From Cyclobacterium sp. SYSU L10401 (lineage in GTDB: Bacteria > Bacteroidota > Bacteroidia > Cytophagales > Cyclobacteriaceae): a stretch of DNA of 64,000 nt. The position numbers and the translations under genes are program-made. Of this stretch, positions 1 to 64,000 are shown piece after piece (position 1 is the first letter of the stretch; each line of letters begins with the position of its first letter). Under the pieces are notes generated by a model that was given only the letters and a program-made list of their open reading frames with translations, was not told where the DNA came from and searched no databases. Location of the stretch: assembly GCF_010993705.1 (NCBI RefSeq), contig NZ_WOFO01000011.1, positions 113,257 to 177,256 of the forward strand, in the 5' to 3' direction.

Positions 1-3000
1 GTTCCCTTTACCTGGTAATAATAAGTTCCGGATAACAAACCCGCTGCATTCCAATCGTTTTGATAATCTTCCGTAGAAAAAACCAAATCACCCCATCGGT
101 TAAAGATCAGCAGTGCCACCCGCTCAAACTTATGGGAGGCCTCTATGACAAAGGTATCATTCCTTCCATCAAAATCCGGTTTAATTACATTGGGAATAAA
201 AAGAGAAAGGATATTTTTTTCTGTTATCGATGTATTGTTTTCTGGTTCGGTATCTACACCTTCCCCGCTTACCTCAGCCCTATTCCTAACCCTTCCATCT
301 CTGATGGCAGTAACAGTCAATGTGATCTGCAGGCTGGCATCCACCGGAAAGGAGGTGATTTCCCACAGGAGTTCCTGTCCGTCCTGACTGAATGTTGGTT
401 CCTCAGGTAATCCTGCACTGAGCAGCTCTGCACCTACATATTGCAATCCGGAGGGTAGAAAATCCACTATGCGCACATTGTCTGCGGCATCCAATCCATT
501 ATTTTCGATTTGGATTTGGTAATCAAAATTATCCCCATCCCTTACAGTCTCTGTGGGGGTGGTTTTAAGAACCGACAGGTCAATCATTTTGGGGCGTACT
601 TCAAGAGGCTCACTAGCTATGGTTTGGTCAAAATTTTCCACATTGACTTGGACCTGATTGGTATGGGTTCCTTCTGCAGCGGCCATAACGGATAGTTCCA
701 ACCTGATGTTTTCACCCGGGTCCATTTGGGGGAGGATCCAGCTGTCACCTGTAGTGGGGGCAGGATCGGACGAAAGTAGTATCAGGCCTTCAGGAAGCAA
801 TTCAGTTACTGCTACGGACTCAAGAGCAAAAGTGCTGTTGTTGGTCAGTGAAATGGAGTAATCCACCATTTCGCCCACAACTGCCTGCCTGCGACTGACA
901 GTTTTCTCTATATCCATTTCAATACCCACTACCTGGATTTGCATTTCCGCTTCGTCACAATTTTCTGGAACATCAGATTGGCAAAGCCGGTAAGTCAATA
1001 TATAGGTGTTGGGGGGTGTATCCTCCGGTAGGCTCAAAACCCCATTTTCATCCAAAGCATAGACAAGGCTTTGTTCGTTTCCGGCTTCATCTCTGATGGA
1101 TAGAATGGACAGGCTCACCTTGTCGGCCTCCACGGGCAACATCTTCAGGCTATCATTTTCATAAACCGATGAGAGCAGGTGGCTTTCATAATTTATCAGC
1201 GGACCAAAGTCATCATTGGTTGCTATAATGGGAGCAACTGCCGTCCTAATGGTAATTTCATTACTTATAAAATCCCCACAGACCCCCGCTGTTGTGATTC
1301 TTCTGAATTGGGTATTGTTCATCAGCGGAGGTGGCGAAAAATCCTTGTCTGTTGCGCCGGCTATGTTGGTCCAATCCCCATCTTCAGTTTTAATCTCCCA
1401 CTGAAAGGTGAAATCACCGGTGCCACCCTCGGGTACCTCACCTATCAGCCTGTCGGGCACTTCCATTTGAAATAAGGTTTGATCCTGCCCGATATCATAA
1501 CCGCTTACCTCCGGATAAACGAAAACCTGCACAGCCAATCTCCTGTCTGAGGGGCAGCCATCTATGGTTTGATCCGCATAATAAGTTTCCCCTGAGCTTA
1601 GCTGTTCATTATCAGCCAAGGCGGTTCCCCCCTCAGGGGATAAAAACCACCTGATATTTTCTCCAGTGGCAGAAAGGGATGAAATAGTATATGCTCCCGG
1701 CAGGCAGAATTCCTGTAGTGCTCCACCCTGAGGTGGTGGAGGTACTTCACTCAGGTTAATGGTGACCCGGGTGGACCTTTCACCAGAACAAATGCCTGTG
1801 ATGCTGTATTCAAAAGTATAGCTACCTTCGCTCAGGTTGGTTGTTGACCAGGTGTTTCCTATCAAGGCTTCGCTATTGCTTATCTCCGACCAGGTGCCAT
1901 AATCATTGAAGGGCCCTTCCAGAAAATCAAATAGATCGACGATTTCTCCTTTACAGACCGTCGCTACCTGTCCTTCCCCCGGTTCAGGGTTCAGACTGTC
2001 CTCGTCAATGGTAAACTCCAGGGTTTCGTTGAGGCAGGTTTCCGGATTACTGTCGCTCAGTCTTACTCCATACACCCCTTCATGAGTGGCCAGGTTAAAT
2101 GGCGAGAACTCCAGGCTGGAAGAAGTGCTTAGAATGACATCCGGATTGGCCAGATTGAACCATTCAAAATTAAGGAAATCCAGGTTTTTTACCGAGAGCT
2201 TGCCTTGTTCACCTTCGCAGAGGTTTTCCGGAATGATTATTGGCAGGTTTTCACCCCTGACCTGTACGGTGGTATTGGTCAGGTTACCGCAGTTATCCTC
2301 CAATTGCAGGCGATAGCGACCAGCTTCCAGGTCTGTAAAAAGAGGGTCTTCACCGTTATTAATCTCAAAAGGTAGCCCATTTTTTTCCACAATTCTATAG
2401 TTGATTGGAGGATAGCCTGAAGCACTTACGGACAATTCATAATTTCCTTCTACACATTGAAAGGTATTGATGCTGGTAAACGTGCTTCGTTCCTTGATTT
2501 CAAACTCGTTAAGGGTTTCAAGGCAGAAGTTAAAAGATGGCTGGTTGGGGACAATGTCCTGACCGTTTTTCCATATCCTTATGGATTTCACCAGTCGTAA
2601 TTCACCATAATAATCTAAATTAATGGTATTGGCCCCATTTACAATCGGAACCGAGTTGGTATCATTGAGCTCTTCGCCTTCCACATAGGCCTGTCCAGTG
2701 CCAGGATGAACCCATTCTCCTGAATTTGGATCAAATTTTTGTATGCCAAATCGTGTAGTCTGGTTCTCGTCCAAATTGTCCCGGTGATTCAGGTTTAGAT
2801 TAAAAGAGCCACAATTTTCATCAATGTCAATTTCATTGGTTAAAATGCTTGCACCTTCTATCCTTACCTCAGAAACGTGTTCCGTATCACAAGTGGTATA
2901 GGAGACAAACTCATAATCACCTGCCGGAAGGTTGTTCATAAAAAACCTCCTGGGATCGTTTTGACTGATGTTTTCGGATAAGTCTAGAGGCAGTTGGCCT

Positions 3001-4310
3001 TCAAAGCTTTCTGGTCCTGCCACCATTTCTATTTGTGTAAACTCAAAATCAAAACTGTTCAATTGTACGGATCCTGTGTTGGGTCCGCATCCCTTATATA
3101 CTGTCCTAATAGGCCCGCTAAGTAAATCCCTGAATTCCCGGGATAGGGTGGCGATATTGCCACAGGCATCTTCCACGGAAAAGGTATAGGTTCCAAAAGG
3201 AATGGGCATTTCTTCCGAACCAAAAAAAATATTTTCCTCTTCGAAGGGTCCGGGGTAAGCCTCATTAAACAAAGTAGGATCAAATTCCTCCGGATAGGAT
3301 TCAAAATTGATTTGGAACGGGGGCACAAAATTAGTCGGTTTTACGGATAACCTTCTTTTCCCGCAGAGGCCTGCACCCCAAAACAAGTCATCAGAAATAC
3401 CTAATGCCCGATCAACAAGCAAGTTTTCCAATAGGGCCGTTTGCCCGCAATTATCCGTCACCAAAACATCATAGCTGTAGGCTTCGCCATGGTAAAAAGG
3501 GATATTTCCCAGGATGGCCACTTCAGAAGATCCTCCTTCGGAAACTTCCTGAAAGACTTCCTCTTCCGTGCCATCAGGACCGGTTATGGTAAACAATACT
3601 TCCAGGGGATAAGCTATTTCAGCTCCTGCAGAACGCAGCAAGTGACCGACGGAAATTTCCCCACAACTGTTTAACGCTGGTTGAAACTCCTGTACATCAT
3701 CATCCAATACCAGTTCTGTCTTTCGAATTTCAAAAGATTGAGAGAGACGGTCTCCGCATTCATCGGTTACGATCACTGTATAACTACCTGCAGGAAGTTC
3801 TTCAAAGAAGGGACTTTCCTGAGGTGGACGCTGCTGGTCTCCCCTGAGTTCATAGGTGAGTGGGTTGCCTTGGTTGATTTCCACCTCCATGGAACTCAAT
3901 TCATTTTCGCAAAGCCCCTGGGAAAGAATACTGAAAGATAAAGTTTCAAAGGTAGAGTTCAGGCTGGCTTCTGTTGAGATTTCTTGCTGATCATCTTCGA
4001 GCATAAACTGGGCCTGAATACTGTAATTTCCCTCAGCCAGGCCTGTAAAAACACCGGTCTCATTAGTAGCAATGGGGGATGGATCAGGTGCCAGATACAA
4101 TTGGTAGAGCAAGTCAGCCGGATCTGCCACATTTTCAAGGCTTACGGAAATTTCTCCATTTCCCGGACAGGAAGGGTCTTTGACAGTGACAAGCAGTGCT
4201 GGTTCTTCCTGGCCTATTGATTCAAAAATGATGAAAAAACAGCTAATCAAAAACAAAAATAATCCAGGTGAGATTAGTTTTAATCGATTTTCTTGTATAG
4301 TTAAACTCAT
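1..4310 (-). CDS. Giant secreted protein with DUF11-type repeats and type B T9SS C-terminal domain (3' end cut by window edge)
   Basis: An open minus-strand frame runs from ATG 4310 off the left edge (at least 1436 codons). The N-terminus has a hydrophobic stretch (FLFLISCFFIIFESIGQ, ~residues 19-35) that can act as a signal peptide. The middle is a long series of divergent beta-sandwich repeats containing recurrent D-x-C-G-N elements. Near the C-terminus are two DUF11-like segments with the 'V.L.P.GL' pattern (LLPEGL, FLPSGL). The last visible residues include FNRWGDLVF, then YQNDWNAAG and GTYYYQ. This matches the gliding-motility-associated C-terminal domain used as the type B sorting signal of the type IX secretion system. 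The protein is therefore expected to be exported through T9SS and act at or beyond the cell surface, perhaps in adhesion. Only the extreme C-terminus is missing. Confidence 0.85.
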   Translation of the reverse strand, partial: MSLTIQENRLKLISPGLFLFLISCFFIIFESIGQEEPALLVTVKDPSCPGNGEISVSLENVADPADLLYQLYLAPDPSPIATNETGVFTGLAEGNYSIQAQFMLEDDQQEISTEASLNSTFETLSFSILSQGLCENELSSMEVEINQGNPLTYELRGDQQRPPQESPFFEELPAGSYTVIVTDECGDRLSQSFEIRKTELVLDDDVQEFQPALNSCGEISVGHLLRSAGAEIAYPLEVLFTITGPDGTEEEVFQEVSEGGSSEVAILGNIPFYHGEAYSYDVLVTDNCGQTALLENLLVDRALGISDDLFWGAGLCGKRRLSVKPTNFVPPFQINFESYPEEFDPTLFNEAYPGPFEEENIFFGSEEMPIPFGTYTFSVEDACGNIATLSREFRDLLSGPIRTVYKGCGPNTGSVQLNSFDFEFTQIEMVAGPESFEGQLPLDLSENISQNDPRRFFMNNLPAGDYEFVSYTTCDTEHVSEVRIEGASILTNEIDIDENCGSFNLNLNHRDNLDENQTTRFGIQKFDPNSGEWVHPGTGQAYVEGEELNDTNSVPIVNGANTINLDYYGELRLVKSIRIWKNGQDIVPNQPSFNFCLETLNEFEIKERSTFTSINTFQCVEGNYELSVSASGYPPINYRIVEKNGLPFEINNGEDPLFTDLEAGRYRLQLEDNCGNLTNTTVQVRGENLPIIIPENLCEGEQGKLSVKNLDFLNFEWFNLANPDVILSTSSSLEFSPFNLATHEGVYGVRLSDSNPETCLNETLEFTIDEDSLNPEPGEGQVATVCKGEIVDLFDFLEGPFNDYGTWSEISNSEALIGNTWSTTNLSEGSYTFEYSITGICSGERSTRVTINLSEVPPPPQGGALQEFCLPGAYTISSLSATGENIRWFLSPEGGTALADNEQLSSGETYYADQTIDGCPSDRRLAVQVFVYPEVSGYDIGQDQTLFQMEVPDRLIGEVPEGGTGDFTFQWEIKTEDGDWTNIAGATDKDFSPPPLMNNTQFRRITTAGVCGDFISNEITIRTAVAPIIATNDDFGPLINYESHLLSSVYENDSLKMLPVEADKVSLSILSIRDEAGNEQSLVYALDENGVLSLPEDTPPNTYILTYRLCQSDVPENCDEAEMQIQVVGIEMDIEKTVSRRQAVVGEMVDYSISLTNNSTFALESVAVTELLPEGLILLSSDPAPTTGDSWILPQMDPGENIRLELSVMAAAEGTHTNQVQVNVENFDQTIASEPLEVRPKMIDLSVLKTTPTETVRDGDNFDYQIQIENNGLDAADNVRIVDFLPSGLQYVGAELLSAGLPEEPTFSQDGQELLWEITSFPVDASLQITLTVTAIRDGRVRNRAEVSGEGVDTEPENNTSITEKNILSLFIPNVIKPDFDGRNDTFVIEASHKFERVALLIFNRWGDLVFSTEDYQNDWNAAGLLSGTYYYQVKG

Positions 4311-4571
4311 TAAAGCCTTGTTTACACTTAGCCCATTATTTGGAAAAAGTTTGGAGTAATAACAATTGTTCCGTCTCAATTAACGAACAAAGATGCAGAT
4401 ATGATTTAAAAAAATAATGATATTTTATTAAAATATTAAAGCAAAGACTTTGGCATACTGCTAATTATTAAAAATCAAAGGTAGGCAGGTTAATGGGGAG
4501 GGAAAGTAAATGGGGTGATTAAGCATTGAACCATTTAAATCAATTTTTTATTTGTAGGGATTTAAAATTGA

Positions 4572-5069
4572 TTAATCCAGGTTTTCGACCTGATTGAGAC
4601 CTGCGTTGTGATTTTTCTCCAGTGAATGAACAATGGCTTTCAGAAGTTCCAATACGAATTTATCCTTAATTTTTGATTCAAGGAAGGAAGGGCCGTACAG
4701 GGTTTGGGACCTTAACAGTACAGTGGTGATTTTTCCAAGGGTCACTGTATCCAGGTCATAAAGCTGTTTTGGGTTCTGATAATACCTTTCAGCCTCAGTT
4801 TTCCACAACATCCAGTCAAATAGAGGGACAAGTCTTAACTTGAGAATGGCATCAAGCAAGCGGACATGAATACCGCTCAAACCCAGGGTTTGAAGTGAAA
4901 TTTCACTCATATCACTAATGGCCAGTACTTTCTCAGCTTTATAAAATTTGAGTTCCATTTCGTGGATTAAATCAATAATAGGCATGAGTTTTCTTTTATC
5001 CAGACTATTACAATGGTCTGAAAAATTCCCTAAGGGAATAAATAGTGGAATTTGGTCTTTGATCATCAT
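4572..5069 (-). CDS. Conserved hypothetical protein, DUF6508-like
   Basis: A 165-residue soluble protein without signal peptide or membrane segment. The part around residues 80-155 has PLFDWMLWKTEAERYY, then a TL.K..T..LRS segment and a C-terminal helix. This layout recalls the DUF6508 family (W-x-W-containing region followed by L..LLTA..RADRF..G). The resemblance is by eye only and the second motif is degenerate, so the family call is weak. It is transcribed alone, divergently from ffh. No function can be assigned. Confidence 0.6.
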   Translation of the reverse strand: MMIKDQIPLFIPLGNFSDHCNSLDKRKLMPIIDLIHEMELKFYKAEKVLAISDMSEISLQTLGLSGIHVRLLDAILKLRLVPLFDWMLWKTEAERYYQNPKQLYDLDTVTLGKITTVLLRSQTLYGPSFLESKIKDKFVLELLKAIVHSLEKNHNAGLNQVENLD

Positions 5070-5162
5070 CTTTTGGTTTTTGGTTACATTTAATACTGTT
5101 TAAACTTAATGGGTTGAAAATGATTCATTTGAATGTGTAAGTAACGACTTTTTTTTCATCAA

Positions 5163-5188
5163 AAAAATACCCTGTTCTGGGTATTTTT
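5163..5188. other. 10-bp stem hairpin between divergent genes
   Basis: AAAAATACCC (5163-5172) pairs perfectly with GGGTATTTTT (5179-5188) around a 6-nt loop. It is terminator-shaped on both strands, yet lies upstream of both the DUF6508-like gene and ffh, so there is no transcript it obviously ends. It may be a remnant terminator or part of a 5' leader. Confidence 0.6.
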
Positions 5189-5323
5189 GTATATTAAATA
5201 CACCTTTTTGCCTTTTTTTTATAACAAAATTTAGCAGAAAAAAGGAGCAATACAAGAAAATGTATAATTATCTTTTAGAGCAGACTTTTATCCCTCATGC
5301 CTGACAAGCTTAAAAAAAATCTC

Positions 5324-5331
5324 TATTTTTG
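5324..5331 (+). promoter_or_regulatory. Bacteroidota -7 promoter box of ffh
   Basis: TATTTTTG matches the TAnnTTTG consensus exactly and lies 22 nt before the ATG at 5353. No convincing -33 TTTG is seen. The box overlaps the upstream TTG (5329), which argues against that codon as the ffh start. Confidence 0.55.
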
Positions 5332-5352
5332 TGGATTCAAAAGACTAATAAC

Positions 5353-6690
5353 ATGTTTGACAATCTGAGTTTTAAATTAGACAGGGCTTTTAAAACCTTA
5401 AAAGGGACTGGAAAGATTACTGAAATCAATGTAGCCACCACCGTGAAGGAAATCAGGAGGGCATTGATCGACGCAGATGTGAATTATAAGGTGGCCAAAG
5501 AAGTCACCGATAAAATCAAGGAAGAGGCCTTGGGTAGGGATGTATTGATAGCGGTATCTCCCGGACAACTCCTTGTAAAAATAACCCAGGAAGAACTGAC
5601 GAGCCTGATGGGAGGCTCTAAGGAAGAAATCAACCTAAAGGGAGATCCCTCTGTAATCCTTATTTCCGGTCTACAGGGCTCAGGTAAGACCACTTTTTCC
5701 GGAAAACTGGGTACCTATTTAAAAAAGCAGGGCAGACAGGTATTGCTGGTTGCCTGCGATGTTTACAGACCTGCCGCGGTAGAACAGCTGAAAACCTTGG
5801 GTACACAGATAGGGATTGAAGTGTATGCGGAACCAGGAAACCAAAATGCCCTTCAAATTGCTCAAAACGCCATAGATTTCGCAAAAAAATCAGGTAAGAA
5901 AACCGTGATTGTAGATACTGCCGGTAGATTGGCAGTAGATGAGGTCATGATGAATGAAATAGCGGAACTAAAGGAGCACCTAAACCCTTCCGAAACCTTG
6001 TTTGTGGTAGATTCCATGACGGGGCAGGATGCAGTCAATACCGCTAAAACTTTTGACGAACGGCTGGATTTTGATGGGGTGGTCCTTACCAAACTAGATG
6101 GTGATAGCCGTGGTGGAGCAGCCATTTCCATTCGACATGTGGTGAATAAACCCATTAAGTTTATTTCTACCGGAGAGAAGATGGAAAACCTGGATCTTTT
6201 TTATCCAGACCGGATGGCCCAACGTATCCTGGGCATGGGTGATGTTGTTTCACTTGTAGAAAAAGCGCAACAGTCATTCGATGAAGATGAGGCCAAACGG
6301 CTAAATGCCAAAATTCGTAAAAACCAGTTTGATTTTGATGATTTTCTTTCTCAATTGGAGCAGATCAAAAAGATGGGGAATATCAAAGATCTTTTGGGTA
6401 TGATCCCGGGAATGGGAAAAGCCATCAAGGGACTTGATATTGACGATGAGTCGTTTATTCCCATTGAGGCAATTATCCGCAGTATGACGCCACAGGAAAG
6501 GGGCAACCCCGCTGTGATTGATGGTAGCAGGAGAAAGCGGATTGCTAAAGGCAGCGGCAGGACGATTCAGGAAGTAAATAATCTGATGAAGCAATTTTCA
6601 GACATGAGAAAAATGATGAAGCAGATGAATAAAATGGGAGGAGCTCAAAAGGCAATGAGTGCTTTGGGAGGAAATATGAAAAGAAGGTAA
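5353..6690 (+). CDS. ffh: Signal recognition particle protein Ffh (SRP54)
   Basis: This is the GTPase subunit of the signal recognition particle. It binds 4.5S RNA and signal sequences of nascent membrane proteins and docks with FtsY. The 445 residues show the N-terminal helical bundle, the P-loop GLQGSGKTT (~106-114), DVYRPAAVEQL (~136-146), DTAGR (~188-192) and TKLDGDSRGGA (~246-256). A C-terminal M domain follows (from ~297) and ends in a methionine-rich helix (MRKMMKQMNKMGG). The length is normal for the family. ATG 5353 (MFDNLSFKLD) is preferred over an in-frame TTG at 5329, because MFDNL is the family N-terminus and the TTG lies inside the -7 box. A strong terminator follows, so it is probably monocistronic. 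Confidence 0.97.
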   Translation: MFDNLSFKLDRAFKTLKGTGKITEINVATTVKEIRRALIDADVNYKVAKEVTDKIKEEALGRDVLIAVSPGQLLVKITQEELTSLMGGSKEEINLKGDPSVILISGLQGSGKTTFSGKLGTYLKKQGRQVLLVACDVYRPAAVEQLKTLGTQIGIEVYAEPGNQNALQIAQNAIDFAKKSGKKTVIVDTAGRLAVDEVMMNEIAELKEHLNPSETLFVVDSMTGQDAVNTAKTFDERLDFDGVVLTKLDGDSRGGAAISIRHVVNKPIKFISTGEKMENLDLFYPDRMAQRILGMGDVVSLVEKAQQSFDEDEAKRLNAKIRKNQFDFDDFLSQLEQIKKMGNIKDLLGMIPGMGKAIKGLDIDDESFIPIEAIIRSMTPQERGNPAVIDGSRRKRIAKGSGRTIQEVNNLMKQFSDMRKMMKQMNKMGGAQKAMSALGGNMKRR

Positions 6691-6730
6691 TTACCTGTAA
6701 CAAGTATTTCGGCTTTAAACGGCCATAAAA

Positions 6731-6768
6731 AAAAGGGTGAAACGCTTCTGTGAGCGGCACCCTTTTTT
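6731..6768 (+). terminator. Rho-independent terminator after ffh
   Basis: AAAAGGGTG (6731-6739) pairs with CACCCTTTT (6758-6766), with extra pairing inside (CGCT/AGCG), and a T-run follows. It lies 40 nt past the ffh stop. Confidence 0.85.
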
Positions 6769-6892
6769 CTTGAATGGATTGTCCATTTAAATGAATACCT
6801 TTTACCGGAAGTAAAACTCATGGATACAGTAATTCCCGGCTGGACAATAAAATGAGGGCCTTGGTGTGCGCCCTACATTTGACTACCACGGT

Positions 6893-7432
6893 TTATTCGC
6901 TGGCTTCCGTATTTTCGACGGTTATATCAAAATCCAAATCCTCGGGATCGATTTCCAACAATTCTGAAGCATCAATTTTAAGAATTACTTCCCGATTGAC
7001 CAATTCAGCCACGATATCCATTTGCTGCTCGAATGGGGCTTCATTTTCGTGCATTTCATTGAATTGATCCATTAGCTCCTCATCACTGTAATCAGCATAG
7101 CGTTCTTTCCGCTCGTTTTTAATTCTTTCTTTTTCGTTTGCTAATAATTGCTCCTTTCTTTCCTCCAGATTGGCCTTATAGGTTTCCATCATTTCGTTCA
7201 ACTCTTCGCTTTCATAAAAAGGAGTACTGGACACGGTGACCGGTTCGGAAGTACCATCAATGTGGACGACCGTCATGGTATCGGCATTTTTTAAAATATA
7301 CTCGTCACCAGTTTCTGTGTCCAACACACTTTCCTCTTCGAATTGATACCGGTCTTTATTATCACCCGAACAGGCAGCAGTAAATGAGATGGCGAATGCG
7401 GTTATAATCAAATATCTTAAATACATGTTCAT
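6893..7432 (-). CDS. Hypothetical lipoprotein, charged
   Basis: The 179-residue product begins MNMYLRYLIITAFAISFTAAC, a signal peptide ending in a lipobox (FTAAC) with Cys21 as the lipidated residue. The mature part is very acidic and charged, with a predicted helical, coiled-coil-prone middle (ELNEMMETYKANLEERKEQL and onward). The C-terminus is acidic (LLEIDPEDLDFDITVE). No known enzymatic motif is visible. It stands alone between ffh and pdhB and would be anchored in the inner or outer membrane facing the periplasm. Confidence 0.75.
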   Translation of the reverse strand: MNMYLRYLIITAFAISFTAACSGDNKDRYQFEEESVLDTETGDEYILKNADTMTVVHIDGTSEPVTVSSTPFYESEELNEMMETYKANLEERKEQLLANEKERIKNERKERYADYSDEELMDQFNEMHENEAPFEQQMDIVAELVNREVILKIDASELLEIDPEDLDFDITVENTEASE

Positions 7433-7611
7433 TTGGTTTTAAGTAGTTTGAATAATTGGTTTGCGGGAAATCGCTTTTATAAGTTAAAACCTTCCCGTAC
7501 CCATACTGCTACAAAAACCATGACAAAGGGCTCAAAAAAAATGACATATTCAGAAAATATTTAAAAATATAGGAATATAAAAAAGTCAACTTACCAGGAT
7601 TATATTTTCAA

Positions 7612-7637
7612 AAAAAAAGCAACCACAAGGGTTGCTT
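7612..7637 (-). terminator. Terminator of pdhB
   Basis: AAGCAACC (7617-7624) pairs with GGTTGCTT (7630-7637) around a 5-nt loop. On the minus strand it is followed by an eight-base T-run (7612-7619), 24 nt beyond the pdhB stop. Confidence 0.85.
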
Positions 7638-7660
7638 TTTAAATATTTAAGAAGGGTAAA

Positions 7661-8641
7661 TTACTTTTGGTAAGTGACCGATTTAACGGCCTCTATGGTA
7701 CGCTTTGCATTTGGTAGCGTAGCTTCAATGTAAGTTGGCGAATAGCTCAAGGGAATATCCATAGAATTTACCCGCATCACGGGGGCGTCCAGGTAGTCAA
7801 AAGCATGTCTCTGAATATTATAGGCCAGGTCGGTGGAAATAGAAGCTACCGGGTTGGCTTCCTCCACAATCACACACCTGTTGGTCTTTTTAACAGATTC
7901 AAGCACTGTCTTATAATCTATTGGCTTTACCGTTCGCAGGTCAATTACTTCTGCTTTGATTCCATCCTTAGCAAGTTCATCTGCCGCTTCAAATGCTACT
8001 TTCATCATCTTTCCGAAAGAGACAAGGGTGACATCCTCCCCTTTTCTTTTGATTTCTGCAATTCCAAGTGGTAAGAGGTATTCACCTTCCGGAACTTCAC
8101 CTTTATCTGCATACATCAACTCAGATTCCATAAAAATGACTGGATTGTTATCTCTGATGGAAGCCTTGAGCAATCCTTTGGCATCATATGGATTGGATGG
8201 AACGACCACTTTAAGTCCTGGAGTGTTGGCAAACCAGTTTTCAAAATTTGAGGAGTGAGTAGCCCCTAACTGACCGGCATTACCGGTTGGACCTCTGAAT
8301 ACAATGGGTACACTGTATTGTCCTCCCGACATGGCCAGCATTTTCGCAGAAGAATTGACCAGTTGATCCATAGCCACCAGTGAGAAATTAAAAGTCATAA
8401 ACTCTATAATGGGCCTGAGGCCATTCATGGCCGCCCCTACACCCAATCCGGAAAAGCCTAGCTCTGAAATGGGTGTGTCAATAACACGTTCGGGGCCAAA
8501 CTCATCCAACATTCCCTGGCTGGCTTTGTAGGCTCCATTGTATTCGGCTACTTCTTCACCCATGAGGAAAACGTTTTTATCGCGCCTCATTTCTTCGGAC
8601 ATGGCATCTCTGATCGCGTCTCTGAACTGTATTTCTTTCAT
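7661..8641 (-). CDS. pdhB: Pyruvate dehydrogenase E1 component, beta subunit
   Basis: This is the beta subunit of the thiamine-diphosphate-dependent E1 enzyme, which decarboxylates pyruvate and acetylates the E2 lipoyl group. At 326 residues it is full length for the family. Diagnostic segments are the N-terminal FRDAIRDAMSEEM, MGEEVAEYNGAYKAS, DTPISELGFSGLGVGAA (cofactor-region Glu), FRGPTGNAGQLGATHS, and the transketolase C-terminal segment VTLVSFGKM...VIDLRTVKPID. No pdhA or E2 gene is adjacent, so the complex is encoded at separate loci, which is common in this phylum. A branched-chain keto-acid E1 beta is the main alternative. Confidence 0.92.
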   Translation of the reverse strand: MKEIQFRDAIRDAMSEEMRRDKNVFLMGEEVAEYNGAYKASQGMLDEFGPERVIDTPISELGFSGLGVGAAMNGLRPIIEFMTFNFSLVAMDQLVNSSAKMLAMSGGQYSVPIVFRGPTGNAGQLGATHSSNFENWFANTPGLKVVVPSNPYDAKGLLKASIRDNNPVIFMESELMYADKGEVPEGEYLLPLGIAEIKRKGEDVTLVSFGKMMKVAFEAADELAKDGIKAEVIDLRTVKPIDYKTVLESVKKTNRCVIVEEANPVASISTDLAYNIQRHAFDYLDAPVMRVNSMDIPLSYSPTYIEATLPNAKRTIEAVKSVTYQK

Positions 8642-8842
8642 TTATATACAAAATTTTCTATGCTCGTAAAAATAGAAAGGAATCTATCAATTACCAAGTT
8701 TGGATGTCCAATAAGGATGTTTAATTGTAATTATGTAGCTTTATTTTTCAATGTATTCATGCGGTCTGCATGTCGTCGACACCTGAATCACTTCCTGGTT
8801 TGGAGCCGAATTTTAATTTCGTTAATTAAAAAAAAATATTGA

Positions 8843-9343
8843 ATGGTAAAAATTGCATTGATCAGTGATACACATGGCATGTTGCCTGAAAATGCCCTTC
8901 CTGCCCTTGAGCAGGCAGATGAGATATGGCATGCCGGAGATGTGGGTGTCCCGGAAGTACTCTTAAGTCTTCCGGAAAAGCCCATTCACAGGGTGGTGTA
9001 TGGCAATATTGATGATGCATCATTAAGGCAGAGATTTGAAGAAGAATTGTTTTTTACTTCAGGTGGTGTAAAGGTGTTGATGTTGCACATTGGAGGCAAG
9101 CCTCCCAGGTATGCCACTGGAGTAAAAGCTAAAATAAAAAGGCTTAGGCCAGACATTTTTATTTGTGGACATTCCCATATATGTAAAGTAGTCTACGATA
9201 AAGACCTTGAATGCCTTTACTTAAATCCCGGGGCCTTAGGGAATCAGGGATTTCACCAGGTCAAAACCATGATGACTTTTGAACTGGATGGGAAAATCAA
9301 AAATTTAAAAGTTTTGGAATTGGGAAAAAGAGGGAAAATATAA
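8843..9343 (+). CDS. Metallophosphoesterase, YfcE/MJ0936-type
   Basis: A 166-residue calcineurin-like phosphoesterase. The metal-binding motifs are in order: SDTHG (8-12), WHAGDVG (29-35), GNIDD (54-58) and GHSHI near residue 113. This compact architecture matches the YfcE/MJ0936 group of broad-specificity phosphodiesterases. The real substrate cannot be read from the sequence. The gene ends facing a small convergent gene, with a shared hairpin in between. Confidence 0.92.
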   Translation: MVKIALISDTHGMLPENALPALEQADEIWHAGDVGVPEVLLSLPEKPIHRVVYGNIDDASLRQRFEEELFFTSGGVKVLMLHIGGKPPRYATGVKAKIKRLRPDIFICGHSHICKVVYDKDLECLYLNPGALGNQGFHQVKTMMTFELDGKIKNLKVLELGKRGKI

Positions 9344-9347
9344 AAAT

Positions 9348-9365
9348 ACCCAGCCTGGGCTGGGT
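9348..9365. terminator. Shared terminator hairpin between convergent genes
   Basis: ACCCAGC (9348-9354) pairs with GCTGGGT (9359-9365) around CTGG. On the minus strand it is followed by TATTTTTA, making a good terminator for the 49-residue gene. On the + strand only TTAAAATTTT follows, which is weaker. Confidence 0.7.
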
Positions 9366-9375
9366 TAAAATTTTC

Positions 9376-9525
9376 TTATTTTTTGCTGGAAAACTCTTTT
9401 TTGATTTCCTCTACATCCACGTTTTTGATCACAGGCTTAGCACTCAGTTGCTTGATCTTCAATACCCTGGCGTTTTGAGCCTGTCTTTTCCTTCTTAGTT
9501 TTCTCTTTAATGTAGTAACAGCCAT
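9376..9525 (-). CDS. Small basic conserved protein (49 aa)
   Basis: A short frame that begins ATG 9525 and reads MAVTTLKRKLRRKRQAQNAR, followed by about 29 more residues ending in EFSSKK. The N-terminal half is strongly basic and resembles a nucleic-acid or ribosome-binding tail. The C-terminal half is KPVIKNVDVEEIKKEF. I recall similar tiny proteins in other Bacteroidota but cannot name a family. Its own terminator and a clean ATG support it as a real gene. Confidence 0.7.
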   Translation of the reverse strand: MAVTTLKRKLRRKRQAQNARVLKIKQLSAKPVIKNVDVEEIKKEFSSKK

Positions 9526-9668
9526 TTTATTTTTATTTTAATTCGTTCCTGGAAATGAAGGGCAAAGGTAAATAAAATATCCTTAAAAAACCTGAATTTA
9601 ATGCAAAAGAAGTTGAAGCATTGCACCAATAAAGGCCTTTCCGACAGCCATATCCTTATTTAATTTTT

Positions 9669-9676
9669 TAACTTTG
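9669..9676 (+). promoter_or_regulatory. -7 promoter box of hisS
   Basis: TAACTTTG is an exact TAnnTTTG match, 16 nt before the hisS ATG, implying a very short leader. No clear -33 element. Confidence 0.5.
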
Positions 9677-9692
9677 GACAAATTTTCAGAGC

Positions 9693-11078
9693 ATGAGCAA
9701 ACAAAAACCAAGTATACCAAAAGGGATGAGGGACTTTGATCCTACTGAGATGGCCCGAAGGAATTATATTTTTGACACCATCAAGGAAGTTTTTAAGCTG
9801 TTTGGATACCAGCAATTGGAAACCCCGGCCATGGAAAACCTGTCTACCCTTACCGGAAAATACGGCGATGAAGGTGATCAACTTCTTTTTAAGGTATTAA
9901 ATAGCGGAGAGTTTCTGAAAAAAGTTTCAATGGATGATTTCAGGAATGGGGAGCCAGAGGTGCTTTCAAAAATTGCTGAAAAAGGACTCAGGTATGATTT
10001 GACAGTCCCTTTTGCCCGGTATGTGGTCATGCACCAGAATGAAATCACCTTTCCTTTCAAGCGTTTTCAGATGCAGCCGGTGTGGCGAGCAGACCGACCT
10101 CAAAGAGGAAGGTACAGGGAGTTTTATCAATGTGATGCAGACGTGGTCGGAACGGATAGTTTGATCTGTGAAGCAGAAATTTTAATGATGATCAATCAGG
10201 CTTTTGCCAAATTTGGCATAATGGATTATGCCATAAAAATCAATAACCGGAAAATCCTCACAGGAATGGCTGAGGTGATTGGTGAAAAGGGGAAGGAGGG
10301 AGATTTGTGTGTGGCCATTGATAAACTGGACAAGATAGGTTGGGAGAAAGTTAGTGAGGAGCTTTTCCAAAAAGGGTTTTCAGAGGCATCAGTAGCAGCG
10401 TTAAAACCGGTGTTGGAAATGCAAGAAAAAGATAATAAAGGGTGGCTTACTTTTTTTAAAGAATACCTGGCTCAAAGCACTACCGGCATGAAAGGCCTGG
10501 AAGAATTGGAAGAAGTACTGACATTGTTTTCCATGATGGGAGGAGATGAAGCGCATGTGGTTTTCGATCCGGTTTTGGCCCGTGGACTTTCTTATTATAC
10601 TGGTGCTATTTTTGAAGTAAAGGTGGGAGGGGTGCAGATAGGATCCGTGAGTGGTGGAGGCCGTTATGATAATCTTACCGGAGTTTTTGGTCTTCCCGGG
10701 ATATCCGGGGTAGGCTTTTCCTTCGGAGTTGACAGGCTTTATGATGTATTGGATGCCCTGGGTATTTTTCCGGTCCAACAAAAGGAAAGTACACAGATTA
10801 TGCTTGCCTGCTTTGGTGAAAAGGAAAGAAATAAAGGGTTGAATATATTGGCTGCTTTTCGGGAAGCAGGTCTGGCTGCGGAAATTTATCCTGAATTGGT
10901 GAAAATAAAAAAGCAATTCAATTATGCGGACAAAAAGAATATACCATTTGTAGGCATCCTGGGTGCGGAGGAATTGGCCAATGACAGCATTAGTCTAAAA
11001 AACATGAAAAGCGGTGAGCAAGAAACCCTTTCTCTGGAAAGTGTCATTTCAAAAGTAAAAAATTCAACGACAAAATAA
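9693..11078 (+). CDS. hisS: Histidyl-tRNA synthetase
   Basis: This class IIa aminoacyl-tRNA synthetase charges tRNA-His. At 461 residues it has the typical N-terminus (IPKGMRDFDP), motif 2 (FQMQPVWRADRPQRGRYREF, with Arg contacting ATP), the histidine-specific ARGLSYYTGAIFE and GGGRYD segments, motif 3 (GVGFSFGVDRLYD) and a C-terminal anticodon-binding domain (from ~365). It is monocistronic and convergent with the next gene, 2 nt apart. Confidence 0.97.
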   Translation: MSKQKPSIPKGMRDFDPTEMARRNYIFDTIKEVFKLFGYQQLETPAMENLSTLTGKYGDEGDQLLFKVLNSGEFLKKVSMDDFRNGEPEVLSKIAEKGLRYDLTVPFARYVVMHQNEITFPFKRFQMQPVWRADRPQRGRYREFYQCDADVVGTDSLICEAEILMMINQAFAKFGIMDYAIKINNRKILTGMAEVIGEKGKEGDLCVAIDKLDKIGWEKVSEELFQKGFSEASVAALKPVLEMQEKDNKGWLTFFKEYLAQSTTGMKGLEELEEVLTLFSMMGGDEAHVVFDPVLARGLSYYTGAIFEVKVGGVQIGSVSGGGRYDNLTGVFGLPGISGVGFSFGVDRLYDVLDALGIFPVQQKESTQIMLACFGEKERNKGLNILAAFREAGLAAEIYPELVKIKKQFNYADKKNIPFVGILGAEELANDSISLKNMKSGEQETLSLESVISKVKNSTTK

Positions 11079-11080
11079 AT

Positions 11081-11374
11081 TCAGTCTATTTTAAATATGG
11101 AGGCAATGGGAATGGTAATTCCTCTTTTTAGGGAAATAAACTTCTCTCCCACGGCCCAGATCGTAGTGTAGACTTTAAATACTTGTTTGTCAGCTGTTTC
11201 AAAATATATCCAAACCTTGCCACGGGAGGTATTTCCCAGGATTTGTGACCTTTGTAAATCAAAGTAACGCTGTTTTATTAAAACAGGATCGGTTAATACT
11301 TCGGAGGATGAAAAACGAAGTCCCAGGACCTGCTCCTTTTCTATGATCAAGATCTCTTTCTCAAGTGTTTCCAT
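11081..11374 (-). CDS. Hypothetical small protein
   Basis: 97 residues, soluble, no signal peptide. The pattern of alternating hydrophobic strands (KVWIYFETADKQVFKVYTTIWAVGEKFISLKRGITIPI) suggests an all-beta fold in the C-terminal 60 residues. No family recognised. It starts at ATG 11374 and ends 2 nt from the hisS stop. Confidence 0.6.
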   Translation of the reverse strand: METLEKEILIIEKEQVLGLRFSSSEVLTDPVLIKQRYFDLQRSQILGNTSRGKVWIYFETADKQVFKVYTTIWAVGEKFISLKRGITIPIASIFKID

Positions 11375-11548
11375 AGGTGTATGATGAATGGGTTAAACAG
11401 CTAAGGTTCATGGGTATTCTTACGTATAATTCAAAAATAAGGTTTGAATATTCTATAAAAGCACTATTATTGGAATAAAATATTGATTATACCTATTTTT
11501 TTACAATTAAATTTTATTCAAATATAATACGGCCCTTGCAAAAAAAAT

Positions 11549-11556
11549 TATATTTG
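11549..11556 (+). promoter_or_regulatory. -7 promoter box of the ybaB-type gene
   Basis: TATATTTG matches TAnnTTTG exactly, 23 nt before ATG 11580. The -33 region lacks a good TTTG at proper spacing. Confidence 0.5.
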
Positions 11557-11579
11557 TAAAACAAACAAAAAAAACACGT

Positions 11580-11912
11580 ATGTTAGATATCATGAGCATG
11601 ATGAACAAGGTCAAGGAAGCCCAGGCCAAGATCAAAGAGACCCAGGCAGAACTTGTTCATCTGAGAGCTGAAGGAGAAGTAGGAGCCGGAATGGTGAAAG
11701 TGATTGTCAATGGGGATAGAAAGGTCCTGGATATAGAAATAGATCCTTCTCTGGTCAATGAAAAGGACAAAGGCATGATGAAGGACTTGATTGTGGGTGC
11801 CACCAATAAAGCCCTGGAAAATATTGACGTCAAAATTAAAGAAAAGATGAGTGCTGCCACCGCTGGAATGATGCCGAATATTCCTGGCATGGATTTCGGA
11901 AATATGGTATAA
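11580..11912 (+). CDS. YbaB/EbfC-family nucleoid-associated protein
   Basis: A 110-residue member of the YbaB/EbfC family, small dimeric DNA-binding proteins of the nucleoid. It has the N-terminal helix (MMNKVKEAQAKIKETQAEL), the GAGMVKVIVNGDRKVLDIEID core and a methionine/glycine-rich tail (MMPNIPGMDFGNMV). The stop codon shares its last A with the ATG of the downstream glycosyltransferase, so the two are translationally coupled. Confidence 0.93.
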   Translation: MLDIMSMMNKVKEAQAKIKETQAELVHLRAEGEVGAGMVKVIVNGDRKVLDIEIDPSLVNEKDKGMMKDLIVGATNKALENIDVKIKEKMSAATAGMMPNIPGMDFGNMV

Positions 11913-12922
11913 TGAAAAAAGCGGCCATTGTGATTTTGAATTTCAATGGGAAAGGTATGTTGAAGAAATACCTTTCTCAGGTTTACCAGCATTCTGTTTA
12001 TGAGATAATTATTGTAGACAATGGGAGTTGCGATGGGTCCATCGATTATTTATTGAGTCATTTTCCGGAAATCAAGTTGGTACTTCTGAAGGAGAATCAT
12101 GGATACAGCAAAGGCTATAACCTGGGTCTGGAAAGCCTGAAGGGAGATTATGAGTATTATATTTTGTTGAATTCAGATGTTGAGGTGGCTGCGTATTGGG
12201 ATGAAACATTGATTGAATACATGAGCCAACGACCCCATGTTGCGGTTTGCCAACCTAAGATCCTTTCCTTAAGCAAAAAGGGGTATTTCGATTATGCTGG
12301 CGCAGCCGGCGGATTTCTGGACAGTATGGGATACCCTTTCTGCAGGGGCAGGATGCTTCATACCCTGGAAAAGGATCAGGGTCAATACAACGATTCCACT
12401 GCAGTTGATTGGGCATCCGGGGCATGTTTTTGTGTGAAAGCGGGCCTTTTTCATGATTATGAGGGGTTTAATCCTTACTTTTTTTCGCATATGGAAGAAA
12501 TCGACCTGTGTTGGAGGATGAGAAAGGATGGCTTTCAGGTTCATTGTTGCGGTGAGGCTAAAGTTTACCATTTGGGGGGAGGTACCTTGTCTGAGGTAAA
12601 TCCTTTCAAAACCTACCTCAATTTCAGAAACAGCCTGCACATGCTCTATAACAACCTAACGGTGTCGGGGTTTTTGAAGGTGATCGGGTTAAGATTTATT
12701 TTGGATGGTGGAGCCTTGATACACCTCTTGTTTACCAAGGGCTGGCCTCATAGTAAGGCTGTAGCAAAAGCATATTTGGATTTTGTAAAGAAAAAAGACG
12801 AGGTAAAAGGTAGTAAAATTGCCAGGACCAATAAATTGGAATCAATAAAGCCAAGGCCTGTCTTTTCTATTATATTCCAATATTATTTGCTTGGAAAAAG
12901 AAAATTCTCACAATTGAATTAA
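11912..12922 (+). CDS. Family 2 glycosyltransferase (rhamnosyltransferase-like)
   Basis: 336 residues with a GT-A fold: AAIVILNFNGKGML at the N-terminus, VDNGSCDGSIDYL (nucleotide-binding), LLNSDVEV (the DxD-type metal site, here NSDVE) and FFSHMEEIDLCWRMRKDG (the ED-containing acceptor region common in GT2 enzymes). It probably transfers a sugar to a surface glycan or lipid. No other polysaccharide genes are adjacent, so the substrate is unknown. It is coupled to the ybaB-type gene by a 1-nt overlap and overlaps the convergent PspC gene by 4 nt. Confidence 0.9.
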   Translation: MKKAAIVILNFNGKGMLKKYLSQVYQHSVYEIIIVDNGSCDGSIDYLLSHFPEIKLVLLKENHGYSKGYNLGLESLKGDYEYYILLNSDVEVAAYWDETLIEYMSQRPHVAVCQPKILSLSKKGYFDYAGAAGGFLDSMGYPFCRGRMLHTLEKDQGQYNDSTAVDWASGACFCVKAGLFHDYEGFNPYFFSHMEEIDLCWRMRKDGFQVHCCGEAKVYHLGGGTLSEVNPFKTYLNFRNSLHMLYNNLTVSGFLKVIGLRFILDGGALIHLLFTKGWPHSKAVAKAYLDFVKKKDEVKGSKIARTNKLESIKPRPVFSIIFQYYLLGKRKFSQLN

Positions 12923-13137
12923 TCAAATAGAATGGGATTATTCATTCTACGGAAATATTTCCTCAGTTTCATAGTCATGGCAAGGCTCACATAAATGATA
13001 ATAGGAGAGCCAAGGGTGATAAATGAACTGTAAATAAAAAACAAGCGGATGCTATCAATGGGGAAGTGAAGCTTTTCACCTAATTTTGAACAAACTCCGA
13101 AGGCCCTTTCCTGAAAGAATAATTTTAGCTTTTCCAT
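12919..13137 (-). CDS. PspC-domain protein
   Basis: 72 residues resembling the PspC domain: an amphipathic start, AFGVCSKLGEKLHFPIDSIRLFFIYSS (compare GVCAGLAEYFGID..VRL) and one membrane segment (FITLGSPIIIYVSLAM). PspC proteins sit in the inner membrane and sense envelope stress. No pspA-like partner is nearby. Confidence 0.75.
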   Translation of the reverse strand: MEKLKLFFQERAFGVCSKLGEKLHFPIDSIRLFFIYSSFITLGSPIIIYVSLAMTMKLRKYFRRMNNPILFD

Positions 13138-13204
13138 GTTTAACTTGTTTAAAGTACAGAAACCATTTGAAAGAACAACATATTGATAATAACCTGATTA
13201 ACCT

Positions 13205-14749
13205 ATGATTGTTATAAAAAAAAGTGTTGCTGTAAATGTTTTGTTAGCTGTTTTGTTTTTCTATTCCTGTAATCAGGCACAAGTTATAAAAAAAGCGGAT
13301 AACCAAAAAATAGAAATTGAACCAAAAGTATTGGAGCGCCTGGGTGATTCCGTTCAATTTAACCTGAAGGTGTCCCTTCCCAACGCAAGTATCCGAAAAA
13401 ACGAGCTTTATGCAGCAAATCTCGTTTTCACCTATGGCAATAACCGTTATAAGTTTAACAATAGCTTAATGGTAAGTGGAGACACCCTTGATCCACATGC
13501 TAAAATTGAGGTTAGTGGAAGGTTTAGTATGCCTTTTCTGGCAGGGATGGAAAAAGGAGCCTTGCAGTTACAATCAGGGATAACCAATGGGAGGCAGGAA
13601 ATTGAGGACAGGGCACCTGAAATTACCCTGACTCAGGGTATCATTACCACTGCTTCCCTGGCACAAATCGGACAGTACAGGGGACAGCAAATGATTCCTG
13701 TCTTGGGTACCCATATCGCCATGGACAGTCCGGAATCCATGGGAATGCTAGCCGATCAATGGCAAGTAGTGGAGGAGATGCTTGCGGCTTACAGCAACCT
13801 GCCTTACACGGCAAAAACGCCTTTTTTGGAAGTTTTAAAAGGGCCAGGTGACTGGAGTCATAAAAAGTGGAAAATGGAGGGGTTGCCTCATTTTGTAGAA
13901 TTGAACCGGGAGGTGTTTTCCTGGTATGAAACCAATTATCATACCCAATTTGAAAGTAAACGGGAGGGGATATCGGATATCCAACGCTCCATCCTCGCCC
14001 GGAATATCAGGCAGGGGACTGTAAGTGCTGATACCCTGAGCGAACAGGAATTGGCTGTGGCCATCAGCAAGGAGCCAGGTTGGTCTGAACAGGAGCAACT
14101 ACTCAGGGCGATGGAGGAAGTATATCCCAGCCCTTTTGTCTATAACAACCTGGGGGTGGTGTTTTTAAATCAGGCCAATCGGGTGACGGATACCAGGGAG
14201 AAAAATCAGTTGTTGGAAAATGCATTATTTGCATTTAACCGCTCCAATGCTTTTTTTGAAAATCCCCATGCTGTGTACAACCTGGGCTTGGTTTTTTGGC
14301 TTTGGGGGGATAAATTCAGTGCATACAATAATTTTTACAGGTCTTTGGCCTTAACCAGATCAGACCAACTGACCAAAACGTACGAGGCAGCTCTAGGAGC
14401 GGTCTCGATTTTTAATGGAGATTATAGCCTGGCCGCCATTCATTTAAACAAAGCGGAAAGCAATCCCATCAACTTGTTTAATCAGGGATTAGCCAATTTT
14501 CTGGCGAAGGATTATTACAACGCTACCATAAAATTTGAAGAAAGCGCCATTCAAAACATGTCCAATGGCTACCCATTTTATGGTCTGGCCCTTGTCGCTG
14601 CACGAAATGGTGAGATGGAAAAACTGTATGAAAACCTGGAAAAGGCAGTCAATAGAAGTGATTTTTTAAGAAACAGGGCTGTTGCTGACCGGGAATTTGT
14701 CCTGTTTCATGAACAGGAAAAGTTTAAAGAAATCCTTAGGAAAAAATAA
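13205..14749 (+). CDS. TPR-containing lipoprotein
   Basis: 514 residues. The N-terminus MIVIKKSVAVNVLLAVLFFYSC is a signal peptide with lipobox FYSC (Cys22). The first half (~30-290) is mixed and unrecognised. The second half (~300-500) has TPR-like helical repeats (YNNLGVVFLNQANRV, YNLGLVFWLWGDKFSAY, NLFNQGLANFLAKDYY). It is probably an anchored periplasmic scaffold. The ROK kinase starts 13 nt downstream, so this is likely the first gene of the amino-sugar cluster. Confidence 0.75.
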   Translation: MIVIKKSVAVNVLLAVLFFYSCNQAQVIKKADNQKIEIEPKVLERLGDSVQFNLKVSLPNASIRKNELYAANLVFTYGNNRYKFNNSLMVSGDTLDPHAKIEVSGRFSMPFLAGMEKGALQLQSGITNGRQEIEDRAPEITLTQGIITTASLAQIGQYRGQQMIPVLGTHIAMDSPESMGMLADQWQVVEEMLAAYSNLPYTAKTPFLEVLKGPGDWSHKKWKMEGLPHFVELNREVFSWYETNYHTQFESKREGISDIQRSILARNIRQGTVSADTLSEQELAVAISKEPGWSEQEQLLRAMEEVYPSPFVYNNLGVVFLNQANRVTDTREKNQLLENALFAFNRSNAFFENPHAVYNLGLVFWLWGDKFSAYNNFYRSLALTRSDQLTKTYEAALGAVSIFNGDYSLAAIHLNKAESNPINLFNQGLANFLAKDYYNATIKFEESAIQNMSNGYPFYGLALVAARNGEMEKLYENLEKAVNRSDFLRNRAVADREFVLFHEQEKFKEILRKK

Positions 14750-14762
14750 ATAGCGATTGAAA

Positions 14763-15617
14763 ATGAAGCGGATAATGGGCGTAGACATAGGAGGCTCTCA
14801 TATCAGTGCAGGTATTTTGAGTACAGATGGGATGAGTATATCAGATGCTGATATGGCCAGAGAGCAGGTCAACTCTTCCGGAAGCAGAGATGAAATATTA
14901 GACGCCTGGGTCCATTGCCTTTCCGCATTGGGTATTACAGGGAATACCTTGCTGGGTATTGCCATGCCGGCCCCATTCGATTATGATAATGGTATTTCAT
15001 TGATGGTAGACCAAGGCAAATACCGTTCCCTTTACCAGGTAAATGTAAAGGCTGCCCTTGCTGAAAGGTTGCAGCTTCCCATGGAGCATATTGCTTTTAT
15101 CAATGATGCTGCTGCTTTTTTACAGGGAGAGGCGCATGTAGCCGGTTGGTCAGCTGAGAACCACCTGATGGGCATCACCCTGGGTACAGGTTTGGGAGGG
15201 GCCTTTAAATCTGGTAAAATAGCTGAGGATGGAGCCATTTGGTCCATTCCTTTCAAAGGGGGAATAGCCGAAGATTATTTAAGCACTGCCTATTTTACCC
15301 ATTGGGCCAGGCAACATTTTGGAAAAGAAGTTTCTGGACTAAAAGCACTGCTTGCTGAAAAAGAAACCCGTGAGGATACATTGGTAAAACTCAAGGAGTT
15401 TGCCAGGCACCTGGCAGATCTGATTTTACTGCAGCAGGAGCATAGAAAAATAGATAAGGTGATATTGGGAGGTAACATGGCTAAGGCTGCAACTTTATTT
15501 ATACCGGAAGTCAGCAGCATTCTGCAGGACAATGGATCCAATCCGGAACTGCTTGTCAGCAGGCTTGGAGAAAAGGCAGCTATGATTGGTGCAGCAAGTA
15601 TTTATGGTGAAAACTGA
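14763..15617 (+). CDS. ROK-family sugar kinase lacking the ROK zinc motif
   Basis: 284 residues with the actin-like ATPase fold: MGVDIGGSHISAGIL (phosphate 1), LGIAMPAPFDYD, FINDAAAFLQGEA (catalytic Asp of the NDA motif) and GITLGTGLGGAF (phosphate 2). It should phosphorylate glucose, N-acetylglucosamine or a related sugar. The Cys-rich C-x-C-G-x-x-G-C zinc site typical of ROK proteins is absent. The start is ATG 14763, not the TTG 6 nt upstream. The neighbouring hexosaminidase and NagX genes suggest an amino-sugar substrate, by inference. Confidence 0.85.
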   Translation: MKRIMGVDIGGSHISAGILSTDGMSISDADMAREQVNSSGSRDEILDAWVHCLSALGITGNTLLGIAMPAPFDYDNGISLMVDQGKYRSLYQVNVKAALAERLQLPMEHIAFINDAAAFLQGEAHVAGWSAENHLMGITLGTGLGGAFKSGKIAEDGAIWSIPFKGGIAEDYLSTAYFTHWARQHFGKEVSGLKALLAEKETREDTLVKLKEFARHLADLILLQQEHRKIDKVILGGNMAKAATLFIPEVSSILQDNGSNPELLVSRLGEKAAMIGAASIYGEN

Positions 15618-15692
15618 AAATAAATTTATTATCTTTTGAAAATTTTATGGACCAAAAAGTAATTTTTGTTTGATTGTTTAATAAAATCTGCG

Positions 15693-16205
15693 ATGAAAAT
15701 AGAAAAAGAATTTTCCAAAGAAGAAGTTTTTAGCACTGTTGAGAAGTCCCTGGCAGGGGAAGGTTTCAAGGTAGTCAGTAAGGATGAGAACCGACCCTGG
15801 GGTGGGTTTTTTGTAATCGATGAAAATCAAATCAACTCCTTTCGGAAGAAGTTTTTTCCTGAGGTAGAATTAACCCCCGAACAATTGAAAAACAAGTTAA
15901 GCCCAAAGATATTACTGGTAGGTCCGGGAAAACGCTTGTCCTGGCAGTACCACCACCGTAGGGCTGAAATTTGGAAATTGATCGCAGGTGAAGGAGGAAT
16001 CATAAGAAGTGAAACTGATGCCGAAGGTCCTTTGCAAGCCATGGGGACCGGGCAGGTAGTGCGGCTGAAACAAGGGGAAAGACACCGCTTGGTAGGTCTG
16101 GAAAATTGGGGAATAGTAGCCGAAATCTGGATGCATACTGATCCTGACAAACCCTCGGATGAAAGTGACATCGTCCGCGTTCAGGATGATTTTGAACGTA
16201 AATAA
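15693..16205 (+). CDS. Cupin protein, phosphomannose-isomerase type II C-terminal-like
   Basis: 170 residues from ATG 15693. A TTG-started extension to 15666 is unlikely. The N-terminal part contains RPWGGFFVID, and the cupin core reads LVGPGKRLSWQYHHRRAEIWKLIAGEG...VRLKQGERHRLVGLENWGIVAEIW. The H-H-x5-E pattern and the later G-E-R-H supply the usual metal ligands. Such proteins resemble the isomerase half of bifunctional mannose-6-phosphate isomerases and act on phosphosugars or as sugar-binding cupins. Placed between the kinase and the NagX gene, it could act on the phosphorylated product. Confidence 0.78.
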   Translation: MKIEKEFSKEEVFSTVEKSLAGEGFKVVSKDENRPWGGFFVIDENQINSFRKKFFPEVELTPEQLKNKLSPKILLVGPGKRLSWQYHHRRAEIWKLIAGEGGIIRSETDAEGPLQAMGTGQVVRLKQGERHRLVGLENWGIVAEIWMHTDPDKPSDESDIVRVQDDFERK

Positions 16206-16217
16206 CCGCTGCTGACC

Positions 16218-17417
16218 ATGGCCCAGGCAACTACCCCAACATCCCGTAATCATGCCATCGATGTGTTTCGTGCCCTTACCATGATGCTCATGATTTTCGT
16301 AAATGACTTGTGGACATTGAGGGATGTGCCCGAATGGCTGAAACATGTACCCGCTGAGGTGGATGGGATGGGTTTGTCGGATGTGGTTTTTCCTGCTTTT
16401 CTTTTTATTGTAGGTTTATCTATTCCACTGGCCATCGAAAACCGTTGGAAAAAGGGCAGTTCCAGTCAGGAGATTTTGTTTCATGTTTTGTCCAGATCCC
16501 TGGCACTATTGATCATGGGCGTTTTCCATGTCAACCTGGAAAACTATCAGCAGGAGGCAGCCCTTTTGCCAAAGGCCGTCTGGCAGATTTTGCTCACCCT
16601 GTCCTTTTTTCTGATATGGTTGGATTATTCAAAATCCAATCGTAAAAACAGAAATGTGCTGACAAAAGCTCTGGGCTGGTTCATACTGGTTTTTCTGGCT
16701 TTGGTTTATAAAGGAGGGGATGCCGCTGACCCCAAATGGATGGATGTTTACTGGTGGGGCATTTTGGGATTGATCGGTTGGGCTTACCTGATCGCTTCTC
16801 TGGTTTATATCGCCAGCAAGGGAAACAGGAACTGGATTTGGCTGGCTTTTTTGGCTTGCATGGTCTTTAGCTCCCTTGCAAAATTGGGAATGCTTGATTT
16901 CCTAAGTGGTATTAAACCCTATTTTTGGTTAATTGACGATGGTGCCACCCCAGCTCTGGCCATCTCCGGTATGCTGCTTAGCCTTTATTATCGTACTTAC
17001 TTTAAATCCGGTGGCCAGGCCCGGTTTTGGATCATTTGGGCATTGCTGTCAGTTTCCGGCCTGATTTTAGGCTTTATCAGCCGACCGCTTTGGGGGATCC
17101 ATAAAATAGGATCCTCTCCCTCCTGGGTTTTGATTTGCATCAGCATCAGTATACTTACCTTTGGGTTATTGATTTGGCTGGTGGAAATAAAGAAACATAA
17201 GGACTGGTTCAAATGGATAAAGCCTGCAGGCACAAGTACCCTTACCTGTTACTTATTGCCCTATATCCATTACGGTCTCCTGTCACTCAGCGGCTGGGTG
17301 TTGCCCCTGTTTTTCCGAACAGGCTTGTTGGGATTGTTTAAATCCATGCTTTATGCCCTGGTCATTATCCTGATTACCGGCTTACTTGAAAAGAAAAACC
17401 TCCGTTTAAAAATCTAA
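16218..17417 (+). CDS. NagX/DUF5009-type membrane acyltransferase (first copy)
   Basis: 399 residues with about ten membrane segments. The N-terminus NHAIDVFRALTMMLMIFVND and the segment GMGLSDVVFPAFLFIVGLSIP are the hallmarks of the DUF5009/HGSNAT family. Its eukaryotic member acetylates the terminal glucosamine of heparan sulfate, and bacterial NagX genes lie in N-acetylglucosamine operons. It begins 12 nt after the cupin stop and ends 24 nt before the hexosaminidase. The role is probably handling or acetylation of glucosamine at the inner membrane; this is inferred. Confidence 0.85.
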   Translation: MAQATTPTSRNHAIDVFRALTMMLMIFVNDLWTLRDVPEWLKHVPAEVDGMGLSDVVFPAFLFIVGLSIPLAIENRWKKGSSSQEILFHVLSRSLALLIMGVFHVNLENYQQEAALLPKAVWQILLTLSFFLIWLDYSKSNRKNRNVLTKALGWFILVFLALVYKGGDAADPKWMDVYWWGILGLIGWAYLIASLVYIASKGNRNWIWLAFLACMVFSSLAKLGMLDFLSGIKPYFWLIDDGATPALAISGMLLSLYYRTYFKSGGQARFWIIWALLSVSGLILGFISRPLWGIHKIGSSPSWVLICISISILTFGLLIWLVEIKKHKDWFKWIKPAGTSTLTCYLLPYIHYGLLSLSGWVLPLFFRTGLLGLFKSMLYALVIILITGLLEKKNLRLKI

Positions 17418-17441
17418 ATTGATACCAAAACTCAATCTATC

Positions 17442-18569
17442 ATGAAAAATTTACCTTCGAAAACCTTGGTGTTTTGCGCCATCCTGCTTATCCAGCTGGT
17501 AGTATTTCGGGGATGGTCCCAACAAATTTCATTCACCGATCTTCCTGTGCGAGGTTTTGCCATTGCTGCTCCTCAAAAAGATGGGGTAGATAGGTTTGTA
17601 AAATTTATGGATGATGAATTGACTCCCAGAGGCGTAAATGTGCTGGTATTGCGGGTGGATTTCAATTATGCCTATGAAAGCCATCCGGAGTTGAGAAATG
17701 AGGAGGTCTTATCCAAATCTGACGTCAAAAAAATAGTATCGAGTGCTTCCCGGCATGGGATTAAACTCGTTCCCCAAATCAATTTGCTTGGTCACCAATC
17801 CTGGGCTTCATCGCTGGGCAATTTATTGAAGGAGTATCCCGAATTTGATGAAACACCCCATGTAGCCATTCCGGAGAATTATGAATGGCCAAATGAGGAT
17901 GGATTATACTGCAAGAGCTATTGCCCCTTACACCCGGAGGTACATGGAGTAGTTTTTGATTTGGTCGACGAAATTTTGACGGTATTTGAAGCGGATGACT
18001 TTCATGCCGGCATGGATGAGGTCTTTTACATAGGGGATGACCAATGTCCCCGGTGTGGCGGCAGGGATAAAGCCGAACTATTTGCAGGAGAGGTAAGTAA
18101 GATCAGGAATCACCTGAAAATGCAGGATAAAAGACTCTGGATTTGGGGTGACCGGCTGATCGATGGAAAAACCACCGGGATCGGCATGTGGGAAGCCAGC
18201 ATGAACAATACCCACAGGGCCATTGACATGATTCCCAAGGATGTGGTTATCTGTGACTGGCACTACGAAAGGCCTGACCAGACTCCTGTCATGTTTGCCA
18301 TGAAGGGCTTTGATGTGATCAGCTGCTCCTGGCGAAAGCCTGAGGTAGGAGTAGGGCAGAAAGAGGATATGATTCGCTACAGAACCCACCAAACCAGGGA
18401 AATGAGAGAGAGGTTTAAAGGGGTAATGCTTACCGTCTGGTCTGGAGCGGACGCTTTCTTAGATGGCTTTGAGAGCTATGTGCAGGCAGATAATAAAGAA
18501 AAAATGGATGAAGTGGAGGAGCCTTGGGTGACCTTCGTCCGGATGTTTGATGAAAAGGCCTCTAAATAA
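17442..18569 (+). CDS. Secreted GH20-like beta-N-acetylhexosaminidase
   Basis: 375 residues with a signal peptide (KTLVFCAILLIQLVVFRGWSQ). The body resembles a lone GH20 TIM barrel: RGFAIAAPQKDGVDRF, VLRVDFNYAYESHP, LVPQINLLGHQSWA and DDFHAGMDEVFYIGD. The last matches the GH20 D-E catalytic pair (Asp/Glu about residues 191-192). Later aromatic strands follow (RLWIWGDRL, VVICDWHYE, ISCSWRKP). The usual N-terminal GH20b domain is absent and the acid/base motif deviates (AGMDEV rather than GGDEV), so substrate specificity may differ. It is expected to release terminal N-acetylhexosamine in the periplasm. Confidence 0.78.
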   Translation: MKNLPSKTLVFCAILLIQLVVFRGWSQQISFTDLPVRGFAIAAPQKDGVDRFVKFMDDELTPRGVNVLVLRVDFNYAYESHPELRNEEVLSKSDVKKIVSSASRHGIKLVPQINLLGHQSWASSLGNLLKEYPEFDETPHVAIPENYEWPNEDGLYCKSYCPLHPEVHGVVFDLVDEILTVFEADDFHAGMDEVFYIGDDQCPRCGGRDKAELFAGEVSKIRNHLKMQDKRLWIWGDRLIDGKTTGIGMWEASMNNTHRAIDMIPKDVVICDWHYERPDQTPVMFAMKGFDVISCSWRKPEVGVGQKEDMIRYRTHQTREMRERFKGVMLTVWSGADAFLDGFESYVQADNKEKMDEVEEPWVTFVRMFDEKASK

Positions 18570-18614
18570 AATAATAACCTTCAAGATTCAAGGATTTCTG
18601 CTAACAAGACACAA

Positions 18615-19730
18615 ATGACCAGGTACCAATCATTGGATGTTTTAAGGGGGCTGACAGTGGCTTTGATGATCATTGTCAATACCCCGGGAGACTGGAGCAC
18701 CAACTTTTCACCCCTGCTGCATGCTTCCTGGCACGGTCTGACCATTACCGATTTGGTATTTCCATCCTTTTTGTTTGTGGTGGGAAATGCCATGAGCTTT
18801 AGCCTTTCAAAACTTCAGGATAAGGGACCGGGAAAGTATTTTCAAAAGGTGATGAAACGAACCATCATTATTTTTGGAATAGGTCTTTTACTTACGGCTT
18901 TCCCCTTTTTCAGGCTATCGGATGCAGGAATCATTCCTTTTGATTTCACTAAAATCAGGGTTTTAGGCGTGTTACAAAGAATTGCCTTGTGTTATGGTAT
19001 AGCAGCCACCTTGATTTATTTCTTTAAACTTAAAGGAAGCCTGATCATCGGTGCATGCATGTTGATAGGCTATTGGTTCCTGATGTATTTTTTTGGAGCT
19101 CCGGGAGCAGATCCCTATGCATTGGAAGGCAATGCAGCCAGGAAGTTGGATCTTTGGTTGATCGGTACGGCCAACCTGTATAGGGGAGAGGGTATTCCAT
19201 TCGATCCTGAAGGTGTTTTGAGCACCATTCCGGCTGTGGTCAATGTGCTTTTGGGCTATGCCATCGGTGTATGGGTACAAAGAGAGGGGGGTAAAGTAAA
19301 AACTGTTTTCACCTTACTTCTTATGGCCTCAGGGCTATTATTCCTCGGGTACCTATGGGATGTTTGGTTTCCCATCAATAAAAAAATCTGGACGAGTTCT
19401 TTTGTACTGGTTAGTGTCGGATATGCTACTATCCTGTTGGCTTGCCTCATGTATGTGCTGGAAGTTTTAAAGTGGAAAAAGTGGGCCTATTTTTTCGAGG
19501 TATTCGGGAAAAATCCCCTCATTTTATATGTGCTTTCCGGCGTATTGGTTCGCATCATGCTGATGGTAAAGGTGGGAGATCAGGCTTTTAAATCCTGGGC
19601 CTACCAGGGGCTTTTCGTACCGTATTTTCCGCCCAAAGCCGCAAGTTTGGTTTTTGCGATTTGTTTCATGTTGCTCATTTGGCTGGTAGGCTGGTGGATG
19701 GATAAAAATAAATGGTATATTAAGGTTTGA
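18615..19730 (+). CDS. NagX/DUF5009-type membrane acyltransferase (second copy)
   Basis: 371 residues, polytopic. It carries YQSLDVLRGLTVALMIIVNTPGDW and HGLTITDLVFPSFLFVVGNAM, followed by RVLGVLQRIALCYGIA. The last segment is conserved in the HGSNAT catalytic family. It is clearly paralogous to, but divergent from, the copy at 16218, with the hexosaminidase lying between them. It starts 45 nt after the hexosaminidase stop, consistent with one operon. Confidence 0.87.
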   Translation: MTRYQSLDVLRGLTVALMIIVNTPGDWSTNFSPLLHASWHGLTITDLVFPSFLFVVGNAMSFSLSKLQDKGPGKYFQKVMKRTIIIFGIGLLLTAFPFFRLSDAGIIPFDFTKIRVLGVLQRIALCYGIAATLIYFFKLKGSLIIGACMLIGYWFLMYFFGAPGADPYALEGNAARKLDLWLIGTANLYRGEGIPFDPEGVLSTIPAVVNVLLGYAIGVWVQREGGKVKTVFTLLLMASGLLFLGYLWDVWFPINKKIWTSSFVLVSVGYATILLACLMYVLEVLKWKKWAYFFEVFGKNPLILYVLSGVLVRIMLMVKVGDQAFKSWAYQGLFVPYFPPKAASLVFAICFMLLIWLVGWWMDKNKWYIKV

Positions 19731-19804
19731 TTATAAAACTTTATGAGGGAGTTAGGTAGTTTGGCATGATTATTACCTTGTATTCTGTGTGAAAAACCCT
19801 TTAC

Positions 19805-20071
19805 ATGCTGTCTATGAAAAAGAAAAACAAAGAAGACCTGCAATCCCTTTTGGTGGTCGGGGGAACCTTACTGGGATCATTTTTGATCAAAAGAGCCCTG
19901 GAAAACTCCTGGGAAAAAGCGACCGGCAAGGAACCTCCTACCAATTCCTATGACCCGAAGAATTCTCTCAGTGAAGTATTGGCCTGGACCATTACCACCG
20001 GGCTTATTGTCAGTGTTTCGAAGGTGTTTCTTAAATGGGGGCTTGCCAAAGGCTCAGCTAAGGTTTTGTAG
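19805..20071 (+). CDS. DUF4235-like small membrane protein
   Basis: 88 residues with two hydrophobic stretches (LLVVGGTLLGSFLIKRAL and LAWTITTGLIVSVSKVFL) joined by a polar linker with ATGKEPPTN. This two-helix plan with the 'W..atG..pP' linker matches DUF4235. Function is unknown. Met4 (19814) is an equally possible start. Confidence 0.68.
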   Translation: MLSMKKKNKEDLQSLLVVGGTLLGSFLIKRALENSWEKATGKEPPTNSYDPKNSLSEVLAWTITTGLIVSVSKVFLKWGLAKGSAKVL

Positions 20072-20232
20072 CCGGCTGGCTGGTCGACACTACTATTGCA
20101 ATTATCCGCTTTTTATTTTAAATTTATGAGGTATAATCGATGGATTGACATTTGAATCCGGGTTTGGGTGGTAGTATGATCAGGGTAAGACGAACCAGGA
20201 CAAGTCGTTCAATCCCCATAAACTACCCATCT

Positions 20233-20793
20233 ATGAAGCCTGCAAGCCATGCCCTATCCTTCTTGCTGTTCTTTTTTCTTTTGAATTCCCTTCATGCGCA
20301 GCAAATAGAAATTCCAGAGCCTGATTTCTCAGGAATCATCTTGCTTGTCAGAGACCAGCTATCAGGGGAGCAATTGGAAAAGCAAAAAGCCTCTTCCGGG
20401 TCAAAAGCCAGCGTAGGAGCGGCATTATTTGGCGTCGCCAAAGCGAAAGGAATGAATTTTGTCAACGGAGCTAAAAGTCCTGTCAGAATGAATCAGACCA
20501 ATAGCATCAGGTTAATTGTTAAAGCCAATGATAACCTCCGGGATCCGGTGGAGGTGATCAACCTTTTTTCCCTGGAACCTGATCCGGATAAAGACAGAAG
20601 AATGATCGTTACCGGAACTGTGAATTTTAATAAATCCACTGCAGCAGCTATTGAATTCCTACCCTTTCGCGCAGCAAAATATCAAAGCAGTTCGTACCTG
20701 CTGGAAATACCTTCATTACCCCCGGGAGAATATGCATTGACTTTGGATGGTACCCGGGATGTTTTCAATATGTTTGGCGTTGATCCTGAATAG
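20233..20793 (+). CDS. Secreted hypothetical protein
   Basis: 186 residues. ATG 20233 gives a clean signal peptide (MKPASHALSFLLFFFLLNSL, cleavage near HAQ/Q). An upstream in-frame start at 20152 would bury it behind an Arg-rich extension and is less likely. The mature protein has beta-strand-like segments (NSIRLIVKANDNLRDPVEVINLF, YLLEIPSLPPGEYALTLDG), suggesting an Ig-like fold. No family recognised. Confidence 0.65.
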   Translation: MKPASHALSFLLFFFLLNSLHAQQIEIPEPDFSGIILLVRDQLSGEQLEKQKASSGSKASVGAALFGVAKAKGMNFVNGAKSPVRMNQTNSIRLIVKANDNLRDPVEVINLFSLEPDPDKDRRMIVTGTVNFNKSTAAAIEFLPFRAAKYQSSSYLLEIPSLPPGEYALTLDGTRDVFNMFGVDPE

Positions 20794-21005
20794 AAGCAGG
20801 TCTTTCCTGATTGGAGCCAATGAGCCCGGCTGAGATGGTCCTGACAGGAAATCACAGCCTGTTAAATGGGGATTATTTAATTTCATACCTGAAAAAGAAC
20901 CTGTTTCAGAGTGCTGCCTGAAGGTTTTAAACTGCGCTTTCAGGTTGCAGGAAGCTGGCTTTTGAATCCACATTTTTTTACCAGAACAATCACCTATAAT
21001 TTACA

Positions 21006-21035
21006 TTTGCAAGGCGGGGATATTTTCTACCTTTG
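21006..21035 (+). promoter_or_regulatory. Bacteroidota promoter of the aminopeptidase P gene
   Basis: TTTG (21006-21009) and TACCTTTG (21028-21035) are separated by 18 nt, an almost ideal -33/-7 pair. The start ATG at 21055 lies 19 nt beyond, which settles the gene start against the in-frame upstream codon at 20911. Confidence 0.75.
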
Positions 21036-21054
21036 CATAAATAAAAATGCTTTT

Positions 21055-22344
21055 ATGAGATACCAACCAGCTTCCGCCTCCCTTTACAAGAAAAACAGAA
21101 ATAAGGTCATAGAGCGGCTTCCTTCCAAATCCATTGCCGTTTTTCACTCCAACGATATCCTGCCCACCAATGCAGATGGCACCATGCGGTTCAGGCAGAA
21201 CAACGACCTGCTTTACCTTTGCGGCATTGATCAGGAAGAAACCATTTTGGTGATTTGTCCGGATTACCCTGAGCCATCTATGCGGGAGATGCTTTTTATC
21301 AAACCTACCAGTGAGCAAATAGCCATCTGGGAGGGTCATAAGTTCACCCAGGAGGAAGCTAAAGCCCTTTCAGGAATTACTAATATCAAATGGACCACGG
21401 ATTTTGAATTGATTTTTCAATCTTTAATGACTTTGAGTAAGCATGTTTTTCTGAATACCAATGAGCACCTCAGGGCCGATGTTAAGGTGCAAACCAGGGA
21501 TGCACGTTTCATTAAGGATTGCAAAGAAAAATTCCCCCTGCACCAGTATCACCGGGTGGCGCCGATGATGCATAAATTTCGTTCTGTTAAAGAGCCTGAA
21601 GAAATCATACAATTGCAGAAAGCTTGTGATATCACCGAAAGTGGTTTCAGACGGGTATTGTCCTTTGTCAAACCTGCTGTCCTGGAGTATGAGATAGAAG
21701 CAGAGTACCTACACGAATTTGTAAAACAGGGTAGCAGGGGATTTGCCTATGAGCCCATCATTGCCTCAGGAAAAAATGCCTGTGTACTTCATTACATCCA
21801 AAACAATGGTCCTTGCCAGGACGGAGATCTGATACTTTTTGATGTCGGGGCAGAATATGGCAATTATAATGCGGATATGAGCAGGTCTATTCCTGTGAAC
21901 GGTCGGTTTTCCAAAAGGCAGCGGCAAGTCTATGATGCGGTGTTGAGGGTTCAGCGTGAGGCCATGAACCTGTTACGACCGGGGATTTCCATTCAGGCAT
22001 ATCACAAAGAGATTGGCCTGATCATGCAGGCAGAACTGGTAAGCCTGGGATTGATAGACCAGACAGATATCAAAAATCAAGATCCTGAAAAACCTGCCTA
22101 CAGAAAATATTTCATGCATGGGACTTCCCACCACCTGGGCCTGGATGTGCATGATGTAGGTACCATGCATGATCCGATTCAAGCAGGGATGGTTTTTACG
22201 GTGGAACCAGGGATTTATATTTTAGAGGAAGGTTTGGGAATAAGGTTGGAAAACAACATTGTCATCGAAGAAAACGGGTATCGCGACCTGATGAAAAATA
22301 TTCCGATTGATCCGGAGGAAATCGAAACCCTGATGAACGAATAA
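21055..22344 (+). CDS. pepP: Xaa-Pro aminopeptidase (aminopeptidase P)
   Basis: A 429-residue M24B metallopeptidase that removes N-terminal residues preceding proline. The N-terminal domain has SNDILPTNADGTMRFRQNND (aminopeptidase P N-terminal type). The pita-bread catalytic domain supplies the dinuclear metal ligands: LFDVGAEYGNYNADMSRS (two Asp), HGTSHHLGLDVHD (His), VFTVEPGIY (Glu) and IRLENNIVI (Glu). The start was set by the promoter just upstream. It is followed by the GreA-like gene after 16 nt, a probable operon. Confidence 0.94.
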   Translation: MRYQPASASLYKKNRNKVIERLPSKSIAVFHSNDILPTNADGTMRFRQNNDLLYLCGIDQEETILVICPDYPEPSMREMLFIKPTSEQIAIWEGHKFTQEEAKALSGITNIKWTTDFELIFQSLMTLSKHVFLNTNEHLRADVKVQTRDARFIKDCKEKFPLHQYHRVAPMMHKFRSVKEPEEIIQLQKACDITESGFRRVLSFVKPAVLEYEIEAEYLHEFVKQGSRGFAYEPIIASGKNACVLHYIQNNGPCQDGDLILFDVGAEYGNYNADMSRSIPVNGRFSKRQRQVYDAVLRVQREAMNLLRPGISIQAYHKEIGLIMQAELVSLGLIDQTDIKNQDPEKPAYRKYFMHGTSHHLGLDVHDVGTMHDPIQAGMVFTVEPGIYILEEGLGIRLENNIVIEENGYRDLMKNIPIDPEEIETLMNE

Positions 22345-22360
22345 TTGAGCCCTTACGGAG

Positions 22361-22849
22361 ATGAGTTCGATCAAGGATAAGGACCATTCTTTACCAGATG
22401 CAAGCGCATGGAAAGGAAAATTGCAAAGCAGTGCTTTGGCAGTGGTTCAGGAAAAAATGGATGATTTGAATTCCCAGTTGGCTGCACTACAGGAAGCCAG
22501 CCGATCAGAAACTAAAAGTAGTGCTGGGGATAAATATGAAACGGGAAGGGAAAGCATCAACCAAAGCAGAAATATGCTGGAAAAACAGTGGGCCTTGGTG
22601 AAGCAATGGGATGGTTTGTTGAGGAAAATTGGAAACAAACCTCAAACGGAGGTGGGTGAGGGGGCACTGATTGAATTAAACCTGGGCTGGATCTGGGTGG
22701 CTGTTTCATTGGGGAAACTTGAGCTGGAGGGCAGGGAGATCCAGCTGGTATCGGTCAACTCCCCATTGATTCAAACCCTGATTGGAAAAAAAAGGGGGGA
22801 CATGTCAAATTTTCGTGGTCAGGAAATCAAAATCCTTGATGTTTGGTAG
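22361..22849 (+). CDS. GreA/GreB-like protein
   Basis: 162 residues. An N-terminal coiled coil (VVQEKMDDLNSQLAALQEA) is followed by SSAGDKYETGRESINQSRNM and a C-terminal beta domain ending GKKRGDMSNFRGQEIKILDVW. The GDK.E.GR motif and the 'SP.iq.L.GKK.GD...' C-terminal half resemble Gre transcript-cleavage factors. This short form is widespread in Bacteroidota and often misnamed. Whether it binds RNA polymerase is unknown. Confidence 0.75.
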   Translation: MSSIKDKDHSLPDASAWKGKLQSSALAVVQEKMDDLNSQLAALQEASRSETKSSAGDKYETGRESINQSRNMLEKQWALVKQWDGLLRKIGNKPQTEVGEGALIELNLGWIWVAVSLGKLELEGREIQLVSVNSPLIQTLIGKKRGDMSNFRGQEIKILDVW

Positions 22850-23027
22850 GATTTTAAGTTGGAATTAATTTTTCCGTGGATTATTCTTTTATTTAGATTT
22901 TTACAGTCTTTTTGGCATGCAGTTTGGACTTTTTCTTACCGAATTTAAAGCAGTTCAATATTTTAAGTGTTCTTTCCATCAGCAGATGGATAAGAACCAA
23001 ATATTAAACTAAAAAAAAATAATTGTC

Positions 23028-23744
23028 ATGAATATTTTAGAGAGATTAAATCGAATCAAGTCAATATCAGGTCTGGTAACAGCCTTGATCTTGCTGATCC
23101 TGTTTTCTCCCTTACAAGCACAACAAAAAGGAGAAAGCTTGTCAGAAAGTGAACTGGAGAGATTGGAAGATAGAAACATGAATTACCTGATCCAGATCAA
23201 TGAGATCGTAAAGAATTACCCTGCTTTTTCCTATTCTTATAAAATGGATGATGGAAAACTTCAGGATGTAGTGGTCACAGGAGTGGACAATGACATGGAT
23301 CGAAAAAAATTAGAGGTAGTCTTATTTGACCTGAAAAGCAACAGGAACAAAATGAAAACAACTGCCAATCGGATGGGCGTTTTCTATTCTGTGGATGAAG
23401 AAGCGGAATTCAAAGGTGGTGAGGAGGCACTGAAAACCAGTGTTCTGAGCAATTTGGAGTATCCGCACGAGGCCAAAAACTGGGGGCTGGAAGGCACCAT
23501 CTTTATCAAGTTTGTGGTCGATGAAAATGGATCCATACCTTTTGCTACTACCTCCAGCAATATCGATACTTCTGTAGAAATGTATTTGGAGGACCTGGAG
23601 CAGCAAGCCATAAGTGCGCTGAAAGCAACTTCCGGAGATTGGGAGCCTGCAGCCATTGACAATGTGCAGGTAGCCTCTCTTTCGGTATTACCCATCACCT
23701 TTGATTTTGAAAAGAACCCAACCTTGCCATCCCTTATCAGGTAA
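23028..23744 (+). CDS. Exported protein with TonB C-terminal domain
   Basis: 238 residues with an N-terminal hydrophobic segment (ISGLVTALILLILFSPLQAQ) acting as signal peptide. The C-terminal half carries the TonB-C pattern: FKGGEEALKTSVLSNLEYPHEA, GLEGTIFIKFVVDENGSI and a final ALKATSGDWEPA strand. The missing proline-rich linker and cleavable signal suggest a periplasmic TonB-C-fold protein rather than an energy-coupling TonB. It is monocistronic, with a strong terminator after it. Confidence 0.85.
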   Translation: MNILERLNRIKSISGLVTALILLILFSPLQAQQKGESLSESELERLEDRNMNYLIQINEIVKNYPAFSYSYKMDDGKLQDVVVTGVDNDMDRKKLEVVLFDLKSNRNKMKTTANRMGVFYSVDEEAEFKGGEEALKTSVLSNLEYPHEAKNWGLEGTIFIKFVVDENGSIPFATTSSNIDTSVEMYLEDLEQQAISALKATSGDWEPAAIDNVQVASLSVLPITFDFEKNPTLPSLIR

Positions 23745-23773
23745 GGCATCAAGGTTTGGATATTCTAATTCAG

Positions 23774-23806
23774 ACCGGGCAGATCCCTTTGCCCGGTTTT
23801 TTTTTG
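23774..23806 (+). terminator. Terminator after the TonB-C gene
   Basis: ACCGGGCA (23774-23781) pairs with TGCCCGGT (23790-23797) around 8 nt and is followed by a long T-run. Confidence 0.92.
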
Positions 23807-23903
23807 TTCTAGGGCAAGTCTGCCTCAGGGATGGATGTGGCGTTTAACGGAAAGCCAACGGTTTTCATTAGAGAAAAAACTGAAATTTCCTTATTTTAGC
23901 CTT

Positions 23904-24137
23904 ATGGAAAAAGAAGAGCAACCCAAAAATCCGCTACATGGGATCAGATTGGTAGATATATTGGAGTATTTGCTGGATGCCTATGGCTGGAAAGCATTGG
24001 GAGATCAAATTCCTATCCGGTGTTTTACCAATAATCCCTCGATCAAATCCAGTTTGACATTTTTGAGGAAAACACCCTGGGCGAGAAGTAAAGTGGAGGA
24101 ATTGTATTTGCAATCTAAAAGCAGGGAGAAACCCTGA
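23904..24137 (+). CDS. VF530-family (DUF2132) small protein
   Basis: 77 residues from ATG 23904; the 23-codon upstream extension lacks the family pattern. It reads [22 protein letters not shown]...[26 protein letters not shown]. This matches the VF530 family closely, including the near-invariant NPLHG, IRCF and [16 protein letters not shown] segments. The family has a known compact helical structure and is considered a probable DNA-binding protein. Its physiological role is unknown. Confidence 0.88.
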
Positions 24138-24318
24138 TCATCCAATAAACTGAAAAAAAGCATTTTGATTTGTACATTAAGACCTCCAAAGGAAATTTTT
24201 CCTTTTTTGATTGCCTTAAACCGGGCTGAGTAAGTATATAAAAGAAGGGAATATTTATTCAGATCCATGTATATTGCCAGGATAATCATTTCACCAAATT
24301 AAATAACTCGAAATAACC

Positions 24319-25785
24319 ATGAAAATACCAAAAAAGGAAAAGCAGGATTCGGGCAGGCGTTCATTTATTAAAAATGCCGCCATAGCCTCCTCCATAATTT
24401 TTGTTCCCAGGCATGTGCTCGGAGGCGTAGGTTTCACTGCCCCCAGTGATCAGTTGAACCTGGCTGCCATCGGTGCAGGTGGCAAGGGAGCCAGTGATAT
24501 CAAAAATGCATCCGTCAATGGAAGAGAGCGGGTAGTAGCCCTCTGCGATGTAGACTTTTCAGGCTCAGCATCCCGATCGGTAGAAAATTTCCCCAATGCA
24601 AAACGCTACCATGATTACCGGGAGATGTTGGATAAGGAAAAAGACATTGATGCGGTAACCATATCTACCCCTGATCATGTTCATGGTCCGGCCGCCGCCT
24701 ATGCCATGGAGCGGGGCAAACATGTGTACGTTCAAAAACCCATGACCCATAATATCAGGGAAGCCAGAATGCTTACCGAGATGGCAAGAACGCATAAGAT
24801 CGTGAGTCAAATGGGTAATCAGGGAGGCTCTAATCCTTTACTGGATATGGTGCAAAACTGGATTGATGAGGATAAAATCGGGAAGGTGGCCAAAGTGCAG
24901 GTCTGGACCAACCGCCCTGTCTGGCCTCAGGGTATACCCTTTCCAGAGCCTGAGCCCTCCAAAAAGCCAGATGACCTGCATTGGGATCTCTGGTTAGGCC
25001 CCTCCGAATATATTCCCTACACGCCAAACCTTCACCCATTTAACTGGAGAGGCTGGTGGGACTATGGAACCGGAGCTTTGGGAGATGTGGGATGTCACTT
25101 GATTGATATTCCTTTCCGAACGCTGGGATTGAAGTATCCTACTGATGCGGAATGTAGTGTAGCCTCTATATACACCGATATGTGGACGGCTGATTATTAT
25201 CCAAAGGGCTGTCCGCCTGCTTCATTCATTACCCTTCATTTTGATGCCACCACTAAAAGCAAGGCTCCGATAGAGATGACCTGGAGTGATGGTGGAATCC
25301 GGCCTTCCCACCCCGATATTATTCCTGCAGATGATGATATTGGAGGAAAAAATAGTGCTAACGGAGTATTAATTATTGGAGAAAAAGGAATCATTTCCAC
25401 CAACATCAATGATAGCTCCCCCTTGATGCCTAAACTTTACCTGAACGACGGCACCACAGAATTTGGTCCGGAGGTCGAGGATAATGAAGAGCCGGAATAC
25501 GGCCACCAGCGCAAGTGGGTGGATGCTTGTAAAGCCGGATACAACAGTGCCGAACATAAGGGACTTACCTCTTCATTTGATTATGCCGGGCCTATGACTG
25601 AAACAGTTTTAATGGGTAATCTGGCTATCCGAAGCTACATGTTGAGAAGAGAAAACAGCAATGGACAGGCGGAATTCTTTGGCCGTAAAAAATTGCTTTG
25701 GGATGGCGAAAACATGCGCATTACCAATTTGGAAGAAGCCAACCAGTTTGTAGGAAGGACCTACAGGGAAGGTTTTAAAGTTTAA
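24319..25785 (+). CDS. Exported Gfo/Idh/MocA-family oxidoreductase (first)
   Basis: 488 residues. A twin-arginine signal (SGRRSFIKNAAIASSIIFVP) directs the folded enzyme to the periplasm. The Rossmann fold starts LNLAAIGAGGKGASDI, followed by ALCDVD and the active-site motif KHVYVQKPMTHN (the EKP-type lysine, here QKP). A C-terminal alpha/beta domain has GDVGCHLIDIPF. Such NAD(P)-dependent enzymes oxidise or reduce sugars, and exported versions are abundant in glycan-degrading Bacteroidota. A dispersed repeat begins at its stop codon. Confidence 0.9.
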   Translation: MKIPKKEKQDSGRRSFIKNAAIASSIIFVPRHVLGGVGFTAPSDQLNLAAIGAGGKGASDIKNASVNGRERVVALCDVDFSGSASRSVENFPNAKRYHDYREMLDKEKDIDAVTISTPDHVHGPAAAYAMERGKHVYVQKPMTHNIREARMLTEMARTHKIVSQMGNQGGSNPLLDMVQNWIDEDKIGKVAKVQVWTNRPVWPQGIPFPEPEPSKKPDDLHWDLWLGPSEYIPYTPNLHPFNWRGWWDYGTGALGDVGCHLIDIPFRTLGLKYPTDAECSVASIYTDMWTADYYPKGCPPASFITLHFDATTKSKAPIEMTWSDGGIRPSHPDIIPADDDIGGKNSANGVLIIGEKGIISTNINDSSPLMPKLYLNDGTTEFGPEVEDNEEPEYGHQRKWVDACKAGYNSAEHKGLTSSFDYAGPMTETVLMGNLAIRSYMLRRENSNGQAEFFGRKKLLWDGENMRITNLEEANQFVGRTYREGFKV

Positions 25786-25944
25786 CCCGAATAGGCATTA
25801 GGAATTCTATTGCAGATTGAAATTACTTCAAAATCAGTCAATCGTTGCGGTTTTCAGCTTCGCCTTAGCGGCGCTAGTTTTCAAACTGCCTGATTTTCTT
25901 GCATTTTCATCCTTCGTGATGAAACCTAATTCATAATTCGGGTT
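25784..25944. repeat. Dispersed inverted-repeat element, copy 1
   Basis: It begins AACCCGAATAGGCATTAGG and ends CCTAATTCATAATTCGGGTT, so its ends are inverted repeats. An inner AAAATCAG/CTGATTTT pair brackets a G+C-rich centre. It shares AATAGGCATTAG, CTTCAAAATCAG and CCTGATTTTCTTGC with the copy at 48271. It overlaps the stop codon of the preceding gene. Confidence 0.75.
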
Positions 25945-26224
25945 TAACCTCCTATCCAGAGAATAAAAAAAAACTCCACCGGTAAAAAATTGGTGGAGTT
26001 TTTTTTATTCCTTAGCCAATGATTGGTAGAGGACGTCGAAAAAAGCAGGTTATAATTCGGATCAGGCCTGCCAGTCTTCAAAAACAGGTCGGGAACCATC
26101 AGCGTGTAAGCAGTGGATGCCGGGGTCTTCTGCCTTGAAGAGGATGATTCCTTCTTTCAGTCTTTGGCTCTGACCAAAATAAAAAGGACCAAAATAGGCT
26201 GCATTTCCGGGTCCGTTGCATTTA
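25945..26224. other. Non-coding stretch between convergent oxidoreductase genes
   Basis: With the repeat, 25786-26224 has no supported gene. It holds the bidirectional terminator at 25970-26002. The remaining ~220 bases (26003-26224) show no recognised feature. Confidence 0.5.
25970..26002. terminator. Bidirectional terminator
   Basis: AAAACTCCACC (25970-25980) pairs with GGTGGAGTTTT (25992-26002). It is flanked by an A-run on the left and a T-run on the right, so it can stop transcription from both convergent genes. Confidence 0.88.
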
Positions 26225-27592
26225 CTAGACAAATTTGGGGTCAGGATGCTGAAAGGGAGCCCGGTATGGCCTTCTCAATAAGCGGGTGGCTTCCGCATCA
26301 TCCCGGACAATCATTTTTTCAGGGTCATAGGCCAAGGGGCGACCCAATTCCATGGAGATATTTGCCAGTATGCAACTGGCGGTAGAAATATGTCCTTCTT
26401 CTATATCTGCTACCGGACGGCCTCCCTGTTCGATGGCCTGGAGGAAATCCCTCATGTGGTCCCTGGTGGCGGGTGCTGCATGGAGCTCAATGTCTTTTTC
26501 ATTGAGATCTTCGGGATATTTTTCCCGCTCATAGACCACATCTCCCTTGATGGGTTCACCGCCACCCTGAGGAATAAACTCATACTTCATGACAGAAGCC
26601 TTGAGTGTTCCTTTGTCTCCATAAATCTTATAGGCCCAGGGATATTCTGGGTCCTGAGCGGTACCCCAGGACCGGTGGGTCCAGACACAATCCAGTTCAT
26701 CGTAATGGAAAGTAGCCGTTTGGGTATCGGCAATGGTAGACTTTCCTCCTTTTTGGACATATATGCCACCGGTAGCAAAAACACTTTTTGGCCATCCCAG
26801 TCCTAAGGTCCACCTGACAGCATCAAACATGTGAACACACATGTCCCCGGTGATGCCATTGCTGTATTCCATCATGGTCCGCCACCATCGCCTGTGGGGG
26901 AGCCCATCAAAGGGCCGCATCGGACCGGGCCCTATCCAAAGGTCATAGTCGAAAAAATCGGGAACAGGCTGTATTTCAGGGCTGCCATTGGCCCTCATGT
27001 GGTAGTAGCAGCACATCTCGGCATGGGATATTTTACCCAGCAAGCCCTTGTCCACAATGTTTTTCTTGGCCTCCACCAGGTGTGGGGTGCTCCTTCTTTG
27101 GGTGCCAATTTGTACTACTTTATTGTATTTTCTGGCAGCGGCCAAAATGGCTTCTCCTTCAATGACATCCACACTGATGGGTTTTTGTAAATAGACATGT
27201 GCTCCTGCCTGAATCGCATCTATGGCTTGCAAGGCATGCCAGTGGTCCGGGCTGCCTACCAATACAATGTCGAGATCATGCGCTTCGAGCATTTGCCTGT
27301 AATGGTTGTAGGTTTGGGGTGTATGGCCTGAACTTTGGCGTTGACTGACCAGTTTTGCCGCCTCATCCAATAATCTTTGATCAGGATCTGCTAAGGCTAC
27401 CACCTCAACTTCTGCGACCTGGATCAACCTGAACAGGTCACTTTTGCCATACCAGCCGGTGCCGATCAGACCAACTTTATAGGCAGCTTTTCTGGCCTGC
27501 CAATCCATGGCTTGTACGCCTACGCTGCTAAGTGCCATTAATGCGGTGCCTCCTTTGATAAATTTTCTTCTGTCGATTTTAAAAGGGTTCAT
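26225..27592 (-). CDS. Exported Gfo/Idh/MocA-family oxidoreductase (second)
   Basis: 455 residues with a twin-arginine-type signal (DRRKFIKGGTALMALSSVGV). The nucleotide-binding start is YKVGLIGTGWYGKSD, then VALADPD and the catalytic HVYLQKPISVDV. The C-terminal domain contains GDMCVHMFDAVRWTLGLG. It belongs to the same broad family as the 24319 gene but is clearly divergent and lies convergent to it. It probably acts on a sugar released by the neighbouring hydrolases; the substrate is unknown. Confidence 0.9.
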   Translation of the reverse strand: MNPFKIDRRKFIKGGTALMALSSVGVQAMDWQARKAAYKVGLIGTGWYGKSDLFRLIQVAEVEVVALADPDQRLLDEAAKLVSQRQSSGHTPQTYNHYRQMLEAHDLDIVLVGSPDHWHALQAIDAIQAGAHVYLQKPISVDVIEGEAILAAARKYNKVVQIGTQRRSTPHLVEAKKNIVDKGLLGKISHAEMCCYYHMRANGSPEIQPVPDFFDYDLWIGPGPMRPFDGLPHRRWWRTMMEYSNGITGDMCVHMFDAVRWTLGLGWPKSVFATGGIYVQKGGKSTIADTQTATFHYDELDCVWTHRSWGTAQDPEYPWAYKIYGDKGTLKASVMKYEFIPQGGGEPIKGDVVYEREKYPEDLNEKDIELHAAPATRDHMRDFLQAIEQGGRPVADIEEGHISTASCILANISMELGRPLAYDPEKMIVRDDAEATRLLRRPYRAPFQHPDPKFV

Positions 27593-28094
27593 TGAAATAG
27601 TGAGTTTATCTGTTTTAATCAGTCAATATATAAAATTTATCCCTCAGCATATTACTTTTTGGTTTGAATAATGACTTTTCACCTGATTTTCTTTCAAAGG
27701 GCAAATTCTTGTAGTATTTTTCAGAAATACCCAATCTTCTGTTGAATAGCATCAGGTCGAGTGCATTGGTGGACATTTTAAAAGCCAATAGGGACGTTGG
27801 TCTTAAATCCCTTTATCTGAAAAGCCGGGACAATTGACCAAAACAAGGGAATCAGCTGGATGGCCTGCCGGTTGGCGAAAGTTTAACCTGGACTATGCAT
27901 TGGGAATCGTAACAGACAGGCTAATGCATACTTCGCGTTCAAAAAGGTTAACTTGCTGGCAAGGCTTGAGGCGCAGATAAAGAATAAAAATAAATGGTGT
28001 AGCGAACAAGCCAGAACAGGCATCCCTTATCCATAGCTTTAGGTTGATTTATTATAAACAGGGAATAAATTGTCAGATTGAAAACTCATCATAT
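27593..28094. other. Long intergenic region between divergent genes
   Basis: About 500 bases without a supported gene between the second oxidoreductase (minus) and the lipoprotein gene (plus). The only recognised structure is a short copy of the dispersed repeat at 27885-27939. Promoters for both genes should lie here, but no exact TAnnTTTG was pinned down. Confidence 0.5.
27885..27939. repeat. Dispersed inverted-repeat element, internally deleted copy
   Basis: This 55-bp stretch joins two recognisable ends. AACCTGGACTATGCATTGG followed by GAATCGTAA matches the reverse complement of the right end of the 48271 copy. GGCTAATGCATACTTCGCGTT matches the reverse complement of its left end. The whole interior is missing. 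Confidence 0.6.
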
Positions 28095-28742
28095 ATGGCG
28101 TCCGGGAAAATTAAACCCATTTTAATTTTATCATTGATAGGCCTGCTCACCCAGGGCTGTCTGGAAAACAATTTGGGCCTGTTTCAGCAATCACTGGATA
28201 TAGGAAATCCAGCCATTCAAGGAAGTTCCAGCTATGATCAGATGGAGCGAAAATATACCTTGAAAGGTTCCGGTTATAACATTTGGTTTGAAAGGGATGA
28301 GTTTCATTACCTTTTCAGAGCGGAACGGGGGGATTTTGTTATCAAGACTGAGCTGGGTTTTACCGGCGAAGGGAAGGATCCCCACCGGAAAATTGGCATC
28401 ATGGTCAGGGAAGATGTTGCTGATAATGCGGCGCATATCTCTGGCACCCTTCATGGAGATGGACTTACCGTATTGCAATGGAGAACAAAAAAGGGAATGC
28501 CCATGCGGGATCCGGAAGATGAAATATTTGCCCCTGAAAGCCATTACCAATTTCTTATGCTGGAGCGGAAGGGGAATGAATTCATCCTGAAAGGTGCCCT
28601 TGAAAAGGAGGGAGAATATCAGCTCATTGGTGCGCAAACCATGCCGGACATGGATAAAAAAGTATTCCTGGGCATATTTATCTGTTCCCATGAGCCTCAA
28701 ACACTGGAAGAAGCCTGGTTTGCCAACGTAGAAATAGAATAA
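28095..28742 (+). CDS. Lipoprotein with DUF1349/concanavalin-like fold
   Basis: 216 residues from ATG 28095. The upstream 28044 codon adds a polar stretch before the signal and is less likely. The signal MASGKIKPILILSLIGLLTQ ends in lipobox LTQGC. The mature part (NIWFERDEFHYLFRAERGDFVIKTELGF...KIGIMVREDVADNAAHISG...FLGIFICSHEP) has the strand order of DUF1349-type beta-sandwich domains, which bind carbohydrate in many surface proteins. The FG-GAP gene begins 7 nt later. Confidence 0.75.
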   Translation: MASGKIKPILILSLIGLLTQGCLENNLGLFQQSLDIGNPAIQGSSSYDQMERKYTLKGSGYNIWFERDEFHYLFRAERGDFVIKTELGFTGEGKDPHRKIGIMVREDVADNAAHISGTLHGDGLTVLQWRTKKGMPMRDPEDEIFAPESHYQFLMLERKGNEFILKGALEKEGEYQLIGAQTMPDMDKKVFLGIFICSHEPQTLEEAWFANVEIE

Positions 28743-28749
28743 GCTCATC

Positions 28750-29961
28750 ATGAATAACTGTATCAAGTTGTTGATTTTGCTATTAATGCCCCTTATCTCT
28801 CATGGACAGCGAGAGAAAAGTAACAGCGGCACTACCCCATGGAAAATGCACCGCATAGACAATACCTCCCTTGGAGCGGATGGATCTAAAATGTCAGACG
28901 TAAATGGCGATGGCAAATTGGATGTAGTTGTGGGTTGGGAAGAGGGTGGAGTTGGCAGGCTGTATTTTCAGCCGGAAAACGCGAAGGCAGCATGGCCTTT
29001 TGTGGAGGTGAAGGCTCCGGATGTGGAGGATGCCTTTGCCATAGACCTGGATGGCGATGGACGGCAGGACTTGATTACACTTTCTGAGGGCAATCACCAA
29101 AGGGTTACGGTTCATTGGGGGCCAAAAGAAGAAAGTGACATCATAAACAGCCAGGCCTGGAAATCAGCTGATTTTCCCGAGACGGTAGGTAGATCCAAAT
29201 GGATGTTTGGAAGAGCAATGGATATAGATGGCAAAAATGGATTAGACCTGATAGTGGGTTCCAAAAATCCAAGCGGGACCATAGGTTGGTTGGCTTCTCC
29301 CGAAGATCCCAGAAACATGGAAGCCTGGGAGTACCATGAGATTTCGGAGGCGGGTTGGATCATGTCCATCGAATTGATAGACATGAACCATAATGGGCGA
29401 AAGGATTTGCTGATTACAGACCGGAAGGGAGACTTGCGGGGGCTAAGGTGGCTGGAAAACCCAGGCCCTGGTACCGCTGATCAACCTTGGAAAAACCATT
29501 TTATTGGCCTGCAGGAGGGGGAGCCCATGTTTATGGGTTTGTATGCAGATGAAAACAGCCATTTGCCTAATATAATTGTACCGGATTTGGTAAATGGATG
29601 GATACACTTTATAAGAGAGAAAGGAGAATGGCAGCAAGAAGTCATTCCTTATCCCGAAGGATCCGGGTACAGGGGAAAATCTGTGCGGGTGGCAGATATA
29701 GATCAGGATGGTACCAAGGACTTGCTGGCCTCCTTTGAAGGTGCGTTGGGTAAATCAGGGGTAATAGCCCTACTGGATTTCCAAAGGGCTTCCCCTGAGG
29801 TGCTGGATATCAGTGGACTGGATGGGGTGAAGTATGATTTCATAACCTTGATAGATATGGATGGAGACGGAGATCTGGATGTATTGACTTCGGAAGAAAC
29901 CGCTGAGGATGGAAGCAAGAGCGGGCTGGGAGTCATCTGGTACGAAAATCCACTAAAATAA
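28750..29961 (+). CDS. Secreted FG-GAP/VCBS repeat protein
   Basis: 403 residues with signal MNNCIKLLILLLMPLISHGQ. It has several calcium-binding FG-GAP-type blades: SDVNGDGKLDVVVGW, AIDLDGDGRQDLITL, MDIDGKNGLDLIVGS, IDMNHNGRKDLLITD, VADIDQDGTKDLLAS and LIDMDGDGDLDVLTS. They are spaced as in a beta-propeller. It is expected in the periplasm or on the surface, where such propellers bind or process glycans. No catalytic motif is visible. Confidence 0.85.
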   Translation: MNNCIKLLILLLMPLISHGQREKSNSGTTPWKMHRIDNTSLGADGSKMSDVNGDGKLDVVVGWEEGGVGRLYFQPENAKAAWPFVEVKAPDVEDAFAIDLDGDGRQDLITLSEGNHQRVTVHWGPKEESDIINSQAWKSADFPETVGRSKWMFGRAMDIDGKNGLDLIVGSKNPSGTIGWLASPEDPRNMEAWEYHEISEAGWIMSIELIDMNHNGRKDLLITDRKGDLRGLRWLENPGPGTADQPWKNHFIGLQEGEPMFMGLYADENSHLPNIIVPDLVNGWIHFIREKGEWQQEVIPYPEGSGYRGKSVRVADIDQDGTKDLLASFEGALGKSGVIALLDFQRASPEVLDISGLDGVKYDFITLIDMDGDGDLDVLTSEETAEDGSKSGLGVIWYENPLK

Positions 29962-30082
29962 GTAAATGGCCGGTAGTATTTTTTTTGAAGGGTGTAAGGG
30001 CCTGAAAGCGTCTTTTTCCAGTAATACTGCCGGAGGCTAAAACTGAAATAAATTCAAATAAATTAAGTATAAACCAAAGATA

Positions 30083-31678
30083 ATGATCAAAGAAGTTTAT
30101 CTGGTTGCCAGTGGGGACCTGAGGTTGTCCGCCAACCGGACTTGCTGGCAGGCACAAAAGGAAATGGAGAGCAGCCTGCAAGAGGTATTGGATAGGTTAG
30201 GTGTCAAGGTCACCCGGGCACATCCTTTTGATAAAGATAAGGGGCATGGCTTTATAGACTCTCAAAAAATGGGCATGCAGGTCTTTCGGGAATTGGACCC
30301 CCATAAACCCATCATTGTGGCCGAAAGCGTGTGGCAATATTCTCACCATGTTCTCCCCGGACTTACCACTCATAAGGGTCCCATACTTACCCTGGCCAAT
30401 TGGAGCGGGCAATGGCCCGGTCTGGTAGGGATGCTCAACCTCAACGGTTCCCTGACCAAAGCTGGGGTAACTTATTCTACCCTTTGGAGTAAGGATTTTA
30501 CAGACGATTTTTTTCTTCATGGTCTCGGGGAGTGGTTACATTCCGGCAAAATTACCCATGATCTCAGTCATGTAAAGGACTTTGATCCTCGGCAGGCCCC
30601 TGGCAATGCGGTAGAAATAGGAGAGAGCTTTGCCCGGTCATTCAGAAAGGAAAAGGCCATCATGGGGGTTTTTGATGAAGGATGTATGGGGATGTTTAAT
30701 GCCATCATACCTGATCAACTCTTGCATCTAACCGGAATTTTTAAGGAAAGGTTAAGCCAGTCCGGGCTCTATGCAGCCATGCAAACCATACAGGATGGGG
30801 AGGCGGAAGAAGTACTGAAATGGTTGCTTGAAAAGGGAGTTAGTTTTCAATGGGGGAAAGACCCTGAATCCGAATTGACCAGAGAGCAAACCCTGGAACA
30901 ATGTAAGATGTACCTGGCTGCTTTAAGGCTGGCTGATGAATTTGGCTGTGATACCATCGGCATTCAATACCAGCAGGGCCTGAAGGACCTGGCAGTGGCC
31001 AGTGATCTGGCGGAAGGCCTGTTGAATACGACCGATCGTCCACCCGCCTTTACAAAAGAAGGCAGAGAAATATTACCGGGCAGGGCGCTACCTCATTTTA
31101 ATGAGGTGGATGAATGCGCAGGATTGGATAGCCTGATCACCTATCGTTTATGGGAGAAACTGGGTTTATCCGGAGACAATACCCTACATGATCTCAGGTA
31201 TGGAGAGGATTTTATGTTAGATGGGGAGAAGGTTTTTGTATGGGTGTTTTTGATTTCCGGAGCAGCACCTCCTTCTCATTTTATCGACGGCTATGCTGGC
31301 GCCAGTAGTGAAAGGCAACCCCCCATGTATTTTAAATTGGGGGGGGGAAGCCTGAAGGGTATAAGCAGACCCGGCCATATCGTTTGGAGTAGGGTGTTTA
31401 TTATGAATGATCAGTTGCACTGCGATTTGGGCATTGGCCGGGTGGCAGCACTCCCCCCAGAAGAAACCCGGAGAAGATGGGAAATGACGACGCCTCAATG
31501 GCCGGTCATGCATGGTATTCTGGAGGGAGTAAGCCGTGACCAGATGATGGCCAGGCACAAGGCCAACCACATACAGGTAGTCTATGCTACCGATAAAGAA
31601 AAAGCCCTGGAGGCCTGTTATGCGAAAGCGGCGGCCATGAACGAATTGGGAATAAAAACAGCCCTATGTGGCCTATGA
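30083..31678 (+). CDS. L-fucose isomerase-like protein
   Basis: 531 residues, cytoplasmic (no signal). It resembles the L-fucose/L-arabinose isomerase superfamily: N-terminal KEVYLVASGDLRLSANRTCW, the conserved VFDEGCMGMFNAIIPD (the E of DEGCMGM is a likely metal ligand), FGCDTIGIQYQQGLKDL, HFNEVDECAGLD and a C-terminal SRPGHIVWSRVF. This long variant is a relative of, not identical to, FucI, and the substrate is not established. In context it would isomerise a deoxy- or keto-sugar released by the exported enzymes. Confidence 0.75.
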   Translation: MIKEVYLVASGDLRLSANRTCWQAQKEMESSLQEVLDRLGVKVTRAHPFDKDKGHGFIDSQKMGMQVFRELDPHKPIIVAESVWQYSHHVLPGLTTHKGPILTLANWSGQWPGLVGMLNLNGSLTKAGVTYSTLWSKDFTDDFFLHGLGEWLHSGKITHDLSHVKDFDPRQAPGNAVEIGESFARSFRKEKAIMGVFDEGCMGMFNAIIPDQLLHLTGIFKERLSQSGLYAAMQTIQDGEAEEVLKWLLEKGVSFQWGKDPESELTREQTLEQCKMYLAALRLADEFGCDTIGIQYQQGLKDLAVASDLAEGLLNTTDRPPAFTKEGREILPGRALPHFNEVDECAGLDSLITYRLWEKLGLSGDNTLHDLRYGEDFMLDGEKVFVWVFLISGAAPPSHFIDGYAGASSERQPPMYFKLGGGSLKGISRPGHIVWSRVFIMNDQLHCDLGIGRVAALPPEETRRRWEMTTPQWPVMHGILEGVSRDQMMARHKANHIQVVYATDKEKALEACYAKAAAMNELGIKTALCGL

Positions 31679-31881
31679 TATCGGGTATAATGAGATCCGC
31701 AGACAGGGAGATGAAAAGTATGGGGAGATACTCCCCTTTTGGAATTGGGACAGCCTACCCCGGCCTTTAGTTCCTGACAAGTTTTGACCATTGAAAAGCT
31801 AATATTAAAACATGAAATCGAAACGATTAAAATCATCATTAAACACACAGGGCAATGATTATTTTAATCGTCAAAGATTCT

Positions 31882-31898
31882 CCCGATTTAGTATCGGG
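31882..31898. other. Short hairpin upstream of the BNR lipoprotein gene
   Basis: CCCGAT (31882-31887) pairs with ATCGGG (31893-31898) around TTAGT. It lacks a T-run on the + side. It lies 39 nt before the next start codon and is of uncertain role. Confidence 0.4.
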
Positions 31899-31936
31899 AC
31901 AGGCTATGTGGCCGCTTAAAAAAAAATTATAGACAC

Positions 31937-33109
31937 ATGAAAAGTAAGAACCCGATTTCAAATTTTCTCCAGATTTTCCTGGTGTTTTTTATTGCTGCCT
32001 GCGGTAATGGAGGCGATAACGACCAATCCAATAGTGATCAGCAGGAAGCTAATAATGATATTACCGGAAATTATCACCTGCCACCAAAAGCCGAGGTGGG
32101 TGAGGGAGCTTTGGTTCATGCTGAACTGATTTATCCTTTGGATAACCGGCCCACCCCTCAGGTGCACGCTTCCACACTGGTAGAGACTCCTACCGGAATT
32201 GTGGCAGCTTTTTTTTCGGGAACCCACGAAAGGAATCCGGATGTGGGCATCAGGGTAAGTCATTTGGAAAACGGGCAATGGTCCTGGCCGGAGGAGGTAG
32301 TCAATGGCGTTCAGAACGACACTTTACGCTATCCTTGCTGGAACCCCGTATTGTTTCAACCCAAAGATGGGCCTCTCCTGTTGTTTTATAAAGTTGGACC
32401 AACCCCTAGGGACTGGTGGGGGATGTTGGTCAGCTCAGCCGATGGAGGCAAGACCTGGTCTTCACCGCAAAAATTAGGAGAAGATCCGGCCATCGGTCAC
32501 CTGATAGGACCGGTAAAAAACAAACCGGAGCAGCTGGAAGACGGCACCATTATCAGTCCTTCCAGTATCGAGCTGGAACAGGACGGGGAGACCTACTGGA
32601 AAGTGCATTTTGAAATCAGTGAGGATAACGGGAAGACCTGGGAGGTAGTAGGGCCCATCAATGATGGGGTGGCATTTGATGCCATACAGCCAAGCATCCT
32701 GATACATGATGGCGGTGAATTGCAGGTGCTCTGCAGGACCAGGCAGGATGTAATTTCAGAAAGTTGGTCCCGGGATCAGGGCCGGTCCTGGTCTGAGATG
32801 GCTGCCACTTCCTTACCTAATCCAAATTCTGGTACAGATGCGGTTACCTTGCAAGATGGCAGGCATCTCCTGGTTTATAATCACAGTACCAAAGAAGGGG
32901 AAGAACCCAAGGGCAGGAACATCCTAAACCTGGCCATTTCATCAGATGGTAAAAATTGGGAACCCTTTATGACATTGGAAAACGAACCCAATAAGGCGGG
33001 TTACAGCTATCCTGCCATCATTCAAAGCAAGGATGGACGGGTACATATATCCTATACCTACAATAGGGAAACTGTCAAATATGTGGTCGTTGATCCCGAG
33101 AAGATATAA
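31937..33109 (+). CDS. Sialidase-like BNR-repeat lipoprotein
   Basis: 390 residues with signal and lipobox FIAAC. Four Asp-box-type blades are visible: SSADGGKTW, SEDNGKTW, SRDQGRSW and SSDGKNW. The first blade (HASTLVETPTGIVAAFFSGTHE) matches the BNR_2 propeller common in sialidase-related hydrolases. No clear F/Y-R-I-P arginine motif of true GH33 sialidases is seen, so it may cleave another acidic or deoxy sugar. An aldolase of the N-acetylneuraminate lyase superfamily follows after 66 nt, then a symporter, a sialate-type arrangement. Confidence 0.8.
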   Translation: MKSKNPISNFLQIFLVFFIAACGNGGDNDQSNSDQQEANNDITGNYHLPPKAEVGEGALVHAELIYPLDNRPTPQVHASTLVETPTGIVAAFFSGTHERNPDVGIRVSHLENGQWSWPEEVVNGVQNDTLRYPCWNPVLFQPKDGPLLLFYKVGPTPRDWWGMLVSSADGGKTWSSPQKLGEDPAIGHLIGPVKNKPEQLEDGTIISPSSIELEQDGETYWKVHFEISEDNGKTWEVVGPINDGVAFDAIQPSILIHDGGELQVLCRTRQDVISESWSRDQGRSWSEMAATSLPNPNSGTDAVTLQDGRHLLVYNHSTKEGEEPKGRNILNLAISSDGKNWEPFMTLENEPNKAGYSYPAIIQSKDGRVHISYTYNRETVKYVVVDPEKI

Positions 33110-33175
33110 AGGGTTTTTGGATAATGGTAAGCCTGCATTACCGGTCCTATTTTTCAGCACAGATAAACTTTAAAA

Positions 33176-34108
33176 ATGCGAATAGACTTAAAAAATAAAC
33201 CCTTGAAAGGGATCATACCTCCTATGGCTACCTTGCTTCAGGATGACCATCAGTTAGACCATCAAAGTACAAGCAGGCTGATTTCTCACCTGCTAAAAGG
33301 AGGGGTTCACGGATTATTTGTTTTAGGTACCACAGGAGAATGTACCAACATTTCTTACCGCTTAAGGAAAGAATTGATTAAAGTGACCTGCAAGGAAGTT
33401 AATGGTCGCGTCCCGGTGCTTGTAGGAGTGACAGATACATCTTTTGCCGAAAGCCTTTTTCTGGCCCAGGTGGCAGCGGATGAAGGAGCCGATGCCGTGG
33501 TAGCTGCTCCGCCCTATTATTTTGGTTTGGGAGAAAGTGAACTGATTGCCTATTTCACCAAGCTGGCTGATGCGCTGCCATTGCCCCTTTACCTGTACAA
33601 CATGCCTTCTCATACCAAGACCACGCTCACCCAAAAAGCCGTAGTTGCCCTTTCCGAGCATCCCAATATTCTGGGATTGAAGGATAGCTCTGGAAATGCA
33701 GTGTATTTTAATGCCATGCTTTTTGCTTTTAAAGACAGGTCAGATTTCACCTTGTTGGTGGGTCCTGAGGAAATGATGGCATCAGCGGTACTGATGGGCG
33801 GACATGGTGGAGTCAGTGGTGGTGCCAATTTGTTTCCCAGGCTTTATGTGGATTTGTATACTGCAGCGGAAAGGGGAGATTTAGAAGAAGTGGCTCGCCT
33901 GCAGCAAATGGTCATGGAAATTTCTGCTCAGGTCTATGCCCTGGGGAGCTATGGGTCCAGTTTTCTAAAAGGATTGAAAGCTGCCATGGCAATATTGGGA
34001 TTGGGTACAGGATACCTGGCCTCCCCCCTGAGCTCCTTCGGAGAGGCCGAATTGAAGCAGGTGGAGAAAAATTTAAAGGAATTAGAAGCTTACAAGGTAT
34101 ATGCCTGA
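33176..34108 (+). CDS. DapA/NanA-superfamily aldolase
   Basis: A 310-residue class I aldolase of the dihydrodipicolinate synthase/N-acetylneuraminate lyase family. It carries the keto-acid-binding GTTGE (51-55), VLVGVTD, the catalytic tyrosine in YNMPSHT (Tyr141) and the Schiff-base lysine in GLKDSSGN (Lys169). Lysine biosynthesis is possible. However, placement between a sialidase-like hydrolase and a sodium symporter favours cleavage of a keto-acid sugar such as sialic acid or a 2-keto-3-deoxy acid. Confidence 0.88.
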   Translation: MRIDLKNKPLKGIIPPMATLLQDDHQLDHQSTSRLISHLLKGGVHGLFVLGTTGECTNISYRLRKELIKVTCKEVNGRVPVLVGVTDTSFAESLFLAQVAADEGADAVVAAPPYYFGLGESELIAYFTKLADALPLPLYLYNMPSHTKTTLTQKAVVALSEHPNILGLKDSSGNAVYFNAMLFAFKDRSDFTLLVGPEEMMASAVLMGGHGGVSGGANLFPRLYVDLYTAAERGDLEEVARLQQMVMEISAQVYALGSYGSSFLKGLKAAMAILGLGTGYLASPLSSFGEAELKQVEKNLKELEAYKVYA

Positions 34109-34138
34109 AATTAGTTGGATATTATAAAAATCACAAGC

Positions 34139-35617
34139 ATGGAATTACCCCTCATTGATTTAATTGTTTTTTTAGTTTACATGTTGGCCATAGTTTTATT
34201 CGGCGCCTCTTTTTATTATAAAAAACGCTCGTCTACCGATTTTATCACTGGAGGGGGAAAGCTTCCGTCCTGGGCCATAGGGATGTCCATATTTGCTACT
34301 TTTGTCAGTAGTATCAGTTTCCTGGCTTTGCCCGGAAATGCTTACCTGTCCAATTGGAATGGCTTTGTTTTCAGCTTATCCATTCCTATTGCTGCCATAT
34401 TGGCGGTGAAGTTTTTTGTACCACTCTACAGGGGGATTAAAAGTCCCTCTGCTTACTATTACCTGGAAACCAGGTTTGGAAGTTGGGCAAGGACCTATGC
34501 CTCTATTTGTTACCTGCTTACCCAGCTGGCCAGGATGGGTGCTATCATGTATTTACTGGCATTACCCATGAATGTATTGTTTGGTTGGAGCATTCCCGTC
34601 ATTATCGTGGTGACTGGTATCAGTGTATTGATATATTCCATTATGGGAGGTTTTGCAGCAGTGATCTGGACAGATGCGATACAGGGGATCATTCTGATAT
34701 CAGGCGCAGTGGCATGCCTGGTCATTATTTTTTTTTCCATGCCAGAGGGTCCGGGTCAGGTGTTCACCATTGCAGCCGCCCATGACAAGTTTAGCCTGGG
34801 AAGTTTTGGATGGGGGCTTTCGGAGGCCACATTCTGGGTAATTTTGATTTACGGCCTTTTTATTAACCTGCAGAATTTTGGTGTGGACCAGAATTATGTA
34901 CAGCGGTATCTCAGTGCAAAGACGGACAAGGAAGCAGTAAAATCCACCCTGTTGGGAAGCTTGTTGTACGTTCCGGTCTCGCTTTTGTTTTTCTTTATTG
35001 GCACGGCCTTGTTTGCCTATTACCAGGCCATGCCGGAATTGTTGCCGGAGGCTTTTAAAGAAGGAGACCAGGCGGATAAGGTGTTTCCATTCTTCATAGT
35101 TAGCGGTCTGCCGGTAGGTATGACCGGTCTGTTGATTGCCTCTATTTTTGCAGCAGGCATGAGTACCATATCTACCAGTATCAATAGTTCGGCTACTATC
35201 ATTTTAACGGATCATTTCAAAAAATACATTTCACCCGATTTAAAGGAGAAAGCTGAAATGAAGGTTTTGGTTATTGCCTCCCTGGCCATGGGTTTGCTGA
35301 GTATAGTGGTGGCCATTGCTTTCAATGGCGTGAAAAGTGCTTTGGATGCCTGGTGGGCACTTTCGGCAATTTTCAGTGGAGGTATCCTGGGCTTGTTTCT
35401 GCTTGGATTTATTGGAAAAAACATCAAACGCAGCTATGCAGCCATAGGGGTAGTGTTGGGTGTTTTGGTCATAGGATGGATGAGTTTATCTCCGGTGATT
35501 TTGGAGGAAGGGGCAGTATTCAGAAGCACCTTCCATGCCAACCTGACCATTGTATTTGGTACCCTGGTTATTTTTCTGGTAGGTTTTTTGCTTTCGGCCT
35601 GGGCCAATAAGAAATGA
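34139..35617 (+). CDS. Sodium:solute symporter (SSS family)
   Basis: 492 residues from ATG 34139; the TTG at 34115 is a poorer start. About 13 membrane segments. It has the SSS hallmarks DFITGGGKLPSWAIGMSIFATFVSSISFLALPG near the N-terminus and GLLIASIFAAGMSTISTSINSSATI in the middle, the latter being the family signature with sodium-coordinating Ser/Thr. It should import the monosaccharide made by the upstream enzymes. It lies 30 nt after the aldolase. Confidence 0.93.
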   Translation: MELPLIDLIVFLVYMLAIVLFGASFYYKKRSSTDFITGGGKLPSWAIGMSIFATFVSSISFLALPGNAYLSNWNGFVFSLSIPIAAILAVKFFVPLYRGIKSPSAYYYLETRFGSWARTYASICYLLTQLARMGAIMYLLALPMNVLFGWSIPVIIVVTGISVLIYSIMGGFAAVIWTDAIQGIILISGAVACLVIIFFSMPEGPGQVFTIAAAHDKFSLGSFGWGLSEATFWVILIYGLFINLQNFGVDQNYVQRYLSAKTDKEAVKSTLLGSLLYVPVSLLFFFIGTALFAYYQAMPELLPEAFKEGDQADKVFPFFIVSGLPVGMTGLLIASIFAAGMSTISTSINSSATIILTDHFKKYISPDLKEKAEMKVLVIASLAMGLLSIVVAIAFNGVKSALDAWWALSAIFSGGILGLFLLGFIGKNIKRSYAAIGVVLGVLVIGWMSLSPVILEEGAVFRSTFHANLTIVFGTLVIFLVGFLLSAWANKK

Positions 35618-35628
35618 ACACCTCTATT

Positions 35629-36288
35629 TTAATTGGAATAGGTTTCTTTTTTCCTTATTCCTCTGGATGAATAAATCAACATACTGATGATGATCAGGAG
35701 CACAAAAAGCACCGCATATTCAAATTGAAGCCAGATATCAGAACGGGCTTTGATCCTGTAGCTGAGGTTGGTGAGTTTCTCTCCCTCCCGGAGTTGAATT
35801 TTCGAAAGCTCGCGCAGGTCATAGAAAACCTTTTCAAAATCAGTATTGAACTTCTCCATGCTGCTTTGGTAATTCCGATCAGACTTTTCCAAACCGGAAA
35901 AATAGCTTTCGATTTCAAGCTTATCCCGGACCAGACTTTTGAATTCCTGCAAGTAATCCGACTCCTTAGGCGTGAGGTGGGTTTTTTCAAAATCTGAGAT
36001 AATATTCAATATCTGGTCATGGTAATCCATTACCTGGCTCTTGATGGAAAGGTATTGATCCAGGGATTCAGTATTGGCCACCAGCAAGCGCATGCGGAAA
36101 AGCAATTCGGTGATGTTGAAGATATAATCCTGCACCACCAGCCGATCCTCATACACGGTAACGAAGGAGGCTTCCAACTCATCTACATTACTTTTGTCCA
36201 CGAGGCTTTTTGCAAATATTAAGAACAATACAAGGCTTAAAGCAATAGCGATTTTAATTTTAAACACTTTGAAATCCGGATCCTTCAT
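35629..36288 (-). CDS. Membrane protein with four-helix-bundle sensor-like domain
   Basis: 219 residues from ATG 36288 (MKDPDFKVFKIKIAIALSLV); a longer start adds an uninformative polar leader. There are two membrane helices (IAIALSLVLFLIFAKSL and YAVLFVLLIIISMLIYS). Between them lies a ~160-residue, all-helical periplasmic region of the type found in methyl-accepting chemotaxis proteins and kinases (4HB_MCP). No cytoplasmic output domain is present. It sits 194 nt downstream of the TPR kinase on the same strand and may serve it. Confidence 0.65.
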   Translation of the reverse strand: MKDPDFKVFKIKIAIALSLVLFLIFAKSLVDKSNVDELEASFVTVYEDRLVVQDYIFNITELLFRMRLLVANTESLDQYLSIKSQVMDYHDQILNIISDFEKTHLTPKESDYLQEFKSLVRDKLEIESYFSGLEKSDRNYQSSMEKFNTDFEKVFYDLRELSKIQLREGEKLTNLSYRIKARSDIWLQFEYAVLFVLLIIISMLIYSSRGIRKKETYSN

Positions 36289-36482
36289 ATTTTTAGGTAA
36301 TTTAAATGGGTTACCGCTCTGCATGCAAACTAAACAAAGCCTCAACTATTTATGGACAGGTTACGGGTGGCTTTTTCAGCTTTGTCCTACCTTGAAAAGC
36401 CTGCTTTACTCCTGCTTCATAAATAAAGAAAAATTATACCATTTTACCAATCCGAAACCGGCATATTATTTCAAATGAGGCC

Positions 36483-38663
36483 TTATGCCATGGGTAAGGT
36501 AAAGGAAAAAGTACTGCCTTTGCCTGGCTCGCTAGTGACCTGGATATCCCCACCATTTTTCAAGATAAAATCTTTGGTAAGCTGAAGGCCCAATCCGGTA
36601 CCCTTTTCGCCGGCAGTGCCATATTTTTGTTTGCCCCTGATGACAGGCTGAAAAAGCTTGGATACGGTTTGTTTATCCATACCAATGCCGTTGTCCTGAA
36701 TAGAAATCTCCCAATGAGTGTCATTGATTTTTTTGCTGCATACGGTGATTTTTCCTCCCCGATTGGTAAATTTTAAGGCGTTGTTTAACAAATTCCTTAT
36801 GATTAGGTTACACTGTTCCCTATCAGCAAGGCAATTGGTTTCAGGAATCAAATGATCTTCGATCTGGATTTGTTTGGTTTCAGATACAGGTTTATACAGG
36901 TTAATGTTTTCCTGCAATATTTTATTGACAGATACTTTTTCCGTGTCTGTGACGATACCTTTCATCTGGCTTTTGGCCCAATGGAGCAAATTGATCAGGG
37001 TAAAGTGAACGTGCTCGACCTCATTTCTTAATTGGGTGGAAACCAATAAAAATTCATCCTGACTTAGTTTTTCATCTACAACATACTGCATCAGCCCCTT
37101 CAAGCTATTGATAGGGCTTTTAAGGTCATGTCCTACGATACTGAACAGCTTGTCTTTGGTTTTATTGACCTCAAAAAGCTTTTTGGCAACCTCTTCTATT
37201 TCCTTTTTTTGCTGTAGGATTTTTTTGTTAAGGGCTTCCAGGCTGTTTTTCTGTTGGGTAACCAGGGTTTTGGCTTTTACTTGGTACCTGATCGATCTTA
37301 ATGCTATAAAAAAAGCAATCAATAAAATGACTAAAATAATGCTGAAGCCGATACGGAGCCGCTTTTCCATTAATTTTTCATTTTCCAAGTCAACTTCCCG
37401 CTGCTCCTGCCGCATCGCCGCTTCTTTTTTATCAAACTCATATTTGGCAGCGATTTCCTGGATTTGCTTTTCCGATTCCAGGTTGAGGACACTGTCCTTG
37501 TAGGCCGTGTGCAATTTGAAATGGTACAATGCTTCCCTGCTGTTCCTTTCCTTTTCAAAAATCTCAGAGAGCAAGAAGTGACTTTTTGCTATGTTGCTTT
37601 TAATGCCACTTTCCATGGAGAGGTCAAGGCTTCTTTGAATGGATTTCCTGGCCTCTGCTAAATTTCCCAGTTTGGCCTTAACTTCTCCTATACCCAGCAA
37701 GTCATCGCTAATCCCTGCTTTGTCCTCCATTTCAGTGTCCACTTCAAGGGCGGCTTCAAAATGGAACAGGGAACCCTCATAGTCCCCCTGCGAGAGCAAA
37801 ATTTCGCCTAAGTTGAAATGACTTACTGAAGCCAGTTGGTTGTTTTTTAGCTCCTTACCGATTTCCAGGGTAGAAGTAAAACTTTCCAGGGCATCTTCCA
37901 AATCCCCCTTTTTCTTGTAGATGAGTCCAATATTGGCCAGGCTGGAAGCCATTCCAAGTTTGTTATTTAACTTTTTGCGGATTTCAAGGGCCCTGTTGTG
38001 AAAATTCAGTGCCTGTTCATATTCATCCATGTCGGCAAAGACCAATCCCAGATTACTTAGCGTTTTGCTTTGTTCATTTTCCGAGAGGTGCCTTTCCTTG
38101 ATTTCCAAAGCCTGGAGGTAATGCGCTACGGCCTCCGAAAAATTACCTCTGTCATAATGGTTCAAGCCCATGCTATTGTAAATATTGGCCATACCCAGCC
38201 AATACTGATTTTCCTCTGCCAGGCTGAGCCCTTCGTTGAAATAATTCATCGCCTGTGTATATTCACCCCGGATGTTGTAAAACGCACCGATGTTCCTGTA
38301 GGCATCTACTATTCCATCTTTATATCCGACCTTTTCACTGGCTTCCAGGCTTTTCATCCCCAGTAAAAAAGTACTGTCCGGATTCAAATTGTAATACAAC
38401 TCTCCGGCCCGGTTAAGCAGATCTATGTACGGCTTGTCCGGAGAAAAATTTTCATTGCTTTCCAATAACTGAATGCTTGATTTAAGCGAATCAACTTCTC
38501 TTTTTTGACCAAAAGAAAAATGAGAAAACAATACCACTGCAAAAAGTACAGAAGCATAAAAAAACTTATTGAAATTCAAAAACACTTTCAAGTTTTTTCG
38601 TATTTTTTGTTTGAATACGTGAATTTTGTTGCAAAAATGATGCTGTTCTGATAATTTTTTCAA
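36483..38663 (-). CDS. TPR-containing sensor histidine kinase
   Basis: 726 residues. Signal-anchor FYASVLFAVVLFSHFSFG (~35-52), then TPR repeats in the periplasm (~85-390), a membrane helix RIGFSIILVILLIAFFIAL (~437-455), a coiled coil, and a kinase core. The core has H-box FSIVGHDLKSPINSL (His512), N-box NLLNNALKF (624-632), G1 DNGIGMD (657-663) and G2 GTGLGL (689-694). No receiver domain or adjacent response regulator is visible, so its partner lies elsewhere. Such TPR kinases are frequent in Bacteroidota. Confidence 0.92.
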   Translation of the reverse strand: MKKLSEQHHFCNKIHVFKQKIRKNLKVFLNFNKFFYASVLFAVVLFSHFSFGQKREVDSLKSSIQLLESNENFSPDKPYIDLLNRAGELYYNLNPDSTFLLGMKSLEASEKVGYKDGIVDAYRNIGAFYNIRGEYTQAMNYFNEGLSLAEENQYWLGMANIYNSMGLNHYDRGNFSEAVAHYLQALEIKERHLSENEQSKTLSNLGLVFADMDEYEQALNFHNRALEIRKKLNNKLGMASSLANIGLIYKKKGDLEDALESFTSTLEIGKELKNNQLASVSHFNLGEILLSQGDYEGSLFHFEAALEVDTEMEDKAGISDDLLGIGEVKAKLGNLAEARKSIQRSLDLSMESGIKSNIAKSHFLLSEIFEKERNSREALYHFKLHTAYKDSVLNLESEKQIQEIAAKYEFDKKEAAMRQEQREVDLENEKLMEKRLRIGFSIILVILLIAFFIALRSIRYQVKAKTLVTQQKNSLEALNKKILQQKKEIEEVAKKLFEVNKTKDKLFSIVGHDLKSPINSLKGLMQYVVDEKLSQDEFLLVSTQLRNEVEHVHFTLINLLHWAKSQMKGIVTDTEKVSVNKILQENINLYKPVSETKQIQIEDHLIPETNCLADREQCNLIIRNLLNNALKFTNRGGKITVCSKKINDTHWEISIQDNGIGMDKQTVSKLFQPVIRGKQKYGTAGEKGTGLGLQLTKDFILKNGGDIQVTSEPGKGSTFSFTLPMA

Positions 38664-40787
<2,124 letters not shown>

Positions 40788-40817
40788 TAGGCTTGGACGG
40801 CAAGGTTGAATCCCTGA

Positions 40818-41099
40818 TCAGGTAATTTTGTTTTGGCTGATGCTTTTCTGCCGGTAGGATTTGAAGCGGTTTATTTCCAGGTTTGTTCTGAGCTTTTCAT
40901 GCTTTGTACTTCGGTTTTGAACCCTTTTTCTCCACCTTTTGAAAGCGCTTTCTTTCATCTCCCGGCGCATCAATTTGATGACTACCTTTTCGGGTATGCC
41001 AAATTGGTGGAAGATGGCATCGAAAGGGGTCCTGTCTTCCCAGGCCATTTCGATGATCCGGTCCTTTTCTCTATCCGTCAGCTGATTTAATGGATTCAT
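40818..41099 (-). CDS. DUF2805 (TIGR03643-type) protein
   Basis: 93 residues from ATG 41099 (MNPLNQLTDREKDRIIEMAW); the frame extends upstream, but the family begins here. It reads AWEDRTPFDAIFHQFGIPEKVVIKLMRREM, then FKRWRKRVQNRSTKH, a close match to this small uncharacterised family. The segment looks like a helix-turn-helix followed by a basic tail, so nucleic-acid binding is plausible. Confidence 0.82.
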   Translation of the reverse strand: MNPLNQLTDREKDRIIEMAWEDRTPFDAIFHQFGIPEKVVIKLMRREMKESAFKRWRKRVQNRSTKHEKLRTNLEINRFKSYRQKSISQNKIT

Positions 41100-41212
41100 T
41101 AATGGTAAACTTTTAGCTGGCCAAATGGTTTGATTGGGGTGAAAAAGATCAATCTGGGCTGGTGTATAAAGAATCCTGGCCAAACATACCTTGTCCAACA
41201 GATGGGGCTGAA

Positions 41213-42337
41213 TTACCAACGATTCAGCAGGTCAATTATGAATTCCAGCTCCTTTTCCTGCAAGGCTGGATGCAGCGGTAAACTGAGGGTTTCCCTATGA
41301 ATTTTTTCTGTCAAGGGCAGTAGGCTACCTTGAAAAGATTTTTCCAATACCGGCTGTTGATGTGGAGGAATGGGATAATGTATGGCCGCTTCCACTCCAT
41401 ACTTTCTCAGGTAGGTCATTAAGCTTTGCCTTTCCGCTGCCAAAATAGTAAAAAGATGCCAGGTATGCTGGTAGGGTTCTGCGGGTTTGGCTGGCTGAGG
41501 TAGCTGAATTTTCGGATGACTGATCTGAGAAATGTAGCGCATGGCCATCCGGTTACGCAGGGTATTGTCCGCTTCCAGGTAGGGTAACTTTACCCGTAAT
41601 ACGGCAGCCTGTATCTCATCCATTTTAGAGTTGGTGCCGGAATAGGTGAATTGGTATTTTGTAAGGCTGCCATAATTGGCCAGGGCCCTGGAAATTTCCG
41701 CCAATTGGTCATTATTGGTGGTAATCGCCCCGGCATCTCCCATAGCCCCCAGGTTTTTTGCCGGATAAAAACTATGGGCAGCAGCATCTCCCAGGCTACC
41801 ACTTTTCCTCTCAAGGAATTGGCTTCCTACGGCCTGGGCATTGTCCTCTATCAAAAGGATACCATTGGCCTTCAGCAGGGCATGGATGTTTTCATGGTAG
41901 GCATTTCTGCCATAAAGGTGGACCATCACCATGGCTTTGGTCCTGGGATTGATGAGCTTTGCTATGGCAGTGGCCTTCAATAGGAAAGTCGGGAGTTCTG
42001 GTTCTACCGGAACGGGGATCAAGCCCTGATTGATGATGGCTAGAAAAGTGGCAAAAAAAGTATTTGCAGGGACCAGTACCTCATCATTTTTTTTGAGCAG
42101 CCCCATTTCCAGGTAGGCTCGAAAGATAATTTCCAGGGCATTGGTACCGTTTCCCACCCCTATGCAATGTTTAGTCCCGATATAGGCAGCAAATTCTTTT
42201 TCGAATCCCGCAGTTTGTTCTCCCCTCAGGTACCGGCCACTTTGTACCACCTCCTGGATGGTTTGGCTGAGCTGCGGTTCAAAACGCCTGTTGATCGCAT
42301 TCAGATCTAAAAACTTGATGAAGTTTTTGGTAGTCAT
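41213..42337 (-). CDS. DegT/DnrJ/EryC1/StrS-family sugar aminotransferase
   Basis: 374 residues; a PLP enzyme that aminates nucleotide-linked keto-sugars. Motifs: VGNGTNALEI (PLP phosphate), ILLIEDNAQAVGSQ (Asp165, pyridine nitrogen) and HSFYPAKNLGAMGDAGAI (Lys194, PLP Schiff base). The C-terminal YGVEAAIHYPIPPHQQP is also typical. It is close in pattern to FdtB/QdtB-like amino-deoxysugar enzymes. No other nucleotide-sugar gene is adjacent, so the glycan served is unknown. Confidence 0.92.
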   Translation of the reverse strand: MTTKNFIKFLDLNAINRRFEPQLSQTIQEVVQSGRYLRGEQTAGFEKEFAAYIGTKHCIGVGNGTNALEIIFRAYLEMGLLKKNDEVLVPANTFFATFLAIINQGLIPVPVEPELPTFLLKATAIAKLINPRTKAMVMVHLYGRNAYHENIHALLKANGILLIEDNAQAVGSQFLERKSGSLGDAAAHSFYPAKNLGAMGDAGAITTNNDQLAEISRALANYGSLTKYQFTYSGTNSKMDEIQAAVLRVKLPYLEADNTLRNRMAMRYISQISHPKIQLPQPAKPAEPYQHTWHLFTILAAERQSLMTYLRKYGVEAAIHYPIPPHQQPVLEKSFQGSLLPLTEKIHRETLSLPLHPALQEKELEFIIDLLNRW

Positions 42338-42492
42338 ACCGTGATATTATGAATTGAGGCGCTAAATTAGGCAAGCTTTAAGGACCGAAGCAAGCATGGA
42401 GCAGTGCAAACTGGAATTAAAGTGTTTTTCTGACCCAGGTATTCCTAATGGTCTATTCATGACGCAACAGCGTACATTATTTAAAAGCAATT

Positions 42493-43341
42493 ATGCGGCA
42501 TTTTGTTTTATTGGTTTTATCGGTATTGATTTTGGGCTCCTGCTCCCTTAGGGGAATAACGGTTTCAGAAAACATCACCTTTATGGAAGAGGGTTTTTTG
42601 GGTAAATTGCCCGAAAAACAATTGAATATTTTTTATCCCAGAAAAAGCAATGAACTGCTACCGGTTTTGGTGTTTGTCCATGGAGGCAGTTGGCGGTCCG
42701 GGAGTAAAGAGCGGTATGGGTTTCTGGGCAGAAGGATGGCGCGACGAGAAATAGTAACGGTAATCATTGATTACCCCCTGAGTCCGGATTTTAAAATCCA
42801 CTCCATGGGCTTGGCAGTAGCCAAAGCCCTGGATTGGGTCTCAGGTAACATTGCTGATTATGGCGGAGATCCGGATAGAATAGTGGTTTCGGGCCATTCT
42901 GCGGGCGGGCACCTGGCCAGTTTGGTGGCTGTCAGAGATGTTTATTTTGATAGCCTGGGAGTGGAAAGTCCGGTAGCTGGGGCAGCACTTATAGACGCAG
43001 CCGGCCTGGACATGTACCATTATCTCCGGGAAAAAAATGATGCCCCGGGAACCTCGCATCTGAGGACCTTTACAGATGATCCTGAGGTATGGAAAGCCAC
43101 ATCCCCCATTTATTATTTACACGAGGACATGCCTCCCATGATATTTTTAATGGGAGGTAAAACCTACGAAAGTATCCTGGAAGGAACCGATCGCTTTATG
43201 GAGGTTTACCGCCGTTTTGATCCTGAACCTGACTTTAGAATTCAAAAAAACAAAAGACATGTGCCCATGATCGTGCAGTTTTTGTATACTCCTGGAAGGG
43301 CTTTCAGGTGGGTTAGGGACTTTGTGAAAAACACCAGGTGA
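42493..43341 (+). CDS. Alpha/beta hydrolase lipoprotein (carboxylesterase-like)
   Basis: 282 residues with a signal ending in lipobox LGSC (Cys17). The oxyanion motif FVHGGSW (62-68) and nucleophile elbow GHSAGG (Ser136) mark the hormone-sensitive-lipase-like group. A late histidine (NKRHVPMI) and an upstream acidic residue complete the triad. It is probably a periplasmic esterase that removes acyl groups from xenobiotics or glycans. Single gene. Confidence 0.85.
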   Translation: MRHFVLLVLSVLILGSCSLRGITVSENITFMEEGFLGKLPEKQLNIFYPRKSNELLPVLVFVHGGSWRSGSKERYGFLGRRMARREIVTVIIDYPLSPDFKIHSMGLAVAKALDWVSGNIADYGGDPDRIVVSGHSAGGHLASLVAVRDVYFDSLGVESPVAGAALIDAAGLDMYHYLREKNDAPGTSHLRTFTDDPEVWKATSPIYYLHEDMPPMIFLMGGKTYESILEGTDRFMEVYRRFDPEPDFRIQKNKRHVPMIVQFLYTPGRAFRWVRDFVKNTR

Positions 43342-43373
43342 TCCAGGGGAAGGAAGGGTAATTGCCAGGACCT

Positions 43374-44342
43374 TTATTTCCTTTGAGAAAACACATCTAT
43401 AACGGTTTTATCAGCTATTTGGTAGGGAGCCCCCAAAAGTAAAAGCCTGCCTTCACTTGTGATTTGTAGCCCTGCTGCAGCCTTAAAATTGACCGTTTCA
43501 CTGGGAAGAAAGGTTTTGCTGGAGATTTTAATAAGTAGTGGATTGTCCGGATCTGGGGTCAATCGAAAAAGATCTGCTACCTGCTTTCCATCTGTAGTTT
43601 GAGCAGTTCCGGCCAGGTATAATTGTTCTTTTGCATCCGTAAAAAGGTTGAGATTCTGGTAAGATAACCAATCCGGGTTGACCCAGTCCTGCCGGTTTTG
43701 CCCGCTCATTTCCATACTCATTTTTAACCGGAAATCAATGTTTCCGTCATAAAAGTCCTGCTCAGAACAGGCATAAAAATCCAACACCCGGCTGTCCCAG
43801 TTGGCTACCAAAAGCCACATCTTGCCTTTGAAAGCGGTAAAGCCCACTGCACCTGCAGTCACCCTTTCAGGTGCACCTTTTCTTTCCAGACTCACCAGAG
43901 GGTTTTGCCAGGGCCTGTCCTTTTCCAGGTCGTAAACCTTTACTTTCGACAGGTCTCTTTTTTGGTTGTCTTCTATGCCTACTGCCAGAAACCGATCATA
44001 AATTTGAAATCCACCGGCATGCCGAAACGGGGAGAGCAGGAGGGTGTCTACTGCAGTAAGGCGCTTTTGCTCCAGATCCCCGCTGATGAGGTAACTGTAG
44101 TTGGACGAGCTGCCACTTAAATAAAGGGTGTTTTCCCGGTAGCGCTGAATGCCTTGTAAATGGCCACCCTGCTGATCAAAGGACAGGTTATGCGTAAAAG
44201 TGATTCTATCTGGGGACGCTGCGAGGCCATTAAAAGCTACCTCGAAATCAGCCACTTTCGGCAACCTGGCATTTTGAGCAAAATCAGGAAGCGGATGAAG
44301 AAGAAACCATATCCAAAGTAAACAGGCGCAAGAGCTTTTCAT
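43374..44342 (-). CDS. Secreted hypothetical protein, propeller-like
   Basis: 322 residues from ATG 44342, which gives a clean signal (MKSSCACLLWIWFLLHPLPD, cleavage near FAQ/N). The longer reading from 44510 puts the signal in the middle and overlaps the divergent Rieske start. The mature part has repeated strand patterns with aromatic residues (TLYLSGSSSNYSYLIS, FLAVGIEDNQKRDLSKVKVYD, GKMWLLVANWDS), suggesting a beta-propeller. No family recognised. Confidence 0.68.
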   Translation of the reverse strand: MKSSCACLLWIWFLLHPLPDFAQNARLPKVADFEVAFNGLAASPDRITFTHNLSFDQQGGHLQGIQRYRENTLYLSGSSSNYSYLISGDLEQKRLTAVDTLLLSPFRHAGGFQIYDRFLAVGIEDNQKRDLSKVKVYDLEKDRPWQNPLVSLERKGAPERVTAGAVGFTAFKGKMWLLVANWDSRVLDFYACSEQDFYDGNIDFRLKMSMEMSGQNRQDWVNPDWLSYQNLNLFTDAKEQLYLAGTAQTTDGKQVADLFRLTPDPDNPLLIKISSKTFLPSETVNFKAAAGLQITSEGRLLLLGAPYQIADKTVIDVFSQRK

Positions 44343-44508
44343 AGGGAGCAAATTGTGTCCTGAAAAGTAAGTCTGGCTGTGGAAAATTGCAACCAAAAAA
44401 TCAATTAATGGAAAAGACAGTGGTGCTAAAAGTGGAGTCCGGGGCATAGGGGGATAAATTTTTACCTGGCTGCAATCCACTGCGCTGGTTTGTTGCGTAA
44501 ATGGGGGC

Positions 44509-45000
44509 ATGGAAACAAATAGAAAGATTCAACAAGGCAGGCTTCAATCCGGAAGAAGGGACTTCCTGAACAGGGCCGGTTCGTTATCGATCATGTCTCT
44601 CTTCGGGGCAGCATTCTTTACCGGTTGTAGCAATGAGGAGGACATGCTTCCCGATAATGATCAACAGGAGAATGAAGATGGTATCCTGGTCAATAACCAG
44701 CAAGTCACCATTGACCTGGCCAAAAATGAAGGTTTGCTGGCTTCGGGGGGATGGATGCTGATCCGGGAAGCCAGGTTATTGGTAGTCAACCTTGACAATC
44801 AGTACAGCGCCCTTACATCCGTCTGCACACATTCCCAATGTGACAGGAACTGGACATTTGGTAATCAGGTTTTTACCTGCACCTGTCATGGTTCCAGGTT
44901 TGATACGCAGGGAGGGGTGATCAATGGACCGGCTACCCAGCCCCTGACCTCCTATGCCGTCACGGAAGAAAATGGAAACCTGATCATCAGCCTGTCATGA
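44509..45000 (+). CDS. Rieske [2Fe-2S] lipoprotein
   Basis: 163 residues. A twin-arginine signal (GRRDFLNRAGS) leads to lipobox FTGC (Cys40). The Rieske domain has box I CTHSQC (cluster ligands Cys106 and His108) and box II CTCHGS (Cys124, His127), with Cys111 and Cys126 placed for the stabilising disulfide. It should be a periplasm-facing electron carrier anchored by lipid. Its stop overlaps the start of the YceI gene (ATGA), so they are coupled. Confidence 0.93.
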   Translation: METNRKIQQGRLQSGRRDFLNRAGSLSIMSLFGAAFFTGCSNEEDMLPDNDQQENEDGILVNNQQVTIDLAKNEGLLASGGWMLIREARLLVVNLDNQYSALTSVCTHSQCDRNWTFGNQVFTCTCHGSRFDTQGGVINGPATQPLTSYAVTEENGNLIISLS

Positions 45001-45545
45001 AGTGGAGGCGGTTATGGCTATTGCCCCTGATGTACCTGCTGATGGTGGGGGAGGTCCAGGCACAGGAATTCAAAACTACTGAGGGAGAAGTGCGCTTTTT
45101 GTCGCAGGCCTCATTGAATGAATTTACAGGGAAATCTGACCAGCTCCATGGCTTGCTGGACCCGGAAAAAAATCTGGTTGATTTTTATGTAGACCTGAAT
45201 ACCCTGAAGACCGGTATCGGCCTCAGAGACCGTCACATGCGGGACAATTACCTGGAAACCGAAAAATATCCCTTTGCTGAGTTTACGGGGAAAATGCAGG
45301 GAGCAGTAAGCTTCGAAGTAAATCAAACCCAGAAAGTCAAAGCCATGGGGGTTTTTAAAATCCATGGCAAGGAAAGGTACCTGGAAGTGGATGGCAGCCT
45401 AACTCCGCTTGGCCCCAATGAGATCTTGCTTGAGGCCAATTTTGAAGTGAAGCTGGGTGACTTTGATATCGCCATTCCCCAGGTGATGTTTTACGAATTA
45501 TCTGAAACCCAGCAAGTGAAAATCAAAGCTAAATTAAAAAAATAA
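44997..45545 (+). CDS. YceI-family protein
   Basis: 182 residues with signal peptide (WRRLWLLPLMYLLMVGEVQAQ). The YceI lipocalin-like barrel is seen in VRFLSQASLNEFTGKSDQL, VDLNTLKTGIGLRDRHMRDNYLETEKYPFAEFTG and MGVFKIHGKERYLEV. These periplasmic proteins bind isoprenoid quinones or similar lipids. It is coupled to the Rieske gene (4-nt overlap), which suggests a redox partner role. Confidence 0.93.
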   Translation: MKWRRLWLLPLMYLLMVGEVQAQEFKTTEGEVRFLSQASLNEFTGKSDQLHGLLDPEKNLVDFYVDLNTLKTGIGLRDRHMRDNYLETEKYPFAEFTGKMQGAVSFEVNQTQKVKAMGVFKIHGKERYLEVDGSLTPLGPNEILLEANFEVKLGDFDIAIPQVMFYELSETQQVKIKAKLKK

Positions 45546-45548
45546 ATC

Positions 45549-46436
45549 ATGGATCAACTGTTTGTGAATCGTATGGTCAAAAGGCTGGTTTTACCCCTGC
45601 TGTTGTTGCTGTTTTATGGAAATGCACTGGCACAGCTGGAAAGAAAACTGGTAACGGCTGATCCGGAAGTGGAGCTTATTTTTCATGCGCCCCGGCAGAT
45701 CAACCTGCTGACAGTAGAGCCACTGGAGGAAAAAACCCTTCATTTTGCCATCATGCACACCTTCGGGCCGTTAAAAGAAGGCGTTAGAAACTTGTATGGC
45801 CTGGACAATGGAGCCAATATTCAATTCAGCTTCGAGTATGCTTTCGATGACCGGTTTTCTCTGGGAGCCTCCCGGTCCGGCAGGGATAAGTTTTACAATT
45901 TGTATGGCAGGCACCATTTATTTCGACAGAAAAAAAGCGGGGCTGTGCCGGTTTCTTTGTCCCTGGTGGCTGCCGCAGGGGTCAATACGGTCGACTACAC
46001 TTTTCTACGGGAAGATGCCCCTGATTTTTCTGAAAGAAGTAGTTTTGCCTTCCAGCTGCTACTTGCCAGAAAGTTCTCCGATAAAATCAGTGTTCAGCTA
46101 AGCCCTTCCCTGGCTTACTTCAATGCGCCGATGGCAGCCTATTTAATGGAAGGGGAGCAAAATCTTTACCTGGCCCTGGGCATATCAGGTAAATTTAAGC
46201 TGACGGGAAAATCATCACTGACACTGCAATGGATGCCTAATTTAAACAGTGACCTGAGAAGTAATGTGGGTATTGGAATAGACATTGAAGCCGGGGGGCA
46301 TGTTTTTCAAATGTATTTTGTCACTTCTCAGGCCCTGAATGAGCAATACCTGCTCGCAGGAGGTAATGGGGTACCAGGGGAAGGTTTCAGGTTGGGCTTT
46401 AACGTCAACCGTATCTTTGCCACCGGATCCAGATAA
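45549..46436 (+). CDS. DUF5777-family beta-barrel protein
   Basis: 295 residues with a signal (RLVLPLLLLLFYGNALAQ). The body matches DUF5777: APRQINLLTVEPLEEKTLHFAIMHTFGPL, NIQFSFEYAFDDRFSLGASRS, and alternating amphipathic strands to the C-terminus, as in an outer-membrane barrel. It follows the YceI gene by 3 nt, forming a three-gene operon. Met9 (45573) is an alternative start. Confidence 0.87.
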   Translation: MDQLFVNRMVKRLVLPLLLLLFYGNALAQLERKLVTADPEVELIFHAPRQINLLTVEPLEEKTLHFAIMHTFGPLKEGVRNLYGLDNGANIQFSFEYAFDDRFSLGASRSGRDKFYNLYGRHHLFRQKKSGAVPVSLSLVAAAGVNTVDYTFLREDAPDFSERSSFAFQLLLARKFSDKISVQLSPSLAYFNAPMAAYLMEGEQNLYLALGISGKFKLTGKSSLTLQWMPNLNSDLRSNVGIGIDIEAGGHVFQMYFVTSQALNEQYLLAGGNGVPGEGFRLGFNVNRIFATGSR

Positions 46437-46487
46437 GCTTTTCTTAACTGCTTACCCGGGGGACGGAGATTCCTGTCATGGCTTGTC

Positions 46488-47447
46488 TTATAAATTGATG
46501 ACCATAAAATATAGGGGGAAGCCTATGGTGATATTTACCGGGAAGGTCACTGCCAGGGCCATGGGCAGGAATATACCGGGGTTGGCTTTGGGTACAGCCA
46601 TCTTCATGGCAGCGGGTACGGCAATATAGGAGGCCGATGCGGCCAGTATGGCCAGCATGAAGCGGTCTCCGGGTTCAGGGCTCACCCAGCTGCTCAGGTA
46701 AGCTACCAATACGCCATTTACAAGTGGGGTAACGATGGCAAAGGCAGTGGTAAACCAACCGGATTGCAGGAAATCCTTCAGTTTTTTTCCACTGCTGATA
46801 CCCATATCGAGCAGAAAAATGGCCAGAAAACCTTTGAAAATGTCAGTGGTAAAAGGTTTGATACCTTCCGCCTCATGTTCATTGGCGAGAAAACCGATAA
46901 TCAGACTACCAATAATTAAAAATACGCTGCCATTGGTAATGGAATGCTTCAGTATTCCCCATAAGCTGGTTTGCCCGCTCTTTCCATTGCCAAACCAGCG
47001 GATCAATAGTACGCCGATAATGATGGCAGGAGCTTCCATTAGGGCCATGATGGCTACCATATGGCCGCTAAACTGGAGGTACTGCATCTCCAGAAAGCTT
47101 GCTGCCGTCACAAAGGTCACCGCACTGACAGAGCCATAAGCGGCGGCAATGGCACCGGCGTTTTCCAATCCCAACCGCTTTTTCAAGACAAAGAAGGTGT
47201 AAATGGGTATCAGGCAGGCCGTGCCAATTCCAAAGGCGATCGCCCACAATATGCCCATTCCGAATTCACTGTGCGCCAATTCCTGTCCACCTTTAAAGCC
47301 TATGGCGAAAAGCAGGTACAGGGATATGAACTTGGATGAATTTTCAGGTATTTTTAAATCACTTTTAAACTTAACCGCCAATATTCCCAAAAAAAAGAAC
47401 AATAAAGCGGGGTTGGTAAGGCTTTCCAGTAGTAGTTTTATATCCAT
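46488..47447 (-). CDS. SbtA-type sodium-dependent bicarbonate permease
   Basis: 319 residues with about ten membrane segments and an inverted-repeat layout. The start LLLESLTNPALLFFFLGILAVKFKSDLKIP, the YLLFAIGFKGG segment, GSVSAVTFVTA and the C-terminal SYIAVPAAMKMAVPKANPG are characteristic of the SbtA family (formerly DUF897). Cyanobacterial members import HCO3- with sodium. It begins 34 nt after the stop of the small 47482 gene on the same strand, so they form an operon. No SbtB PII-like gene is present. Confidence 0.92.
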   Translation of the reverse strand: MDIKLLLESLTNPALLFFFLGILAVKFKSDLKIPENSSKFISLYLLFAIGFKGGQELAHSEFGMGILWAIAFGIGTACLIPIYTFFVLKKRLGLENAGAIAAAYGSVSAVTFVTAASFLEMQYLQFSGHMVAIMALMEAPAIIIGVLLIRWFGNGKSGQTSLWGILKHSITNGSVFLIIGSLIIGFLANEHEAEGIKPFTTDIFKGFLAIFLLDMGISSGKKLKDFLQSGWFTTAFAIVTPLVNGVLVAYLSSWVSPEPGDRFMLAILAASASYIAVPAAMKMAVPKANPGIFLPMALAVTFPVNITIGFPLYFMVINL

Positions 47448-47481
47448 AGTTGCTAATATTGAGTTTGAAAACAGACAATCG

Positions 47482-47985
47482 TCAGGCGGCAGTACCAGCG
47501 GTGGAAAAGCTTGTGTTCACCTTTTCCAACTGATTGGTTTTCCAGTCCACCAGTAAACTGTTGATGGCGATACCTTTCTGCCGGATGGGTTTTTCAAGTA
47601 AGGGGTGATGGTAAAGGGTATGGGTCAGGTTTTCCGAATGGATCAATGCCATTTCTCTGGCTTTTTCTTTCCTTGATTCGAATTGATTGATGCGGTAGTA
47701 GTGATCAATGTATATTTCAAAAAGATACTCTTCGGCATAGGAGTGCAGGCCCTTTTCGTGGTTGATGATCTTATTTTTAAAAGGACAGTTCAGGTCATGA
47801 ACAATGGTGATGCGATCTATGGCATCCTGCATCAGGAAATCGGCTACTTTTTCGACAAAGCGGACTTCCTCGAATCGAAAGACACTTCCCAATGCCGTCA
47901 AAAATAAATGGTGACTTCCAAATTTACTTTGGATATAGGCTTCCAGCTGATGGGTAGGACAAACTAAATAAAGATTTTTTTGCAT
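47482..47985 (-). CDS. Small protein resembling a degenerate beta carbonic anhydrase, linked to sbtA
   Basis: 167 residues, cytoplasmic. By eye the order of elements follows beta carbonic anhydrase: LYLVCPTHQLEAYI (Cys9 at the zinc Cys position, but the C-x-D-x-R motif is replaced by C-P-T-H-Q), FLTALGSVFRF (like F-V-x-R-N-A-G), a helix and strand ITIVHDLNCPF (His63/Cys67 in place of H-x-x-C), and a final GIAINSLLVDWKTNQLEKV (like G-x-V-Y-D-x-x-T-G-x-L). If correct, catalysis is doubtful and a binding or regulatory role for SbtA is plausible. The family assignment needs a profile search. Confidence 0.5.
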   Translation of the reverse strand: MQKNLYLVCPTHQLEAYIQSKFGSHHLFLTALGSVFRFEEVRFVEKVADFLMQDAIDRITIVHDLNCPFKNKIINHEKGLHSYAEEYLFEIYIDHYYRINQFESRKEKAREMALIHSENLTHTLYHHPLLEKPIRQKGIAINSLLVDWKTNQLEKVNTSFSTAGTAA

Positions 47986-48028
47986 GGAGTTTTATTTTTG
48001 TTTCCTGCGAAAATAAAGGCCGTATTTC

Positions 48029-48044
48029 ATAAATGAAAATTTAT
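48029..48044 (-). promoter_or_regulatory. Candidate LysR-type operator of the sbtA operon
   Basis: ATAAATGAAAATTTAT is a 6-4-6 palindrome with the T-N11-A layout favoured by LysR regulators. It is centred about 50 nt upstream of the first gene of the operon, and TATTTTCG (an imperfect -7 box) lies closer to the start. A LysR gene sits just upstream. Confidence 0.35.
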
Positions 48045-48270
48045 AATTCTTATCTAAAAGATTAAATAATTTTATGAATCAGAAAGGATGTATTATAAGG
48101 TATTGAATGCCAATACTTTGATAGAGTACCTCTTGCACTTGGAAGTAGGAGAAATGATTGACTTACGGAGATCAATTGGATCCCTACCGGTGACAGATTT
48201 TAACAAGCCCCTCTCTCTCCCTTCAGAAAACAGGTGGGGGCTGGGGGATGTGATTTGATTTTTGCGTTTA

Positions 48271-48440
48271 AATCCGAAATAGGCATTAGCCTATTCATTA
48301 CGACCTTAAAATGCTTCAAAATCAGCCGCTACGCTGCTGTTTTCGATTTCACCATAGCGATGCTATGCCTCAATCACCAAACCGCCTGATTTTCTTGCCG
48401 TTTAAGCGCTCATTACGATTCCTAATGGCTGGTCCGGGTT
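48271..48440. repeat. Dispersed inverted-repeat element, copy 2
   Basis: It starts AATCCGAAATAGGCATTAG and ends CCTAATGGCTGGTCCGGGTT. The interior holds CTTCAAAATCAG and CCTGATTTTCTTGC, shared with copy 1, and CGCTACGCTG/CATAGCGATGCTATG motifs. Roughly 170 bp, non-coding. Confidence 0.75.
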
Positions 48441-48496
48441 AAAAAAAAATAATTCTCGGAATGGCGGTTTTATTATGAAAATAGGTCGAACTCCCG

Positions 48497-49420
48497 TTAG
48501 TATTTGAGGTACCATTCAAAATTCTTCTCGATGACAGTCTGTACTTCCTGTTTGATGTAGGAGATAAAGGCTGCTGTTACCGGACTGTGATTTTTTCCCT
48601 TCATCCATACCAGTTGCCACATGGTGGATTGGGGCAAGCCCTGAATGGGATAAATCTTCAGGTCACCATTATTCAGCTCATTTTTGATTCCAATCAGTGG
48701 CATGATGGAAAACCCGAGCCCTGCAATAACGGCTTGTTTGACCGCTTCGTTGGAAGTCAGCTCCAGTTTTTTGGAGATGGCCCAGTGGTTTTGCTCCACG
48801 AAGGCTTCCATCATTTGCCGGGTTCCGGAGCCTTTTTCCCTGTATATCCAATTCAATTCGCCCAATTGTTCGGACAGGGGGCGGCTTTCATCGAAACGGG
48901 CTTTGGCACTTCCCACCAGGAAAAGTTTATTCGGCAGCAGGTCTATGTGCTCCAATTGCAGCTTGTCCGGCAAAATGGATACCATGGAAAAATCCACTTC
49001 ATTGTCTGCCAGGCTGTCGATTACCCTTTGCTTATTGGTGACATCCATTAGCAATTCTATTCCCGGATTGCGTTGTAAAAAATCAGATAGGAAATAGGGC
49101 ATGACGTATTTGGCGGTGGAGACAATGGTGATTTTCATTCTACCGGCCAGCTGCCCCTTGTATTGCAGTGTTTTCTGATTGATGGCATTGACCTGATTGA
49201 TGATTTGCTCGGCGGCCAATGCGATTTCCTTTCCAAAGTCGGTAATATAAATTTTCCTTCCCACCACTTCTGTGAGGGGAATATCGAATTGATCCTGAAA
49301 GTTTTTCAGTTGGATGGAAATGGCCGGCTGGGTAAGGTGAAGGGCTTCGGCCGTTTTGGTTACACTTTGGGTTTGGGCTACTTTTAGAAATACCTGTAAC
49401 TGATTAAGGGTATAATGCAT
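48497..49420 (-). CDS. LysR-family transcriptional regulator (CbbR/CmpR-like)
   Basis: 307 residues. The N-terminal winged helix-turn-helix reads YTLNQLQVFLKVAQTQSVTKTAEALHLTQPAISIQLKNFQ, and a periplasmic-binding-type effector domain begins near residue 90 (GRMKITIVSTAKYVMPYFL). The effector segment recalls CbbR/CmpR regulators of carbon fixation and bicarbonate uptake, which fits the adjacent sbtA operon. It is transcribed toward that operon from its own unit, 511 nt away. Confidence 0.88.
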   Translation of the reverse strand: MHYTLNQLQVFLKVAQTQSVTKTAEALHLTQPAISIQLKNFQDQFDIPLTEVVGRKIYITDFGKEIALAAEQIINQVNAINQKTLQYKGQLAGRMKITIVSTAKYVMPYFLSDFLQRNPGIELLMDVTNKQRVIDSLADNEVDFSMVSILPDKLQLEHIDLLPNKLFLVGSAKARFDESRPLSEQLGELNWIYREKGSGTRQMMEAFVEQNHWAISKKLELTSNEAVKQAVIAGLGFSIMPLIGIKNELNNGDLKIYPIQGLPQSTMWQLVWMKGKNHSPVTAAFISYIKQEVQTVIEKNFEWYLKY

Positions 49421-49497
49421 TGCTTATAATAAATAAACCTGAGTATAAATTTTCGTTAATATAAAAATCTTTTTTCAGGTTTAAAGCAAGTTTTATC

Positions 49498-50115
49498 TCA
49501 AACCGATATCAATTTAAAATGGCAATTGTTTCTTTGTTCCTGCTGGTGGGATATTTTCATTTTGAGGTGATAAAAGGCTTCCAATAGGGTGGCATTTTCA
49601 AACGCTCCGGCATCTATGGCTTTAAATCCCGCCAGTTCGATCCACTTTTTGAGCTTTAGCTTATTCTCGTTGTTATCCCCACAATAGTACGTTTCCTGAA
49701 TGATTCCCAAAGGATCAGAATTGGGATAATCCAGGCCTAAATTATTGAATGCTTTGAATAAATTTTTACCGCCCAAAAGTTTTTTTATGGCTGAGGTATT
49801 GCATTCCAACCCTGCTCCATATACCCCATTGGTGCAATCCACGATCATCTTTTTTTGACTTTCCGCCTGTTGCAATAGGTTGCAAATGGTTTTCAAACAA
49901 TCGTTTTCACAACAAATGAACACCACTTCTGACTTTTCGATGGCTTCTTTATATGGAAGTACCTTGTCCGAAAGTTTGTTGTAAATCTTCCATTCAATAT
50001 CTGTGATTTCAAAACCTTTTTTAACGCCAAAAGTCACATTGATGCCCCTGCCCATGTACCGGTTTCCCAAAGTCCTGGCCAGTTTGCTTTCTCCCAAAAT
50101 TGCAATATCCCTCAT
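49498..50115 (-). CDS. NAD(P)-binding F420-oxidoreductase-like protein
   Basis: 205 residues with an N-terminal dinucleotide-binding fold (RDIAILGESKLARTLGNRYMGRGINVTFGVK). The glycine motif is degenerate (G-E-S-K-L-A rather than G-x-G-x-x-G). Further segments are VVFICCEND, MIVDCTNG and LFKAFNNLG, matching the NADP-dependent F420 reductase/prephenate-dehydrogenase-like group. The last 15 residues are poorly conserved in appearance. Reaction unknown. Confidence 0.72.
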   Translation of the reverse strand: MRDIAILGESKLARTLGNRYMGRGINVTFGVKKGFEITDIEWKIYNKLSDKVLPYKEAIEKSEVVFICCENDCLKTICNLLQQAESQKKMIVDCTNGVYGAGLECNTSAIKKLLGGKNLFKAFNNLGLDYPNSDPLGIIQETYYCGDNNENKLKLKKWIELAGFKAIDAGAFENATLLEAFYHLKMKISHQQEQRNNCHFKLISV

Positions 50116-50344
50116 GTCAAAATCAATTTTACCTAGCCCTAAAATTTAGTGAATGCACTAAAAAACAATGAAAAGTAATCAAATATTTGGTAATAATAAA
50201 ATAAAATTATGAAAACATTGTATTATTATAATAAAATGCAAATAACATGGCCTGTATTTCATAATTTCATCTATCAAATAACGGGGGAGTTTTTGGTCTT
50301 CGGCAGTTTGAATCCAATTCTCCCCGAGTTTCAGCCCAAGCCCA

Positions 50345-51652
50345 TCAGACTTCTTTTAAGCGAGTGCCGATACCGCTGGCCAGCAGGAGTAATCCTGCAA
50401 ACACCCAGAGGGTGATTTGTACGCCCAAAATCCCGGCCAGGGCACCCAGACCTGCTCCGATCAGGGTAAAAATGCCAATGGCCGTATTGGCCAGGGAAAC
50501 ATAAGAGGGCCTTTCCTCCCTTGGAGCAAAATCTATCAGGTAAGTTTTTCTGCTCAACCGGGCACCTCCATGCGCCATTACCTGCACTAAAAATAAAAAA
50601 GCAAAGACATAGCTGTTTTGCAGCGGCTCCGGCCAAAATGGGAATAGCGACATGAGGACAATATTTAAGGCACCAAGCAGGCCCACGACCACCATCATTT
50701 TTTTACTGGATTTATCGGCAAACCTGCCCCAAAAGGGACTGCTGATCACATTGGCCAGCCCGGCTGCGATGACCAAAATGCCCAGGTTGGCCACCTCACT
50801 TCCAATTTCCTCTTTTCCCAGAATGACAAAGAAGGGCTGGGCCAGGGGAATGGCCATTAAAAGTCCCCTGGCAAGGATAAACCGCCGTAAATTGGCATCG
50901 TTTTTCCAAAACTGCCAGGCAGTTCTGACCTCTTCTGCAGGGCTCCTGCCCCCCGATGTAGCCCCTTTGTCTTCTTTGATCAAACTGAAAATAAAACCCG
51001 AAATTACCCAAAGCAGGGCCCCGGACAATACCAATAAAAAGAGGGGATTCCGATCGGTTACCCCGGATAGATCTGCGAGAATGAGCCCACCGGCCAGGAG
51101 GGTGAATACCCCACCGAGTGTAGCCCGCATGCCAAGCATTTGCCCCCTTTTTCCCTTGGAGATGGTTTTGGCTGTCACATCCTTAAAGGCGATACTGGCC
51201 ACTCCGCTACAGCAGCTGTACAATGCCAGCAAAATCAATATCAGCCAACCGGCTGTGCTGCCCTCCAGCTTTAGTACGGTAAAGGCCATAGCCAGTAAGG
51301 CCAATGCCTGAATCCAGGCAGGGATCACCCAGAACCATTTCCTTCGGGGAAAGGAGCGTATTTTAGCAGAGACAAACAATTGGGGCAATAAGGAGCCTGC
51401 ATCTTTGATCGGAACCAATGCCCCCGTAAAGGCATTGGGCACTCCCAAAGCCGAGAAAATCCAGGGAAGGGTGGTTCCCGGGCTGACCAGCTGCTCCGCT
51501 AATTTGGAAACGGAGCCACTAAAGGTGTTTTTAAAAAAATTTAAGGGCGTCTCTTTACAGGCTGATGCTGAAATTTTATCACAAACCCGTAATTCACCCT
51601 CATCTGTGATCCACTCATAGACCCTTTCGGCCAGTTCTTTCTTTTCGCTCAT
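50345..51652 (-). CDS. MFS transporter
   Basis: 435 residues, about 12 membrane segments. A ~60-residue cytoplasmic N-terminal extension precedes the first helix. The A-type loop is seen in SKGKRGQMLGMRATLGG and FWGRFADKSSKKMMVVVGLLGA. It is a major-facilitator permease of unknown substrate. It lies divergent from the flavin reductase gene. Confidence 0.87.
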   Translation of the reverse strand: MSEKKELAERVYEWITDEGELRVCDKISASACKETPLNFFKNTFSGSVSKLAEQLVSPGTTLPWIFSALGVPNAFTGALVPIKDAGSLLPQLFVSAKIRSFPRRKWFWVIPAWIQALALLAMAFTVLKLEGSTAGWLILILLALYSCCSGVASIAFKDVTAKTISKGKRGQMLGMRATLGGVFTLLAGGLILADLSGVTDRNPLFLLVLSGALLWVISGFIFSLIKEDKGATSGGRSPAEEVRTAWQFWKNDANLRRFILARGLLMAIPLAQPFFVILGKEEIGSEVANLGILVIAAGLANVISSPFWGRFADKSSKKMMVVVGLLGALNIVLMSLFPFWPEPLQNSYVFAFLFLVQVMAHGGARLSRKTYLIDFAPREERPSYVSLANTAIGIFTLIGAGLGALAGILGVQITLWVFAGLLLLASGIGTRLKEV

Positions 51653-51767
51653 GAATTATGAAAATCAGGTAGTTGCTAAAATTAAAATTAAAAAGCTAAA
51701 TTTACATTGTTGGTTTAATGTTTGCAGTAATCTAAAGCAGTTTTAACAAGAAAAAAATCTTTTAAAC

Positions 51768-52439
51768 ATGGATACTTTCCAATTGCAGATCTTAGAGAAA
51801 AAACAAGTAACACATGACACCTATTCTTTTAAAGTTGAAAAACCAGGTGGCTACAGGTTTCAGCCGGGACAGGCTACGGAACTGAGTTTACTCAAAGATG
51901 GGTGGGAGGAAGAGAAACGCCCCTTTACCTTTACCAGCTTACCATCCGACGATTTTCTGGAGTTTACCATAAAAACATACGATGACCATGAGGGGGTTAC
52001 CAAGAGGCTGGGAGAAGCCGTGCCAGGTGATCAGGTAGAAATAGGAGATGCCTGGGGTGCGATTGAATATAAGGGAGAAGGAGTATTCATTGCCGGAGGT
52101 GCAGGAGTCACGCCCTTCATCTCCATTTTCAGAGACCTCAGGCAGAAGAATAAGATTGGTAACAATCAACTGATTTTCGCCAACAAAACAAATGAGGATA
52201 TCATTTTATTTGAGGAGTTGAAGACCATTCTGGGCCATAAGTTTTACAATATCATTGAAAAACAGGCAGATACTGCCTATGACCAGGGTAGGATCGATAA
52301 GGCTTATCTGAAAAGTAAAATTAATGATTTCAAAAACCAACATTTTTATATCTGTGGCCCCGAGGGATTTATGACAGCAGTAGATAAAGCCCTCAAAGAG
52401 TTGGGAGCCAATCCGGAAGCTTTGGTCTTTGAGCAATAA
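51768..52439 (+). CDS. Flavodoxin/ferredoxin reductase-like FAD oxidoreductase
   Basis: 223 residues of the ferredoxin-NADP reductase fold. The FAD-binding barrel has KRPFTFTSLPSD (R-x-Y/F-S/T motif), and the NAD(P) domain has GVFIAGGAGVTPFISIF, ANKTNEDIILFEEL and FYICGPEGFMTAV. No [2Fe-2S] domain is attached. It probably transfers electrons between NAD(P)H and a small carrier. A hairpin terminator follows, shared with DUF302. Confidence 0.9.
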   Translation: MDTFQLQILEKKQVTHDTYSFKVEKPGGYRFQPGQATELSLLKDGWEEEKRPFTFTSLPSDDFLEFTIKTYDDHEGVTKRLGEAVPGDQVEIGDAWGAIEYKGEGVFIAGGAGVTPFISIFRDLRQKNKIGNNQLIFANKTNEDIILFEELKTILGHKFYNIIEKQADTAYDQGRIDKAYLKSKINDFKNQHFYICGPEGFMTAVDKALKELGANPEALVFEQ

Positions 52440-52445
52440 AAATAT

Positions 52446-52473
52446 AAAAAGGGGGTTTTTTAATCCCCTTTTT
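52446..52473. terminator. Bidirectional terminator
   Basis: AAAAAGGGG (52446-52454) pairs with CCCCTTTTT (52465-52473), with a T-run after it and an A-run before it. It separates two convergent genes. Confidence 0.88.
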
Positions 52474-52474
52474 T

Positions 52475-52867
52475 TCAGGATACTGCTGCTACTGCCCGGT
52501 AAAGTTTTTCTTTCACTTCTTTGGCCAGCGGCTTGATGGATTCATTGCCCAATGGCACCATAGCGGTTTCGGGATCGATTGCGGATACCTCAAATTTCCC
52601 GTCCGGTAATTCCCTGATGGTTACATTGCAGGGAAGCATGGCCGTCATGTGGGGGTCTATACTGAGCACTTTGTCCGCAAAAACAGGGTTACAGGCACCA
52701 AGAATCAACATGGGCTTGTAATCCTTATCCAATTTTTTCTTCATGACAGATTGGATATCGATTTCTGTCAATACCCCGAAGCCTTCTGATTTAAGGGCTG
52801 CCGTTACTTTTTCTTTGACAGACTCCATAGAACTTGCTTCCAATATTTTATCCATGTGATAGTTCAT
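52475..52867 (-). CDS. DUF302-family protein
   Basis: 130 residues from ATG 52867 (MNYHMDKILEASSM); the frame's upstream extension is unlikely to be translated. It has SVKEKVTAALKSEGFGVLTEIDIQSVMKKKL, LILGACNPVFADKVLSIDPHMTAMLPCNVTIRELPDG and a final helical region. This is the standard DUF302 pattern with its conserved Cys in GACNP and LPCNV. Some members accompany metal or redox-stress genes. Cytoplasmic. Confidence 0.93.
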   Translation of the reverse strand: MNYHMDKILEASSMESVKEKVTAALKSEGFGVLTEIDIQSVMKKKLDKDYKPMLILGACNPVFADKVLSIDPHMTAMLPCNVTIRELPDGKFEVSAIDPETAMVPLGNESIKPLAKEVKEKLYRAVAAVS

Positions 52868-52980
52868 AGTATGTGTTTTTTGGTGTTGAAACTTCAAGAT
52901 AGTGAATCTATGGTAGAAGAACGGTGACCATGGTCACATTGTCCGCCTGCGTGGAGGTATTCTTATCGATCGTGCTGTTT

Positions 52981-53098
52981 GACATTTGCAATGTCGAACT
53001 CAGATAACGCAGGATTTGCCATCCTGCTGTTGTGCCCGTGAATAAATTGCACCCAGCTAAAAACAAATTCGAGACCGTTTTGGGGATTACAAATCCCC
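52981..53098. repeat. Cluster of three small hairpins
   Basis: GACATT-TGC-AATGTC (52981-52995), GCAGGAT-TTGCC-ATCCTGC (53009-53027) and GGGGATT-ACA-AATCCCC (53082-53098) are perfect stems with 3-5-nt loops and similar AT tips. They resemble REP-type or mobile-element-derived repeats. Confidence 0.6.
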
Positions 53099-53137
53099 TT
53101 TTATCTGGTGTCCTTATCGGGTTTCCGGTGACGGTTA

Positions 53138-53185
53138 TTTATTAACCCTTAAACTAAGAGACCGAACTTCATGCGAGCCCTAATG
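53138..53185 (+). repeat. 48-bp direct repeat, left copy
   Basis: Starts TTTATTAACCCTTAAACTAA and ends GCGAGCCCTAATG. It matches the right copy at 40 of 48 positions without gaps, 356 bases away. Confidence 0.7.
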
Positions 53186-53493
53186 CCCAATTTGAACAGC
53201 GCTCCCTGTAACCAGCCATTAATTCATGACCAAAAAATGGGACTGAGGGAGGAGGTAATGAAGGAATAATTTGGTGATTTGTAGGTTGGTGGGTGTAGTA
53301 AATGCTAATTCCTTTGGTACTTTTTTGCTTGACCAAAAAGTCAAGGTACAAAAATCCTTTCCCCCGCAATCCTCCCGCACCCTCCTGAGAAAATTCAAGA
53401 CAGGCAGGTTTTGTGCCGGCCCACTCGCTTTTCTCAACCCTTGACTTTCAATCAAAGCTAATAAATGTTCGAAAAGCCAGTTTATTGGTACCA

Positions 53494-53541
53494 TTTATTA
53501 AACCTAAACCTAAGGGACTAAACTTCAAGCGAGCCCCAATG
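53494..53541 (+). repeat. 48-bp direct repeat, right copy
   Basis: Starts TTTATTAAACCTAAACCTAA and ends GCGAGCCCCAATG. It lies just beyond the 3' end of the TrhA gene. Confidence 0.7.
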
Positions 53542-53553
53542 ATAAACAGCCAA

Positions 53554-54201
53554 TCAGGTGATCATCAATAGGATCGCTATAAAGTGAAGCACAGTACCGG
53601 TCAATACGAACAAATGCCAGACGGCATGGGCATAGCGCATTTTTTTGTTGGCATAAAAAATCACTCCGGTGGTATAGGCCAGGCCCCCAGCAGCCACCAG
53701 GATAATGATGTCCTGGGTAAGATTGGCCATTAAGGGCCGGATAAAGAACAAGAGCATCCAGCCCATACTCAGGTAAAGGATCAGGGAGAGTTTGGAAAAC
53801 CGATGGGTATGGAAAATTTTGAATACCAGGCCGATCAGGGTCAATCCCCAAATGATGCCAAAGTAGACCCAACCGCTGAGCCCTCCCAACCCGATCAGCA
53901 AGAAAGGGGTATAAGTACCTGCTATCAAAAAGTAAATGCTGATATGATCAAAAGTCCGGAGCAGGGGTTTGATGGTTTCGGATGGTATGGCATGATAGAG
54001 GGTAGAAAAGGTATATAGGAGCAAAATAGTAGCCCCGAAAATACTACAGCTGAACACATGAATGGCCGTTCCGTTCATCACCGAAAAAACCACCAGCAGG
54101 GCAATGGCCACGATACTGAATAATATCCCGATCAGGTGGGTAATGCTGTTGGCAAATTCTTCCTTCAGGCTTTGTTTCCTTTCACCGGCTTGAGTCATCA
54201 T
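53554..54201 (-). CDS. trhA: Hemolysin III/TrhA-family (PAQR) membrane protein
   Basis: 215 residues with seven membrane helices. PAQR signatures: EEFANSITHLIG near the N-terminus, STLYHAIPS, FDHISIYFLIAGTYTPFLL and a C-terminal YAHAVWHLFVLTGTVLHFIAIL. The conserved His/Asp set predicts a membrane metal site. Bacterial members affect membrane energetics and fluidity rather than haemolysis. Confidence 0.92.
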   Translation of the reverse strand: MMTQAGERKQSLKEEFANSITHLIGILFSIVAIALLVVFSVMNGTAIHVFSCSIFGATILLLYTFSTLYHAIPSETIKPLLRTFDHISIYFLIAGTYTPFLLIGLGGLSGWVYFGIIWGLTLIGLVFKIFHTHRFSKLSLILYLSMGWMLLFFIRPLMANLTQDIIILVAAGGLAYTTGVIFYANKKMRYAHAVWHLFVLTGTVLHFIAILLMIT

Positions 54202-54273
54202 CGATCATCGTTTTCCCTTTCCAAAGATAAAGTTTTATATCCATTCTTTTCAGGATTGGCATCAGGGAAAAGA

Positions 54274-54303
54274 AAAAGGCCCCAGTGGACACTGAAGCCT
54301 TTT
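54274..54303. other. Terminator-shaped hairpin between divergent genes
   Basis: AAAAGGC (54274-54280) and CAGT (54283-54286) pair with ACTG (54291-54294) and GCCTTTT (54297-54303). No gene upstream on either strand obviously needs a terminator here. Confidence 0.5.
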
Positions 54304-54481
54304 GTAAAAATGTTGTAAGGAGTAATAAAAAAATTGTCGCTGTATTACTGCTTCAAAAGTATGCCTTTATTTTTTTTCGTTCGGGTCATTGACCGTTAAG
54401 GATTCTTTATTTAATCCGTGCAATATTAATAATTCAGTAACATCCTGGGAAAGCGCCTTTATTGATGGCTCAGTGTACGGT

Positions 54482-54489
54482 TATTTTTG
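54482..54489 (+). promoter_or_regulatory. -7 promoter box of rimO
   Basis: TATTTTTG, an exact TAnnTTTG, 17 nt downstream of a TTG at 54462-54464 and 17 nt before ATG 54507. It overlaps the start of the longer in-frame reading and so favours 54507. Confidence 0.6.
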
Positions 54490-54506
54490 TACTTTTACAG
54501 GAAATT

Positions 54507-55817
54507 ATGAAAGCAAGAACCATAAAGAAAGATAAAGTCAATATCATCACCATGGGTTGTTCCAAAAACCTGGTGGACTCTGAAGTGCTGTTAAGCCAGC
54601 TGAAGGGAAATGGTATTGATGCCCGGCATGAATCCAATGCCCGGGACAACAACATCGTCATCATCAATACCTGCGGCTTTATCGACAATGCCAAGCAGGA
54701 ATCGGTCAATACTATTCTGGAGTATGCTGCTGCCAAGGACAAAGGATTGGTGGACAAAGTGTATGTGACCGGATGCCTGTCTCAGAGGTACAAGGATGAC
54801 CTGGAGCTAGAGATCCCCCAGGTAGATGCTTTTTTCGGTACCCGGGATTTACCGGCTTTGCTGAAGAAATTTAAAGCGGATTACAAGCATGAATTGGTGG
54901 GGGAAAGGTTACTGAGTCATTCGGCGCACTATGCCTATATGAAGATTTCCGAGGGCTGCGACCGGCCCTGCTCCTTTTGTGCCATTCCGCTGATGCGTGG
55001 GGGCCATGTGTCCCGGCCCATAGAGGAGCTGGTGAAAGAAGCCAGGCACAAGGCTGCCCAGGGGACGAAAGAGTTGCTCCTGATTGCGCAGGATTCCACT
55101 TATTATGGGTTGGATTTATATAAAAAAAGGCGGTTGGCCGATCTCCTGAACGCACTTGCCGATGTAGCAGGCATAGAATGGATTCGCTTGCATTATGCCT
55201 ATCCGACAGGCTTTCCGATGGATGTACTGGATGTGATGGCCGCACGGGAAAATATCTGTAATTACCTGGATATCCCTTTGCAACATGGATCTACTGAAGT
55301 ATTGAAAACCATGCGCAGGGGTACCAGCAGGGAGAAGCAGGAGGAATTGATTCAAACCATCAGGGCAAAAATACCGGATATTGCGATCCGGACCACCCTG
55401 ATCGCCGGTCATCCCGGGGAAGGAGAGAAGGAATTTGAAGAGATGGTGGACTTTGTGCAGCGGATGCGTTTTGAGCGCCTGGGGGTTTTTACCTATTCCC
55501 ATGAAGAGGACACCCACGCCCATACCCTGGAAGACCATGTGCCGGCAGCGCTGAAGCAGGAAAGGGCCAACAGGATCATGGAGGTGCAGGAACAGATTTC
55601 CTTCGAACTGAATCAGCAGAAAGTAGGCAAAACCTTTAAAGTGCTCATTGATAAAAAGGAAAGCGGACATTTTGTAGGGCGAACGGCCTATGATTCGGTG
55701 GAGGTAGACAATGAGGTCCTGATAGATGCCGGCAAGTTTTATTGCCCGGTGGGGGATTTTGTTTCAGTCAAGATCACCGGAGCCACGGAGTTTGACCTAT
55801 ATGGAGATGTAGTCTGA
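54507..55817 (+). CDS. rimO: Ribosomal protein S12 methylthiotransferase RimO
   Basis: 436 residues. This radical-SAM enzyme adds a methylthio group to an aspartate of ribosomal protein S12. The N-terminal UPF0004 domain supplies cysteines in TMGCSKNLVDSE, NTCGFIDNAKQESV and VTGCLSQRY for one cluster. The radical-SAM C-x3-C-x2-C site is in SEGCDRPCSFCAIPLMRG. The C-terminal TRAM domain ends VKITGATEFDLYGDVV. The wording of these motifs is RimO rather than MiaB. It is followed 52 nt later by the GNAT-like gene. Confidence 0.95.
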   Translation: MKARTIKKDKVNIITMGCSKNLVDSEVLLSQLKGNGIDARHESNARDNNIVIINTCGFIDNAKQESVNTILEYAAAKDKGLVDKVYVTGCLSQRYKDDLELEIPQVDAFFGTRDLPALLKKFKADYKHELVGERLLSHSAHYAYMKISEGCDRPCSFCAIPLMRGGHVSRPIEELVKEARHKAAQGTKELLLIAQDSTYYGLDLYKKRRLADLLNALADVAGIEWIRLHYAYPTGFPMDVLDVMAARENICNYLDIPLQHGSTEVLKTMRRGTSREKQEELIQTIRAKIPDIAIRTTLIAGHPGEGEKEFEEMVDFVQRMRFERLGVFTYSHEEDTHAHTLEDHVPAALKQERANRIMEVQEQISFELNQQKVGKTFKVLIDKKESGHFVGRTAYDSVEVDNEVLIDAGKFYCPVGDFVSVKITGATEFDLYGDVV

Positions 55818-55869
55818 GCACAGGAGCCAGGCATTTATTTTTTCTTTGACCATAAACTGACATACATTC

Positions 55870-57033
55870 ATGCGTGTAGTAGAAGTAAGTACCCAAGCAC
55901 AGAGCAAGGAGTTTATTGAAATGGCCGTCCGGCTGTACCGGGAGGAGAAGAATTGGATCCGGCCCCTGGATAAGGACATAGAGGACCTGTTTCATCCCGA
56001 AACGAATAAATTGTATAAAAGTGGCGGGAAGGCCATCCGCTGGCTATTGCTGGATGATCAGGGAAATACCATTGGCCGCAATGCGGCCTTTGTCAACCCC
56101 AAATGGAAAGAAAAGCAGCCCACCGGAGGCATGGGTTTTTTTGAATGTATTCACGATAAAGCGGCTGCCTTTTTGCTTTTTGATGTGGCCCGGGATTGGT
56201 TGCAGGCGCAGGGGATGGAGGCCATGGATGGCCCGGTCAATTTTGGCGAGCGGGACAAATGGTGGGGCCTGCTGGTGGAAGGATTTTCTCCGCCGAACTA
56301 CAATATGTACTGGCATTTTCCTTATTACCGCTCCTTTTTCGAGGAATACGGCTTTCAGATTTATTTCCGGCAATTTACCTACATGCGCAAGGTGCGGGGC
56401 GTGGTGATGGATCCCAAAATTGAAGCCCGGGCCAAAATCATCCGCGAAGACAAGAATATCACCTTCCGCTACCTGAAGGGGAAGGAACTCTGGGACAAAT
56501 TTCCGGAGTATTTCATGAAGGTCTATAACAAGGCCTGGGCAGCCCATATGGGAAAGACCATTTCCGAAAGGGAAGCCCGGCTGATCCTGAAAAACATGAA
56601 GCCCATCGTGGATCCGTACCTGGTTTATTTTGGCTTTTACAAGGAGGAACCCATTTCCTTTTTTGTGAGCATTCCGGAAATCAATCAGGTCTTCAAGTAC
56701 GTCAACGGAAAGCTGGACCTGATGGGAAAACTGAAATTTCTCTGGCACAAAGCGATGAATCCACCCGACAAGATGCTGGGATTGGTATTTGGGGTGGTGC
56801 CTGAGTTTCAGGGAAAGGGCGTGGAAAGCGCCATGGTGACCGAATACCGGGATAACATTGCCGAAAAGAAATTGTCCTACGAGACCATTGAGATGAACTG
56901 GATCGGAGATTTCAATCCGAAAATGATGCGGGTCTGTGAGCAACTAAACGCCAGCATCTACAAAACCCACCATACATACCGGTACCTCTTTGACCGGGAA
57001 AAACCCTTTGAACGCCATAAGGTCTTGGGCTGA
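55870..57033 (+). CDS. GNAT-like acetyltransferase-fold protein
   Basis: 387 residues, cytoplasmic. It begins MRVVEVSTQAQSKEFIEMAV. The N-terminal part has IGRNAAFVNPKW and MGFFECIHDKAAAFLLFDVARDWLQ. The C-terminal part has a GNAT-like CoA region (LGLVFGVVPEFQGKGVESAMV, with Q-x-K-G-V in place of Q-G-x-G). It looks like two tandem N-acyltransferase folds, as in large uncharacterised GNAT-like proteins. Substrate unknown. Its stop overlaps the beta-lactamase start by 1 nt, so they are coupled. Confidence 0.78.
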   Translation: MRVVEVSTQAQSKEFIEMAVRLYREEKNWIRPLDKDIEDLFHPETNKLYKSGGKAIRWLLLDDQGNTIGRNAAFVNPKWKEKQPTGGMGFFECIHDKAAAFLLFDVARDWLQAQGMEAMDGPVNFGERDKWWGLLVEGFSPPNYNMYWHFPYYRSFFEEYGFQIYFRQFTYMRKVRGVVMDPKIEARAKIIREDKNITFRYLKGKELWDKFPEYFMKVYNKAWAAHMGKTISEREARLILKNMKPIVDPYLVYFGFYKEEPISFFVSIPEINQVFKYVNGKLDLMGKLKFLWHKAMNPPDKMLGLVFGVVPEFQGKGVESAMVTEYRDNIAEKKLSYETIEMNWIGDFNPKMMRVCEQLNASIYKTHHTYRYLFDREKPFERHKVLG

Positions 57034-57857
57034 TGAACAAAAGTACCAGGTTTTACATTCTCCGGATCCTTTTGATGGGATTGATTTTCGGGTATTTATC
57101 CGAATCCTCCTATGGTCAGCAGGTACGGTCTGCGGAGCTGCAGGAAATCCTGGATAAGGCAGGCCTCAGCGGGAGCATCCTGGTGTATAGCGCTGAAGCT
57201 GACAGGTATTATTCCAATGATTTTGACCATGCCGAAAAAGGTCAGTTGCCCGCTTCTACTTATAAAATTCCCCATTCCCTGATTGCCCTGGAACTGGGTA
57301 TCGCTGAAGATGAGGCAACGGAATTTCCCTGGAATGGGGAAGCCCGGGCCATGTCCCAATGGGAGCGGGATTTGACCTTTAAGCAGGCCTTTCACCTGTC
57401 CTGCGTGCCTTGTTACCAGGAAATTGCCCGGAAAATAGGGCTGGACCGGATGGAGGACTACCTGAGTCGGCTTGATTTCGGTCAGATGGATGTGCGCGCC
57501 GACAACCTGGATCAATTTTGGCTGCGGGGTGATTCCCGGATCAGTCCGATGGAACAAATCCGCTTTTTAAAACGCCTTTATAGGCGGGATTTGCCCTTGT
57601 CTGCGGAAACCATGTCGATTTTTCGGGAGATGATGGTCATGGAAGATACCGAAGACTACCGGCTCAGCGGCAAGGCCGGCTGGTCAGTGGATCAGGGGGT
57701 AGACAATGGCTGGTTTGTGGGCTATCTGGAGCAGGGGAGAGCGGTGTATTTTTTTGCCAGCAACCTGGCCCCCGGACCGGGAGTCAGTGATGCCGATTTT
57801 CTTCAGGCCAGAAAAGGGCTGACGCTGGAGGCACTGCAGGTGCTGGGGTTTTTGTAG
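57033..57857 (+). CDS. Class D (OXA-type) beta-lactamase-like protein
   Basis: 274 residues with a signal (ILRILLMGLIFGYLSESSYG). Class D motifs in order: PASTYK (Ser75-Lys78, catalytic S-x-x-K), LSCVPCYQEIARKIG (Ser123-x-Val125), LDFGQMDV at the Y-G-N position (F-G-Q instead), QFWLRGDSRISPMEQIRFL (Trp163) and LSGKAGWS at the K-T-G position (Lys214-Ala-Gly). The catalytic Ser, Lys and Trp are kept. Two binding motifs differ, so a weak or different hydrolytic activity, or a penicillin-recognising role, is possible. It is coupled to the GNAT-like gene. Confidence 0.85.
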   Translation: MNKSTRFYILRILLMGLIFGYLSESSYGQQVRSAELQEILDKAGLSGSILVYSAEADRYYSNDFDHAEKGQLPASTYKIPHSLIALELGIAEDEATEFPWNGEARAMSQWERDLTFKQAFHLSCVPCYQEIARKIGLDRMEDYLSRLDFGQMDVRADNLDQFWLRGDSRISPMEQIRFLKRLYRRDLPLSAETMSIFREMMVMEDTEDYRLSGKAGWSVDQGVDNGWFVGYLEQGRAVYFFASNLAPGPGVSDADFLQARKGLTLEALQVLGFL

Positions 57858-57871
57858 GGGGAATCGGGCAG

Positions 57872-58285
57872 CTACGGCCGATTGGTCTCCGGATCAACGG
57901 TGGTAATCTGGTACCTGACCAACTGTTGGTTCATGTATTCCTGCCAGGTCACCACGTTGATTTTTTCCTTTTCGGCATATGCGTAGCCGTATTCGTAGCA
58001 AAAATAATAATAGTTGCCCTTTTGGGTGATGTATTGGTGGGTAAAGAAATTGAAGTCAAATCCCTGCCGGGTAAGAATTTCCCTACGTACAGCCGTAAGT
58101 CCTATTGGGTTGAGGTTTTGCAAGATCCGCCGATTTTTTCGCAGGATCTTATTGATATCCAAAATGGTTTTTTCGCTTCTCCGCTTGTTTCGGTTATGTC
58201 GTTGAAAGCGACATTGGTCCGAGCAGAAAATTTTGTCTTCTCTACCATGGATAACATCTCCACATTCGGGGCATTTTCGATCCAT
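57872..58285 (-). CDS. Zinc-ribbon protein of unknown function
   Basis: 137 residues from ATG 58285. The longer reading would run through the 48-bp palindrome and is implausible. The N-terminus MDRKCPECGDVIHGREDKIFCSDQCRFQRHNR is a C-x2-C...C-x3-C zinc ribbon followed by a basic stretch. The rest is helical with aromatic residues (YYYFCYEYGYAYAEKEKINVV). It is probably a nucleic-acid-binding or regulatory protein. It is divergent from the tyrosine recombinase, and the palindrome ends 2 nt before its start codon. Confidence 0.75.
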   Translation of the reverse strand: MDRKCPECGDVIHGREDKIFCSDQCRFQRHNRNKRRSEKTILDINKILRKNRRILQNLNPIGLTAVRREILTRQGFDFNFFTHQYITQKGNYYYFCYEYGYAYAEKEKINVVTWQEYMNQQLVRYQITTVDPETNRP

Positions 58286-58287
58286 AT

Positions 58288-58335
58288 CCGTATTATTACA
58301 CGTGTATAAACGTTTATACACGTGTAATAATACGG
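58288..58335. promoter_or_regulatory. Perfect 48-bp palindrome between the zinc-ribbon gene and the recombinase
   Basis: The left half begins CCGTATTATTACACGTGTAT, and all 24 bases are mirrored in the right half, ending ATAATACGG. Inside are two TACACGTGTA palindromes flanking a central AAACGTTT. It sits 2 nt before the zinc-ribbon start codon and 45 nt before the recombinase start, so it could be an operator for divergent control, a recombination site, or a leader hairpin. Confidence 0.9.
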
Positions 58336-58380
58336 AAATTATTTTTAGGATTCTTTTTTTTACCACAAAAAAAGAGCAAG

Positions 58381-59817
58381 ATGGAAAAGAAAGCCAACGT
58401 TTATTTGAATTTCTGCGAGGAAAGCAACAAGGACCGGGTGTATTTTCGGCTTAAGGCAGACCATCCGCTAAGAAGCAAGGTTACCGGTCATGCCTGGTTG
58501 GAATTCAAGGCGGATCAGGTACGCTGGGAAATGGACTATTCGGATCACAGTATTCAACTGCTCAGACAGTTATGTTTTCCCGATATCCTGGTAAATACGT
58601 ATTACCTGAACCGTGAACCAGTGACCTATTCATCGGGCTGCCAAGTATTGAAACCCGTCTCGGATAAGCAGGCCGGTGGAGATGGAATGGATTTACCTAC
58701 GTTATGGGCGATGCCCATACTCCACGAGGGGCATACGCTGATCAAGTATTCATTTTCCTACAGCAAGCCCATCTACCGACTCCTTAAAGCCCAATCCTTC
58801 TTAAAATGGAGTGCACAATACCGGAGTTTTGTGGGCAATAACGACTCCGGCGATTTCAAGGTCCTCATTCGGGAACTTAAGGGGATAGCCCTGTTGAATT
58901 TCCGAAAAGGGATCGAGATCAGGGACATGGAATTGCTCCAACAGTATCAGGCACAGTGGCACAAGGGAGACCATCGAATAAGTTGTCGGGTGGATTTTCT
59001 GGAGATGATGCAGGCCCGCAATTACAGTGAGCGAACCCTGGTGACGTATAAGAAAATGATTGAGCGCTTTATCAATGATCCTCGATGGCTGGATCGGGAT
59101 ATGGGTGAGGTAACCGTGTCTGACATCAACCAGTACCACGAGGAATGGTCCTCCCGGGGAGGGTCCGCCGCCTCTATCCATCAGTCGGTGAATGCGCTCC
59201 GGTTGTATTTTACCCATTTGGGTAGGGGTAAATTGCTACTTTCCGATATCAGTCGTCCAAAGAAGGAAAAGGTACTTCCGAAAGTATTGAGCAAGGAAGA
59301 GGTAAAAGCCTTGCTAAAAGCCAGTGAAGTCAACGAAAAGCATTACCTGATCCTGATGTTGCTCTATGGAGGCGGCTTACGGGTTGGGGAATTGATCCAA
59401 CTGAGAAAGGAAGACCTGGAACTGGATCGGAAGCTATTGCGGATCCGGCAGGGGAAAGGAAAAAAGGACCGCTATACGTTACTGCCGCTACAGGTGTTGG
59501 ACAGGCTAAGTCGGTATCTGTCAGTCTCAGGATCGGGAGAATACGTTTTTGGTGGACAATTTGGAGGTAGGTACAGTAGCAGCAGTATTCAGCAGTTTAC
59601 CCGTAAATATGGCAGGGAGGCGGGGATAAAAAAGCGCATTCATCCCCACATGCTGCGGCATAGTTTTGCTACCCATTTATTGGAAGGGGGTACGGATCTG
59701 CGGTATATTCAGCAGCTTTTGGGTCACAACTCCAGCAAGACCACGGAGATATACACCTATGTAAGCAGCAAACACCTGGGTCAGATCGTCTCTCCTGGAG
59801 ATTTGCTGGATAGCTAA
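58381..59817 (+). CDS. Tyrosine recombinase (XerC/D-like) with a ~200-residue N-terminal extension
   Basis: 478 residues. The catalytic domain (~300-478) has Arg334 (GGGLRVGEL), Lys359 (GKGKKDRY), His423-x-x-Arg426 (HPHMLRHSFATHL), His449 (LLGHNSSKTT) and the nucleophile Tyr458 (EIYTYVS). A SAM-like core-binding domain spans ~203-285. The first ~200 residues match nothing I recognise. The segment between Lys359 and His423 is short, so the extra patch of IntI integron integrases seems absent. It lies immediately upstream of, and points toward, a cassette array, so it is the likely cassette integrase; this is inferred. Confidence 0.9.
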   Translation: MEKKANVYLNFCEESNKDRVYFRLKADHPLRSKVTGHAWLEFKADQVRWEMDYSDHSIQLLRQLCFPDILVNTYYLNREPVTYSSGCQVLKPVSDKQAGGDGMDLPTLWAMPILHEGHTLIKYSFSYSKPIYRLLKAQSFLKWSAQYRSFVGNNDSGDFKVLIRELKGIALLNFRKGIEIRDMELLQQYQAQWHKGDHRISCRVDFLEMMQARNYSERTLVTYKKMIERFINDPRWLDRDMGEVTVSDINQYHEEWSSRGGSAASIHQSVNALRLYFTHLGRGKLLLSDISRPKKEKVLPKVLSKEEVKALLKASEVNEKHYLILMLLYGGGLRVGELIQLRKEDLELDRKLLRIRQGKGKKDRYTLLPLQVLDRLSRYLSVSGSGEYVFGGQFGGRYSSSSIQQFTRKYGREAGIKKRIHPHMLRHSFATHLLEGGTDLRYIQQLLGHNSSKTTEIYTYVSSKHLGQIVSPGDLLDS

Positions 59818-59901
59818 GCGGAATAGAAATGAAAAAGCTAGTTGAATTTTATTGGAATTTTTCTATCTTTAGGAGGCTGTGTTCGTACGGCCAAAAGGGA
59901 A

Positions 59902-59937
59902 CTAACCGCAATGGCTGCGGTTAGCCAATAGTTATGC
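59902..59937 (+). other. Candidate primary attachment (attI-like) site and first cassette junction
   Basis: A perfect hairpin CTAACCGCA-ATGGC-TGCGGTTAG (59902-59924) lies just before the core GTTATGC (59931-59937), where cassette 1 begins. The interval 59818-59931 after the recombinase is non-coding, where an attI would sit in integrons whose integrase points toward the array. Confidence 0.55.
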
Positions 59938-59948
59938 CTCATTTTAAC

Positions 59949-60572
59949 ATGAAACGACAAGTAATTATAATATTGACTATTTTTCTTGCTGCTTGCGGAC
60001 AAAGACCACAATCGGACAATAAGGTATCTAAGAAAAATGACTCAATCAATGACAACATACAGGACTTTCAGACCTATTTTGTTAATGACATTGTGTCGAA
60101 TGTGGAACATTTAAATCTATTACAAACTCAGCTAATCTCAAACCCTAAAGTAGTTTTCATTGAAAAAGAGTTTACGTTGAATGTGAACAAAACTGACTTA
60201 CTAAATGTGCTAAAAATTGAGGCACGCGAATCAGACGAAGACTTTGAAAAAATTTACAATATTGTAATAAATTATATAAAATCTACGGACAGCTTGACAT
60301 TTGAACACATTTGGACAAAAGGAGAAAATTTTGATGATATTAGTTGGTTTGAGACTGACAGACTTGGTCCAAGAAATCTAACAAAAAAAATTTTGAAAGA
60401 AACTATCTGTAGACTTATTGAAAATGGTGGTTTTGAAATTATTCTGAACAATAAAAAAGAAAGAAATTACTTCTTTGAACGAGTAGACAGTGATTATGGT
60501 GGTAATGTAAAAGGGGTTTTCACCGCTGACAAAAAATTAATTTGGATATGTCCACCATTCATAATAGACTAG
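59949..60572 (+). CDS. Cassette 1: hypothetical lipoprotein
   Basis: 207 residues from ATG 59949 (MKRQVIIILTIFLAACGQ): signal peptide and lipobox FLAAC. An ATG inside the core site (59934) is in frame but gives a less typical signal. The mature part is Asn/Lys/Asp-rich and unrecognised (NILNV.K-type helices, then FFERVDSDYGGNVKGVF). Composition is much more A+T-rich than the housekeeping genes to the left, as expected for captured cassettes. No own terminator; the attC-like repeat starts 7 nt after the stop. Confidence 0.72.
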   Translation: MKRQVIIILTIFLAACGQRPQSDNKVSKKNDSINDNIQDFQTYFVNDIVSNVEHLNLLQTQLISNPKVVFIEKEFTLNVNKTDLLNVLKIEARESDEDFEKIYNIVINYIKSTDSLTFEHIWTKGENFDDISWFETDRLGPRNLTKKILKETICRLIENGGFEIILNNKKERNYFFERVDSDYGGNVKGVFTADKKLIWICPPFIID

Positions 60573-60579
60573 GAAAAAC

Positions 60580-60714
60580 GAGGCATAACAGCACCTACCC
60601 AAAAGTGGCGGTTCAGTGGTTAAATCAAGCTTTGTGCATCTATCAAAGTTTCTGCTTGGTTGACAGTGAATCGCTCCGAAATCGCCACCTTCGGGAAGCT
60701 GCAAAACGTTGGCT
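60580..60714 (+). repeat. attC-like recombination site of cassette 1
   Basis: It starts GAGGCATAAC, the exact reverse complement of the cassette's own first bases GTTATGCCTC (59931-59940). Long arms pair imperfectly (60589-60613 with 60680-60701; AGTGGCGGTT against AATCGCCACC). An inner pair follows (AATCAAGC/GCTTGGTT). It ends with core GTTGGCT (60708-60714), where cassette 2 begins. Total ~135 bp. Confidence 0.8.
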
Positions 60715-60739
60715 GTAATACAAAAAGACCACGAAACAT

Positions 60740-61486
60740 ATGAAATATAGCATTTTAATAATTGGATTGATAATTTCATTTAATCTGTTTGGACAAGAAC
60801 TAACCAGAAAGGAAAAGAAATATATACCGAAAGATTTTAATGAGGCATTAACACAATTGGATAAAGTGATTCCTGATTCAACTAAAAACCGGATTAAATC
60901 AATGACTGAGGATGATTTTGTTGCCCAGACACATTTTTCAACTGGCATGTGGATTAGGAATTACTGGCTTTATAACCGATATCTGTTTGGATTGATTGTA
61001 ATAAAATCGGATTTAAGAAAAAATTTAACGGCAAAAGGACTTTTCCATAACGATGACATGTCAGGAGTTATTCTTCGTTCCTATCACCGTAAATTAAACG
61101 GGATTGAGATTAACCTTGACCAGCAGATTAAAGATGTTCATCAATGGTACGTGAATATGAATGACTCAAAATGGAGAGCCGAGCAAGATTCAATAAAATG
61201 GGCAGAGTACATGACACAATTTGAAATTGGCGATACATTGACAGACCATGTTTACTATGACAGGAACTGGTTGGGAGAGCCGAGAAAAAATGCTGTTTTA
61301 CTTGCAAAGGTGATTGAAAAATCCGATAAACAACTAAAAATTGAGTTGATTTCATTCGGAGACGGAATAAATGACAAACCAATGATTTATGAACAGATAA
61401 AGTGCGATTCGATTGATTGCTGGATAAATCCTTATTGGTGGAAAAAGATTGATAATGAAGGAAGTACTACAGCCAACACGCAATAA
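60740..61486 (+). CDS. Cassette 2: DUF6794-domain secreted protein
   Basis: 248 residues with a signal (YSILIIGLIISFNLFGQ). The N-terminal half reads KYIPKDFNEALTQLDKVIPDSTK...HFSTGMWIRNYWLYNRY...GLFHNDDMSGVILRSYHRKL, the DUF6794 pattern. The C-terminal half (~150-248) is extra and unrecognised. The final codons (TTANTQ) run into the start of the attC-like repeat, and the stop lies inside it. A+T-rich. Such genes are typically found as single cassettes; function unknown. Confidence 0.75.
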   Translation: MKYSILIIGLIISFNLFGQELTRKEKKYIPKDFNEALTQLDKVIPDSTKNRIKSMTEDDFVAQTHFSTGMWIRNYWLYNRYLFGLIVIKSDLRKNLTAKGLFHNDDMSGVILRSYHRKLNGIEINLDQQIKDVHQWYVNMNDSKWRAEQDSIKWAEYMTQFEIGDTLTDHVYYDRNWLGEPRKNAVLLAKVIEKSDKQLKIELISFGDGINDKPMIYEQIKCDSIDCWINPYWWKKIDNEGSTTANTQ

Positions 61487-61601
61487 AAAACATAGGGCGA
61501 AAGTGCTAAATTTGAACAACATAACATTTAATAAACTGCTTGATAACTTGATAGGTAGGAGCTTCGAAATGCCCTACGTTTCTTATTGCCATCCGTTGTG
61601 C
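61468..61601 (+). repeat. attC-like recombination site of cassette 2
   Basis: It starts TACAGCCAAC, the reverse complement of the cassette's first bases GTTGGCTGTA (60708-60717). The left arm CAATAAAAAACATAGGGC (61481-61498) pairs with GCCCTACGTTTCTTATTG (61571-61588) with two mismatches. It ends with core GTTGTGC (61595-61601). About 134 bp, almost the same length as the first site. Confidence 0.8.
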
Positions 61602-61624
61602 CTCATGCAGAAAAATGAAAATCG

Positions 61625-63886
61625 ATGAATAAAATTGAAGCGATCCAAAACATTAAAAAGGTTGGAAAATTTGTTGATTGTCAAGCAGCAGGTTCTCAAT
61701 TTCAAGACAATACAATAATTTACGGACGTAATACCTTGGGCAAAAGTACCCTTACTGCTATTTTCAGGTCGATTCAAACAGGTGACAAAAAAATAATTGA
61801 AGGGAAAAAAACATTCGGAGTAGCAGGAAGTCCTGATATAAAAATCCGATTCACCGATGGAGCCACTAGAACAATTCTTGACTTTAATAGCAATCAATGG
61901 ACAAAAGGAAATCCTAATATTCAAATATTCGACACTCAATTCATTACTGAGAATGTATTTCAAGGGGAAGAAATAACCTTCGACAACCAAAAGAGCTTAA
62001 ATCAAATAATTATTGGTGAAAAAGGAATTGATTTAAACTCTAAAATACAAGAGCTTCAAACGGCATTGAATGAATTAACCGAAAAGAAACGACAGCTGAC
62101 CAATAACTTTAACAAGCTTTTACCTAGTTCAGATTATGGAAATATCACAATTGAAAAATTTTGTGCTTTACCAGAAACAACCGACCTAGATGTTCAAATT
62201 AAAGCCAAAAAAGAAGAATTACAGCGCCTGCGAAACAAGGAAATAATTACAACAACTATTCGCAAACATTTATCATTTTTCAGTTCCCTATCAGGCTTAG
62301 ATTTCAATAGGATTTTAAATAGTAGAATAAACTTCAATCCTGAAGAAATTAACCGACACATTTCAGCCCATTGGAAAGACAAGGACGCAAGCAAGGACTT
62401 TTTAAGACAAGGTCTTGACTTAACAAAAGAAGAAAAGGAGACTTGTGTGTTTTGTGGTCAAAACCTAAATGCAAAAGAGCTTAGATTATTAGAATCTTAT
62501 GAGCTGTTTTTTAAAGGTGAATACCAAACTCTTCAAAGACAAGTCCAACAAATAAAAAAGAAATTGGATTCAGCTAATTTTGAAAACACCACGAACCTTT
62601 TGAAGGCTGACTTTGAGAAATACTCTCTTGAAACTGAATTAACCCAAGAGTTTTTTGAGAACATAATCCTTGCCTTTAATTCTTTAATAAAGGATTTTGA
62701 AAGCAAATTTCAAGACTTGTATTTTACACCTTCAAATGATTATGATTCAATTTTTGAAGAACCATTAAATGCTCTGATTAAAGAAATTGAGAGAGTTCTT
62801 GAGAAATATTTCCCTTCGGATGGTAAAACGATAAGTCAATCACAAGTCATGTCTGAAATAAAGGACTTAGAACTTCAAAAACAGAGAATAAGCAAGGCAT
62901 TCAAAGACATATGCCAAGAATTTGAGCAAATAAATAATTCATTTAACAGCAAGAGAACTGAAAGGGAAAGTAAACGAAAGGAATTAGAAGATTATTCATT
63001 AGAAGTTTTTGATCTTCATAAAACGTCAATCAACTACTATTTAAAGCGAATGGGAGCAAATTTTATGATTGATGACTTACAACCGATAAAGAAACTCAAA
63101 GGTTCTGACGAAAGACTATTCACTATTAAGTTCTACGACAAGCACCTTGTCAGTCTTGATTCTGAAAATAATGATATTCCTAACTTCAAAAATTCATTAA
63201 GCGAAAGTGATAAGCGTGTTTTGGCCTTTGCCTTTTTCCTCTCCCTTTTAAAACACGATGATAAATTAGATAAAAAGATTTTAGTGTTTGACGACCCTTT
63301 TTCTTCTTTCGATGAAGAAAGGAAAAGGGATACTATTCAATTACTTGCTGATGTTAAATATCAAAAGGAAGGGATTGAAAAGAAGCCTTTGCAAAAAATT
63401 ATATTAACGCATGAAAAAACATTCTATAGGGATGTATATCTTAAGTCATTCAGTGATTCCTCTACTCAAACTATAAAAATAGAATTTGATAAAGTAATCG
63501 ATGGCATAAACACTAGTAAAATTGCATATTGCAATATTGAAGAAGAATTTCCAGATGATAAAATAATTGCCAAAATCAAACGAGTAAAGGAAATTCACGA
63601 CAACCAGTCATATAGTGAAAAGTACGATGGTGATTGTAGAGTGATTCTAGAAAATATTTTTAAACGGAAATATTACTTCCTACTTGAAGATGCTATAAAA
63701 TCAAGAAAGAGTGTAAGAACATTTACAACTTCATTAGAAGATAAATATCCGACTGAAGATTATAACAAGTTATTACGATTATGTGATGACTTGAACATAG
63801 AACTACATGACAATGATTCAGACCCTTCAAATGGAGACCACGGTTCAGTTTTGAGAGACTTTTTCGAATGTATTGAAATAATATAA
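61625..63886 (+). CDS. Cassette 3: RloC/PrrC-like AAA_13 ATPase with zinc hook
   Basis: 753 residues. Walker A IIYGRNTLGKSTL (GRNTLGKST, 34-42), coiled coils, a C-V-F-C zinc-hook-type pair (274-277), more coiled coil, ABC signature LSESDKR (525-531), Walker B ILVFDDPFSSFD (552-563) and switch histidine LTHEKTF (His596). The C-terminal part contains Arg672-x3-Glu676 (CRVILENIF) and late histidines (728, 739). This is suggestive of the Arg/Glu/His anticodon-nuclease set of PrrC and RloC, known tRNA-cleaving anti-phage enzymes. The ATPase family is well supported; nuclease activity is inference. No restriction-modification genes are seen beside it. Confidence 0.82.
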   Translation: MNKIEAIQNIKKVGKFVDCQAAGSQFQDNTIIYGRNTLGKSTLTAIFRSIQTGDKKIIEGKKTFGVAGSPDIKIRFTDGATRTILDFNSNQWTKGNPNIQIFDTQFITENVFQGEEITFDNQKSLNQIIIGEKGIDLNSKIQELQTALNELTEKKRQLTNNFNKLLPSSDYGNITIEKFCALPETTDLDVQIKAKKEELQRLRNKEIITTTIRKHLSFFSSLSGLDFNRILNSRINFNPEEINRHISAHWKDKDASKDFLRQGLDLTKEEKETCVFCGQNLNAKELRLLESYELFFKGEYQTLQRQVQQIKKKLDSANFENTTNLLKADFEKYSLETELTQEFFENIILAFNSLIKDFESKFQDLYFTPSNDYDSIFEEPLNALIKEIERVLEKYFPSDGKTISQSQVMSEIKDLELQKQRISKAFKDICQEFEQINNSFNSKRTERESKRKELEDYSLEVFDLHKTSINYYLKRMGANFMIDDLQPIKKLKGSDERLFTIKFYDKHLVSLDSENNDIPNFKNSLSESDKRVLAFAFFLSLLKHDDKLDKKILVFDDPFSSFDEERKRDTIQLLADVKYQKEGIEKKPLQKIILTHEKTFYRDVYLKSFSDSSTQTIKIEFDKVIDGINTSKIAYCNIEEEFPDDKIIAKIKRVKEIHDNQSYSEKYDGDCRVILENIFKRKYYFLLEDAIKSRKSVRTFTTSLEDKYPTEDYNKLLRLCDDLNIELHDNDSDPSNGDHGSVLRDFFECIEII

Positions 63887-63890
63887 AAAA

Positions 63891-63903
63891 GCACGAAGGC
63901 ACA
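63891..63903 (+). repeat. Interrupted attC-like site of cassette 3 (left core only)
   Basis: GCACGAAGGCACA (continuing A at 63904) resembles the reverse complement of the cassette's own start GTTGTGCCTCATGC, with one mismatch and one inserted base. The rest of the site is not present, because a group II intron end begins here. Confidence 0.6.
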
Positions 63904-64000
63904 ATCGAGTAGCCCGACCTGAGCCAAATGGCTCAGGTTGAGGCTCTCACACCACCAAGCGTACGGGTCTCGTACTTGGCGGTTCACTGGATTGTAGGTT
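63904..64000 (-). mobile_element. 3' end of a group II intron (domains V and VI) on the minus strand, continuing past the window
   Basis: On the minus strand, domain V is ACCGCCAAG-TACG-loop-CGTA-CG-CTTGGTGGT: a 9-bp lower stem, the 2-nt CG bulge on the 3' side and an upper stem. A CGC triad lies near its start (about 63983 down to 63951). Domain VI follows with stem CCTGAGCC/GGCTCAGG (63918-63937), and the intron ends CTACTCGAT with an adenosine 7 nt from the end (63910) as branch point. The CGC triad and the attC-type target suggest a class C intron. The body and any reverse transcriptase would lie to the right of the window. Confidence 0.75.

What the first reader, a model, noticed from the sequence alone, without database searches (positions are those of the whole stretch)
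59818..64000. Integron-like cassette array of three single-gene cassettes behind a tyrosine recombinase
Sequence shows three + strand genes separated by ~135-bp imperfect inverted repeats, with core sites GTTATGC (59931), GTTGGCT (60708) and GTTGTGC (61595). Each cassette's opening bases are reverse-complemented at the start of its own 3' repeat: GTTATGCCTC/GAGGCATAAC, GTTGGCTGTA/TACAGCCAAC, and GTTGTGCC/GGCACAA in damaged form. This reciprocal matching is what integron cassettes show when the circular form rebuilds one attC. The cores only loosely fit GTTRRRY and the arms are long. Integron arrays are well known in Proteobacteria and spirochaetes, while a Bacteroidota version with a different recombinase would be unusual.
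Basis: partly seen in the sequence, partly recalled or inferred. Interest (0 to 1): 0.92.

Follow-up and report, generated by a model that had tools for sequence, protein, structure and literature searches.

The report
Bacteroidota integron lacking the IntI domain
This is an integron-like gene-collecting array in a Bacteroidota bacterium: single-gene cassettes with matching hairpin sites sit behind a recombinase that lacks the domain typical of known integron enzymes, and that recombinase is predicted to swap the cassettes in and out, which would make it a widespread and little-noticed route of gene exchange in this phylum.

Summary
Observation confirmed. Behind a tyrosine recombinase (58381-59817) lie an attI-like site ending in GTT (59931) and three single-gene cassettes. 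Two complete attC-like hairpin sites separate them; the third is cut in R'' by a group II intron 3' end where the contig stops. Reciprocal end matching holds in 35 of 35 consecutive cassette pairs scored in eight arrays; shuffled partners reach at most 8 (19 within loci). The attI-like sequence is kept in sister species while the first cassette differs. A covariance model of 25 sites hits 209 of 295 genomes of the class; canonical IntI passes its cut-off in 1 of 295. DNA kinship ends at the attC edges. The recombinase is XerA-like: the IntI-specific insertion is absent in 40 of 40 array-linked rows (65-70 residues against 107 in three IntIs), and N-terminal domains weakly like HARP are typical. 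The bottom strand folds more stably in 32 of 35 sites. Verdict: a real integron-type system, common in Bacteroidota, run by a non-IntI recombinase; recombination itself is inferred. Eight searches of open-licence papers listed no description of it.

The parts
58381..59817 (+). Tyrosine recombinase, 478 aa: two N-terminal repeats (about 5-72 and 104-176), then a XerA-like core (205-470); no IntI-specific insertion
   Evidence: Pfam PF00589, NCBIfam NF040815 237.1 bits over cut-off 220, TIGR02249 190.3 under 265; 2A3V alignment 19 against 62 residues; models
58287..58336 (.). 50-bp palindrome between the recombinase and a divergent small gene; possible shared regulatory site (untested)
   Evidence: sequence; similar in G067 and G018
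59815..59933 (+). attI-like region with hairpin 59902-59924 and crossover triplet GTT 59931-59933 (crossover inferred)
   Evidence: five copies aligned, different first cassettes after GTT
59932..60708 (+). Cassette 1; lipoprotein-like gene, ORF 59934-60572 (start perhaps 59949)
   Evidence: Pfam only a sub-threshold DUF6034 match
60577..60718 (+). attC1 with R boxes; AAC 60587 to GTT 60710
   Evidence: in 122 of 295 class genomes at E 1e-3, own included
60709..61595 (+). Cassette 2; DUF6794 gene 60740-61486, whose stop lies inside attC2
61465..61605 (+). attC2 with R boxes; AAC 61475 to GTT 61597
61596..63904 (+). Cassette 3 up to its cut R'' (GGCACAA 63898-63904); AAA_13 ATPase 61625-63886
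   Evidence: PF13166; PADLOC candidate family PDC-S06, 199 bits
63905..64000 (-). 3' end of a group II intron inserted in R'' of attC3 (intron on the minus strand, cut by the contig end)
   Evidence: same junction at C21, C15, C17 and in G018; Rfam RF00029 in L025, L027, L093 but not in the window copy

Best explanation
This is an integron-type platform: a tyrosine recombinase gene is followed by an attI-like site and three single-gene cassettes, each opened by GTT and closed by its own attC-like hairpin site (the third cut by an intron), and the recombinase is predicted to insert and excise cassettes by recombining the folded bottom strand of attC with attI at GTT. Shown by sequence: reciprocal cassette ends, a conserved attI with different first cassettes in sister species, chains of sites on the 3' side of homologous recombinases, attC sites shared between families apart from their genes, and beside a 10-bp R box a fixed position that is A opposite C on the top strand and so G-T on the bottom. 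Inferred: the crossover point, the use of the bottom strand, and that this recombinase is the enzyme. The enzyme is not IntI: it is XerA-like and lacks the IntI-specific domain. I propose that its N-terminal HARP-like domains help it to grip the folded site, a task in which IntI uses the missing domain.
For: 35 of 35 cassette pairs reciprocal. attI kept in five copies with different first cassettes. Of 22 recombinase loci read (window, own C17 and 20 stretches picked from the 61 matches), 17 have a candidate attC 3' of the gene, three of them by one detector with little support (L090, L095, L103); of the other five, three contigs stop within 388 bases, one is L093 with an intron-cut cassette, one is L101. 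In 80 named loci 64 model hits fall in 22 of 40 Bacteroidota loci and 0 of 40 others; 61 of 64 lie 3' of the recombinase in the same orientation. Model hits in 209 of 295 class genomes, IntI over cut-off in 1 of 295. Matches to two window cassettes in 87 of 375 genomes are confined to attC or attI edges outside the own window. Bottom strand more stable in 32 of 35 reconstituted sites, 91 of 200 in random stretches. One gene family (55% identity over 439 aa) is a cassette in two arrays with different attC types.
Against: No recombination was observed; no empty attI and no excised circle was found. Model R1 was built partly from the loci that it was then run on. Of 40 named Bacteroidota loci 18 have no model hit, several with little 3' sequence. 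The sequence-free detector found sites in 19 of 40 Bacteroidota loci and in 1 other, and cannot tell strands apart. IntI's insertion is said to be essential for integron function (PMC8138268, passage), so its absence is an argument against the same chemistry. HARP likeness is weak: the window's own domain matches no HARP model, Foldseek had 0 matches at E 0.001.
Confidence: 0.88

Rival explanations
1. An ordinary IntI integron in an unusual host: the arrays belong to the known family and are moved by a canonical IntI, the XerA-like recombinase being a divergent IntI.
For: NCBIfam's XerA model is itself named recombinase/integron integrase and the window protein passes it; general architecture attI, GTT, attC is the same.
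Against: TIGR02249 is missed by the window protein and eight relatives (190 to 244 bits, cut-off 265), breaking where the IntI domain lies; 65-70 residues against 107 in 40 of 40 array-linked rows; canonical IntI over cut-off in 1 of 295 class genomes, which has no model hit (the 14 control genomes gave no positive).
Confidence: 0.05
2. A relic: such a system built the array, but here it no longer moves cassettes.
For: The own genome holds two platforms with ruined recombinases (C21, C9:622k) and introns in attC sites at four contig ends.
Against: The window recombinase is open over 478 codons, 81% identical to its sister, with the invariant R, K, H, R, H, Y positions kept; attC1 and attC2 have intact R boxes.
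Confidence: 0.15
3. The repeats are a mobile element, terminator or intron target that spreads by itself, and the recombinase beside them is chance.
For: attC1-like DNA recurs up to 97% identical in other families; some sites are single; group II introns home to them.
Against: A self-spreading repeat would not carry 7 variable bases that match the far end of the neighbouring gene unit in 35 of 35 pairs; 61 of 64 hits lie 3' of the recombinase in one orientation.
Confidence: 0.03

Closest known systems
Integrons with IntI (class 1 to 3, chromosomal integrons)
   Same: attI next to a tyrosine recombinase; single-gene cassettes in one orientation; GTT crossover core; attC rebuilt from both cassette ends; bottom-strand hairpin with an asymmetric base.
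   Different: Recombinase XerA-like without the IntI-specific insertion and with N-terminal extra domains; R box 10 bp (GTT plus 7) instead of the 7-bp GTTRRRY core, whose RRRY is not kept; recombinase and cassettes on one strand.
XerA / archaeal Xer recombinases
   Different: 38 of 40 array-linked proteins have 60 aa or more before the core, 3 of 37 non-Bacteroidota relatives do; linked to cassette arrays.
Group IIC-attC introns
   Same: Insertion in R'' of the attC bottom strand, against the cassettes; consensus TTGT/T in print (PMC7923331, passages), here GT/T, and CTGT/T in a Chryseobacterium plasmid.
   Different: In Bacteroidota attC sites; intron class not settled here (RF00029, RF02001).
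HARP domain of SMARCAL1
   Same: Profile of 51 N-terminal domains finds 4O66 at E 0.002; 7 of 51 members match Pfam HARP, best 2.1e-4.
   Different: Weak and indirect; the window's own domain has no such match; DUF5710 matches more members (11 of 51).

Membership tests
Integron (as a kind of system) | Cassettes whose own 5' and 3' ends together rebuild the recombination site | tested here: met
   35 of 35 pairs
Integron (as a kind of system) | attI beside the recombinase, with different first cassettes in relatives | tested here: met
   five copies of the site; no empty site seen
Integron (as a kind of system) | Recombination of attC with attI by the linked enzyme | not testable with these tools
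   bench assay needed
IntI integron integrase | IntI-specific domain around patch III | tested here: not met
   19 against 62 residues in 2A3V; 65-70 against 107
IntI integron integrase | TIGR02249 over its cut-off of 265 bits | tested here: not met
   190.3 bits; eight relatives 193.9 to 244.4; three IntIs 421.6 to 472.5
Classical attC | Core GTTRRRY / RYYYAAC | tested here: not met
   GTTATGC, GTTGGCT, GTTGTGC: GTT kept, RRRY not
Classical attC | Bottom strand folds into the more stable hairpin | tested here: met
   32 of 35 reconstituted sites, control 91 of 200
XerA-type recombinase | NF040815 over its cut-off of 220 bits | tested here: met
   window 237.1; of eight relatives five pass, L094, L098 and L025 fall short
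Group IIC-attC intron | Insertion in the R'' bottom strand at TTGT/T | tested here: inconclusive
   GT/T side seen at four own contig ends and G018; both sides only in the Chryseobacterium plasmid, CTGT/T; intron class not determined
HARP domain | Pfam PF07443 match | tested here: inconclusive
   7 of 51 domains, not the window's; 4O66 by profile at E 0.002

The most novel reading that the evidence does not exclude
Bacteroidota run their own phylum-wide integron system with a second kind of integrase: XerA-type recombinases that took up cassette recombination without the IntI domain and instead use N-terminal HARP-like, structure-specific DNA-binding domains to recognise the folded bottom strand, whose strand choice is written in G-T wobbles.
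Probability: 0.5. Interest if true: 0.93.

Novelty: new variant of a known kind. Interest (0 to 1): 0.84.

Why it matters
Integrons are reported as rare in Bacteroidetes proper (one complete case in IntegronFinder 2.0, PMC9024848, passage) and are recognised by IntI. Here attC-like sites are in 209 of 295 genomes of the class (own included), near-identical sites sit in different families (up to 97%), and two plasmids carry them, one typed as conjugative. If active, this is a large and overlooked channel of gene exchange. It also makes an old question testable: how a recombinase without the IntI domain could handle a folded single strand, and so how integrases arose from Xer. Surveys built on IntI and the classical attC core would be expected to miss it.
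Full report
What is there. The window is bases 113257-177256 of contig C2 of a 5.9-Mb genome in 22 contigs, and the contig ends at window base 64000. At its end lie a 478-aa tyrosine recombinase (58381-59817), a hairpin followed by CCAATAGTT, and three genes on the same strand. Cassette 1 carries a lipoprotein-like gene, cassette 2 a DUF6794 gene, cassette 3 an AAA_13 ATPase whose best PADLOC match is the candidate defence family PDC-S06.

End matching. In an integron each cassette's first bases, joined to its own 3' site in the circle, rebuild attC. I scored this in eight loci with chains of sites (window, L088, L089, L094, L096, L097, L098, L106). Of 35 consecutive pairs up to 2.5 kb apart (one longer gap, in L088, left out), 35 match in the first four bases after GTT and at 6 or 7 of 7 (28 at 7 of 7). 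Partner shuffles reach at most 8 pairs at 6 or more of 7, and at most 19 when shuffled within loci. A first run had 32 of 33, the miss being a site that I had overlooked. Position 8 of the cassette start is A in 35 of 35, and the reverse complement of the end reads G in 34 and C in one: in the 34, A opposite C on the top strand and G-T on the bottom. I chose the sites by a crude hairpin scan and removed three false ones by eye.

attI. The stretch between recombinase and first cassette is recognisable in G067 (same genus, recombinase 81% identical), in G018 (same family, recombinase broken) and in two relic platforms of the own genome, and ends in CCAATAGTT, CCGGTAGTT or CCAGGAGTT; after GTT each copy has another gene. 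No empty site was found.

Arrays. I read 22 recombinase loci: the window, the own C17 copy and 20 stretches picked from the 61 matches in 48 genomes. In 17 of 22 a candidate attC lies 3' of the gene; L103 rests on a hairpin alone, L095 on one hairpin and L090 on model hits at E 0.001 and weaker. Of the other five, L091, L092 and L105 end 44, 85 and 388 bases after the gene, L101 ends after 1.7 kb, and L093 has a cassette cut by an intron. L096 has 14 sites, L098 (a single-contig genome) 9, of which 8 are consecutive, L106 5 by the scan and a sixth by the model. Of 31 cassettes in five arrays 24 hold a complete ORF of 50 aa or more, 24 of 24 on the recombinase strand.

Model. A covariance model of 25 sites, bottom strand, 124 positions and 16 base pairs, found in the 64-kb window only the two expected sites, and in the own genome 17 sites at E 1e-3 or better, of which at least 8 lie within 4 kb of a contig end (lengths of C12 and C13 not seen). 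Some own sites are single.

Spread. attC1 as DNA is in 122 of 295 genomes of the class at E 1e-3, up to 97% identical apart from the own copy. The model hits 209 of 295 at E 1e-6, own genome included; only 12 candidates per genome were scored, so copy numbers are lower bounds. The IntI model TIGR02249 passes its cut-off in 1 of 295, G286, which has no model hit; 14 control genomes gave no positive, so sensitivity rests on G286. A query with the window's attI and cassettes 1 and 2 matched 87 of 375 genomes at E 1e-15; outside the own window the listed rows lie at query 771-973 or 1673-1798 (the attC sites and their edges) and, in the own C9, at 22-134 (attI). In 80 loci with titles (best 80 of at least 591), 64 hits at E 0.01 fall in 22 of 40 Bacteroidota loci, among them Algoriphagus ornithinivorans, Flavobacterium enshiense, Winogradskyella ursingii, Alkalitalea saponilacus and a Rufibacter, and in 0 of 40 others; 61 of 64 lie 3' of the recombinase in the same orientation, the exceptions being one each in L165, L171 and L182. 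A sequence-free detector found reciprocal sites 3' of the gene in 19 of 40 Bacteroidota loci and 1 of 40 others (L195), and 5' of it in 3; it also rings on the reverse strand, so it does not test orientation. Of 72,556 plasmids two carry attC1-like sites: Chryseobacterium sp. SNU WT5 and Emticicia oligotrophica pEMTOL01, the latter typed conjugative.

Recombinase. The window protein passes NF040815 (XerA type) and misses TIGR02249 (190.3 of 265 bits); eight array-linked relatives also miss it (193.9 to 244.4), the fit breaking near profile positions 180-238, and three of the eight miss NF040815 as well. Against IntI4 (2A3V) 19 residues stand where IntI4 has 62. Between the KKDR and RHSF motifs 40 of 40 array-linked rows have 65-70 residues, three IntIs confirmed by TIGR02249 have 107. 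In a tree of 110 proteins the three IntIs stand apart (100/100) but the deeper order is unresolved. The array label was given to 40 rows, two of them the same own protein, some on weak hits (L090, L095, L103, L140, L154, L190), one on a 5' hit (L182). In print, by passages seen: the IntI insertion is essential for integron function though not fully conserved in that subgroup (PMC8138268); archaeal IntIs have it (PMC9668308); a genome survey selected for it (PMC2426708).

Folding. Rebuilding each site from its own cassette ends, the bottom strand is more stable than the top in 32 of 35, mean difference -2.3 kcal/mol; in 200 random stretches of these loci 91.

Introns. Four own contig ends (C2, C21, C15, C17) and G018 show a cassette whose R'' is followed by TCGAGTAG and intron-like sequence on the other strand; Rfam confirms RF00029 in L025, L027 and L093, not in the window or C21 copies. 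In the Chryseobacterium plasmid an intron with an ltrA gene parts an R'' from the rest of an attC. This mirrors IIC-attC introns (PMC7923331, abstract and passages) and explains the 'damaged' third repeat.

What is known. IntegronFinder 2.0 reports one complete integron in Bacteroidetes proper (Salinibacter ruber) and earlier only In0 (PMC9024848, passage); a review lists Bacteroidota among phyla with integrons (PMC8618304, passage). Eight searches on integrons listed no paper that by title or abstract start describes this system; I saw passages of six papers, else listings. Classical core GTTRRRY, the function of HARP and the bottom-strand mechanism of IntI are partly recalled.

Verdict. A real integron-type system, filed as a new variant: it works like an integron by its anatomy, but its recombinase is not IntI. 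Activity is untested.

Noticed in passing
window 58287-58336: A perfect 50-bp palindrome between the recombinase and a divergent small gene with a treble-clef-like motif (57872-58366, sub-threshold DUF2116); similar in G067 and G018, half kept in the relic L233.
   Followed up: partly
L233 (own C9:616000-628000), 6170-7330: A relic platform: palindrome, a recombinase reduced to its ends, attI, one endonuclease/exonuclease-like cassette with a worn attC.
   Followed up: partly
L021 (own C21 end), 8590-11950: A second relic: recombinase remnant, attI-like site, Fic-domain cassette (PADLOC PDC-S24, 630.5 bits), then the same intron as in the window.
   Followed up: partly
L025 (own C17 end), 8047-10750: A second intact recombinase of another branch with one cassette and a group II intron at the contig end.
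   Followed up: partly
L219 (Chryseobacterium plasmid NZ_CP041688.1): Two group II introns (RF02001 at 4295-4466 and 9356-9527, minus strand) among attC-like sites on a plasmid.
   Followed up: partly
L127 (G286): The only genome of 295 in the class with a canonical IntI over cut-off (421.9 bits); it has no match to the attC model.
   Followed up: no
L022 8587 and L023 5834 (own C9, C22): Further stretches with the intron end directly after cassette-like ends outside the main arrays.
   Followed up: no
L220 (Emticicia plasmid NC_018742.1) 8053-9557: KwaA and KwaB defence genes annotated about 2 kb from an attC1-like site, on the other strand.
   Followed up: no
window 57033-57857: Penicillin-binding transpeptidase-domain gene upstream of the platform, not part of it.
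   Followed up: no
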